In this document: one piece after another, positions 1 through 64,000 of the stretch | Position numbering within the stretch: position 1 is the stretch's first letter | How the letters are laid out: each line of letters opens with the position of its first letter | NCBI GenBank assembly: GCA_018389105.1 | Contig: JACATO010000334.1 | Coordinates: 992,001-1,056,000 of the forward strand | Direction of reading: 5' to 3' | Length of the DNA: 64,000 nt | Source: Nautilus pompilius | Lineage: Eukaryota > Mollusca > Cephalopoda > Nautilida > Nautilidae | Position numbers and translations under genes: made by a program | The notes under the pieces: generated by a model | What the model was told of the DNA's origin: nothing | The model's input: only the letters and a program-made list of their open reading frames with translations | Databases searched by the model: none

Positions 1-3000
1 ACAAGTATATTGTCCAGGTGTCACCGATGGGTGTGAGACTTTTGGAAGGGGGTAAGTCTCAGACAATGAAGAAAAACTGCAAAGAATTCAGTTAGGATGG
101 TTATTCTATAGATTCATAACAGCGAGAGAACAATTTGTCTTTTTTGCTTCTAAATTTATCATCATCATTTTTCTACCTTACAGTGAAGCAATTGCAGCAC
201 ATTCCAATAGATGTGGGTTCTCCCATTGTGCACTGTTCTGTGGCCGATCCATACCTGCTGATAATGAGTGGAGAGGGACAAATTGTCCTGCTTTCTCTGC
301 GGCTTGACAGTTTTGGCAGTGGAGTTAGACTTGCTGTCATGAAGCCCCAGATAGGGCAGGTAAAGATCTACTGTGCTTCTACATTAAAAGAGTCATTACA
401 ATACTGGCTCAAAAAATGCCAACACCCACCTATCTGCAAAAAAAAATGAGTTTGAGATTCACTTGCTTGCAGGCATTCTGACCTTTGGTTTTTCCAATGC
501 TTCAGCTACCAAAAGGAATTAGAGATTCAGTATTATTGCATTGATAATCATGGTGGAAAGAGCATAAGTTTCTTGATTTATTACATTTATCCTTGGCTAG
601 TATAGAGACCATTGATGACTGGTTCTCTTGCAGCTACCATTATCTGTTTTTAGTATTTTCTTACCTGATATCTTAGACTTTTAGTGTATTCAAAGACTTT
701 CTACATAAGAAAGTTAACCAGTTTAAAACGTTTTAGCTTTGACATATTTAAAGTCAGTGCAGAGTTAATGGAGGGTAAGCAAAATTGAATGAAAACATTA
801 GCAAAGTAGTGGCCAACAATCCTTCACCATTATTGTCTGTGTAAACAGAAGTGTTGAGTAGTTTGGTTTATGTACATAGAAGCAAGTAGGGTATTGTTTT
901 TTCTTTAACAAGATTTATTGTTTTACAGAAATCCAAAGTGATAAGTATGTGTGCTTATAAAGACCAAAGTGGGTTATTTTCTATAGCCCCAGTCAAGGAG
1001 GAGATTTTCAGTCCAACAGTGGATTCAAAGGTGCAAAAGCCAGTGACAGAAAACAACTCGGTTGGCGTGGATAAAAGGTTTTATCATCAACTTCTTTCCT
1101 CATTTTTCATCTAGATAAATTCTACAATTACTTTTTATAATCCAAGACTGCTGAAGTGTTAAGAAAAACGTTTGCTATGCAAGACACACAATATGTTTGT
1201 CTGTCTATTATGAAAAATGAATTTTTTATGTTATAGTTTGTAAATTGATAACTAAAAAAAGTTATTTCTTCCATACTCTGGATATATGCAGTTTCATCTG
1301 ATCAGCATGTGTTCAAACAAGCACTATTTTGGAAAACTAAATATAAGCCCCTTTTTCTCTTCTTTTCTTTACTGGTCTTCAGTCTTGGATGTAGATGATG
1401 AGCTTGTGAGTATGGATGATGCTAAGGAGAGGAGGTCCTACTTTTCTTGATTATATAATCAAAACTGATACATTGAAGAAAAAACAACAACAAACTTTGA
1501 TAAATACTACTTAATGTTTAAATGCTGAGCATTACAGGATACACTGTTTTGTTTGTTTTGACTTTTTGCAAACCCTTTCATATATTCTGACTCATTTATT
1601 GTTGGTTCTTCAACAGTTTTGAAGATGATGAAGATGAGCTACTTTATGGTGATTCTGAAACTGTAGTTTTCAGTTCGTCATTTAATTCTAACAGCACAAA
1701 GCCAGAACCCAAACGAAGGTAGGTTGGTAAGACTTCACAGCCTCAACTTTGTCGTTTGTTTGTTTGTTTGACACTGATATCTTGAGGCTTCATTAATAAA
1801 AGCCAAGGATTTTACTTAGCTGTGAAATGTAAATCCTAAGTATTACCGCATTGCATTTGATCCAGATGCCATGCTATCAGCAGTTTTTACATGAAGAGAG
1901 TGGAGTTAGCACTGAGAAGTGCTTTCCAAGAGAAGATTATGATACTGACTTGCATGGATGTACTTACTGCAAATCAGGTGATATTCATTTGAAGAAAAAT
2001 ACCAAGCTTTTCGGATACAGAATAAATTCATAGATGTGTTTCTGATTTTGTTGATCTTTTCTAGCTTAAATACCTAAATGGTAATCTGCTTAATGATTAA
2101 AGTGTTGGTGTTTTCTTTTACTTTCATATTTTTTTTTTCTGATTTGCAAGTTGTCATCTTTTTCATCCGGCTTTTAACAGTGTAGAGTGAGAAGCACTTT
2201 AAATGTTTAAACTTGGTACAGAAATCATAGATAACAAAGTAGTGTATGTTCATATTGACAAAATGTTCTGTTTCATGCAGTATTTCAAAAGATTTCTGCC
2301 AAGTTTTGTTTTGTTTATTTTTTTTGTTTTCCTCAGCACAGAGATTTTTCACAAGAAGCGAGAAGTGAAGACGACTTTTTGGGCTGTAGTGTGCAGGGAA
2401 AATGGTGTCTTAGAGGTTAGAAGACTTGGCCAATTTACCTACAAACAGATCTACTTTTAAGAGTCCACAAATTAATCTGTAGCCATTATAAGAATGCAAA
2501 GCATTTGTAATGGAAGGCAGAAAGATTCATCTTTGTACAACACACATTATATAACAAAAAAAGATTTATTACTATTTAATTTAGCTTAGTTTGTAGTGAC
2601 TTATATAAGCCTTCATGGAGAAGAAATGTCTATTTCATTGACTTGTTTAAGTTGGTTTTCACTATCCCTAACTTGCTGATGATTTGATTTCATTTATGAT
2701 TTTATTCCTGAAAACCTTTTCTTATATTGAGCTGAGCTGATACCTTGGCCAACTTGTAGATGTTCTTGCCTTAAAATGTGCTGTTATCCAGATGCTTAGA
2801 CTCTTAATTATTTTAAAAACTTCTATCAATCAGATCTTCCTTTAAACATCTAGTACCCAAATTAGGTAAATCTAATATTTTGAATATTTACCATATCACT
2901 TTCTCTGATTAATAAACATTTTATCTATTAATACTTTTTTTAAATAAGTAACTTACATTCATTCAAGACATGCTACTTAAATGTAGTTGTCTTCTAAATA

Positions 3001-5734
3001 TATTTGGGTATTACCAACCATCTTCCCTCAGATACATATATAGAAAGACGACAGGAGGAGGGGATGTTGTATAAACCATTTTTTTGTTTTTGTTTTATCA
3101 ATAACTTGTTCTTTTCCTTTAATGGATTAAAGGTACATTAATGGATCATGGAATCAGATTTTAGACATAACATGATAGAGAAAAGCATCCAAGCATGCTG
3201 CTGAACCCACCTGAAATTCGGTTTTCCATCACTAGCAATTTCAGACAGCCACCTTTGCAATGCACTGTGTATCTTTTTAAGTCTGATACTGGTCTTTTGG
3301 ATGGATAATTGATTGCATTATGCATAAAAATTGTTTTTCTCCTTTTAAAAGGTAAACATTGTTTTTAACAGATATACAGCTTGCCTGACTTCAGAATGAC
3401 ATACTACGTCAAGAATTTCCCTATGGGTCAGAAAGTCTTGGTTGACAGTGTACACATGACAGAGAGCGCCACAAAATCCAGGTACGCACAACAACACTCA
3501 GAACACCCTTTTCATTTTGTTTTTTTTTCCGTTTTTCGTACTCGGACGACTCTAATGCTCGAGGCACCGAATCAACCCATATGCCTGTCTTCCATGTTAG
3601 TTTCCTGACAATGGCCTAACCGTCTCCAGAGTTGTGGCTTTTCCTTTCCGGGTATGATTGGTTTTTGTCAGAATCTGCTTTGTACAATCTCTCCACCTAG
3701 GTTAGAACTCCGCAGCCAGGTGGTTGACTGCTGTCCGGGAACAGACATCTATTCCAACTGCGTTTCGCAGTCTGTCATAGCGCTTAAAATTTTGGTCGAT
3801 CTAAATCTTGTTGACTCCCCCCCTGGGGGGACTACCGCATCAGAACAGCGACGATTTGGTGCAGGGTTATACAGCTTACACTCCCGTTTAGAGAATTTAA
3901 AACACCACACAGTCAAACCAACCCAGCTCCCACAGTATCTAATTTAACATGCTTAAACAATTGTGAAAATTTCCAGTACTAGAACTGTTCATTCTAAAGA
4001 TTACATTAGTAACTTTATTTATTCTATTTTCTTCTGTGTTTACGAACTCTTTCCAGCACAAGCAGCACTGCCTCGAGCAGCGAGAAACATGAAAAGTTGC
4101 CTGGAGATGTACCTGTTGTTAAAGAACTACTACTAGTAGGATTGGGCTGTCGAAACTCCAGACCTCATCTTCTGGTAGGTAATACAGCCTTTTGTTGGTT
4201 GGTTTGTGTTTTTTTTTTAAATTATAAGAATTAACTAAGAGCAAAACGCTACATATTTTACTTAGGTACTTTACTTTTATGGATTTGCAGGCTGTCTACT
4301 AAAATATGCAACCGTAACCCCTCATTAGCCAGTTTTTGGAGAAAGGGAACCTCAATTAGAATGTACTTTTGGACATTTATTTCAAAAAAGTACATTAAAA
4401 GTATTACTTTCTTATCCAGTTTCTGACAGCTATTTAAAAAAAAAAAAAAGATTTTGGAGAGAATCAAGATCAGTTTGTGCAGAATTTAAACAATCTATAG
4501 CATTGGTTTGTTGTTTAACTCTCCTATTGTGTTTCAGGTCTGTTTGACCTGGCACTGGTTCCCACCAAGCTTAAAAATTGCAAGATTTTTTTAGAAATTC
4601 TGATGTTTTTCTGTCAGTTAATGGTAGAGTAACTTAGTGGTTCCAGCTTCTGGCTGCTGACCAGGAAATCACAATATCCTTTTCTTCAGAACTTTCAAAC
4701 TACTATTAAAATTGAAAATTTTGTCTATGTGGAGCAATACTGACCAATCCTGATTTCTTTGTTTCAGGCTCGAGTTGACGAGGATCTGTTCATATATGAA
4801 GCATTTCCCTTTTACCAAATTCAGATTGAACATCATCTTAAGCTTCGCTTTAAAAAGATCCAACACAATTTGATTTTACGAGAGAAAAAGTCTTCAAGAA
4901 TGAGGAAGAAGGGTGATTTAGTTCTAGAAAGCATTGTGCACAAGGAAGACCGTGTCTGCTGGATGCGGCATTTCGAAGACATCTCAGGTTACTCGGGGGT
5001 AAGATCACTTGCTCTTCCATGTCACATAACAAAGCAATTGAGAAATCTGTCATTGTATATGGTTTATTCTGGTTCTGCCTGAAGTAAGTAAATGCTCCTT
5101 GTGATGTATTTAATTTAAATTCAAGTACCGCTGAATGCTTTAGGTAAGCGGCAAGGAGTTGAGGTAAGGATGCGAGCCATGCAGATCTTTTGTTAATAAC
5201 AAATTCTCTTTGCTTGCTAAATGAGCTTTAAAAAGAAAAACATTTGCTTTATATACAATTTTGCTTTTGCTTTTCTTGAACCAAAATTCTAGTTGGGGCA
5301 CAAATTTTTAACAGAGCTGTAAAGATGAGAGGTTGGAAACGGTAACTGCATTAAATGTAATGGTTTGTGAAGTAAGGGAAAGCATCACAATTTATTTACT
5401 ATTTCTTTCTTGAATTCATTGGTAAGAACCTTTTTTTTTTTTTTTATTTCAGGTGTTCATCTGTGGTCCTTATCCTCACTGGATCATGATGACGTCTAGG
5501 GGGTCTTTAAGGATCCACTCCATGAGCATTGATGGGCCTATTACCTGCTTCACCCCTTTCCATAATATCAACTGCCCTAAAGGTTTTCTGTACTTTAACA
5601 AGCAGGTAAAATGTGATGCTGTCTACACTTTTGAGTAGTCTAAGCTGTGCTTGTTTGTTTTAAATGATTTAAATAGGGACTTGACACAATTTTTTGAAGA
5701 TTTTTGTTTGTTTTTAGAAAAAAATCATTACAAT

Positions 5735-5766
<32 letters not shown>

Positions 5767-7053
5767 CTATAGGGAGAATTACGAATCTGTGTTTTACCTA
5801 CCCACTTGACATACGATTCTCCCTGGCCAGTGAGAAAGGTGCCTCTTCGGTCAACCCCACTCTTTGTTACATACCATGCTGACAGCAAGGTGTGTTACCA
5901 TTTGAGTTTTCAGAATTTGTCAACCATCCCATAAGGCATTATGGTTCATACAAGATGGCGGCAAAATTAGGGGGAAAATGCTACCAATACATTCATAAGG
6001 TGTAGTGGTTTCTTATCATGATAGATTGCTGTCAAACTGGTTATTCAAACTCAAAATTCTAAAGTCTTCAATGGGGAAAAATAAATATTGCAGTTAATCA
6101 TATCCCACACAGAGGGAAAATTTCTTTCCTTTCTGCCATCTGTGCATAGATATTGTAGCAGTCTTCTCCAAATACTGGCATTTACATTGTCATTTAGTCA
6201 CAGGATAATCCTTCATTATGTCATCCACTATCACCAACTATCAAATAATAAAAGTAACTTTTTTGACCAAAATTTGTATTAAAAAACAAAAAAGTTTGTA
6301 AATTCCCATTTTGCTTGCTGTTCATTCAATATCTCAGCCATGCAGTGCACTGTAGTAAAAAGTAATAGCCTTCTGAATATCTGCTATACTTTTAAAACAA
6401 ATTTATGTAAATACTTTTGCCTTATATCAACCAAAAAAAAAAAGATAAACAAAAACAGAAGTTAAGAATCTCTCAAGAAGAGAATTTATACTACTGATAA
6501 AGGCAAACAAAAAAATTAGAATTTTGAAAAATTGGTTCCTGAATGTGAGCCATTTAATTAATGAGATTTTATCCAGAAACCTAAAATAGGAAGTGTAATA
6601 AATTTTTTAAAAAAAGTTCATAAATTCAATTTATGGGTTATTTCTGGAGGTAGATTTGTTACATAGAACGTTCTCTCTGATGCAACTCAAGATATTTACG
6701 TGTACTTGAAGAAATTGTTAGAAGAATACAGTACAATCATGCGTGCAAAATTGTCATGAACTCCACATATAGATCAGCAAAGTGATTTTCAGCTGTCTGA
6801 CTTTGTTTCCGCTCTATTGGGCATAGTCCACAGTCACTAATCTCTCCATTTGGGATGGATTCACAGGATGAATCAGTGTGTTTGGCATCTGATCTTTATC
6901 TTTCTTTCAGAAATGAAAAATTAAATTTTGGTGACAACTGAAAATAACTAAGGTTTGGTTAGTTCCTTATACAGTGTCAAACATGGCATTGCTGTATGTA
7001 TTATCATATTTTATTTCATTGTCATCTATATTTTGGAAAGAGATCTTAACTAA

Positions 7054-7093
<40 letters not shown>

Positions 7094-10000
7094 AATCTCT
7101 CTCTTGGTATATCAGTGATAAATTATTTTATTGATGAGTCCACAATTGAGTGTTTGCATGTCTGAGAGAGAAATATTCCTTGCAGCTGTTTGATTTTTCT
7201 CTTTTTTATTGAAGGTTGTTTAAGGCTATCCGATTACTTGATATAACAGTACAAAAAGTACCTCAATATGTTGTTTTAAAATGAGCATAGTTAAGTTTTT
7301 CTGGTAACTTAGCTGGCATTTATTGTTTGTTTTTCTCAGACGTATGCTGTTGCAATGAGCACGGCAGAAGTCTCAAACAAGCTGCCAAAGACTACATCAG
7401 ATGAAAAGGAATACGATCTTGTAGAAAGAGGTAAGCTATACGTCGCTGCTTCAGCTTGACATTTGTCAATAAGAACAAAAAAAAATGACAGTAAAAGCAA
7501 GATTGAAAAAAATTTCATTTTGTACTTTGCAGTTATATTAATTTATTTATTTTCTCTTTTTTATAGATGATAGATTCATTTATCCTATTTTAGAAAAATT
7601 CAGTCTACAGTTATTTTCTCCGGTTAGCTGGGAGATGATTCCTAATACAAGGTAGGTATCTTGTTAAAGATGATAAAATAATGTAAACACCTCCACACAA
7701 CCTACTTCCATATATTCTGCTGGTAATGCAATTTTTCTTTATTAGATTTGTCACATTCAGGCTTAATACATTCTGCCTGCAGCAGTAATGTGATCTAATA
7801 TTTCACTGTTTCATTTTACATGCTAAGGTCATTTGCATTATACTTAGCTCTGATTGATCTATGCTAGAAATAACCCTAGATTCTTCTTATTTTGAAACAT
7901 TTGTCAGAATTGACCTGGAAGATTGGGAGCATATCACCACTTTGGTCAATGTTTCTTTGAGGTCTGAGGGCACCATATCAGGGTACAAGGGATATGTAGC
8001 CCTTGGAACAAACTGTTGTATGGGAGAAGAGGTTCAATCAAGGGGCAAGGTAGGATAGATGTCCAAAGGATATTTGTAAATTGTGTGGTTAATTTATTAA
8101 CATTGTTTTCAATGGATTTAGAATCAACTGATCAGATATAGCTTTGCTGTTTTTTTGTTGGATTTAACAATTCCTGAGTGGATGGAAGGTAATTAATTTA
8201 TTACTACAACAGTTGTACTTTAAAGCTTTTTTAAACCCCTATTAAATATTTTTTAATTCAGATTGAAATTTAACTAATATACAATGATGGACAAAAGTTT
8301 AAGAAAGATGGCAGAACAAACATAAATTGACATGTAGAAATGAACATTCCCATATAGGCATTACATGGATAAAGGAGCAATTTCTTGTTCTGTCGATTGG
8401 TATATGCATGAATGTGATCTGTAGTAAACATTTTGCATTCGTTCACATTTCTTATTTTTTTGACGGAATTTCATGTTGACAAAAGTTTATGAAAAGTCAA
8501 AAATATTCTAAATTTTGTAACAAAAACTCCATTTTTAGAAACTACATGAGATTAACAGATCAAGGAAGTAGTAGTATTTGGTAGCATAGCCATAAACATT
8601 GATTATAGCTGGACAGTGCTTATGCATGAATATACAAGATGAATACACTGGTTTTTATAAGTGCAAGTCAACTGAATCATTGGTAAAAGTTGATCCAAAC
8701 TTCTGTGCTTTTTCATCTTAATAGCTTTGTCTCTATCATTTCAAAGATTCTTTGTTGGATTCAAATCAGGGTTTTGAGCTGGTCACTGCATAACTGGAAT
8801 TTTATGATCTGTGAGATACTGCTAGATGATTATGGTCAAATGTTTTGGATCGTTATCATGTTGGAAAATCCAGTTGATGCAGAGGCAGCCCTCATAATAT
8901 GGTTCTACTATATTGTTCAAAATGTCTAGGTGAGCTGATCCACTGTTCTTCAGATATGATGAATAGGACCTGCCCCTTTTTGTGAGAAACAGCTCCATAC
9001 CATAAATAAGTCGCCTTCACCTTTGATCATTGGTCTGGTACACACTAGGTGGAATGCTTCACCAAATCATCTTCACTCTGATCATCTGATCCAAACCTTT
9101 TGAACCATGATTCATTAGACCAGAGTGCCCTGGCATACATTTTTGAGGTCCAGTGGAAGATGAGCCCTTTGATTCTTCAAGGAAATAAAGGGTTTCTTAC
9201 TGGCAACACGTCTCATCAATTCAAAATCACAAAGCAATCTCTAGACAGTTCTTGTGGAGATTGGTTGGTCTCAAAATGTCAAAAAACGTGTTGTGCTAGT
9301 CTATTTCAGACAGATGCTTGATTTTCTGATTGGTTCTAGGATTAGTTTTTCAGGGTCTGCCATTTCAGTGGTATTCGGTGTAGTCCCCCATTTGTTTGTA
9401 CAACTGCTAGGCTAGATAACAGTCTGTTTTACTGCACTTGACCCACTCAGCAATTTCAGAATAGGAGAGTTTCTCCTTGCACAACTCCATGATCCAAGCA
9501 CATTTCATTGGACTTAAACTGGCTTCTTTAGCCATTGTAGAATGCTAAAAATTATATATAATGTATTAGTTTACTGATTTCTATTGGCTGTCCAAAAAAA
9601 ACCCACAAATATAACCAGTTGGCATTGGCTTCTTTGACAAAATTTCATAGTGACAAAAGTTTATAAGAAAAGCAAGTGTATGCAAAATATCTACTATTGA
9701 TTGTGTTGATGCATATGTCAATTGGAAGAACAGGAAATTGCCTTTTTAACAGTGTAGTGCCTGTGTGGCATAAGTGCATGGTACTGTGGTTTGTTAAGAG
9801 AGCGCACACTGGCCCAGTACCTCTGACTTCATCTCTCTAGATTTTCTGTAGGGGTTACCCCTCCCTTAGCTCCTGGCTCATACATCCTACCCTGGGAGCA
9901 CAGGGGGGATGTTTCTCTGAGGATTCCACCCCGGGGCAGGGCTTTTAAGGCGGCCCTTGCCTGCCTGCTGGCTCCGTCATGGGACACTTAGGCATTTTAG

Positions 10001-13000
10001 GAGTAGCTTTGCCACAAGCTACCCCACCCCGTCATGAGAGAACCAATGCCAGTTTGGTCCATGACTGCTTATTCGACTGGGAACAGCTTATTTTGCAGCT
10101 AACCTCCATATCTGGAGGCCGTTTCCCAACCTGCCACCCGGGCTCGGTTGGGGGTGGTCACCCCAACAAACAACCCATGTGCTGGACATGTAGTAAATCA
10201 CCCTGTCCAAGAGTTAATTTGTTTGTTCTGCCATTGTTTTTAAGCTTTTGTTTGCTACTTTATAGTTAAAGCAAACCACTCTTACAAACATTGTGTGTGA
10301 AATGATATAGGGTTGCCAGAGTTTTAAACAATTTTTTGAGGATAACTTAAAATCTGTTACCAATTCAGGAATGCAGATCTGGGGTTAGATCCACTGATTG
10401 CCAGGTTAGTCAGAAGTTTGAAGGATGTTACCAGAAGGGTTCATCCCATGAAATTTACAGAAATCCCAATTCTCAGTGGATTGGTGGTTGACTGCTCGTG
10501 ACTTGTGATGTATATCTTCCACAGATCATTATATTTGACATCATTGAAGTTGTTCCCGAATCCACATAAAAGCCTCAATGGATCCAACTGCACTTAATAA
10601 ATAAATGATGTTTAGTCTGTTAACTATGCATTTATTTTCCAGTTTTCTGTTGGTAATTTGATACAATCTGTCTAATGTGTTTGTAACCTATGTAAGTGGT
10701 TTATATAAGATTAAATGTTTTAGGATATTTCTAACTATACTGCTGCTCGCTGCCCAGAAATTTATTAGATGCCCATTATAGAATTTTACTTTAAGCAGGG
10801 ACTTGGCTTGGTTTCTTCTTTAGTCAGTCATGTGGGTGTTTCCACTCCTGAGTTCTAGTAGGAATTTCTCTGCCAAAGTCAGAAATGCCAGGCTTCATGT
10901 GATGCAGCATAGGCAGTGCTCTCTAGCAGATAAAAAACTCAAGAGCTGTCTCCCTTGTATACATTGACATATGGAAAGAGAGGTTATGGTTATATACTAC
11001 AGTATATCCACTTTTTGTAGTATGATGTAGAATTATTATCTATTTTCATTACACACAATCTAATTGGAGAACAGGTTTGATATGCATTTAGAAATTTTTA
11101 AACTGAATAAATAGTTGTATTAAACTACTGAACAGAGTAAATAAGAAATTTAAAAATCAGTAAGAATTGTTTGTTTTTGTTTGTCTGATGAAAAATAAAT
11201 ACGGTACACTAATGCACAATGTCTCATTTGTACAGCATTATAGATTTCGAGGACAGAACTAGATTAGGTTGGATTATAACAAACTGCAAAATTTGTAAGT
11301 AATATGGTGTTTTGGCCAGTAATCTTGAAATCAGAATGAACCAGTCATGTTGCTATCCTGTCAGGTTGCTAGGGTAAGCAGAGAAATATTTGATGAGCAA
11401 GTATTTCAGTTCATGTAAGAACAACAAAGCAGTGAGCTGAATGTTCTTCGTACCTTGTTTACCACTGATGTTCATCAGTATTTTAGTTGGCTTAAAAACA
11501 GGTTTTCAATTTATATTTGACAAGTATTGTCTGTCTTTAGGTTATTTATGAAAAAGAACAAAAGGGTCCAGTTACAGCATTAGCTCAGGTGAATGGCTTT
11601 CTGCTTTCAGCGATTGGACAAAAGGTAAGTAGTTTTGGTTCTTGGATCCAAAAATTAAAGTTTTAAAAAAAAAAAATAATAATAATAAGACTGATGTGGA
11701 CACCACAACCGTCTTTAGTTGGTTAAGCATTTTTTTCAACACTAGTAAGTGGCTTCAATGCCAAAGATACGTATAATGTTAATGTAACTGGTTTGTTTTA
11801 CCATCTTGTTTCTAGCAAGATGCTAGCTTCTACAAATAATGAATGTGCTGGTACAAAAAGCAAGCAGAGTTACACTTTTATGGAGTAGATATGGATAGTT
11901 TTGATCATCTTTCTCTCATTTATCATTTTGATAAAAAGGCCTGGATGACTGGTCACTTGTTGACAATCCGGCTCACCTCAAAGTTTCAGGACTAAAGGTG
12001 ATATCTGTACTTTAACCAATGGACTATGGCTAATTCCTTGCTTCAAATTATGGTACTGAAAGTTGCTTCTCAGATTGATGGTGGACTGTGCTGATAGTAT
12101 TTCGAGCAGATTTTCTTCAAGCTATGCACTTCACTAAAAAAAGTTTTGGATTATATCACAGAAAAATGGATAGCCAACTGTTTTGGACATCACACTGTCT
12201 AGATTAATTGGTTGAGATGACTTGAGTGTTAATGAATAAAATTAGGCCTCTGATGTGCAATCACAGTCTGTTAAATCTGTGAAGTGTGATGAAAAGACAA
12301 AAGTGACAAAGATGTTTTTTTAAACCAGTTATCCTTTCACTTTGGGAGTCTCAGCCAAACACTTGTTTGGAATGATTGAAAGGAAGACAGGGTGCACCTT
12401 AAAGCAGTTGGGTGTCATTGGATAAGTTTTAACAGCTATCCCTCTCTATATATTGAGCAGTGTGATCATATTTATCAGCTTCATAGTTTGATTTTAAATG
12501 GAAGCCTGCATAATTAATTTTGAAATTTTTTTCTGCAGGCAATTGTTATATTGTTTATAGTTATGTATTTTCTTGTAATTATTTATCAATATGTTTATAA
12601 TTTTGTTTTGATTGTTGTGATTTTAAAATCAATGTCTTAGAATGCAAATGGTGTATAATTACCTTTCCTAATGAATTCATTCAAATGTTTTATGTAATGC
12701 AAACATTTAAAAAATAACAATTACAATTGTTGTCTCTCTTTAGCAGATTACCAAAACTTTTCCCTAAAAGAGTTCACTATAGTAAGTTATTATAATCACT
12801 CTTTGGGAAATGATCAGCCACTATCTATCCTAACCCTTACTGCATGCATACATCTTTCTGGGTGACTGAATAAACATCAGAAATGTTGGGGTGGAAAGAA
12901 GAATTTTAAAAGTAGCAAGGAACAGTTTTTGTTTTTTGGAGCAATCAGAAATAAAAAAAATTATTCATCAGTTCTCATGCACTGATCAAACAATGCTCTT

Positions 13001-16000
13001 GATTCCAATTATAATTGGGGTATTTGACATCACCCGTAATATTCATGTATTGTTGTTTTTTTTTCTTTCAATTTTTTAGCTCTATATCTGGTCTCTGAAA
13101 GACAATGACCTGTCAGGAGTGGCCTTTATCGATACCCACATCTACATCCACAGTCTGTGCACTTTGAAGAACCTCATCCTCGCAGGAGATTTGTTAAAGA
13201 GCGTTACCGTTTACAGATACCAAGAAGACCTGAAAGTGCTTTCTCTTGTCAGCAGGGTAAGTCATAACAGCCATTTTTTCCCCACGTGACTACCTGCCCA
13301 GGGTGCCTAACAAGCATGGTGGCCTGCACAGATACAACAGTACAAAGAGCAAGTGAAACTAGTTAAAAAAATAGTGTGACTGCCACATTTGCTTATGTTC
13401 TGCTTTCTGGAATTCTGTAATATGGTAATTAAATGTTACTGTCTAACATCAGCATGGCTGACAAGTATGAAAGGTTAATTAAAGTTTCCATTACCTCATA
13501 ATTTCCATTTTTGAAATGCCTGATCATATGATATTCTTGAAGACTGAGTTAGGAGCATTGTCTTATTTTGTTTTTCAGGATATCAAGCCACAGGAGGTGT
13601 ACACTGTTGACTTCATGGTAGACAATGCTTCCCTTTATTTTATTGGTTAGTATCTATATGGTTTAACTTGGCTCTGGAGATATAAAATTAAACAGCTATA
13701 GTAGGAGCTGACCTGTACTGGGGAAGGAGGATAAGTTAGATTTTTTTATGCCTCCACTTATCACTGCAGGAACTCAAAAAAAAAAAAAACCCAGTGGAGC
13801 TTTTCTATTTTCTATTAAGTTAAAGCAGCAGATTAAGTTAGCATCACATATCATGATCATTATTCTGTATACCACATCAGTTACCACCTTACACATATTA
13901 CTGGTTATTATTTGTGCTGAGTTGACTGTATATTAGTGTGCTTGGAGCAATACAAATTTATTAGAGGGGCTCATGTTAGAGGGAGGTACTGTGTCGTAGT
14001 TCCTATGGCGCATCCTGTGTGGAGTAATACAGATTTGAAAGGTGCAAATGGTAGTCCAGGTGGTATACAGAGGGCTAATAAATCAGATTTCAGTAAATAC
14101 TCATAACGATTTAGAAACTAATAGAATTTTGCATTCTTGTTGAATATATCTAAGTTATAAAAACTATTTCTCTTCCTCCTGCTTTATATAAATCAAAAAA
14201 TCTAAAATTATTTAAAATTTTTTTTACATTTGTATGATCTTGGCTGACTCTTTTTTATCTTTGTTCATCTTTTCAGTCACAGACAGACTTAAAAATGTAC
14301 TGGTTTACACCTATCAACCTGAAGGTGAGTTCTGTGTTCACTTTATGCTTATGCCGCCTTCCTTCCTTCCTTTTTTTAAATTTTAATCTTACATATTTTC
14401 ATGGCTGACTCCTAGAATCTTATTTGAATTACACTTTTTGGAGGAATTCTTGTTTTTTCCAGCAAGGGAAACACTTGGTGGTCAGAAACTTCTTCGACGT
14501 GCTGACATCAGCATTGGTTCACATGTTCACAGCATGTTTCGTGTTCGCTGCAAACTGTCAGATCCATCAACAGACAGGAAGATGTTAAGTGTGGCAGAGA
14601 AACGCCATATAAACTACTTTGGTGAGTTTTCAATGCTTAAAACACAAGTCCTGCCAGTATGAACTGCTACTGTGACTTGTCAGAATATTTATCATCAGTC
14701 GAGTCATAGAGAACAAGCCCTTACCACCTGACAAAAGCATTAATTGGAAAAACAATTAATTTCCCTTCTACAGTATACTGTGGCTAAGATTTCCTGAATC
14801 CATTATCCATTGCAGATTTGTATTATCATGTACAAAATATGACTGGAAGACAGTAATTTAAATTTAACAATAGTGGCACTAAGCTGTTTGATTGTTGTAG
14901 TTCTGTATATGCATATCATCACTAACCCAGAGTTTAAAGTTCCTCTTTGTATATACACTCACAATTCAACATAAATAAAGCTCCTCCAGATTTTCCATAA
15001 ACAAATTTCCTGCAGGACTTTTGTATAATCTAAAGTGTGACCTAATGCAATAAGTTACTGATATTTTTGGGAAACATGATTAAATGATATTTGGTTATTT
15101 CCAGTTCTATACATTACTTTATAAAATGATATAGAAAAGTAAAATATGGCTATTGAAAATAGTATCTTTGTAATGTGCATGGTGTTGTATGCATCATTAG
15201 TATTTTACATTGAAAATGCTACTATGTTTGAAACATTGATCATGATATTTAATGTCAATTTAGGGTATAACTACTACTATGGATGATTTACAAGACATTG
15301 AATACATATCTGTGGTACTCTTTGCCATTTCTTGATTTGAGCCTGGGCCATTTCATCAGTATTCTGAACAGGATATTTTTCCTCTTCACACTATGCCCAA
15401 TTTGATACCATAGATGCTCTGTTGGGCTCATATCAGGCCAAAAGCAAGGGATTGTGTTATCCAGGAAATATTGCAGCTGCAAGGTGAGGACTGGCATTGT
15501 TATCAATGAATACTGGGTAGTAGCAAGCCAGTGATTGTCATTTAGGATTCCAGGAAGGTTAGCAAGTCCCAACAAGGTTTTCTTGATTGTAAACAAATTC
15601 TGTGCTACCAAACTTTCATTCAACCATTGAGACAATGTAAGAGAAACCATTTTTAGGTCACCAAATTAATAGCTAGCTTATTTCTATCTGACAGTCTTGG
15701 ACATTTGACAGGCCAGTGGTAACCAATGTCTTCAGCACCCTATTCTGGTGGGGTTGGTTCTCTAGAGGTTCCTTGGGTTCATGGCATTAATGAGGTGATT
15801 GTGACACATTTCACAAATAATTTCTACATTTTCTCTAGAAGTCATTTTAAAGGAACATCTACTGTGTTCTTTGCATTCCCTGAGCTTCTGTAGCATCTCC
15901 ATGCCATGCTTGTATACAGTGGAAATTTTAGATATGCCAGCCCCTTTGTGCATGTGTGATCTAAATGTGACAAACACACAAGACCTGTATGAGTGCAAAC

Positions 16001-17843
16001 AACAAAAAGCTTAGACATAATTCTGTCTGTTCATTTGTGGAAATGCTCTATTACTGTATCATTTTACTTTTGTTTGATATGGAGGAAAATCTGCTTGTAT
16101 ATGCATGTGCAAACGTACAATGTAAACTTTTAAGATTTAAATTATTTATGATAAGAAATATCTACTATGAAATTAGTTTGTACATATGTTAAGAGTTTTT
16201 CTTAAGCATTCACATTGGGCTATTTACTGTTTTCAAAACTACTGCAGACTGTAGAAACTTTTTCTGTCTATCATTCAACTGTTATTGCTCTTGAAATGTT
16301 TAGTAGTAGTTATGCTGCTGTTTGATCGTGTCAGGCTTTTTATTTTTTGTATTAATCGATATCTGTTAGCTTTGTTAACCAAAGAGGTTCCTCCTCCCAT
16401 TACAGTCACATTAGATGGGAGCTTATGTTATCTGATGCCAGTGTCTGAGAAGGTCTATAGACGGCTGCTTATGTTGCAAAATGCAATGGTCACCCACATT
16501 CCTCACGCTGCAGGCTTGAACCCCAAAGCCTACAGGTACGTGCAAGATGTTTCTTTCTCGACAGGCTACTGATTACCGATTTCTCGTAATTTCCACATAT
16601 CAGTAGTATTGAGGACTGTATCTCATCATGAACACAAGAGTAAAATTTAATTAGAAATATTTCAAATTACAAACTTTGAATTCTTATTCTTCAATTTTGC
16701 TACATTTCTTATATATACTGTATTTTGTAAATAACAATTATAATACTTAGTTTGATATTTATGTTATATCACCCCCTTCGTCTATTAGGGCCATCAGAAG
16801 TACAAGTCCAGATCTGGTGAATGCACATAAGAACATTCTTGATGGAGAGTTGCTGTGGAAATATACAAATATGAGTGTGATTGAGAAAACTGAAGTGGCC
16901 AGGAGAGTAGGCATAACAATGGACCAGGTGAGTGCATCTTTTCCAACTACCTTTTGTCTGGTAACTCCAGATGCTTTAACAGACATCTTATGGCCTGGTA
17001 ATATTGTAGTTATTCTTCATGGAAAGTTTGCTACTAAACTTTTACTAATTAGATTATTTTCTTCAGTTTTGCTGTTGTTTACCTTATTGATCTCTGAACT
17101 GTTTGTTAATTAGCTCAGTACGAGAGAGAATACACTTTTACAGTTTAGTAAGGATTATTAAAACCTGCAAAGCTGTTGGCTAGCACTGAGATTTATTAGG
17201 CATTGTAATCTCATCTGTCCAAAACTGGTTTTTGTTTACTAGTTTTAAATTAAAATGCTCTTTGACAACCCTCAGCCAATCCGAGCTGTCTTCACTGTTG
17301 CACATCGCTAATGACTTTAATATTTGAAGTTTACCACTGATACCTGGTTAGGTTAGGTTAGCTTGGAGTTCCAGCCATGTGGTATCACAGTGCTTGTTCG
17401 GAAGATTATCCAGCTTCAAATCAACTATCTCATTTTAATAAACATTAATTTATATTTATGGTACTATTTTACTTTAATTGATCATTATCCATCGTGTCTT
17501 AATTCTGTTTGTATACAGTGCTTGATTCTAGATGAGTAGCAGCCTTTTACTTGCCATGATTCACAGACAGCTTTTCATTTGGAGAGTTTAATGTGATTTA
17601 CCTTTGTGTTAGATTTAGTTTGCAATCTTTCTGCCGATGGTATTTATTTTTGCAAAGAGCTTGGGCTGGAAAGGTTTTGTGCCACACAGCACCAGTATTT
17701 CATATAAAGCAGCCATACAAGTTTTGAATCAGTCAGTCCTGAAATTGTTGAGCATGCCTGACCAAAATGTCACACGATTGATTTTGTTATTTTAGATCAT
17801 TGACGACTTAATGGAGATAGACCGGTTAACTTCACACTTCTGA
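1..17843 (+). CDS. CPSF1: CPSF1, cleavage and polyadenylation specificity factor subunit 1 (3' part of gene)
   Basis: CPSF1 is the large scaffold of the nuclear CPSF complex, which recognises AAUAAA and organises 3'-end cleavage. About 845 residues of the C-terminal part can be read (vertebrate CPSF1 is about 1,440 residues). Exons with GT-AG junctions: 1-51 (cut by the window), 184-359, 929-1077, 1383-1434 (uncertain), 1617-1718, 2337-2415, 3372-3481, 4057-4174, 4768-4998, 5453-5605, 5773-5889, 7340-7430, 7567-7651, 7908-8049, 10525-about 10560 (defective end), 11541-11624, 13080-13256, 13579-13645, 14277-14324, 14463-14621, 16406-16535, 16789-16927, 17796-17843. Hallmarks include [55 protein letters not shown] and the C-terminal [13 protein letters not shown] followed by TGA. 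The order and most phases agree with vertebrate CPSF1. Two junctions do not, at 1077/1383 and after 10560. Confidence 0.95.
1383..1718 (+). CDS. CPSF1: CPSF1 acidic-linker exons
   Basis: Two small exons encode the acidic low-complexity linker of CPSF1. The second (1617-1718) reads [14 protein letters not shown], the counterpart of the vertebrate EEEMLYGDS segment, and ends in an AG|gtaggt donor. The first (1383-1434) is open only in the frame giving [17 protein letters not shown]. With a weak AG|gtccta donor it joins the second exon in phase. A stronger-looking gtgagt donor at 1406 would not keep the frame. The upstream exon ends in phase 2 at 1077, whereas this exon needs phase 1, so a micro-exon, a different donor or a one-base error lies between them. 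Confidence 0.6.
3485..3945 (+). other. CpG-rich block inside a CPSF1 intron, possible insertion
   Basis: This part of the intron between exons 3372-3481 and 4057-4174 has clearly more CpG and GC than the neighbouring CPSF1 introns. It contains a C-run/G-run palindrome near 3820 and a 97-codon open frame (3654-3947) with no recognisable domain. I see no terminal repeats or target-site duplication. The simplest reading is a young insertion not yet CpG-depleted, or a retained regulatory segment. Confidence 0.3.
5951..5962 (+). promoter_or_regulatory. YY1-type motif in a CPSF1 intron
   Basis: CAAGATGGCGGC is a full match to the known YY1 core AAGATGGCGGC, which normally sits near the start sites of housekeeping genes. 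It lies just downstream of exon 5773-5889 in otherwise CpG-poor intron. Binding is not shown by sequence alone. Confidence 0.35.
7059..7091. repeat. (TA)n microsatellite
   Basis: An uninterrupted TA dinucleotide run of about 33 bases in a CPSF1 intron. Confidence 0.95.
8285..9765 (-). mobile_element. Tc1-like DNA transposon, decayed, with long inverted arms
   Basis: Read on the minus strand from an ATG at 9535, the sequence gives a Tc1 transposase start ([14 protein letters not shown]), a helix-turn-helix-like region, and then around 8750-8900 the pieces FQHDNDPKH and PAQNPDLNP, which are the DDE-domain landmarks of the Tc1 family. Several stops and frameshifts make it a fossil. The flanks form long imperfect inverted arms (about 8350-8490 against 9635-9765) sharing GCAATTTC-TGTTCT and TATGCAT segments. 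It lies in the CPSF1 intron between exons 7908-8049 and 10525, antisense to the gene. Confidence 0.85.
9790..10265. repeat. GC-rich repeat-like block abutting the Tc1 fossil, possible LTR-like element
   Basis: About 475 bases of GC-rich sequence sit in AT-rich intron, directly after the right arm of the Tc1 fossil. They include CTTTTAAGGCGG, a TATA-like box followed by a GC-rich stretch as in some LTR promoters. An open frame (9979-10269) shows no recognisable domain. I found no clear TG...CA ends or duplication, so the class is open. Confidence 0.35.
10525..10610 (+). CDS. CPSF1: CPSF1 exon with in-frame stop and nearby AATAAA
   Basis: After a good acceptor (tcttccacag) the frame continues the preceding exon and reads [12 protein letters not shown], a nearly invariant CPSF1 segment. 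The family then has about 11 more residues (PGQPLTKNKFK in vertebrates, from memory) before the YEKEQKGPV exon that starts at 11541. Here the frame reaches TAA three codons after VVPE, no GT donor follows in a suitable place, and AATAAATAAA lies about 40 bases further on. Possible explanations are a sequence error, a missed micro-exon, a donor at GAA|gttgtt with the remainder elsewhere, or a real alternative terminal exon. Confidence 0.6.
15285..15998 (-). mobile_element. Tc1/mariner-like transposase fossil
   Basis: On the minus strand the C-terminal part reads [15 protein letters not shown], the decayed form of the Tc1 WPxxSPDLNPIEHLWD block. It is followed by a basic region matching the end of the catalytic domain. 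The upstream frame (15762-15998) resembles the N-terminal part but is out of phase and broken. It lies in the CPSF1 intron between 14621 and 16406, antisense to the gene. Confidence 0.75.
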
Positions 17844-20703
17844 GGAGGGAGGCACCACTGCTTGAGCATTTCCATTTTAGCAGCACTGACAGGAAACCCG
17901 CCGTAGATGCCAGGCTGCTAAGCCTTGGTCATACTTTATTTTTATACAGCCTGAATTACTGCATCTTTCAAGACTCGGACAGGTTTAGTTACAACTCACC
18001 TTGTTGGACCACATCTGATTGCCCGATAACACCTCATGAATGGTGGTCATTTTGAAAGCATGACAACGTAGATTTTATTTAAAATTAAACCACCTGTTAA
18101 GTCTGACAGGGTTAGAACCTACAAGACTAAGTTTGGTATGTTTGTTGTCTTTCTTTTTTTTTTTTAGTTGCTTTTTTGTTTATTGGCCAGTAAGTAATAT
18201 AACAATGAAATAATTAGTTTTAAAAAGGCTTACAAAAAAAAGGTACTTTTAGTGGCAAAACCTGTGACCATCACTCTAAAAGAAAATCCTATCTATTAGT
18301 CATTTCTGATACAAAATGAGTAATTAATCAAATGGGTGGACCATATAGAACAAACTTGTGTTATGTAAAAATAGATTGCCCACCTTTAAGAAAGGCTTCC
18401 ATGTTCTCCTGCTTGGTTGATTCCCTTGCAGAGGATGCAGGCAGTTATTTTGTTTCATAAGAAACATTTTGAGAATCCTCAATTCCTTTTTTTTTTTTTG
18501 TATACTGGTGACCCCTAAGCTTGTGGTGATCAGCTCTAAAGCAAAAAAAAAAAAGAATGTAATATACATATAAATTTTGTGGTAATTAAGATTGACTGAC
18601 TGTTCACACTACACAACTATTTGGAAGGATTTATGAGAAATTACACTTTTTTTATAGCCATTAATAACTACAGACTAAATGATTTAATTTCCTACTAAAT
18701 TAGCTTTTAATTGACCAATAAACCAATGATATCTATATTTGATAAGCAATATAAGGCTCTAAATACTGTATGACACAAATCAACACTTTGTCATCATTCT
18801 GCATTCTATAGTAAACATGTGAACATTAATGACAGGACTATGCTTATAACAAAAATTGGATCTACTTAAGGTTAACTGGAACCAGAGCATGTCTCAATTT
18901 TCAAGAAATAGCTTGGTTAAAATTGTCTGATAATTTATACTTCAACACTAGATGAAATTTTATACATCTGGAAGTTCTGCTGGCCAATGAAAATTGTAGT
19001 TTTATATGAGGAACTTGTGGGAGAGATTACAATGAAAGAGTTTGTTTGTTATAAGTTTTACCCATTTGATGGCACAGTCTCTGTTGTTAAACTAAAGAAC
19101 TCACTCAAAAGGTTATTTGCTTGCTTGCTAAGTACAGTAAATTGTAATTATTTGTAAATTGAAGTTTAACCTCATAGTTATATACTGAAATATCGTACAA
19201 GTTAAATAGTAATTGCTGTTAGGGAAAAACTGTGCCAATGATTGATATGTAAACATCAGTCACGTATAGATGGTTTAGGAAAGTCGTTTTTCTAGTTTCT
19301 TTTTTTTTTCTTTCTTTTTAATATTAGTTGTAATCATTGAGAGAGAGTAGCTGTGTTTTGGTTAAATGAATAACTAGGAATACTTATGTTTACAGATTGT
19401 TGAAGAGTTGGATACTTTCTTTAAATGTTTCACAACACTTGGATATTTTGCATCAGAACTGAGGGGGCACAGATGTTGGTTAAAGGTAGTAATGACAGTG
19501 TTGTAAGGACAAATGATCTCATCATTCACTTGGCAAGAGTACATAACAGATTTCCAGAACTCAGATTGTCTGTCTGTTCACCATATCGCCTATTTAGCAA
19601 AAGTTACTTTGTTCACTTTTTGTTTATCTACACTAACTTGTATAATCATGTAGTAAAGTACTGCAAAACGTTTTTAAAAAATTAGTTTTACCACAGTGAA
19701 TGATTAATTATTACTTGGTAATGGATTTTTTTTTCCTTTTTTGCCTCAGTTATAACTTAGTTTAGCTTCTTTCTTTCTCTCTTTTTAACAATCCAAGGTA
19801 GAAGCACAGCTACAATTTGAATAGTTAGCCTATGAGCTTCCAATGCACTTTCGCTCATTCATTGGAAGAGCTCAGAAATGCTTCTCCAAAGTATAGAAGC
19901 CATTTCAGCTTATGATGAACTCAGTTGTTATCAGTTTACAGGATTTTATTTTAATAAAACACAACATGAACTGAACTGATAATTTGAAGACAGACCCAAT
20001 CTGTGGGAATCACTTGTTTTGTCTTAACAGGTTTTTAATTTAAAAAATCACATTTTCATTCATTTACAATGGAAGATATTAATATCATCCGTTATTTGGC
20101 TGAGTTCAAACATTGGACATTTAATATACTGTACAGCTTTACAAGATAAGCTGGGCCAGGGATGACCATTTTGTGGGCTCAGAACTGCATATAGGTTCGA
20201 CTATGTTATCATCAACCAGTTCATTCAAATATATTAAATTTGTCATTCCTTCAGCCTTTGTAATTTTTAAAAAAATGTACATGGTTTTAAAAAAATAAAT
20301 ACATGAATTTTAAGTTCACGTTCTTGTCTCTCTTTCTTCCTGTGGTCAATCTATATTCTGTTGTTTGTTGTTTTTTTTTTTAATTTAGGGAGGAAAAATC
20401 AAATTGGTCACCAACTGCTTTTGTAAATTGTGTTAATTTTTTTTGGTTTACACTTGTACAGTAATTATACTTGTGTGGCAAAGAAACAGTGGTGATAATT
20501 CTAAGTGTTTCTACCTTCTAAGTAAAAACTCGTCCAACATTTCCAGGTATGTATCAGGACAGACAAATTTTATGATAAAACCATTTTTTCAGCTGTTAGA
20601 ATTTATTTGTTCCCTGTCACAAACAATTACTCTCTGGTAACTAAGACATTTTTGGGAATATTAATTAAATGACACACACAGACTAACTGCCAAAACCAAT
20701 GGT
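17844..20703. other. CPSF1 3' UTR and CPSF1-NUDT19 intergenic DNA
   Basis: AT-rich, CpG-poor sequence between two convergent genes. Apart from the poly(A) signals the only coding-like trace is at about 19395-19600, reading GSNDSVVRTNDLIIHLARV and then FPELRLSVCSPY. This faintly resembles the GTND/LxxxFP pattern of SGNH hydrolases found in some retroelements. It has stops in the adjoining frames and is at best a relic. Confidence 0.4.
18084..18089 (+). terminator. CPSF1: Probable CPSF1 poly(A) signal ATTAAA
   Basis: ATTAAA lies about 240 bases after the CPSF1 stop codon, and a GT/T-rich stretch follows at about 18131-18165, as expected of a downstream element. An alternative AATAAA lies near 18717. 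Transcript ends are needed to choose. Confidence 0.5.
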
Positions 20704-20714
20704 TTTATTTTATT
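20704..20714 (-). terminator. NUDT19: Probable NUDT19 poly(A) signal
   Basis: On the minus strand overlapping AATAAAATAAA lies about 360 bases downstream of the NUDT19 stop codon. It is a strong signal at a normal 3' UTR distance. Confidence 0.5.
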
Positions 20715-21072
20715 TTTGTTGAAATCTCAGCCTAGTTTATTTTTTTATCTTTAATTTAGCATGTATCAGTATATAAAGCTGCCAGTAATAATGCTGGTTA
20801 ACCCTACCGGCTGTTGAGCAGGACTCATTATGACATATTTTCCATTCTTTTTACCCATTTCACTGCAAATTGACAAACTTTCTGTGCTTATGCGTATAGA
20901 GAATCAACAGCAGTGATGCCATTTTTCAGAAGAAAGTACTAAAGCATTTTACTAAATAAACACTCCAGCTATGGCCCTTGAATAAATTCAAACTCACTAA
21001 TTTCTTGTGAATATCCTAATCATAGTTGCTTATTTTTCAGAGAAACTAATTTTTAAAAAGTTTTAAAATCCT

Positions 21073-24000
21073 TTAAAGCATGGCTTTTATACCAAGTAAT
21101 GAGGCTAGATCTGTTACAGGAGCTAGGTGACCTGCTGATACAGGAATACTGCATGCAATATTCATGGTGCCATCCTTACTTAATGTAAATCTGTGTAGAT
21201 ATTTGCTCATGGCCTCTTGTTCAGCTCTAGCATATGGCAGAGAGATTACATTAACATTTCCTTCCAAATCTGGTTCTTTGGGATATAAATCATCTCCTGC
21301 AAAATGAGGGTAAAAAAAAGCTATATACATATAGTGATCCATTGTAATAATTTGGAAACCTGTTATTACAATGTTAGTTGTGGAAAACAGCAAATAAAGA
21401 TAAGTAATAACGTGAAATTTGATCAAGCCACTTTTTTCAGGTTACCTCTCTACCTGTTTCACATTGAATCAGTAAGATTTTGTACCATGCTTTGAACCAG
21501 GTTTTCCCATATCCATGTAAGAGCTTTCTTTTTCCTTCATATTATTTGGATATAGACAGGTTGCTTTCAGTTGACAAACCAGATGCTTGACTAAATTCAT
21601 ATTAAAGCTTTGCTTACTCAGGGAAGAAGTTGATTTTTCTTCCAGGCTGGTCACATGAGTGTATCGTGTAGCACCATCCTCTTTGAAGAATACGGGCATA
21701 GATTCTCAGTAAGCCTTGTTGATACACTGGTAGATTTTTAAGAATGGTAGTGTAAACCAGTCTTCTCAAGAAACCATTTGTCTTTTCACCATGCCAAGTT
21801 ATAGCCCACACCATGACATTCCTCCCTCCCTCCAGACATGACTTTCTGAAACCCAGCTGAAGATGAGCATAATGCAGTTTCAAAGAACATTTGAATTGAT
21901 CAGTATTGACACCTGCCCTGAACATGTCTGATGGAACTGATCAGTTAAAAATGTTCTGCTGGCTATGTAATGCTAGAGTGGTGATACTCTGTTATCTGAC
22001 CACTGCTCAGGCCAACAGGATGCTGCAAATTGTTTAGTAAATGATGGCATCCTTTACTCATCCACCCAACTGTAACTTATAAAAATAACATCTTTAATGC
22101 TTGCTTTTTATAAAGATTTTTTATATACATTACAGAATGATTCTTAGATAAAATGTTGTTGCATGTACTAAAATCACCATCCTGGCCACTTGTTCTGGGT
22201 TTGATTTTCTATATCTAAGGTTTGCAGAGTCTTGAATAGTCATTGAATTTCCTTATCTATTCATTACCCAGAATATAATTGATGGAAAAACTGATTGTTA
22301 AAACAATCACTAAGTAACTATAAATCTAGCGTGTTCCTACAGCCCTGCTTTTATACCAGGTAATTATTGCAGAGGGGCCTTCCATGTGCAATTTTCTCTA
22401 AGGTTAATTATTTTCACTCACCTGCTATTGCATTATGGTTATTCTTTCTAACAAAGCAGTCAGAACAGTTTCCATATCCCCTGTTGACCTCAACCTCTCA
22501 TAGCTGATGCACAGACCATAGCTTGGTGGAGATGGGCACATGATGCTATAAATTAGAGCCAGCAAAGTGGCCAGTGCTCTGACTTTAACCAACCTAAAAC
22601 CTAATGGAAGTCTTTATTTTCAGATGAGGAAAAGTAAAAACAGTATCAGCAGTATAGTAGACCAGTTCAAAATAGTTGGATTCTTTTAATGCTGAGTAAA
22701 TGTGTCTTCAATCAGAAGTGGCTGAGCCAACCTGAGTTTTACTGGGTCAGACATATGGCTAGTTCATTCTTTGGTTAAACTTGGTGACTACAATTATGAT
22801 AATTGTTTTATACTGAAAAACTAATAAAGACTAAAAATATTCAAGTAAGAATTGATACTGGGCATGCTGAAATAGCAGCTGTACATTTAAGGAAATCCCT
22901 GCTAATTTCTTACGAGTGTAGTGGAAGGAACTGGGTTTTTACTACAAGATAGTACATTATAAATAGAGAAATCACAAAACACACGTCTAATGTTTAAATT
23001 ACAATTCAGTGTGATTGGATCTAAAAGTTATAAATTTCTGGATTTATGTATTATGATATTCTAATTTTACAATCCTCAAAAAATCTTAGACATCTGATTG
23101 GCCAACCCTGTAGTCCCTTGTATAACTTCATTACATTTCAGAACAGTTTCCAAACACTGGCTATCCTAATGCATTTCTTTTTGGTTTATAAGTACTTTGT
23201 GTATGTGTGTAATATATATGCTGAACAAAATATAAAACTATTTTGTATGACTATTTACAGTTGCCTTGGCCATTGTAAAAAGTATATTCTAAAAGTCTCA
23301 CGACTGTCAGGCAATCCAATAACGACTTACTGGTGGGTAGTGATACTTAGCTGTACAGTTAGGTGACAGACATATGTGGCTGCTGAATTTGGCGTAACAC
23401 AAAATGTTTATCAGCCAGCTTTGGCAAAGGTAGAGAGAAATTGATTTAGTTCAGAAATACTTGACGGGTTGCCACTGCAGTACTGACTGTCATGATAACT
23501 GTTACTTGACCCCTAACTCAATGCAATTGCAGTCTTGGCACACTTTATCCAGAATGAATTGAAGCAGGTCCTGTATCTCAGAGCAGACTGTACAAAATGG
23601 GCTACACTCTGTTGATCTACATACTAGACATCCAGTATTTCACATCACATACCCCTAACGTTAGCACATCAAAGAGCAAGACCTCATTTGTGGAGGATCT
23701 CTGCAGATTAGAGCCAGATTCTCTTTTCTGAATAAATTCAATCTTCACTTTGCTGATGGTTGTTTTCAAGTTAGTAGTGACATTCCAGTTTAAATTGCTA
23801 TGCCACATCACAACAAAAGTGACTGACTCTCTTTATTGGAACTGTTTAGTTCATTACTAACTGGATGAGGTTAGGTCATTAGACCTGTTATAGTGTTTGT
23901 ATAAGTCATGAAAATCAATTCACCCTCATGGACAATACTGCAAAGGCTCATCATTGTACAAGAATGCTTGAAACCATCTAGAGGAGGAAAATATCCAACA

Positions 24001-25900
24001 TATTCCTTGGCCTGCTGGTTAACCTGACCTAAACTCCATAGATTGTCTCAGATTAGCTATCTAGCTACAATGAAGAGTGATCTCTCGTTCCTGTAACCAT
24101 TCTGTAATTGCAGCAAGCCTTGACAGAAAAGTGGAATGCACTGCCACAAGAATGCATTAGACATCTGGTGAACACTGACATGCCGATAAAACATTGTGGA
24201 AAGCTGGGGTGGCCATACACACTACTAAAGGTCCTGTGACTTTAGAGCGTGCAGGTAGTGACTACGAGTATTCATTGTCATTATGACATCACTAAGTGCA
24301 TTGAACGTCCAGACATTATGCACTTTATCCTCAAAAAAATCGTACAATTCATATATCACAGCATTACTACATTGTTTTGATTAGTGTGTGTATATATATT
24401 TATATATATTATGTGATAATTCCTAATGTTGATTTGAGGATGGACCCCAAATAATAATGAAAATTTTGCTTTGTGATAGTTAAAGTGAAGGATCATGTAT
24501 GGCCTTATTAACATATCCATTCACTACAATGACCTGCTTAATTAGGAAGCAAGTCGTTTACATAACAATATTGGTAATAGTAAATTTCAGTTTGATGAAC
24601 TGAGAGCATCTCGATAACTGTATTTTTTTTTTTTCAACATAAAAACACCTGGCACGTACCTGGAAGTAAATGAGCTGCACTGTCTTTAAAATTGCACTTA
24701 ACTGGAAGCCATCTTTCCGCTCGCTCTGACTTGGAAAAAACGAATCTGCTTAAGTCATTAGGGTCTGGAAAATTGAGGAACTGCGAAAGGTGATAGAATT
24801 GCGGTGGAGGTAGTCGGCACTGCTTTCCCAGGTAACTGGCCAGTATATCCGCTGGTGAGCACCACTAGAAGAACGGGATGAACGGGATGGTGAGTGCAAG
24901 CTGATGATAATAATTAAAAAAACAAAAAGTGCTTGACTAAAATGAAAACCCTATTAACCCTTCTATTACAAGTCTAACAGGCTGACAATAGTTGCATAGT
25001 AATGTTTGTAGCCATGAAGCTAACAGATCAGGTTCGCCATTAAATGTTAAAACGGGTAACTAATTTCTATCTGAATTGCGTACAAAAAAAAACTATTTTA
25101 AACTTTTATTTTCATGGCTTCTCTGTATTATTATTATTATTATTATTATTAGGGAGCGATGTTGTTGTTTTTAGTATCTATTTGTGTCTTAGTGTGGCTG
25201 TGTATAGCAGTAGTACCTCGGCAGCAACAGTTTCCGTTCCGTCGTGGAGCACCTGCGGGTGGCGATCGACGAAGCCAACGTAAAACATCGTGTCGAACCG
25301 CTTCGATCTTCCGACAGGGGTCAGCCAGTTGGCCCATTCGTGGAGGGCCGCCAAGTCCGGCACGACCCCCAGTTCCAGGCACATCTTCGCAAATTCGCTG
25401 GCGTCGCCCCTGACGCGGGCTCGCCACGTTTCCAGGCGGGCTGGCGGGAGGGCGATCGCGCGCGCCGTCCCCCGGGAGGCTGGGTCCGTGGCCAGCAGGA
25501 CGCCCGTCTCCTCGAAGGTTTCGCGGATGGGCGCAGATGCGAAAGGCGACGTCGCTGGGCGCGGGGTGGCCCGGGTCCCTCGGCCGGGACAGCATGGGCG
25601 CTCTGGGGGGGGCGGCCGCCGGCGGGGTGGGGCAGAAGGCTCCGCGCGACGCAGGAGGTCGGGCCACAGGGCCGAGAAGTCGGAGTCGTGCGCCGCCCCC
25701 CCGGGGAAGGCGAGCGCGCCCGGCATGAAGGAGCTGCCGGGACTCCGCTTTATCACCAGGACCTCGTAGTCGCACGAGAAGCGGCGGGCCGCCGCAGCCT
25801 GGCTCTCCTCAGCAGCGGCATTCTTCCCGCCCCTCGCCGCCGACCTGGCCACTAGAACCAGGGAAGCGCTCTCCCGCCAGTGACGCAGGACGTAAGCCAT
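21073..25900 (-). CDS. NUDT19: NUDT19-type Nudix hydrolase (acyl-CoA/CoA diphosphohydrolase)
   Basis: NUDT19 enzymes cleave the diphosphate of CoA and acyl-CoAs, and mammalian members are peroxisomal. The gene is complete in three exons: 25900-25217, 24864-24660 and 21296-21073, with exact GT-AG junctions and matching phases (0, then 1), giving 370 residues (human about 375). Landmarks are FPGG at 65-68, the Nudix segment RETFEETG at 126-133, the NUDT19-specific insert between them, EWANWLTPVG at 188-197, LPPPQFYHLSQ in exon 2 and HLLPGDD across the exon 2/3 junction. The start ATG gives MAYVLRHWRESASLVLVA, as in the family. The C-terminus is KAML, only a poor match to the peroxisomal signal [SAC][KRH][LM]. 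Exon 1 is about 70% GC with G/C at most third positions, while exons 2 and 3 are AT-rich. Intron 2 holds two Tc1 fossils. Confidence 0.93.
21470..21925 (-). mobile_element. Tc1/mariner-like transposase fossil in NUDT19 intron 2
   Basis: The minus-strand frames read CLEGGRNVMVWAITWHG, equivalent to the GGGSVMVWG block of Tc1 transposases. After a frameshift FFKEDGATRYTH follows, a decayed QxDGAPxHT block. It is broken by frameshifts and in the same orientation as NUDT19. Confidence 0.7.
23600..24240 (+). mobile_element. Tc1-like transposase fossil in NUDT19 intron 2
   Basis: The plus strand carries a decayed WPAG-PDLN-like block near 24008-24040. Then ALTEKWNALPQECIRHLV reads at about 24119-24172, the typical C-terminal ALxEEWxxIPQxxIxxLI helix of Tc1 transposases, with GKLGWPYT after it. 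Stops are frequent. It is opposite in direction to the gene and from a different subfamily than the 21.5-21.9 kb copy. Confidence 0.7.
25129..25152. repeat. (ATT)n microsatellite
   Basis: A run of about eight ATT triplets just downstream of the NUDT19 exon 1 donor. Confidence 0.9.
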
Positions 25901-25961
25901 TGGTGCCTCCGAAAGAATGAAGGAGAATCGCCGGAGGACATCACGAAGCGGGAAGCGGGAA

Positions 25962-25974
25962 AGCCGCCATGTTG
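25962..25974 (-). promoter_or_regulatory. YY1-type promoter motif upstream of NUDT19
   Basis: The minus strand reads CAACATGGCGGCT, matching the YY1 core ATGGCGGC, about 65 bases upstream of the NUDT19 ATG in GC-rich DNA. The position and strand suit a housekeeping promoter. The start site is inferred. Confidence 0.45.
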
Positions 25975-26444
25975 AAAAGAATGGAGCTGGCTGCTTATTC
26001 TCGCCTTCCAGAAAAATCGAGGTTAAAACAGAAAAATTGTACGAAAAATGGTTTTGTATGTGAACATCTGATATTTAATGCCTCCTGCAACCATCGTAGG
26101 TAATTTGGTGTATTAGACGCCCGTCTGTTTCGTAAAAAATAAAATGATGACTTCTTAATAGGATTGTTTTTTAATGGTTCTCTCCCTTTAATCACAGAAG
26201 GAAAATTAAAACTCAGTCAAGTCTTCTTCTTCCTTTAATCCCACCGTTGAAATTAAAACTAGAACAAAGAAAAGTCTCGAATATATTTTACTAGCTGGGG
26301 GGGCACCCGGCGCTGTACGCTGGGGGGGAGGGGGGTGGCTTCGAATCTCGCCCAGATTCTGAAGTAGCTACACCTGTAATTTGGGGCCTCTAGAGGCTAC
26401 GGTTCGACCGTGGAAGAGTAACCAACACTCAAAAATATGCATTA

Positions 26445-27507
26445 GACATCAGAACATACCTTGAGGATAGCCTGGCTAAAGAGGGAGTCTGACATCAGAA
26501 CATACCCTGAGGAAGGATAGTCTGGCTAAAGAGGGAGTCCGACATCAGTACATACCCTGAGGATAGCCTGGCTAAAGACCGATTCCGACATCAGTACATA
26601 CCCTGAGGATAGCCTGGCTAAAGACCGATTCCGACATCAGTACATACCCTGAGGATAGCTTGGCTAAAGACCGATTCCGACATCAGTACATACCCTGAGG
26701 ATAGCCTGGCTAAAGACCGATTCCGACATCAGTACATACCCTGAGGATAGCCTGGCTAAAGACCGATTCCGACATCAGTACATACCCTGAGGATAGCCTG
26801 GCTAAAGACCGATTCCGACATCAGTACATACCCTGAGGATAGCTTGGCTAAAGACCGATCCGACATCAGTACATACCCTGAGGATGCCGCTAAAGACCGA
26901 TTCCGACATCAGTACATACCTGAGGATAGCTTGGCTAAAGACCGATTCCCGACATCAGTACATGCCCTGAGATAGCCTGGCTAAAGACCGATTCCGACAT
27001 CAGTACATACCCTGAGGATAGCCTGGCTAAAGACCGATTCCGACATCAGTACATGCCCTGAGGATAGCCTGGCTAAAGACCGATTCCGACATCATACATG
27101 CCCTGAGGATAGCCTGGCTAAAGACCGATTCCGACATCAGTACATACCCTGAGGATAGCTTGGCTAAAGACCGATTCCGACATCAGTACATACCCTGAGG
27201 ATAGCCTGGCTAAAGACCGATTCCGACATCAGTACATACCCTGAGGATAGCCTGGCTAAAGACCGATTCCGACATCAGTACATACCCTGAGGATAGCCTG
27301 GCTAAAGACCGATTCCGACATCAGTACATACCCTGAAGATAGCTTGGCTAAAGACCGATTCCGACATCAGTACATGCCCTGAGGATAGCCTGGCTAAAGA
27401 CCGATTCCGACATCAGTACATACCCTGAGGATAGATTGGCTAAAGACCGATTCCGCCATCAGTACATACCCTGAAGATAGCTTGGCTAAAGACCGATTCC
27501 GACATCA
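26445..27507. repeat. 46-bp minisatellite, about 23 tandem copies
   Basis: Units begin GACATCAGTACATACCC and end GACCGATTCC. The spacing of the GACATCA starts is 46 bases (for example 26541, 26587, 26633). Each unit holds the perfect 11-base palindrome TAGCCTGGCTA, replaced by TAGCTTGGCTA in some units. The first two or three units at the 5' end are divergent, with GAGGGAGT in place of GACCGATT and a 4-base insertion in one spacing. Inner units are nearly identical, pointing to recent homogenisation. There is no open reading frame. The array lies about 550 bases upstream of the NUDT19 start codon. Confidence 0.97.
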
Positions 27508-30415
27508 TTTAGAAGTCTGTTAAACTAGGAGGTAATCCAAAATCATTAATGAAGGCGTGCGTCACAGCCGGAGTTCTTCCAACAAGGCGAAAGCCCTGGA
27601 AAATCTCTCCCTTCTGAGATTTCGTTTTCAGCTGTTGCTATTTGTTTGGCTTCTGCCAAGATCCGATTTCTATTTAGATCGCGGACCTTCGTTTTTTTAA
27701 GGAAAGAGCTGGGGCGGACGACCCAGGCCTCCCTATAACTCCGGCTTGCCCCCACTTCCTCATGATTTTTGCGATCATGGCGGATTGTCCGGAAAGAAAG
27801 TACTCCACAAAGTTTTCAGGTGCTGCAAAGTACGTTTCAGTGTCTCAAAAAAGATTAGACGGCCAAATATCCACATTCTTGAGAACTGTGCAGACAATAA
27901 GTTTAATAAAGTGGTCATCGAAGTCCTGGTTAATTCGCTTGGAAGCTGAGGTTTGGGCTGCAGATTGGGTAACTTAATTTACCCACGTGAGTCCACCGTT
28001 GAGGCAGATGATTGCTGATGTTGCTCAGAATTCTTCTTCAGCAGTGCATCTTTTTTATATGAACACTTCTTACCGCCAAATTGTGAGCGGTTTAACCACA
28101 GTTTGATGATAGTGGCAATTCTGATCTCGGATATTCTCGCGTACGCCACAGTGAGACAGAATCAGCGAGCTGACGGACGCTACCCAGCTACCAGTCTACG
28201 TGTGGAATTAATCTGGCGGTGCCAAACTCGGTAGCCATCCCAGATTCCTGAACTTCCGTAAAGTGGCGGAGTTGGTTTCGGTGCTGCCTGACAACAATGC
28301 AAAAGAGGAAAGAGCAAGATGTGCTTCAGGGAAAACATGAAAATGGATAGGTCCCCGGGCTTCAATGTGACCGTCAAGATGAATTCGAGAGGCTCCTGAT
28401 TTCAACACAAGTCCGAAGAAGGCATCTACCTTGGAGTGCAACCAAAAGCATCCAGACTCTTCCAAAGATGGCGAAGATTTTTGACGCCTCCCTCACTTTT
28501 TTTTTTTCAAATACATGTATGATCTTAAATCATCGACAGTCTCCAACCTTGAAGTGTCTGTGAGAATTACACCTCTCAGACAACTCCGTCTGTACCGGCG
28601 CGTGTTTCGGCTTCACCCCTAAAGAGAACAGTGATCACCTGTTAAACTCCCCTCTCTTCTCGACGTGACATCTCGTTTGGAGCAGTTTCAGGGTTTTAGA
28701 GGACAGCGAATCCACTCTCACTGACGATTCTTTCCTTGATTACATGCTGAAACGAACAAAGAGAATTTCCTTGGGCTAATTAATTACCTCTTGGACCGTA
28801 TCAATCCAGACAATAACTTCATTTTGCATATTCAAAGCCAGCTAACGCATCTTCCACCGACTAGACAGGTGAATTGCACTTAGAACTTTCCAGTTATCAA
28901 TGCAGTTTCAGTTTTCAAACCCCGCAGTGGACTTCCGGTCCACCTTGGTTCTCTCGTGTGAAAAACAATTATGTCGACAGACTTTTAATAATAATAGCAT
29001 AGAGCACAATTTTAAGTTTCGTTCTTTGTGCTACTCTTCTTCTCAGCTTTGTTTTCTTTTTACCTAGAATCTAGCAACCTGTGATTCGGAATTTCCAATG
29101 TACCGGCACCAGACTGAGCTAGTGTAATTTATCACCACTATGTGGCACTGAACCACTTCCCCTTCCCACACTCGCCGGTTCGTGCGTTTGGATATCTAAT
29201 GTTCCAGTAAACATTCATTTCTTTTAATTATTTTAGAATGTCGTCGAAGAACAGCCTTTCAAATGGCTGTGGAATGAAAAGGAAGAGCTTTGTTAACATC
29301 AGCTATACTGATTTAGTCCGACCGGTACTGTACTCGAGGAAAGCTACGGTCTGCTACACGCAGCGCTGTTCGTTCTTCACCTATTTCAGATTAGTTTTTA
29401 TCGCAGTACATTAGTACATTAATATTATAGGTAAATTATGCCTATTATTTAACTATTTTGATATAAAATGGCACAGACATTACCTAATCTGGCACCTGTG
29501 TGATCCGGTACCTGCCGGATCAAAAGAATTATACCGTGTCGGCGATTTCCTTTCTTAGGCACCAGGTTTCAGTTAGCCAAGGTGGGCCCTTTGGAGGTTC
29601 AAACCCCCTTCCCCGACCTTGAATCTTGCCACCAATTTTTTTTTACCGTAATTCAAACTTGAAAAAAAAATTAGTACCGTATTTGGCTACTTTTATAATT
29701 AATACTTGAATATAATAAGCGATGTTCAACAATTAAACGTTTTTCTAAATAACGTATTGCTAAAAGGAGATCTGAATTAACGATATTAAGAGTAAACACT
29801 GGCAGATGTATAAAATCAACCCAAACAGATGCTATAATCATCCACTTTATTGGGCACTCGTTTAAAGGGCTCTATCCAACCGCCATTGTTTTGCTAACTA
29901 TTCAGTACTTCCGTCTTCCACGACCCTTCAGCGACCGAGGTCAAACGGACCCTGGTTATTGAAGGCGAACAAAGAGATTTTCCAAATTCCAGATTACTTG
30001 AAATTTCTCTGCCATTCGTAACTAATTAAACCGATCCCATCTCCCAAAAACCGGCTCCGGCCCCGATTTTCGTCGATCTTAAGACAGACGGCCAGAACAG
30101 CTCGAATCAAGTCGGTTCGAAGTCTAACGACATTTAACTTTATCGAATGTCTGCCGAGGAAAAACTCCAGATGTCAGCAAAGTTATTAAGGGTTGGCCAA
30201 ACATCCATGAAGAAATTTTTACCGTTCTTTTAAAGATAAAGGTTTTTATGATCATCATAGAATAATTGCTTACATACTTAGTCTTTCCTTATAACTTCTT
30301 TAGATAATTCGCCACCGGAACTGGCTCTAGTTTTATGATAAATTACGAAACATTTTAACAAATAAAGTGAGTCTAACGTGGCGTAGTGTCGCTCTCTGTG
30401 ATCTACACTAGAGAC
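27508..30415. other. CpG-rich intergenic DNA, no firm gene
   Basis: Mixed-composition sequence that keeps many CpG sites. Several short open frames occur on both strands (for example 28208-28465 minus) but none shows a domain. A motif GGTTCAAACCC near 29600, followed by CACCA and a T-run, recalls a tRNA-derived sequence but does not fold convincingly as a tRNA. Confidence 0.4.
27777..27828 (+). CDS. Candidate first coding exon, unknown
   Basis: ATGGCGGATTGTCCGGAAAG starts a frame MADCPERKYSTKFSGAAK, followed by a good donor (AAA|gtacgt at 27829). The ATG overlaps a YY1-like ATGGCGG, a common arrangement at animal start sites. No second exon or homolog was recognised, so this rests on local signals only. 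Confidence 0.2.
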
Positions 30416-30688
30416 CAGGGGCGGACTGAGAGTATTATAGGCCCTCGGGCATAACTGTTCACTGGGCCCCTTAGTGCTGATGTCAGAGGCTACAAAGCGC
30501 CAGATAAAGGGGAGGGTGGTTTGGGGGTGTCAATTTCAAAAAAAAATTTTTTAATTAGTTGTCTCAGACTGCGTCTGGAGTATATTGGAGTATTCATTTA
30601 ATAGAATTTATATGGGAATCTCTTGCAGCTATGGGCCCCTTGTAGCTATGGGCCCTCGGGCAGTGCCCGATTGACCGGTCCGCCCCTG
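30416..30688. mobile_element. Non-autonomous hAT transposon, 273 bp, with 8-bp target duplication
   Basis: The element starts CAGGGGCGGAC and ends GTCCGCCCCTG, perfect 11-base terminal inverted repeats of the hAT type. It is flanked by the exact 8-base duplication CTAGAGAC at 30408-30415 and 30689-30696, which fits the hAT target pattern nTnnnnAn. The inside has GGGCCCTCGGGC repeats near both ends and no coding capacity. The intact ends and duplication indicate a fairly young insertion. Confidence 0.9.
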
Positions 30689-30953
30689 CTAGAGACCTGC
30701 CTTCCTGCCCTGGGTACGGGACGGCCCTGTGCTTCTATTGCGTGGTTCAGTTTGTAATCTCGAATGAAGCTAGTTACGGAGTGCTACAGCAAAAATGGCT
30801 GGCTTTTGGTGCCATAGAACCCGGAAATGGTGTGGTAGCACTAATCTCGTTACTCGGTGACATCAGGCGTTTTGCGTGGCTCTCCCTGTTTTTGTAGCGT
30901 CTGACCGCTTCTGGTACCTGTTGTGCGGCCCGGTCGGCTCTGGCTTTCTAATC

Positions 30954-30965
30954 CACACACACACA

Positions 30966-30997
<32 letters not shown>
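30954..30997. repeat. (CA)n(CT)n microsatellite
   Basis: A compound run of CA followed by CT dinucleotides. Confidence 0.95.
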
Positions 30998-30999
<2 letters not shown>

Positions 31000-31120
31000 C
31001 ACGTGTATATATTTACTGTACATTCGTAAACCTGCAGCCTTTTTCGCATCCGTGTAGCTGAACAGATTTTGGTATTTTTTACATAATTCTGAAATGAGAT
31101 AAATAAGGAGAGAGATATAA

Positions 31121-31125
<5 letters not shown>

Positions 31126-31154
<29 letters not shown>
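31126..31154. repeat. (GT)n microsatellite
   Basis: An uninterrupted GT run of about 29 bases. Confidence 0.95.
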
Positions 31155-31155
<1 letters not shown>

Positions 31156-33526
31156 GGAAATAATGACAATAGATATTGAATTTTATTTTATTTTATCCCT
31201 CCCCCTTGAGAAAATCCTGGCTACGTCACTGTTCGTAAGTAAACAGCTCAAGAAAAATATATGGGTGGTACTATCGCTACCAACATATTCGGGAATATAA
31301 CATATATATAAATTTTAATTGTGGAATGATGAAGCGAAGAGATGCACCATTGTGGGAAGGAAACCGAGCGCACAGTGAATTCACCAAAAATACCACGGAA
31401 ATTATTTTTTGGCTGAATAAATCGCAGAAGCAAGTGAAATACGAACTGACTTTCATTCTAGCTCCCATCTACGGCTTGCAACTGCAGAAGCAAACAAAAC
31501 ATACGTATAAAAAAGAACATTATATATTATCATTCGTTCCCATCCACATCTTCCTGGCTTTACGTGATGTCGAAGGCGGCCAGAAATTCTCTCAGCTATC
31601 TACAGTTGGATTTAGTGCTTGGAATTGTGAAAAAGAAAACTTCTGAGAATCAACAGTAAATCACTTAGCCTTAAAACCCCCCTTAATTTAGCAAAACAGA
31701 TGTTGCTATTAAATCGCAATAAACTCAAATATCGACCAAAGTTCCGAGGGAAGCAGCAGTGGGGACGAAAACTGCTTCCACGCAGACCGAAGCAGACAGA
31801 CAGCCTTTCTTCTTATTGTTCTGTAAGTTGAACGCTGCCGTGGGAAATCGTATAACTGAAAAAAAAAAAAACTGCCACCAGGTGACGCTCCTAACATTTC
31901 CTGTGATCTCGCACAATTGTACACGTCCTGATCGCATATAGTAATGTAGTGTTTCATACTTCTCTCATTTTTATCTGCAGTCAATCGAGGCCGATTATTT
32001 AATCTAGTTTTTGTTGTTTTTTTTTTTTAAAATTTATTCAGTACTGTATTGATGGTCCGCCTCCCACCCTCTTATTTTGTGATTTACTTGTGTCGCTGCT
32101 AGTGATGTAGCCTAACATCGCTGTAGATTGATGCGCACTGTAGACCTAAATAAAATCCATATCGCTTCGATCATTTCTGTCAGCGGTGATGGTTCTGTTT
32201 GCCTACCAAGGAACTGTCCCTGTTTTGTTTTAAGATATATCCCCGTACCAAAACAAAAAACAGGGACAGACAATTAGTTTTATAGAAATATATAATTCTC
32301 TTGACAAAATTTAATTTAATTTAAACACGCGTTAATCGCCTTTAAAAGGATCGCTACTGGTTTTCTAATACGATTTTTATCGAAGTCATTCGAGTTCGAT
32401 CGCGTGCTTTAAAATTAGCCATTACTAATAACTTCTAAACATACCGCAGTCACGTGACGAAGGGCGCAAACAAGCAAAACTAAAACGTGGTTTGTTTGTT
32501 TTTCCCTTGATAATTAAAAATTGATGAGGTAACTGCGCATAAACTGTTGCTATGCCAACAAAACTGAACTTAGAAAGCAAATGCTTTAAGTATTTTCATT
32601 TGAACTTTTGTATGGAACTGAAAGAATAAATTGTCATTTTTTTCCTGAAAGAATAAAAGTTGAACGGGAAGACTGAAAACTGGATTATTTTTTTTTAAAG
32701 GTCAAGGTGAACGATGAACCAGGAACTATTTCTTACGTTTGTACAGGCATTAATAGTGTTAAACAAGAGGGAGGGCAAAAACCTTTCGCGTATTAACTCG
32801 CATTATCAGTTTGTTTGGGTCATAAAGCAGTGTTAATCTTTTAAGTGGCCCACTCTCTAGAAGTGGAAGCAATTATCGATTAGTATGAGTTCATAGGGAT
32901 CGGAACAAATATAATCATATATACGTATCTACACGCTGATGCTTTCAAAAGAGTATTTTTTTTAAATTTAAATTGGACATCTTACATTTGCTTGTCAATT
33001 TTAAAAGGTTTATTAAGTTTTTCAGCTTTTTTTTTTCATGTCTAATCTCAACACGACAATAACAGCCCCTTTTTGCAAAAATCATCGAGCCTGATCCGTT
33101 ACTATCGATCTCCATGAAAATATATCAGTTGTGCGCGTATTTTACCAAGAAAAATTTATCCGCTAATTCTGATGGTGCAAAAATCGCTTCGCATTAACTC
33201 GCATTGGCACTTCCGTCTTTCTGTTTTTTTTTTTTTCCAAGGAATTTCACTGCTCTAGTGACGTTTACGTCAGTGTAGTTTCGAAAGAGCGGGACTGGGC
33301 CGAGATCAGGCGGTCTGTCAGCATATGAAAACCACCACCCCTGAAACAGATCCCGGAGGGGCGGACGTCAACTCGAAAGAAAACTCCGCTAGATGGCGTC
33401 GCCGGCGCGCTTGCGCAAAACATCCAGCGGACAGTCTAATAGCGTCTCGTCCTTTGCTTCTTCAGCGAATTTGTGTGGTTGGATAACTGCTCGGGGAAAA
33501 AATAACCTTGGATACAGGGTGCATGC
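31155..33526. other. CpG-rich, AT-rich intergenic DNA
   Basis: Largely AT-rich non-coding sequence that nevertheless keeps many CpG sites: I count about 16 in 32281-32580 against 2 in 18001-18300. A 106-codon frame at 31326-31646 has no recognisable domain. At 33400-33420 GCGCGCTTGCGC resembles a loose NRF1 site just upstream of the candidate gene that follows. Confidence 0.5.
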
Positions 33527-36346
33527 ATGAGCTCCCCCCCCTCCCACTCCTCCTCCTCCTCCTCCTCTCTCCCAGACCACAGTGAATGCGTGGTGTTGGG
33601 CGAAGAGAGGGGTATCTCAGCAGAAGACTTGGCTTACACCAGCCTCATTCTGACCGAGCGACAGCTGAGACATCGATTTCATCGCATCGCCCATCTGATC
33701 GGGGCCGGCCCACAGAACGGGGCTGGTGGGTTTGCGTGCGTGTGTCAGCGGTTTTCTGGTTGGGAAAAAACTCTTTCTTGCGTGGAAAAAAAAAAAAAAT
33801 CGACAAAAAACAATAATCGCGAATATATGTTTGGCGCCATAATTCCACCGGGGACAATGGTGTTAGCAGCTGTCTGGTTAAACTACAGACTTCTGTTTCT
33901 CGTCCTAGTTAAACGTGTTTATCCACTTACCTGCCGTTTAATGTCGATACCACCCGAGTCCCGCTTGGTTGGCCATATATATATATATAATATATATAGG
34001 TCCAGAAACCAGGCTTTCAATGATGACCGAACTTACCGGTCTTTGTCAATTCGCTCATTGGAGAAAACCTCGTCTGTAATGTGTGGACAGTTTGTTTTTT
34101 TTTTCCTCCCATCTATCTCTGGTGACTCGAATTATGTCGCTGCTGTTGTATGTGCCAGGTTTTCCCTCAGCTCTCAACCCTCCACAGCGCGTCCTGCCGA
34201 GCCCTTTTACTTTACCCTATAAACAGAAACATTTGTAGGGACGGTTCGTTCATTATGATTTCTGTGTAATGATAGAATTTGCTTAATGTCTAAGGGCAAC
34301 TAATCATTCCATCCGCACAACGATAGAAAAGATACACACACAGAGAGAGACAGACACACACACACACACCATTATCACCTGACATCGTCACATTAAATGG
34401 CAGCTTCTTAGGTTTTCATAAATTAATGAGTTGCCGTTTTTGTAGTTTTATACCATAAATGTTGGCTTTCTTGTTAACTTCCACGTGGATAACGTTGATT
34501 AGAATTTATTTTTAAATGATTATTATCGTTGTTGTTGCTGTTATTATTAAAGTTTGCTTTAATCTACATTCGCTCAGTTAACATAAAACTAAATATAAAT
34601 ATCCATTAGAATCATTTTATTGATCCTCATCCATCGACGCAGAAAAACTTATTTATCGATTTTTGTCAGCGCTCACGTATTCATAGTTATCAAATAATCC
34701 AAAACACTTGTTGTTGTTGTCTTAATTGCACGCAGCCGGAGATAATCGATGTATAGATCACTCCAACGAACAACAAGCAAACTTCAGGAGACACGCCGGT
34801 CAGATCACGTGACCTGACGTATTTTCTCAATGATAGTATTATTTCTACCTGCAGACATCATACAGGTATGTCGTTTTTATCTTCCGCTTCCATTATTCAT
34901 TCTTATTTATTTGAGGTTTTACTCCAACCGATTTGGTCTTTGCTGAATGCAGGACGGTTCTGACCAATAAAATGTATGCAGACTTTCTCTATTTTGGAAA
35001 TCTGTTTTCTTAATGGACCGAAATTGTCTTGCGCTATAAAGCAAATAAAGGAATGGATGGATACGTAGTCGGAAGTAGATGGAAAGTGTAAGAATTTCTT
35101 TTCGGTTTTTCATGCAACAGAAAATAATGGCTGACGGAGTCCCCTCGTCGGTCACGGAGATAAATAAATAAACAAAATTGTAATTTTCGCTTTCTCTTAA
35201 GATCCCCACCCACCCCCTTTTTTTTCTTTTTTTTTTTTTTTTTGCAAAAGCGTTTATTTTGGAAACTAGTAAATCTATTATTTTACTTTTTGGAAGATTC
35301 TTTCATCCTTTGACCTAAATGGCGATTACCAATTCGAGTATTCGTGCCGGGAGCCGGTTTTGGGACGACCAAAAACACATCGCTCTGAAATCAATCCGGC
35401 TGTTAACTCAGTGTGGCACTTATGCCATAGCTCAGGGCTCACGCCTACCTGAGGGTATCCGAAATAATTCTCGTTCTTTCTTTTTAAATTTGCTTCTTTC
35501 TTCTCTTCTTCTTTTTTTTTTTAGAATCAGAAACAGTTATCGTTAATCCATCGCGCGTCTTATCGACAGTTCGATAACCTAAGAGAAATGGGGATTTCCA
35601 GATCTCATCTTTACCTCCCAGGAAAGTTTCCTTCCACGCAGCGGCCTTGGGGCGATCGAGCGCGACACGACGACAGGCGAGGGGTCAGATAGTCGACGAT
35701 AAATCTTCACCATTTTTTTTTATTATTATTATTATTTTTAAGGAACGTAAGCGACTGGACCTGATTGACGATAATTGATCAAATTGAAACCGAAACTCCG
35801 GCTATTTCGCTGAAGGCGATACAAAGAAACCGCTTCGTGTTATCTGGATTAAACAAATACAGCGAAGCGTAGATTTGGATATCGCGGACGAGAACGATCT
35901 TGAAGTCTGCGAGGAGGGGTCGCCACTGCTATTGAGCAACGACTCCGCCTAGCTGCGCCCCCCGAACTCCCTGGTTGCCAATGACTACAGGCAAGCGCTA
36001 CCAGTTCACTATCCCTCCTCTTCCACCTCACCTCCGCGCAGGTATAACGTAGTAATTCCTCTGAATCCATGAGAGGGTAAACAACTTCGGCGGCGGGTAC
36101 TGCGCTGAATGGTTCCGCCGCGTGCCGTCCAGACGTAAGCGACTTTGGGCGCCCATGGAAGTGTAGCGTTTGCCCACATTTATCTACTTGCTGACTTCTG
36201 TTGTTGGTTTTTTTGCAGCCCAGATGACGAGACCTCGAGAAGTTTCCAGAGCTAAACACAGCAGACGATATGAGGGACCCAGTGATTCGTCAGTCCCGGA
36301 GGGTCGTGTCGTATGCTCTGCTGCATACAAGAACGGCGGTAAATAG
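33527..36346 (+). CDS. Candidate two-exon gene, small protein of unknown function
   Basis: I do not recognise this protein. A first exon from ATG 33527 encodes a serine-rich start, then ERGISAEDLAYTSLILTERQ and a basic stretch RHRFHRIAHLIG. It ends in phase 1 at a donor G|gtgggt (33725). A second exon after a strong acceptor (gtttttttgcag, ending 36218) is open in the matching phase and encodes a basic, serine-rich tail ending RVVCSAAYKNGGK and TAG at 36346, giving 108 residues. The pairing of the two exons is inference, and either could belong to something else. The ATG context is weak. It would run in the same direction as the PRRT-like gene, ending about 200 bases before it. Confidence 0.3.
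34334..34370. repeat. CA/GA-rich simple repeat
   Basis: A compound run of CACACA, GAGAGA and CACACA. Confidence 0.85.
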
Positions 36347-36541
36347 CAGACGACAAGGATGAATATAAAAGTCCGGTTTTGCAAACTTTGAAATGGTGGG
36401 GGGTTTGTTGTTTGTTTTTTTTTTGGAAATGCCTGCCTGCCTTACCTTACCTGTGGTCCGTCTACACGGAAATAATGCGACCGGAAAGCGTTTGGCCGAA
36501 CGCTCGTAGTCGGTGAAGGTTCGCTGTCGTTCCGCTGTGCA

Positions 36542-39500
36542 ATGGCCGAAGAACGGATGCTGGTCGCGGTGCTGCTGCTGCTGACGCTTTCCCCTTTCGG
36601 GTCCAGCGCGTTTTCGCAGGGAAAATTCTCACCGAAAGTCGGCGCGCGCCCGGCTTCGGAAACGACGAGGGACACGCTTAAAGGGAGCTCCGGGGCGCCC
36701 GCTGTGCCGGGTGACCGGGGGGCGTCGCTGAACAGCGGTATCGAGGCTCCGGCCACGCGGACCCTGAGCCGGCTGCGGCGGAGGGACGTTTCCGACGCTG
36801 ACGAGTCGGGGTCTTCGGCTAAAGCTGACGTTTTGCCCGCAACGGGCGCCTCTCCCCCCGTCGAGCGGGTCACTGCCACGCAGCCGAGTGGCTCGCGAAA
36901 GTCCGCGCCCTTCTTCCGGTGGAAGCAGCCGGGCGTCTTGGAGCGGATGGCGCGCAACTTCAGCGGCGGAGGCCTCGCTTCGGCCGAAACTAAGGCGCAC
37001 GAGGTCAAGTCGGACTCGGCAGGAGCTTCAGCGGGCGAACCCAGCCAACCGACCCCCGACCCAGAACTGGTCCCGCTCCCGGAAACCGAGCCGGAACCCA
37101 ACTGGGAAGAGGCCTACAAGAGCTGGGGCATCGCCTGGCCGCTGCACGTCTACGTTTTTGCCGTCGCCTATTCGCTTATCGTTCTGCGGACCTCGATTAC
37201 TTTGTTCGGCGTGATTGGGAAGGGGCCGGAAATGCGGAAGAAAGCCATGACAGTGTCCCTGAACACCATGCTCTGGGCGTTCGGGTGTCTGCGCGCCGCT
37301 TCGCTGTTCGCTGATCCATACGGGGCGCGGCAGAAGATCCCGCGCGAGGCCACTCGCTTCCTGTGGTCCGCGTCCCTGCCCTGCCTCACGGCAGCGGTCA
37401 GCGTGATGTTGCTGGCCTTACTCGACACCACCAAAATGACAGTCGCTCCGCCCAAGTTCCAGAAACTGTCCACGATCTGCCTGGTCTCGGGCTTCCACTT
37501 CCTCCTGGTAATAAGCACCGACTTCGTCATAACGTTCACCCACAAAGCCGGGTTCTTGCTGGTCGTGTGCCAGGTCTTCTTCGTCGTCTGGGGAGTCGCT
37601 CTGTCGGTTGGATACACAGTCGTGGGCTTCAAAATCCACGGGAATTTTTCGGCGTCGAGAAGAGGAGATGCCACACAAGGTGAGAGCCGGTCTGAAATGT
37701 AAGCACTAAAGCAAATATACGAACAGCTTTGACCCCCCCTTTTTTTTTCATGGCTGCCGGGTCAGTGGTTATGCAGAAAGAAAAGTCCTGGTAGTGGATA
37801 TCGCTCCTTCTTGGCTCTGCGAATTTACCCCGGTCTACGTTCATTCATACTTCTGATCGGTGCGGGCCTTGAGGTTAGGTTGGTCGAAAGACAATACAAC
37901 TGGTGTCTATTATATTTTGATCGAATGTCCAGTCCAGCGACGTAGAAATCCCTCAAACTGACTCAAATATGCTGGACTAATTAACCGGTCAACTTTGCTA
38001 CCAGATTGATTTGTTTAGCCATTTCCTGTGAAAGTCCGATCTTGGCCATACTAGACATCGTCCCCTCGGAGTAGTTTATCTTCACCGAGCAATAATTTAA
38101 TTATGGAAAAAGTCGCATCCCCGACTGGTTAATCGGTTTGATGGCTGAGGGAATTAATTGTAGAGATTCTAGCGTTTAAATGCGCCCAAACTAAAGCCCA
38201 GTGAAAAGTGTATCTGAGAATCGTGTGGCTAACGCCAGGACCGTATCTAAGTAAAAATCGAAATTAAAATAGAACCTCGGGAGAGCTGGTCCTTTATTCA
38301 AAGCCTTAGTTAGGCAAGCGATGATGTTCCATGTATCTAGAAGCACTGCCCAGAGTTCACCCTTGGTCTGTTTTATTCTGTCCATGTAGTCCCAAACATG
38401 TTCAATAACATTAAGTTCAGGGCTTTGTGGACACAACTCTAATAAATATAGCATTTAAGTCTCTTTTTTGCGTTTATATTTTGATAAAATTGGCAGATGG
38501 CTGAGGTACATCCCCAAACCCGAATAGAACCTATTCTAAGCTTTACTATAAGCTACAGATGCATTTCCTTAGGTTCTTCTTTAATTATTCTTCTTATCCT
38601 ACTTTCTCTTGGATCCAAAAATGCTAACCTTTGATTCATCTGATTGAAAAAAAAATTATTCCATTGTCCTTGACTCCAGTTTTAGTGTCAGGTGACATAT
38701 TTGAGTTTCTTAACCTTCTATCCTTTGAATCCGTTTCATCCGACATTCTTTGTACCGTAGAATCACGAACCTGAACCACCGAGGAGTCTACCGGATCTTG
38801 CTTTACCTCGTTGCTCTATGTATTCCTGTGTCCTCAGAGAAGTTATCTTCAAGTACAATTTTTTTATCTTTTATGGATAGTTTTCTGGGTTATCCACACC
38901 TTGTCCTACCAGAAATTTAACCAAGATCTGAAATTATGGTTATACTGCTTATTTCGCGCTGGGTTTTATGTTGTTCGTGGAGAAATATCATTTCATGTCT
39001 GTTATTAGCAATCTATGCCTGAAAAGAAACAAAGCAAGCATTGGTGCTTTTTAAAGATACGCAGGCACATAAACACTGAGGACCCATGTAGCCTTTGAGA
39101 CATTGGCTTCACCCGAGCTGCAGATGCAAATTACACTGACCACATGATATGACAGGTGACCCCTGCAGCAGCATACGTGACTTGGACAGGCACGTTTTTA
39201 CTCAGTCTAACCGATATGGAGAAAGGCAAAGATAGTACAGCTCTCAAAAGGGCGTGACAAGAGACGGACGAGCTGCAGGTGGCTACAGTGGCCAGGCTGC
39301 TCCAGCTGTGCCTCACGAAGAGCTTCGTCGTCGCCCGAACCACCGATCACAGGTATCATGGTGGTGTCTGGAGCGCAGACCGGACTGACGGAAAGCGGGT
39401 GTGGTCCGACCAGTCGTGCTTTCCCGTTTTTTGTTTTTTTTTTGTTTTTTCTGTAGTAAAGACAAGAGAGGAGGACGGATTTGGGGAAAGTCACACGAAT

Positions 39501-42403
39501 CACCCGACCTCCCCTTTTGTGTGGCCCCCGCCGTTTCAGGCCTCTGGAGCGGAGTCGTGGTTTGGGCAGGCATACCTTGTGCCCCCTACCTCGGTTCCTT
39601 TAGAAGGTAGAGTGAGTGCCAAAGCCCGCGTCATTTCTGATCAAGTGCGGCCAGCGACGTATCATGCGAACCTGATGAATACGGCTACTCCCGAGGAGAC
39701 AGAGTTCGAGCATCTCCCATCGCCAGCTCAGTCCTCGGATCTCAATCCAGTTGAGGATCTACCGGAAGAGAGGTGCATTCGTTTTTGACCGATTTGAAAA
39801 TATTAGACCCACCAAATTTGAATTTACGCCTTTAAGAGGAAAACTAATGTAGTTTTCAACATAATTAGGGGCTTTGAGCGAGTGGACAGAAGGAAAGATT
39901 TTCCAGCTGTCTACAGTTACCTGGGTTCATGAGTAAAAACTAGCTAAGATTCCGCCCTTGTCGAATAAATCACAGGTATGCATGGTTAATAGTAATCATC
40001 AATTTAAGAATCTAATGTTAACCATTTGGCTCCTTGTACCGGCCATGACGGCTTCCTGCCTCCTTGTTACCTATACTAAGCTTTAGATCGTGTAGATGGG
40101 GATGCGGAGTTTATCACTACACTGCATCTTTGGTAATAATGACAGCTGCATTTTATTATATTTTATTTAAATAAAGATGTAATGATCGTCACTCGAAACC
40201 TTAAGTATTTGAAAATTACAGGAAATACGTATTTTTAGAAAGACCCGCAGAAATCCGCACCCAGGTCTAATTAGTCATCGCATCTTCTCAGCCGCCAGAG
40301 ATTAAATGGCGCGACAAACGCGAACGTCATTTCGTCCCCCGAGGCTCCTTCAGGAGAACTGCGAACAGCTAATGACTTTAATTGCCCGTTAATAACCCCG
40401 CCCGACGCCCGGGGTCCCCGGTAACGTCATGGTCGAACGATTACCGGCAAACGCAATTTCCAGTTCTTGCTCAAAGTAGAGCCGCCAGGGTGGCAGACGC
40501 ACGCGATCGATCTGTCCGAAACGTTCGTCGCAGACAAACTGTCTCCTCCTCAAACTCATCTGCCCGGGGCCGAAGGTGCACGCACCGACCCGTCGTCTAC
40601 AACACCGTAATAGATGGACTCCAGCTTGTGTGCCGTATCCCGATAGATAGACGGCAGTCACCACCACCACCCATATCCCGCCTTTGCTGACAGATTACCA
40701 CTATTTTTCAGAGAAAACCTGTCGAAAGTTTGTTTGTTGCGTTGTTGTTGTTGTTGTTGTTTTTTAAAAAGGTTATGCGTGGTTAACGATTTCATATCAG
40801 AATAAAATCAAGTTCTGCACTAATAGTTCGGGACTCGCGGTCCACCTTTCGGTATTCAGGGAGAACCCGCGCGAACGCCATAAGGAGGCTCTACCACAAC
40901 TCTGACGTACAAGCCAGCAGCCGCCGCGCGTAGCCAACCAGAGCCACAAGAAAATTCTGACCAACAGACAGACAAGAGCCCAGTATCGGCGAGGAGGAAT
41001 ATCGAGTCTCAACTTACTGCCGTTCCAATGAAGTTAACGATGTGAATGATACCTTTAGTCGGAGAGAAATTAAACTACTGACAGACCCGGGTGAAGCAAG
41101 TTTCCATTTCCGTTCCGACACCGTTACCGTTTTCTTTCAGAGATGTCTCCGCGCGCTTTAATATGTCGACATTTTAGAATTTTCACAATGGCGATATTTC
41201 AAACTAAGCCTTCACTTTAGCAAGCAAACTCCCTCCCCCGCCAGATTTTCCCAGATTTTCCTTCGTCGTAACCAGGTGAATTTGGTAGCAATAATTTTCA
41301 GGGTTGAATGAAATCCCTTCAAGCTGCCCGTGCTCTCACACAGGCCTCGGGCTTTAACCCCCTCCCTCCCAAAAAAACCATTAAGGTACGCTGTCACGGT
41401 GTACACACGGTTTAAGCAGCACAAATCGAAAGTGCTGCATCTTAAACCGCCCACGTGTGCAAGTATGGTACGAAGGCGCTTCTCAGATTTCCAACGATGG
41501 CGGATAATTGAAATTTAGAAATCGTGGGCTGCGAAACCAATATTCGTGGACGACAGCGCGGCTCTAGGGTCATGTGACCGAGACTCTCGTAGTGCCAGAG
41601 GATACCACAGATACGTTATTCGGGGTCTCGGGCGCAGCATGAAGAAATCCCGCACAAAGAGGGCTACACTAGGTGAGTGTCGGGGGGCATTAGGTGACAT
41701 TTTCACTGGAAAATCCCCAATGATGCTTCTAGCACCATTTGCGTAGCGACGATGGTTTCTGCCAACAGCCAGTTCCTACTGTATTCCGTACCATTTTTTT
41801 CTTCTTCTTCAAAGGCTGCATGATATCGGAATATACGCGAGAGAGAGACAAATCACCATTTAATCCCCTTTTTCCAAAATGTCGCTACCCGGTCGTGCTA
41901 GGTCACATTTTTGCGGAGAAATGCATTTTGGGTTATACAGTAAATAGAGTGGGGGGGTCTGTTTACAGGAGATCCGATGTATATTTCTTTATTTTCCAGA
42001 TGACCAGGGTAGGAAGATAAACCGACTTAACAGAGTGATCTGGATCTTCGCTCTCACCGGCCTGGCAGTGTGCGCCACGCACGTCTATTCCATTCTCGGC
42101 ATGTACAGTGGCGCCAGGCTCGCTGAGGCGTGGCCCTGGTGGATTCTGCAGACGTTCATGCGCACCGAGGAAGTGCTGATGTGCGGGATGATTTTCACGA
42201 TAGCCTCCAAGTCGTCGGCTTCGACTCCAGTCGCTAAGGCTACCGGCTGCGTTCGGTGCCGCAGACTACGCCACAACCCGCCGAACAAGGAGCTGAAGGT
42301 GCTCTCCCACAAGAACAAGGTGTCCGTGATTCTGGCGCCCTCGGCTACCACTCAGATCTCGACGTACTCTTCGCCAAACTACAAATGGCAAAACAACCAT
42401 TAA
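36542..42403 (+). CDS. PRRT3/PRRT4-like multi-pass membrane protein
   Basis: Two exons, 36542-37679 and 42000-42403, join in phase 1 (CAAG|gtgaga ... ttccag|AT) to give 513 residues. A signal peptide (about 1-24) is followed by a Pro/Ser/Glu-rich ectodomain with RLRRR at 78-82, a furin-type RxRR site. Then come hydrophobic segments at about 200-223, 236-256, 272-294, 309-331, 336-362, 391-413 and 424-448, consistent with seven passes. The motifs SLFADPYGARQKIP, PPKFQKLS, CQVFFVVWG and ASLPCLTAA match what I know of the conserved membrane region of vertebrate PRRT3 and PRRT4, whose function is poorly known. The ectodomain is much shorter than in PRRT3. Exon 1 is GC-rich. The intron carries two Tc1 fossils. 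Confidence 0.8.
38191..38454 (-). mobile_element. Tc1-like transposase C-terminal fossil
   Basis: The minus strand reads CPQSPELNVIEHVWDYMDR, the Tc1 WPxQSPDLNPIEHVWDxLxR block, followed by a decayed C-terminal helix. It is a fragment inside the PRRT-like intron. Confidence 0.85.
39090..39790 (+). mobile_element. Tc1-like transposase fossil, GC-rich and frameshifted
   Basis: Plus-strand pieces in different frames follow the Tc1 order: helix-turn-helix-like DGRAAGGYSGQAAP near 39265, WSGVVVWAGIP (the GSVMVWGGI block) near 39550, PLEGRVSAKARVISDQVRPA, then SDLNPVEDLPEER ending near 39780. Frameshifts and a poly-T insertion break it. It lies in the PRRT-like intron, in gene orientation. Confidence 0.75.
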
Positions 42404-42742
42404 TACTATCAGCGGCACCTGCAGACTACAGAAAATTTCGGAGCTTTCACGCCAGATCAACAGCTACAAAACCTTTTTTTCCTGAACATCCCTTTCCAAA
42501 TTTTCCTAATCTCCTTTCTTAGGAACAATACATCTAATTGACGAACCTACGCTTCCCGTATCTTTCCCCGTTGCCGTCACCAACACCTATATAGAACTGC
42601 TCATATTTTTGTCAAGGATGCTGTTTATTGCGGTGAGAGTTTCCAATGTTCAAACGAACCTGCAATTAGCCCACCTGGGCACCAGGCGGCAACTTCGTCC
42701 TGAACTTGGTTTCCTTCCACATCTAAAAGCATATGCAGCGTT

Positions 42743-42748
42743 AATAAA
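42743..42748 (+). terminator. Probable poly(A) signal of the PRRT-like gene
   Basis: AATAAA about 340 bases after the stop codon is the first canonical signal downstream. Confidence 0.45.
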
Positions 42749-44509
42749 GAATTTTCGGGTATCGGTGGTGGAAGTAACTCGATTTGCTTTCACCTTGACC
42801 TCCGGTAAAGAAATATACACAGTTAGCCCAAACAACACATATATATTAGGGTTCAATACAGAGTAAAAAACGTTCGTTTGAGAAATGTGATGACTTTAAC
42901 TAGTGCAAAAATTAACATCGCCTGATCGTCAAATTAACACCTCCCAACTGCAGCCATCAGCGGAAGGTAACTTTAAAAAATTTTTTTGATTACAATGGTG
43001 GCCAAAAATATCGTATCACTCAGAATATTTGTTTTCTCTTATAACTCAAGCGAAAATATAGTGATTAACGCATTAAGTATTTACGTTTCTTATTCATTAT
43101 TTTTGTATTTAGTCTGTTAAATTAATATTTTTTAATGAGCAGAAGAAAATGCTATAGTAGAGAGACCTCGTGAATATCAAAATGACTTAGAATTTATGTT
43201 AAAATTCCATGTTTACATTATAAGGCACAGTGAACACTCGTATTTTAAAAAAAAAAAAACAAGGCGACACAATAATTTTGGCCATCATTATAGATAATAT
43301 TAATTCATATAATGAAAGCATGTCAATTAAAGACACTGATAGTGCTGACCAAGATGATGCATTGACCTATGCCAACTGCATCTTGGTGTTCTTTTGCTGA
43401 AATTTCATTGCAAATGAGCACCAAGAAAACTAGAAATTGGGAAGCAAGCAGAGAACCTTCATCTTACTAGTTTGAAGTTTTTAAATGATTTCAAAGTGTA
43501 ACATCTCTGTGGATAATCTATTTAGAGTTCCAATCTTCATGCATGTTGACCACTGTTTATTTTGTTAGTCACTAATTTTATATCCCATAAAAATTCAAAG
43601 ATCGAAAGTTATGGTAAAATAAATATAATCAATATTTTCTACAGGGTAGAGTTTGCTATGTTTATGCTGCTCCAGCCTTGGAATCTTTCAGTTTCCACTC
43701 TTAACCAATGACTGTAATAAACCGGCATAAATCTGCTGAATCAGTCAAGAGAATTTCCACCAATAATTCAATAAAAGGCATTGTAAATGCCTATATATTT
43801 TAGTGGCATCTGGTAGGTATCATGAATATGCTAAATTAGTTCTCACACAAGTGTACAGACAGGCAAATCTCACCAGTGTGGCTAGCATTAGCATTACCAG
43901 GTTACTGATGAGCTTACAGAAGAGAGTTGCAATCTCTAGAGTGAATCCTGATCCTAGTGAAGATGTCAGACCGCATGTAAAACTCTACTTACCATAGCCT
44001 GGGTTTTTAGGAAACAATGATTTTGTGGATTACACAGTTTCCACGACAAGAAAAACTCTCCCAAACTGACCTTATAGCCAGCAGAAATTCCTGTCAGTTA
44101 TGAAACCCTATATTGGAAATTGTGCCAAAAGCATGACCACTCCTACAAAAAATCCAATTCTATATAAAAATGTATCTTATTACAATATTAATATATTTTC
44201 TGCTCTATCCACAAACTAGAATTCTTTCTCTCATGTATTTAAAAAAATAGAAATAAACATCCATCCAGGATAATAAGAAAACTGTTGTTGTTTTTTAGAA
44301 AAAAGTATTTAAAAATGTTTAGAATTCCCTGGTCATAATTACGTACAACAGTATAGGATACTTCAGAAGGAATGTAGCAATAGTCTTTTGACAAAAACCA
44401 ACATTAAACACAACCCTAAGAGATTTCACACACATGCCCAAAATAACATGGATTCTAAAGAGAGAGTTGGATCATTAAAAGATAGGGATGCAATCTAGTT
44501 TAAGCTGCT

Positions 44510-44650
44510 GCAGAAATGGTTTTTTTTCAGTAATAGAGAAGTGAATGCATGGAATGGTCTTCCAGGCAAAATTGTACAGTCTACTACTATTAGTATGCTC
44601 TAAAATGCATTGGATAGGTACTTCACAAAAACAGGAATTTCATACAAGTC
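44510..44650 (+). mobile_element. Non-LTR retrotransposon (CR1/RTE/Jockey-type) ORF2 tail
   Basis: One plus-strand frame reads FFSNREVNAWNGLPGKIVQS, then a short ML-NALDRYFTKTG stretch. This is the characteristic WNxLPxxVV...FKxxLDxxF end of LINE reverse-transcriptase proteins. It is a 5'-truncated copy, with TA/CA repeats just downstream that may be its 3' tail. The clade cannot be fixed from this piece. Confidence 0.7.
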
Positions 44651-44688
44651 CTGAGACTTCCTGCCAATCTGCAAATAGCTATCAGGTA

Positions 44689-44694
44689 CATATA

Positions 44695-44725
<31 letters not shown>
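44689..44725. repeat. (TA)n(CA)n microsatellite
   Basis: A compound TA then CA dinucleotide run next to the LINE tail. Confidence 0.9.
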
Positions 44726-45699
44726 AAGCAAATTATTTCCTTTAATAATTATGAATGCACTACTTTAAATTCTCTTAAAATGATTTACACTGCCATGGTG
44801 GGCTTAAATTTTTACAATGAACTCTATTTTTTGAGAGTTAGCAAAAGGTAAAAAAGAAACAGCTTCACAAGTGAAGTGGCATTTCACAGCCTTTAATCAA
44901 AGCCACTTCATTCTATTTCACTTTTTAGTAGTAAGTACAATTTAATATGGAAAAATACATTAGATTCTTGCCTTCATTATCATTAGCAGTCAATATCATT
45001 AACAAAATTTACATTATTGGTAGAATAGTCTTTTAGCTAAAAGATGATGTAACAGCTATGATTTACGACAATTCAGAGCATTTGAGAAATCTTCAAATCT
45101 GGCTACAGTTATCAGGTGGAGTCATCCAGTTCAAGAATTGTTTGAAAGAATTAAAGATCTGATTTGGAGCATTCTAAATAGTCTTTTCTCATTCACAAAC
45201 AGTTGGCATAATTAAAGTAAGTGATTTGTTTATTTTACTTGCAAAACAACGCTAGACTATCTTCAAATAAGCGCATATTTATAACTTTTCATCAGTTTTA
45301 AAATTCCACTGTTAAAACCTGGCTGAAATAGAATCTCTGTAATTATATCTGAACAACCCGTCAGTCAGTCGTCGGGCCTGGAAGCTAAAATGTTAACTCT
45401 CCCCACATCTCAACTTGTGGCTCTTCAGGCAGCATTTTCCAAAATCCCTTCAGATATAATTACTTACTACTATGATATACAGGGACAGCCAAAATCACAC
45501 TAAGCCCTTGGTTTGTTTCTCACTTGTCATTAGTGAATTTCATTTGTTAAACATGGCCCAGTCAAAACAGTATTTCAGAACGAGTATTTATTGAAGCTTA
45601 CTGCTTTATTATTCCCTATAGCAGCATCTCCACAAAGAGAAATTTCTAAAATTAATAATGTTTACTACAAAGGGCCTGTGAACATCAAAAACAGGGCTT

Positions 45700-45905
45700 A
45701 ATGGGCTTTAATGTTTAAGATTGTATTTCTTAATTAAGGTGGCCATGATTACTGCATTACCTTAACAAGGATCGTTATGAATAATTCACTAAAGAATTGT
45801 TTATTAATGATTGTGAGAAAAAGTAATCAAATGTAGCGCGGTCTGTCAAGGCCATAAAAATCGTAGCCAATTCCCAGGCAGTTAACAAATTGACGTTAAC
45901 ACCAC
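45700..45905. promoter_or_regulatory. CpG-retaining block downstream of the JmjC gene, possible regulatory element
   Basis: A segment with GCGCGGTC, ATCGTAGCC and TGACGTTAAC plus homeodomain-like ATTAATGATT sits in otherwise CpG-poor, low-complexity DNA. It looks like conserved non-coding sequence, but only alignment with a relative could show that. Confidence 0.25.
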
Positions 45906-45992
45906 AAGAACTGTTGGAATACATAAAAAAAAAATTAAATTTAATTTAAAAAAATTGTATCCTTATATAACAAATTTTTTTTTTAATCTCTG

Positions 45993-45998
45993 TTTATT
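45993..45998 (-). terminator. Possible poly(A) signal of the JmjC gene
   Basis: On the minus strand CAATAAACAGAGATT runs into A10-11. It lies about 1.9 kb beyond the JmjC stop codon, so it would imply a long 3' UTR. The A-run could also be a retroposed tail. Confidence 0.3.
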
Positions 45999-47929
45999 GA
46001 AATAAATACTTGTTACAACAAATTTTACAAAATGCAATGCTGACAACAATCTGAGAATTGTACAACCTTTGTAAATTAAACAGAAACTCAAAAAATCCAT
46101 TCAGTTTAACTTCATATGCAGATGTCATAGAGCTCACTTCTTATTCTTCTATATTAAGGCTCATCTTGTTTTAACTTGTGTTTCGTAATAAAAAAAACCA
46201 CCATTATTGTATTTTCCCTGATTTTATTTTAAATTAAAGAGAAAAAAAAAATTTTTTTTAATAAAAAAAAGATGTTTTTAACACAGTAGAAAGCAAAACA
46301 ATATTTTCTTTTATTTACCAATTAACAATTTCTGTATGGAAGAATTAGATTTACAAGGTAAAGTTTGGGTTCGATTCTCCAGAGATGATGTACTGCATCA
46401 ACAAATTATGCCCTCGTCCAAGGCTGACAGAATCTCTGTCAGACAGTTTTGTGGTCCAGAGCTATGGATGCCCTTGGCACTTCTAAAGAATTAGAACAAA
46501 TCTCACCTCTACAGGTGAGGCTCATCATCATAAAGCATCAAAGTTATTTGTATCCTAATAACTTTTTTAGGCTGACACCAACACGAGATATTTCGTTGAA
46601 AACTATTTTAGTTGCATTTTTCCTTTCTTTCAAATTGGAATTTATTTTTGTTTACTTTATTTCCTCTATTTCTTACACGGGTGCCTACAAACCCTGGTGA
46701 GTGCAGTGCAGTACCACAGTTGTCCACTAGGAAGCACTGTCAATCCTACACCACATGTGGCCCGAAACTTCTAACTTCAGCAGAGAATGCTTCATTTTTT
46801 TTTTTGATGTGGCGGAAACCCATGCAGCCAAATGGTGGAGAGTAAAAAAAAAACAAAAACAACATGTGGAGAGGTACACTAAATTGAACTGGATCCTAAT
46901 CAGAATTCAGACTCTGAGGAATTGACCATAGCAGGTCAATAGGCTACCAATGGACTACTAAGTCAGCATTTATCCAAAAATACTTGAAATATAAATATAT
47001 CATTGTTAATCTCCAAAAATGTGTACACCTTAAAAAAATAATATATTTTGTTGTCTATAAATACCCATACCACAAACATTTTGAAAATCATAAAAACAAA
47101 CCATCTTATCCACCACACACACACAGTGCAGGTGGAGCTAATGTACATATACTTAACCCAAGTATACTTTAAATGGGTTTTGTACCCCATCTCTAGACAG
47201 ACCACATGCATCAAAACAAATTTTAAAACAGTCTTTCTTTTTAATCTTTCCTTTCTACGAAAATAACTTGGCAGTTATGTTATTCTGCAATGGCCCTACT
47301 CTGAAACATGACTTTAGTGGCATTTGTATATCCCATACATTAACAAATACAAGAAAAAGATTGTCTTTTGTTTTAATTTGGCTCACTAAAATGCAAGGTG
47401 GGTTTCCTATTTGCTTTATGGCAACTTTACGTACAAAAGATATTTCTTGTTTGCTTTTGAAGATCTTGTTAAAACTGAAGCCAATGCTTAAGCCATTTTC
47501 TAGAAAGGGAGGGGTTAAAATGTCATTAAACCCTATCTCAGACTCTCCTTTCAGCAACCTCTTAAAATGTTCAAAATTCAGCATAAGGATGATCAGTTTA
47601 TAATCTTTCAGTTTGTTATTTGCTGTACAACACACAAAATAGAAAACTTACTTTAGATGGAGGGGCTTGTCTTTTTTCTATTTGTTCATTTTTTTATGGA
47701 AGGATAAATCAGAGACACATAAGATATACATAAGCCCTCTTGATAAATATGTACCCACATACATACAAACACAGATGAATCCTATATGTTCCTCTGGCAA
47801 TGTTAAATAAAAGCACCAGACAACACACAATAGTAAAATATCTAGTGCATTAATTATATTTGAAAATAAATATTTTTCCACTTTAGAAGCATAGCTATCC
47901 TAAACTCGTTCATTTTACATCCTTTGCCT

Positions 47930-50900
47930 TCAGTCATACTCTGACCCTATGGTAATACTGATGTCATCACCAACATTCAAAGTGGAATGATACCAGATAT
48001 TGGTGTCGAGTACAACTGAAAATAGAAAAGAAAAATACAGGCAACAGAAATCAACATTTTTAATACTTGTCTTGCTGACTGGATGCTTAAGCTGCAATTT
48101 AATCTCGAAAAGATCTGAAGCAATGAGAAACTTTCAACATATTTAATAATGAAAAGTAACACGTTTTCAAACACAACACAGAGGTGTGTGTTCTAATTTC
48201 CACATACATGGATTTTATTAAAATTGTTAAAGTCTCTAAATATGAGATGATGATAGCATTCCAATAATTAGAAAAGGTTTTATACACCAATGGCCTACAT
48301 TGGAAATGTTATTTAAAAATTTGGTTCTCCACATTTCATTAAATTAAATGTTTGGTAAATGAAGGTCAGCATCTGATAATAGGCTAATGACTAAACTCTA
48401 GACAAATCTCTTTTTTTAGCATTCTGATGCAATGTTTATTGAAGTTTAGTTTTTTATTGTTTTTAGATCAGTTACACCCCTGCAGTATTACACGTGAATG
48501 AAATGAAATTTGAGAGAAATTCTTTACATAATTTTAAAAAAAGATGTACCTTCATTTGCAAGATTCCCTACTATGGCTAAAAGTATACCAAAGTGACTAT
48601 AATCTCATGAATATCAAAATGCTTTAGATTCCTGTCATGTATTTACCATAAAAATGATTTTTTGAAAAGCATCAAAATCTTATTGCCAGAAACTGATTTG
48701 CCAAATGAAAATGTTATCAAATGTTAGTGTGTTTGGAGAAAAAAAAAACATTTTTTAACAGAAATACTTGTAACCGAGGAAGTTATTAGAATAAAGAACT
48801 TTTTAAAAAATGAAGTGTTTTTTTTTAAACTATTATTATTAATTTATATTTAGCTTAGTTGGCTATATAATTGCTATATTATTAGTTGGGAACTCAAAAG
48901 TAACCATTAGAATACAAAGCCTCATTTTAATATTTATTTTTTTGTAATTTATAGCAAAGGTTGTCTCCCTTTCCTTTTAAAATACCATCCCTATCAGTTC
49001 TCTTTATAGAATAAAATTGTATATAAAAATTTTAGAAACTTAACAAAACTAAATTAGTTTTTTAAACAGGTGCGATCCCCCGCCTTTCTCAATAGAATTT
49101 ATTGCCATACTGTCAATTCTACAACTGCAAATCTCGTATTAAATTAACAAAACCTAATTTTTAAAGTAAATTGACATCTACCCAAAGATTATTTTGGACC
49201 ACAGAGCAATTGTATGTAAACCAGTTTAAAGTCAGTTCTATTACATTTGATTTGTCCCTTTGTTTTACCTGTCTCTCTCTTTTGCTCCCCCCACTTTTTT
49301 TCTAAATATCTATCCCGAACATCTGCTATAGTTCATATACTAAGGACGTTCAAATGAAACACAGTTGAAATAGCATCGTTGTGATGGGTATTCGGCTTGG
49401 TTTCATTTGAACGTCCCTGGTAACAACCTAACAAATAAGAATTCACTGTCTAATTATCTGAAAAAGAACAGATTTAATGTTAAAGGTTTCTATGACTACA
49501 TTTCTTATTTTCTGCTGTTCATGAAATTGGCAATAAAAATGGGGGGGGGGGCTTTTATGAACACAGGCTGCAATAGAAATCAATCCACATTCTCAGTTAC
49601 ATAATTCCTGTTGATAAATTGCATACTACTGATGACCTTCTCCAATGCCACTCTAAAGAGAAGGTCTCACAAATAAAGCCAGTAATCTCCCAGGATATTG
49701 GGAAAAGAAATTAAAGTTGTCAGTAAGCGGAAAGAAATCACTTTATCAATAGCCACTTGGATAATGCAAAGTTTCTGCTTCGCAGATTTCTGAACATTTC
49801 ATTATCTAGCGCGGCAGACTTGTTATCTCGTATGTGCACTTCTCACTGCCGCTCACAAGCTTTCGAACGACCAGCGTGGCTGCCAATTTCACGCCAGTCT
49901 TCACCTGATTTCTGAGAAAAAGCTAGTGAGGGTAAAAATAGAATTTCTGGATAATTACTACAAACAAACACAAACGTGTATTTTCTATCTTTAATAAGAA
50001 AAAAAGTTTTTTTTAATTGCATCTCTTATCGTTTTTTTTTTAAAAAAGGCGATTTCACTTAATTTAAATTTCTCTGATTTCAGAAATCCATGATTTGTTT
50101 TGCAGCCCCTAACCACAATATAGAAAAAAATATCCCTTAATAATAATCATTCTTTATGAAAAAAATTCTCTCTCCTTTTCTCTACACAATGGCCATCTAC
50201 AAACGAATCTACAGACCTGAACTGTTTCTTGTGTGTCCCTCAAAGAAGTGAAATAAGATGCTGCGGTTCTTTATACCCTTTAGTAAAGTTGTCTTTTTTT
50301 TCTTCTAAACTTATCATCATTGTTACAAATGTTATTGGTTGTCTTTACGTAATTATCATTAAAATAACCATTAAATTCAGATTAAAACAATAAGTCTGTT
50401 CCCTTGAGAAATGTACAGTACATTAAAGCTGTGTTCCATGGCATATCCTTGCCCTGAGTTGAAGATGTCTCTCAGCGAGGAGCTAGAAGGGAGTTATTTA
50501 GCTTGATGACCAAGCAAGTTACCTGGGTAAGATAGAGTTATTTAGCAGTGGTCAGGTGCAGGCCAGTCAAAAGTTCACCTGTACTGAGAAAGTCCCTACT
50601 AAAACCCTTCATTTTTAGATATAAGAGGAAAACCAGCCAGCCAGCTGGTAAAGAAGTGTGAGAAGAACCATGCCAGGGAGGTTGGCACAAGAAAGATGGG
50701 AAGCAGAATTAAAAGAAATTGCTTTTAATATTTAGTCTTTTTAGTTATATATTAAGTGGGTCCTTTACTGTCATGAACCTAATAATCAGCCAGCCAATCA
50801 ATTAACTGACAAAATGGCCAATTAATCAGATTACCAATTCCAAGTAATTGGCACATCCCATTTAAATGCATATTAGAGAGATGCAGCTGCTACAACCAGA

Positions 50901-52545
50901 ATTGACAAATATATATATATTTTTTTCTTTTACAGTTTCCAGATATACATTCTTGAGTGACAGCAGGTTTTGACAAAAGCAAAAGACATCTGTGTGGGTT
51001 TTAAGCCAAACAAGAAACTTCTTGTTCAATTATTCCTTTTAGTTGTCTAAGAATGTAATGACCAGTGTTTAACTTAAGAGAGGAGCTTCCTTCAAATTAG
51101 ATCACAGTTCAACGTCTATAACAATCACCACCATTAATTCTTCAGAATGTTATAGCCATCCATAAACCAATAATTGACCTATGCTATTAGTTTCTAGGAA
51201 GATTTAATGGTTTCCAAATAGACTCAAGGTGTTTCTCTGATGAATGACTCAGCTATATGCTATTTTTCAACAGGTACTTCAGACCATCATTCATTCACAG
51301 GACCCTTAGCAGAGGGTAATCATTCAGTTAGTTAGTTGCCAATTATTCGTCCATCAGCAAAGATGACAAAGACCTTTGTGCTAGTTTGTGGGGTACGTGA
51401 CGTTAACAAGGTGGAAGAGCTATGAAACTGTTAGCACAGGAGTATTTGAGCATTTAATTACTTCTTACATATATTAGATAATTTACTAATTAAATTTTTA
51501 TTAAAACCAAGCTAGGAATAGTAGTAATCTTAAACCTGTACAAACTTATTGATGCTTTGACCCATTCCCGCTGAAGTAAAGATGTTGTGCCGGCTTACAC
51601 TCTTATTGCAAAAGCAGTCAATTCATTGTGCGCCAAGCTTACTCCAAAAAACACACTAGATAGAAGAGACTCTTTTATGGCAAACTTCAGTTTTTCCAAA
51701 GTAACTGTACAATTACTGAAACTTTTTAAGGTTAGTACTGAAGACAAGATATCATTAAAAATATTTACAACTGAAATTAAAAAAAAAAAAAGAAAATGCC
51801 ACTGAAATTATTTAGCCCTTCCATTATGGATTAAAAATTCCTGCACTCAGGACGTACCAAACAATAAGTCCTCAGGGTGCATGCCACCAAAATGGTTGCC
51901 AATGACTTTGAAATACATGAAGTGTTAAAGAAACATGTGCTTGCATCATGTGCAGCCCTTGAAAACTTACAAACCGGTAACTTTTTGACAGATTCTGAAC
52001 TCAAATTCTTAATCTATTCAATTAGATGTGCAACAAAAGTTAAAGTGAGCTTAAAATTTCTCTTTCTTGCTCTCTCATTTACACTCACTGTGCCTACTGT
52101 CCTCAAAAAACTTCATTTCTCTTGTAAAGTAGCCTGTCACATTAAATAAACTATGTTCATCTTCTCACACACAATCAGCAATTGTGACCTAACTACTAAG
52201 GATGTTCAAATGAAACCTGGATGCAGGTGTTTTGAAGTATTCTAGACCATTCTATTTTCACTGGAGTAATCATTCCTTGATTCTATATCGCTATACTCTC
52301 CCCAAGACACACACATACACAAATCAAATTTAGAACAATTAACCCTAAATATTCACAAAAGAGAAAAAACCAACAGTGGTGGAAAGCAAAAACATACCAT
52401 AAATAAATAAAATTTTCAAATAATGCAACATTCATCATCTTCAATGGAACATCCAGCCAATGAGTAATAAAATAGGAGCTGCAGCCAGACTTGGCGAGAA
52501 AACAATGAATATGGCAGAAGTATTAATTTTATGTTTATTGTATTT

Positions 52546-52592
<47 letters not shown>

Positions 52593-55500
52593 TGTGTGTG
52601 TGCATACTGCTGCCATTTTTCAGTAGTTAAAAAGAAATTCTGATACTTTGAATATTCAAAATACTAAAATGCAAGTACAAGGGAGATAACTATAGATTTT
52701 ATTGAAAAAAAACAACACGGATTAGATGTTTGGACATGGAGTGGAGTGCCTAATTAAGCTGATGGACAGTGGAAGACTGATCACCACTACAATCCCAAGG
52801 GTCCTGCAAATGCTAAGCAAAAAGCAGGTTACAGGATAGCAAACAGCTGAGGAATCCATCAGAAGCACTTCAAGTGTAGAGAGTGTGATACCTTTTCCCC
52901 CTCACTAATGGCACCTGTTGCTGCACAAGGCTGCCACACCATATGCTCATTTTGATATTAAAAAAAGTTTAATGACATAAAAAATTTAAAAATTCAGAAA
53001 GTTACACAGCTTTAAAAAAAAAAAAAAAAATCTAGTGGAATTTTAGATAAGCAGAATGGAGAAACATGCAAACCTACTTATTTCCCCAGGATTTACTGTA
53101 ACCTCAAGCTGTTTTTCACATTCATCGTAGCATTCTGGAGGCGGCTCCAAGGTCCATTTTTTCTTGCCAACGATCTGAGCCTGCCAAGATGGATGCTCCA
53201 CAGAATCAATCTGAAGTAAAGAAGAAACGCGTTGGCAGCTGGAAAATGAAATTTTCTTTCTTTCTCAAAATGTCTTTGTAGTCTTGTCTTGATTTTATGG
53301 ATGAAAAGCCTTCAGATACAATGTATCCAATGGCACTTTCTTTTTAATAGCAAATTGTTGTTAAACACAAACAAGGTACTTTTTTTTTTTAATTTTGCAA
53401 ACAAAATTTTTTTTTTTTACCCTAAATATTAGCCATTTTATGAGAGACTAGAGACATGGGTTGTGACATCTGTCCTAATCAAAATAATCTAACTTACAAT
53501 ATCTGCTGTTGCTGTGTTTTTTATTCAAAAGTGGAAAATCCCTATTGACAAAGGTGAGGCATAGCATGCGATTTTATGTAGGGTTTGACTCGTAATAAGT
53601 ACTCTGTCTTTGTAGATGTTTTCCATATGATAGAAAAACAGTACCACTTTTTATATTTTTACTTTTAAACCCTATACTGCAAAAGATAAATATATTACTA
53701 CTACTATGGGCATTATTTATTGAAAATTTTATTCCACCATTTGTGGCAACAAGAGTGTGTGTGTGTGTGTTTGTATAATATAGACACTCGAGTACATACC
53801 ATTTCTTAAGCAATGGCAGCATTCACATAATGATGAGAAATGTAATCTAATTATAATAAATTGTAAAAATTAATTTAACAGATTTTCAACAAGTAACGAA
53901 ATTAAAATCTAGAAATATCTTGCAATCTAAGAACATCTATCAGTAAACTGTTTTTGTGTTTTCTTTAATGGTTCTGAATTAATAGAATCTATCCTAATTT
54001 TTAAAGGAATTAGTCTGCCTTCTGAATCCCAACAAGATTCTACATATTTTGAAACAAACTTTGAATTCAAAGGCCTGTGTTGGAGATTCGGGTGGATTCC
54101 CCACTTCTGATATCTGACATCTGCGATATATTTAATGTACAAAAGCGCTAAATGAAATTCCTGCCAGCAGTGCTGCTGCTAATTAATGATCAGTGCCTTA
54201 TAAACACAGCAGGTTTGGCCATCGCTAATGGTAGTACGTACGTGCATTGCTGCTCCATAACCAGGACTGCCCATAAAAATCCAATCTACTCTACTAGATT
54301 CAGAATCCTCAGGAAGGAAATAGGGCCGAGAATAATGCTGTCGTAAAATACCAGCTACGTGGCGGTCACAGTTGCTCCTGAAAGGGAAATTTGAGCAATC
54401 TTTAAATAAATAAATAAATGGGAATACCTTGGCATAATAAAGGACTGCAGAACAGGAACAGGATTTACTACAGCGGCTAATGAGAGCACAAAACTTAGCC
54501 GTAACCAAATCAGGAATTATTCAATCAGAATGATAATTAAAGTAACAATAAAGGGCAGAGGCAAGCAGAATGTTTTGTCATAATTTATTGGAGGAGAAAA
54601 CTTTCTGAGTATTGATAAACAAAGATTCACATATTTAGTATTTCTTCAAATCAAAGTTAGCTGCTAAGACGATATATTTTCTTTTAAAAAATGTAAATAT
54701 AGAAATACCAGCAAAAGATTCCAAGAATAAAAAAAAAGAATAGAGTTTTAGTCATTTCTCAACCTCAGGAACTTATTTTTTCTCTCAATCTGAAGATTTA
54801 TAACAAAACAAACAAAAGAATGTAACATTTACAATTTTTTTTTAATAGATAACTTTTCTATGCAAAACAATTCTAAAAGACAAAAGTAAAATTCTTTCAG
54901 TGTATACTGAATATTACAGTAGAACCACTAATTCACTGTGTATCGAATTTAGCAATGAAATATTTTCCAAATGTTAAACATTTCTTTGAATCAGCAACAT
55001 TTATTGTATAATATTGCTGAAAATAACAAAAAGGAACTACCAAATTTTTAAATGTTGCATTAATATACCACAGGAACTAAAATCACCACTGCTTCTAATC
55101 CTACTGAAGATAATAGTTTATCAAACAGTTTACTTATGTAGATATCATATTAGCATCTCTTCAGAAGTTCATCTGAATCAATTAATTCACTACTCTTATC
55201 TCCACACAACAAATAAGTTTTATGGAGACTGCATTTTGCCACAAACTGAGGTGGAGAGATTTGGTAGGAACTCCTGTCTTATCTCATGTCACGCTTAGCT
55301 TCATCTTTGTCAAGGAGCTGTTATAGAATGAAAAGCCAAGACATGGGATTCTATTACTTTTTGTTCCAGTCCAGTAACTCTGATGAATTCTATTATTACT
55401 CAGCTAATTCCATCAATTCTTTAAGCCTCTCCCTACCTCCAAACCACTCTCCTGCTCATCAGTGATGACAATGAACACATAACCATTAAAATAGTGTCCC

Positions 55501-58500
55501 TTGAGGAGAGTGGAGTTGACAACCAACCAAAAGTATAGCTTTAAAGCCATTTTACACAAATCTGTTACCAAATTAAAGAGAAATTGAATTCTTAAGTGAA
55601 TTAACCAACCAGAGAGATACCTGTTCCAACATTTCAATCTCTTCAAGTTGAATGTAATACAAAATGTATTATTCTAAAAATTTAAATAAACCTACCATCT
55701 CTGTAATTTTTTCTTCTTTCTGGTAAAAAGAAAGAACCAATACAATAAAGTTTCTTAAATATAAAGAAAAATACATGTAATTCTCAAAATGTATTCATTA
55801 TAATTATTAAACTGTTATGAGTGGCAAGAACTCCATGGAATGGCTCCTTTTTGATTAACCCTCTTCCTACTGAAAGCAGCAGTTGAGGTGAGGTTATTTT
55901 GATTAACTCTCTACCTACTGCAAGAGAATATAAGGAGAGAATATCTTTAAATTAATGACTAATGAAAATAGTCAGGACAGGATCCTGAAATAGGAGTTAT
56001 CTTTCAATCAACCTCTTCCTGAAGTATGTCAAAGGGAGATAAGCAATAATTAGATCTTTTAAACTCACTTCCTAATCAAGAGAAGTTTGACTAAATGAAT
56101 AATTTTAAATTATTTCTTTGCAAAAAAAAAAAAATATACTGTTATTTGTCAGAGTTACTTCTCCTTACCACCATGCTTATTTTAAAGTCTCTCTTGGCAA
56201 ATGACATTGCAGTTACATAAAATTTTAGGTATGACCAGTCTCAAACTTTTGAGAATGAAGGAAGGACACAAAAAGTGGGAGACAGGCATATTCAGTTTGA
56301 TTTAGAGCATAGATTGCATTCTTAATGCAGTTTGTCTGAGACCGTATTCCTTGTAAACACGAGGTGTTATTTGCATGCTAACCACTTCTGAAGAACCAAT
56401 CAAAACTATTAAGAGGAATCAAGAAGACATAGTTTCATGTCTAAGCATGTAGTAACAGAGACATACCAAAACAGTGAGGAGATTATAATATTTAAAAAGA
56501 AGTACACAAAATAATCATATTTTTTTACAGAAACATCAAAGGGGAAGTAACTTTCACAATACTATTATCATCATTGTAACATTTCATTGTTGTGCAAACC
56601 AAAAAGCAAATGCTGTATGCTTGTTAAGCAGTAAATTAACAGATTTTCCCCTACTTTCTTCATAAACCTCCACATTCATCAATGTTTATGTTAAAGTGCC
56701 TCTGAATAAAATCCTTCTAATTATGACAGTAGGAAAAAGAAAGAAAAAATATAGCAGCAAGTGAGAAGAGACCATCCCACCACAATTCAGATCAAGGCTG
56801 GAATCACAACTGGAATATTTACAAGCAGGTCCATTACTTCTTTACTCAGAGGCAGCAGTCTATTTAGTTAGTGTTTGTTGGTTTTTTTAATGGTTTAAAA
56901 ACTAAAGCAGTTACCACAACTTAAACATCCCCCTATTTCCAAGTAAACAAAAATCAGCACTCTGGCACCCCTGGTTATTATTTTTAAACAGTGTATTGAC
57001 TTATCCAACACTCAATAGATTAATCACCTAGCATATGAAAATAATAAAAATAGTTTGATAACACACACTCTACTCTACTCTCTATCCTTCATTTGAATCA
57101 TAAACATTAACGAAAAGCATCAGATCAGATCTACAAGAAAACAGTCTCATCGAAAAACAAAACTGAAAATTGAAACTACAATACAAATGAGAAATAACTA
57201 CGTTATTAATGACTGTAAAGATGATGATAGAGTATGCATCTGTTGCAGATCAGATTTCCTGTTCCTTTTTCACTGTTTTTTTTTTTTTCCTTTTCTCTCT
57301 TGCTCTTAAAAAAAAAAAAATGCAAGATGACCCATGGTGTGTATCCCCTTGACCTGCCATAATAAACAGAAGTGTTAAACCCTGTTGCCATAAACAAGTC
57401 ATGGACACTGCATGTTGATTGGAATCTGTTCTCTTTACTAATGAGTCAAGATTTAGCCTTCAATGTGACTCATTATGCATGTTCATTTAGATAGAAAATA
57501 GAACAGGCAACCAGCCCACAAACATGGAAAAAGATCAATACAATTGTGGGTGGGTGATGGATAAGAATGAGATTCTGGATCCACATCAGACCATAAACAG
57601 GTGCAAATGGGGGTGACTTCATTTTAATGGATGATAACGCTCACCCACATAAGGCACATGTAATCAACCAATATCTTCAAGACCAAATGTGTTACAACCA
57701 GTGTTTTCCTGAGCTGAATCCTATTGAGAATGTTTGAGATGCTTTAGATAGACACACTGGCTCCCTCTAAGAACTGCAGACTTCTCTGATAAAACAGTGA
57801 ACTTCATTACCCGTGTTCTCATGATAGGGTTATAAAGTGAGTCATGTGTTGCCCTGGGGAGTTGGGGGAGCACACCCCCTATCGACTACCTCTGATTCAT
57901 TTAACATTCCTTATATTAGAATTCTCTTGTTTCCAGATTTGGTTCTGCTTATTTATCTATACCCCTCCAAAAAATTATTTGCTATTGAGATGATTCGCTG
58001 ACAAAAGTCGTAATACATAGAGGAGTTTTGTTGATCATTCGGTAACAAAGTTCCTATTTTTCTTGACTGAAAAAACAAAAAACAAAAAAAAACAAACCTG
58101 GTTTCTATAACAACTAAACTATTAAACTAAATATTGACCGTTTCTGCAGTCATTTGTTTGTTGAGAAGTGTAATGAAGAAAACTCACATTACACAATGTT
58201 ACTAGAGATAATCATCATGATTTTCTATTTATCGCCTTCCTTTTCTTTTATTTCAAGATTTTTTTAATTATACTTTGTCGTTTTAAACAATGATTTTTTC
58301 AAGAATTATAGCTAATAATGTAATCATGAACCGCAAGAAGGCACCTCCATTTCGTAATTCAAACTTTATGTGTACAAGCCCCCTAAATCTGTTTTAATGT
58401 AAATATTTAATTTTCTAAAAAATGTAAAATTCCTATTATAACACATTCCTTCCAACTAGGCCAACTGTAAAACAAAGCAATAATCTATCACAAAATCTCC

Positions 58501-61500
58501 CTAAATTTCATAGTGTAATAAGACAAGACAAGTGATAATCAGATGATCTACTTAGTCATTTCTGACTTAAATTAAACAACTAGTCAAAATAATTGCAGAA
58601 GTCCATAGAACAGGAAGGAAACAAAAGAACTAAAGCTACAATTACTAAAACACCAAAAGTTTTTGCTATTAAGATCGAATGAAAACAGAAAATGCATGCA
58701 ACATATAGATATCAATTTTTTTTCTTTCTTTTTAAATTAAGTTTTTATTTATAGATGGTGCAGAAAACCAGATATTATTAACTTTTAGGCCATCTATATT
58801 AATGGTAGCTGGACGTCATGCCACCCAAACATTATGCCAACAAACAGATAAAATGGGCAGAAAATCACGTTTCAGCAAGTGGTCATACTAACATCTAAAA
58901 ATCTAGACCTCTTGTCCACCAAGCCACAGTGGTATTGTGATGGCACATTTGACAGCGCACCTTTAGGAGCCTAACTGTTCACTGTTCATGTTATTATTGA
59001 TGAAACCCACACTCTGCCTTTGGTGTAGTGTGTAATGAAGAACAAATATGACATGAGGACACATACAACATCATATTCAGTTACATGAAGAACATTAGAA
59101 ACATAAATCCTGAGTCAGTTACAATTGATTTTGACCAAGCAGTTCTGAACATCATCAGAAAGTATTTTCAAACCACCACGGGTTTTTGGATGCTTTTTCC
59201 ACTCCACTCAATGTTTGTGGTGCAATATTCAGTCTCTTGGACTGTGAGCCTGGTACATATAAAACCAGAAAACGCTCTAATGATTAAAAGTATACAGGAA
59301 CTTACATTTGTTCCATCAAAGGATGTCACTGACACGTTTAATGCTCTGATGGCCTCTCTCAATAATGAAACAGATGAAAGAATAGCACACTTTTTGGCCT
59401 ATTTGGAGAGCACTTGGCTCAGTATTGTTACTTGAGGGAGATGAAGGCAATCCATGTTGGAGATTGAAATGTGGAACGTCAACAGCCAAGTTCAAGACAA
59501 TCTGCCCCAGATGAATAATTCTCTGAAGGGCTGACACCAAGCTTTCAACCAAAGAATGGAGATCACACCCATCAATTTGTAGGCTCATCACAAAATTAAG
59601 GAAAGAACAAGCCAGTATTGAAATTTTGACTGAGCAGGTTGCAATAGGATTGAACACAAGGCCACAAAAACAAAAGATAAAACATCATTAATAACCGCAT
59701 GAAGACACTAGTTGCCAACTATACCAATGAAGACGGACTTGTACGTTGAATGCTTGTAATCTGTGAATGGCATGATTTTAATTCTCTATGATTCACTGTG
59801 ATAAATTTCAATCATTGATTTACTACATTTCTATGGTTGTTTCAGAATATTTGTGTTGACGTTTTATGTTGTGTTTGTAATAAATTATTTGTGTATATTT
59901 CTTATTATTGTCAGCATAATGTACAAGCAGCATAAAGTCTCTGTTTGCATAACATCCACACCACAATATTAATAACTTCATAATGCATGATGATATAACT
60001 AAAGTTTCTTTAATTTTTCTGCTTTTTTGTGTTGGATTACCTTGACATGACATTGGTACCATCCCAGAGTGGAGATGGGAAACTTTAATTGTTGTTTGAA
60101 AAAGCTACTACATGTTGGCCAAAGCTGAGAATTCTATTTCCAGTGATTAATTTCTGTTCTAAAAAAACACTTTTCATTATTGTAATGCATCAACAAACAC
60201 AAGAAAGTCTTCATTGTTTTAATAATTAAAATGTTAAAAGGTTTCACTTTTATCATCTAAAGCTCACTTCATTAAGACCGAAACAATGACACTGTGTTAC
60301 TATGGTAACCTACAACTGTTTTTGTCTAGAAACGGTAAGCGAAGGAAACCAACTACATTGAATTGATTTTAAAATGCACTACCAATTTTGGAGTCATGTA
60401 AAATCTGAACGTATAATCTAAGCTGTTTGATTTATATATTGAATTAAATGTCGTCCAATTTTACATGTAAAAAAAAATGCATTTTGTTATCATTAAAGCA
60501 ACATCTTAGTGATTGGAGCTCAAAAATAATAACAGGTTAGAAAAACAACAGTTCTGACTGTCACGATGAGCCTCAATACCAAATCTGCTCACCAGTTTTG
60601 TTTTTTTTTTTGCAAGAGCCATGCAGCAGTTGCTCATTGAGTCTGCATTCTGAAGGCAGCCTGCGGTACCAGCAACTACAGCTGGTGAAGACCAGCCTCG
60701 AACCACAGAAGTGCGTGAAGAGAGGCTTGGCAACAAACTCAGCACCTAATACAGCATGCTCTCTGTTGGTGTCATGTCCGAAGATGATACAGGCCATGGC
60801 ATGACAGCAATTTGCTGTTCCAAAAGGAACTGAAAGGAGACCAAACAGTGCAAGGATAAGCACTGTCCTGCTGCATGAAATTCAGGCTGGGGTTTGCCTG
60901 AAAGAAAATGGTATAACCTGACTTAAAGAATATCATTCCTATGTAGAAAGGTACAACCATCACAGCATATGCCTGCCCATACCTTCAAAATTTGGTTGTC
61001 CAAACAATTAGTTTCATTTACACATCAGCCTGCTTGATGTTTCACCCAACACTGCCATACACTTGATCTGCCAACAGATATGACACACTAAATTGACTTT
61101 TGCATGTGAAGAGGACTCTTCCACACTTGTCAAGACATTTGCATATACAATGAAGCCACAAGGTACAGTACCTTAGTGAAAGAATGAGTCCAACATAGGA
61201 GATGCTTTACAGACAAGAGTATCTCACACAAGTGGTTACACATGGTATCCAGGTGCACCGGGCCATGTCTGTCTTGAGTTGCTTCCCCCTATAATTTTTG
61301 CAGACAAAACTGTTCTTTAGACATGCTATGCTGATGTAGCAGTCCTGCACAGCAGTTTCCAGCCTTGGCCTTACAGCATGTGCACAGTAATCACAAGTCA
61401 AATCTGTCCCAGTATGCCTGCCCTGCAGCAGAACATCCGTGGCATGGAGAGGGCTTAGCTATCTTGCAACTTGCCCCGATGACTAACCTGCTTGAAATAT

Positions 61501-63426
61501 TCCCACAGCAACTTCTCCCTTAAGGTAATTAACCACTTGGTGAACACACTCCACTCAAATGGGAATAGTAACCATGGACTGTCTCAAGTTGCTGTGTTGT
61601 ACACCAGTCTCAACAACTGAGAAAGCCTCCCTATATTGCCAAAACTCCTGGGTGAGAAAGCGTAAAGCTGCAGTTAGTTGTCTACCATAGAGCTCTGCCC
61701 ATCAAGTACCGTGAAGTACCCATAGATTTCAGCAGGGAGGCAAACCCACACGGACAACTGGGGAAGAAGAGTGAGAAAAATCCACATCAGGGAAAGACAC
61801 CAAACCATGCTGACCCTGACCAAGTATTGAACTTGGACTCTCAGCCTTGAGAGCCCAGCAGGCTGTCAGTCGCCCGCCTTCTCAAGTTAATTCCTGTAAA
61901 ATTTCAAGCTGCTTTCTCAAACGACTCAAGTAGTGCATGCAGATTTTGCAAAATCACAAAACTAACACTGATGCATTGAATTCACAAAATATATCATCCT
62001 TTGTTTAAGAACTACAGTAGTCATGATGTTGTAAGTAAGTTTCAGTGAACAGGGTTAGCACATTACATAGCTATCAACGATTTTCAGGTGTGTTTTGAAC
62101 TGGTTTAGTGTATATTTTATTTAAAAAATCATTTGTTACAAAATCTGATTTTATAAAAACTTTAAAATTTTTTCATTCCAAGTGTAATTACAATTTTGTG
62201 CACCATAATTTTTAGTGGAGCACAATGGAACATTTCAGATTTGCACAATAAGAAAATGGTCAAGAAGATGGCAATTTTTTTGTGTGTACTGTTTTAATTA
62301 TTAAGCATTTTGTGAATCACTTTTCTTCTTCACATTCTACCTAAACACTTATTCGCGGTAAAATAGCATTTTTTTTTGGATGGTTGCTTCCCCTTGACGG
62401 GTTCAGGAGATGAGGGGGTTAACATGGCTTCTTCCACTGTCACAGCAGCAATTGGAATAACTTGGTGTCATTAATAAAGATTGTTAAAAGTGTAAACAAA
62501 CTAATTACGATATGCAGAACGACAGGAAGCCCGACCACGAGATAATTTCGTGGAATATCTAAGGTAAAAATGCTAGCAAGAGCAGGAATTTCTTTCTTTC
62601 TTCCTCCGTCCTGACTCGAGGACGTCTCACGGAGGTGGGAGGAACGGTCTTCGTGATACAGACCGGGGGTGGGTGGGGGGACATGGGTATTTCGGTTTGA
62701 ACCAGCCAGCCCTCTTGGCTCTGTCCGGTTTTACTGGGCACAGAAGAGCACCAACAATACTCACCATCCAATGTACCAGGGTTTCGAGCCATCCTTCATG
62801 CGGGCTCGCTCGTCGCTCATCTCGAACACCTCCATCAGCCTGGTGAACTCGGTCTGGTAGGGGAAGAACTGGCAGGAGATGTCGCCGTTCTCCAGGGTGG
62901 CGTTGTCCGATCCGTACAGCCCCCTGAAGTACTCGAAGGAGAACAGCCTCGTGGCCGTCCAGTTCCGGGAGCCGTCGACGACGACCACGGGCCGGCCGGA
63001 GTAGGCGTACAGGTCCTCGAAACTCTTGGCCGTGATGTTCGAGACCCGGTCGACCGCCCGCACGCTGCGGCAGATCTGGCAGTTGACCGGGGGCCGGACG
63101 AAGTCGGCCAGGTACTCGCTGCCGATGATGCACGGCTGCTTGCGGATGTCCGACTCGCCGTAGATGAGGGTCGCGACCAGGGGCCAGTTCCACGCGCACG
63201 CCGCGCAGAACGCCGCCGCCAGGGCGAGCGCGAGGAAGCCCAAGGCGGCCCCCTGGCGAGGACGGGGGGGCGCCATTCCCTCCTTCCCCTTGGCTTTGAA
63301 CTTCTCCAAGCTCTTCAGGGAGGATATCTGCTCCGGGTTCAGGCCCAGCGCCAGGGCCTTCCGGTGGAGGCGCCGAAACAGGACCGCCGCCGGCTCCCCC
63401 ACGAACTGATCACTGAACGCTGCCAT
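47930..63426 (-). CDS. Type II membrane JmjC (cupin-8) domain protein, predicted Fe(II)/2-oxoglutarate oxygenase
   Basis: Four exons, 63426-62765, 54377-54242, 53210-53078 and 48015-47930, have exact GT-AG borders and consistent phases (2, 0, 1), giving 338 residues. The start is ATG 63426 in a good context (A at -3, G at +4). A cytosolic N-terminus of about 58 residues precedes one hydrophobic anchor (about 59-89). The rest should face the lumen or exterior and carries three N-glycosylation sequons (N130, N155, N175) and Cys pairs. YAYSGRPVVVVDGS and GSPGYGAAMHIDSVEHPSWQ are typical of JmjC/cupin-8 proteins. The iron ligands would be H266 and D268, split by intron 2, and H320 in WYHSTL. The C-terminus is SITIGSEYD. 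I know no named human ortholog and the substrate is unknown. The nearest concept is luminal JmjC proteins such as JMJD8. Exon 1 is strongly GC-rich, the others AT-rich. Confidence 0.85.
49340..49420. mobile_element. 81-bp mariner-type MITE with TA target duplication
   Basis: The ends share a perfect 17-base inverted repeat (GGACGTTCAAATGAAAC at 49344-49360 and its complement at 49400-49416), extending to 21 bases with two mismatches. TA lies directly outside both ends (49338-49339 and 49421-49422). The loop has no coding capacity. It lies in JmjC intron 3. Confidence 0.8.
49760..49945. promoter_or_regulatory. CpG-retaining block in JmjC intron 3, possible regulatory element
   Basis: High-complexity sequence with several CpGs (AGCGCGGCAG, CTCGTATG, TTTCGAACGACCAGCG) interrupts long AT-rich, CpG-poor intron. 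No coding frame or repeat structure explains it. Confidence 0.25.
52196..52216. mobile_element. Second copy of the mariner-type terminal repeat
   Basis: GGATGTTCAAATGAAAC preceded by TACTAA matches the left end of the 81-bp MITE with one C-to-T change at its CpG. No matching right end is visible nearby, so this is a truncated or decayed copy. It also lies in JmjC intron 3. Confidence 0.65.
52547..52603. repeat. (GT)n microsatellite
   Basis: About 28 GT units with a single GG interruption, in JmjC intron 3. Confidence 0.95.
57420..57860 (+). mobile_element. Tc1-like transposase fossil in JmjC intron 1
   Basis: The plus strand reads FILMDDNAHPHKAHVINQYL near 57617-57680, the Tc1 xQDNAxPHxAxxVxxYL block, followed by a decayed PELNPIENV and DALDRHTGSL. 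Stops and small deletions are present. It is opposite to the JmjC gene. Confidence 0.85.
58870..59660 (+). mobile_element. MULE-type (FLYWCH-associated) transposase fossil in JmjC intron 1
   Basis: Plus-strand pieces follow the order of animal MULE transposases: PQWYCDGTFDSAP with HVIIDETHTLPLV (58915-59022), INPESVTIDFDQAVLNII (59103-59156), VTDTFNALMASLNNET, then WNVNSQVQDNLPQMNNSLKG near 59470-59530, equivalent to the PRTNNSxEGWH block. The longest open piece is 59085-59435. Stops split the rest. Confidence 0.8.
60500..61450 (-). mobile_element. Tc1-like transposase fossil in JmjC intron 1
   Basis: The minus strand, read from about 61400 down, shows an N-terminal helix-turn-helix-like region, RVLFTCKSQFSV (the VLFSDESRF block) near 61110, LNFMQQDSAYPCT (FQQDNAxPHT) near 60880, then a decayed C-terminal helix ending near 60590. 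Each block is in a slightly shifted frame. It has the same orientation as the JmjC gene. Confidence 0.7.
61690..61890. repeat. SINE/LINE-tail-like interspersed repeat
   Basis: The stretch around AAACCCACACGGACAACTGG, with a later GTATTGAACTTGGACTCTCA and GGCTGTCAGTCGCCCGCC, has the layout of the widespread 'headers-and-dictionary' repeats of fishes and invertebrates (CACACGGACA...TTGAACCCGGGTCTC...). It looks like one worn copy. The family assignment is by resemblance only. Confidence 0.4.
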
Positions 63427-63610
63427 CGTCAACCTTCACTGTCGGCGGTTCCTGGGAGACTGGGGCTGCTGCCGCCTTCTGTCCGCCTGGCCATCGACGA
63501 CCCGACCCATGCTTCGATCGTCGAAACTCCCTGGACTAATAACTGCCGCATACGTCATCATTAGACGCTTTACGGATGAATCCAAACGGAGTTGTTGCCC
63601 TTTACCTTAG

Positions 63611-63623
63611 ATACCGCCATTTT
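63611..63623 (-). promoter_or_regulatory. YY1-type motif upstream of the JmjC gene
   Basis: The minus strand reads AAAATGGCGGTAT, close to the YY1 core, about 190 bases upstream of the JmjC ATG. It has the same orientation relative to its gene as the NUDT19 motif. Confidence 0.35.
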
Positions 63624-64000
63624 TTTTTAAAAAACTTTGTTTCACCTGAAAGCGAGAATGGATCGACCAGGTCATTACTGCAGTTAGGGTCGTACTTTCA
63701 AGCTTTGCCACTTCCTTGCTTCAGTAGTTTAAATTAGAATAGGAAATGTAAAATGCCATAAATTTTGTTTTCTTTTTTTCCTTTTATTAAAATATATATA
63801 CTGAGTTACTTCATCCAAGGCAGTCACAGGCAGGACCGATCCATAAACAAGTCTAGAATATCTCCTCCTTTTATTTTATTAATTAAGAAAAAATCAGAAA
63901 GTCTAGAAACACCCCTTGCTGAACTACGCGGTACCTAAATACATTTCTAGAAGTATCCTCCGGGGCCACGTGTTTGTCGACAAGCTTAGAGAAACAGACA
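63624..64000. other. Upstream flank of the JmjC gene
   Basis: Mixed AT-rich sequence with a few CpGs and no coding frame or repeat that I can recognise. Confidence 0.5.

Follow-up and report, generated by a model that had tools for sequence, protein, structure and literature searches.

A four-exon gene of Nautilus pompilius predicted to encode a membrane-anchored Cupin_8/JmjC oxygenase with an intact iron-binding triad

The window analysed here, a 64,000-nt stretch of the Nautilus pompilius genome assembly (GCA_018389105.1, contig JACATO010000334.1, positions 992,001 to 1,056,000), contains a minus-strand gene which raises the question of whether a JmjC oxygenase with an intact iron site may be held on a membrane anchor and face the lumen of the secretory pathway. 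An earlier reading made from the letters alone (the sequence-only reading) had proposed such a protein, with no named human counterpart, and its interpretation was partly supported by the present analysis.

Splicing and translation joined the four exons (Table 1) in frame, exactly as had been proposed, with junction phases 2/0/1, GT donors, and AG acceptors preceded by pyrimidine-rich stretches, and gave a product of 338 amino acids followed by a stop codon. Another in-frame stop codon precedes the ATG by four codons. As read from these features, the locus looks like a real, complete and intact coding gene. Its 5′ region at 62501-64000, spanning the promoter side and exon 1, is CpG-rich: the two 1-kb windows concerned had GC contents of 0.62 and 0.53 and CpG observed/expected ratios of 0.96 and 1.05, respectively, compared with a median ratio of 0.25 in the 95 AT-rich 1-kb windows. 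The HxD motif is indeed built across intron 2 as the sequence-only reading had noted, but the split motif adds little to the point attached to it, that skipping either of the neighbouring exons would destroy activity, because the lengths of exons 2 and 3 are such that skipping either one shifts the frame anyway.

Table 1. Exons of the minus-strand gene and other features located in the window.
Feature	Position	Strand	Content
Exon 1	63426-62765	−	662 nt, ends in phase 2; start codon, basic 59-residue tail, putative anchor (residues 60-78), start of Cupin_8, N130, N155 and N175
Exon 2	54377-54242	−	136 nt; residues 221-266, last codon H266 (predicted first Fe ligand)
Exon 3	53210-53078	−	133 nt, ends in phase 1; opens with I267-D268 (predicted second Fe ligand); W275, Q276, K283 (2OG lysine), C293 and C297
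Exon 4	48015-47930	−	86 nt including stop; H320 (predicted third Fe ligand), T332, last strand
Presumed transposase remains, intron 1	57340-57890 and 59052-59435		Tc1-like and MULE-like, decayed
Inverted repeat, intron 3	49338-49422		32-nt arms, 81% complementary, 21 nt apart
CPSF1 exon	16297-16572	+	
Open frame, presumably NUDT19-like	25178-26074	−	
Open frame, presumably of a proline-rich transmembrane protein	36542-37699	+	
CpG-island-like stretches	25001-26500, 36001-38000 and 62501-64000		at least the last one over a first exon

In the Pfam search, the product scored above the cut-off for Cupin_8 (PF13621; 38.8 bits vs 27.4, E-value 1.3e-9) over residues 135-292. The match covered profile positions 3-172 of 252 and spanned exons 1-3 with the first two junctions; the model is a curated one, built without reference to the window. 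Against Pfam JmjC (PF02373), residues 302-332 stayed below the curated cut-off (16.4 bits vs 24), and the one match obtained from NCBIfam was far below its cut-off (11.6 vs 39 bits). At the level of Pfam Cupin_8, and at that level only, the product is thus placed inside a characterised family.

The nearest solved protein was JMJD6, a bifunctional arginine demethylase and lysyl hydroxylase (phmmer against PDB, E-value 2.5e-7), aligned over residues 121-290 and, weakly (4.8 bits), over residues 299-332 in exons 3-4. The 22 sequences returned at E-value ≤10 comprised four of JMJD6, 17 of JMJD5/KDM8, and one unrelated oxidoreductase (E-value 0.98), and JMJD5/KDM8, with a best E-value of 0.016, was not the best-matching family. 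When a three-row profile was used as the query, JMJD6 reached 119 bits and JMJD5 57 to 59 bits, followed by KDM7/PHF-type histone demethylases (46 bits and less) and FIH (38 bits), in a ranking which may be favoured by two of the three rows being bacterial. No rows named JMJD4 or HSPBAP1 were returned by either PDB search, and two names in the profile search leave the family ambiguous. Relatives among bacterial sequences were in turn identified in five plasmid records at E-values up to 0.01, with the best in Nostoc (1e-11), and at 11 loci in genome contigs, out of 100 pattern-matching stretches. A viral or phage origin was rejected, no relative being confirmed in viral contigs (two scans, 8 and 23 stretches), phages or PHROGs.

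The single exons were also recovered with a profile of 14 sequences (12 proteins from bacteria or plasmids plus a fragment each of JMJD6 and JMJD5, with the product left out) when the 2177 stop-to-stop ORFs of at least 20 residues in the window were scanned. Exon 1 ranked first (E-value 1.7e-5, model positions 6-63), exon 3 second (1.7e-4, 137-169) and exon 2 third (0.0048, 118-143), with the next ORF at 0.35; because the rows of the profile had been found by their likeness to the product, this ranking is a consistency check and no independent control. In single-sequence hits, exon 1 was matched by JMJD5 and JMJD6 with respective E-values of 0.003 and 0.21. AlphaFold2 prediction for exon 1 alone, from the single sequence, gave a mean pLDDT of 37.9 and was unusable for the fold.

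Exon 4 alone was not significant in the scan (E-value 4.3) and is therefore the weakest exon, placed by its frame and splice sites together with the H...T columns in a 15-row alignment. Before the last strands, eight residues (291-298, including C293 and C297) separate the aligned stretches in the product, compared with 41 (212-252) in JMJD6. A missing exon was considered as the explanation and rejected, since the eight-residue stretch lies inside the contiguous DNA of exon 3.

The predicted active site was compared across the same alignment, the 15 rows of which (JMJD6, JMJD5, the product and 12 proteins from bacteria or plasmids; a further row, L007, was dropped for its wrong frame) were picked by likeness to the product. 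The intact HxD...H triad claimed earlier was in line with the relatives: H266, D268 and H320 were identical in 15/15 rows, and so was K283, the equivalent of the 2OG lysine K204 of JMJD6. Y218, counted as the equivalent of JMJD6 Y131, was kept in 14 of the 15 rows, and W253 and T332 are the equivalents of JMJD6 W174 and T285. Two positions of the 2OG pocket were changed. JMJD6 T184 corresponds to A263 in the product, with S or T in all 14 other rows, and JMJD6 N197 to Q276, with N in 13 of the 14 other rows, the JMJD5 row deviating. According to the available text of the crystal study, K204, Y131, T184 and N197 contact 2OG in JMJD6 (PMC6663879), and the accessible part of a 2008 model study lists W174, T184, N197, K204 and T285 as predicted 2OG residues conserved in metazoan JMJD6 (PMC2453528). 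With A263 and Q276 in place, the product might bind 2OG differently or not at all. On the basis of the aligned columns, iron binding looks intact, and binding of 2OG by the product, though altered, is probable.

The two replacements also bear on the comparison with JMJD8. JMJD8 is described, in the text available, as an N-glycosylated and EndoH-sensitive JmjC protein of the ER lumen with a signal peptide which may remain uncleaved and serve as its anchor, with a proposed role in protein complex assembly and folding, and with His replacing Asp in the Fe site, as shown for human, mouse and rat (PMC5684140). The product shares this layout, being JmjC-only with an N-terminal hydrophobic signal, a lumenal side and three candidate N-glycosylation sites, all of which are predictions for the product; D268, in place of His at the Fe site, sets it apart by what the accessible description gives for JMJD8. 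The product could accordingly be thought of as a lumenal pseudo-oxygenase which has kept the fold and assists folding or provides a scaffold, the kind of role put forward for JMJD8, and the changed pocket residues A263 and Q276 would suit such a role. However, a pseudoenzyme need not keep the iron triad and the 2OG lysine, both of which are intact here, and we regard a purely structural role as rather unlikely. Because JMJD8 has already been reported as a JmjC protein of the ER lumen, at least as far as its available text goes, a lumenal JmjC protein is no new idea, and the interesting point is that the product combines an intact iron site with a putative anchor.

The best solved match could also point to a divergent JMJD6 orthologue, cytosolic or nuclear, which carries an unrelated hydrophobic N terminus. 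The HxD...H motif and the equivalents of K204, W174, T285 and Y131 are common to both proteins, and JMJD6 itself was once described, misleadingly, as a type II transmembrane receptor, according to the accessible text (PMC2453528). However, identity was 24% over 193 columns, the loop before the last strands is much shorter than that of JMJD6, and the product ends six residues after T332 whereas the JMJD6 chain continues; a membrane anchor is a further predicted difference. As two of the five predicted 2OG residues called conserved in metazoan JMJD6 are replaced (T184 by A263, N197 by Q276), the product is not JMJD6 by the residues tested, and orthology appears highly improbable. For the absence of a named human counterpart, as claimed in the sequence-only reading, the comparison by name covered proteins of solved structure, the best of which was JMJD6 at the low identity given above.

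The bacterial Cupin_8 proteins (of Nostoc, Chitinophaga, Photorhabdus and others) share the domain with the product at 20-27% identity over the aligned columns, as well as the Fe triad and the lysine in 12/12 rows, but unlike the product they carry S/T and N at the two changed pocket positions and lack a hydrophobic anchor. The maximum 19-residue hydropathy in the 12 bacterial rows was 0.94, in comparison to 2.28 in the product, with the reservation that the Nostoc row begins late and that starts were chosen mechanically. The product seems to differ from those named JmjC proteins that were comparable.

One hydrophobic segment of 19 residues, at positions 60-78 and with a mean Kyte-Doolittle value of 2.28, was identified in the product, in agreement with the single transmembrane anchor proposed earlier. 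The 59 residues preceding it are basic (11 K/R, 5 D/E), and the charge difference between its flanks (4 K/R and 1 D/E in residues 45-59; 2 K/R and 3 D/E in residues 90-104) favours a cytosolic N terminus, i.e. the type II topology that had been predicted. We take the R-R-L-H-R-K run at residues 18-23 to be a possible arginine-based ER signal.

If the segment were a cleaved signal peptide, the oxygenase would be soluble, and either lumenal or secreted. The residues A76-C77-A78 directly before W79 fit the small-x-small rule for signal peptide cleavage, and if translation began at a second Met, residue 51, which has G at both −3 and +4, only a short basic stretch would precede the segment; by contrast, translation from the first ATG (A at −3, G at +4) gives the 59-residue basic tail, which is more typical of a signal anchor. 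Cleavage is considered unlikely, and an uncleaved type II anchor is the preferred reading.

All three N-glycosylation sequons of the sequence-only reading (N130, N155 and N175) are present and are located on the C side of the hydrophobic segment, agreeing with type II topology. Their number is not significant for the part counted as lumenal, i.e. the 248 residues from residue 91 on (shuffled mean 1.18, P 0.097, 10,000 shuffles). The lumenal cysteines had been described as paired, which had to be given up, since their count is odd: of the seven residues C99, C116, C119, C185, C224, C293 and C297, at least one must be without a partner in the same chain. Six of these columns were without Cys in the other rows, and C224 had Cys in one other row; the pattern would be in keeping with a gain of cysteines in an oxidising compartment.

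With an established reading frame, splice-site consensus, domain match, set of ligand residues, and hydrophobic segment, the product is rather probably an intact type II Fe(II)/2OG hydroxylase of the secretory pathway with its Cupin_8/JmjC domain in the lumen. If expressed, it would be a single-pass type II membrane protein, the C-terminal Cupin_8/JmjC domain of which would face the lumen of that putative compartment. Fe(II) would be bound by H266, D268 and H320, and 2-oxoglutarate mainly by K283 and Y218, and the predicted activity would be side-chain hydroxylation of a protein that is secreted or membrane-bound, the presumed substrate class. AspH and P4HTM, which are not members of JmjC/Cupin_8, are comparable in location and chemistry only. 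In the available texts, AspH is a 2OG oxygenase of the ER that faces the lumen and is held by a membrane anchor (PMC6817910), and P4HTM a membrane-anchored 2OG oxygenase of the ER (PMC10083964).

Among the literature matches listed, no membrane-anchored or lumenal JmjC family other than JMJD8 was found. A paper on gene loss (PMC1382263) mentions neither jumonji, JmjC nor cupin, the available text of a study of Drosophila JmjC mutants (PMC5770425) has no mention of 'transmembrane', and in a JMJD6 review (PMC5352680) the six residue names looked for do not occur. More tentatively, the gene might represent an undescribed invertebrate family of anchored, catalytically competent secretory JmjC oxygenases in which the 2OG pocket has changed and C293/C297 hold a compact loop together. 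Such a family would have no member among the named human proteins and would hydroxylate extracellular proteins of an as yet unrecognised class; this wider proposal is possible, with the odds against it. If active, the product would hydroxylate secretory or surface proteins as a JmjC enzyme whose iron site is intact, unlike that of JMJD8, and mass spectrometry could be used to search for the additional extracellular hydroxylation arising from it.

Elsewhere in the window, the CpG-island-like stretches comprised seven 1-kb windows with GC contents of 0.53-0.65 and CpG observed/expected ratios of 0.96-1.19. The 95 AT-rich windows had a pooled CpG ratio of 0.37 and a TpG ratio of 1.24, a pattern which looks vertebrate-like, although the neighbouring gene CPSF1 points to an invertebrate. 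The CPSF1 exon was identified by Pfam CPSF_A (E-value 2.9e-12) and human CPSF1 (6.9e-13, 28/46 residues identical to the human chain, a divergence greater than expected of a vertebrate), and other plus-strand ORFs in 1-17 kb look by eye like further CPSF1 exons. The minus-strand open frame, which by eye we take to resemble NUDT19, matched Pfam NUDIX below cut-off only (17.1 vs 21.1 bits). The open frame which, again by eye, presumably resembles a proline-rich transmembrane protein has an N terminus resembling a signal and several hydrophobic segments, with no Pfam match above cut-off. Searches of the 64 kb with Rfam (gathering thresholds) and a tRNA scan gave no hits.

Within the introns of the gene, decayed remains which we take, by eye, to be of Tc1-like and MULE-like transposases were noted in intron 1, and a Pfam search on 59052-59432 gave no match. 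The core of the inverted repeat in intron 3 recurs at 52204, and this repeat is perhaps the remnant of a small transposon.
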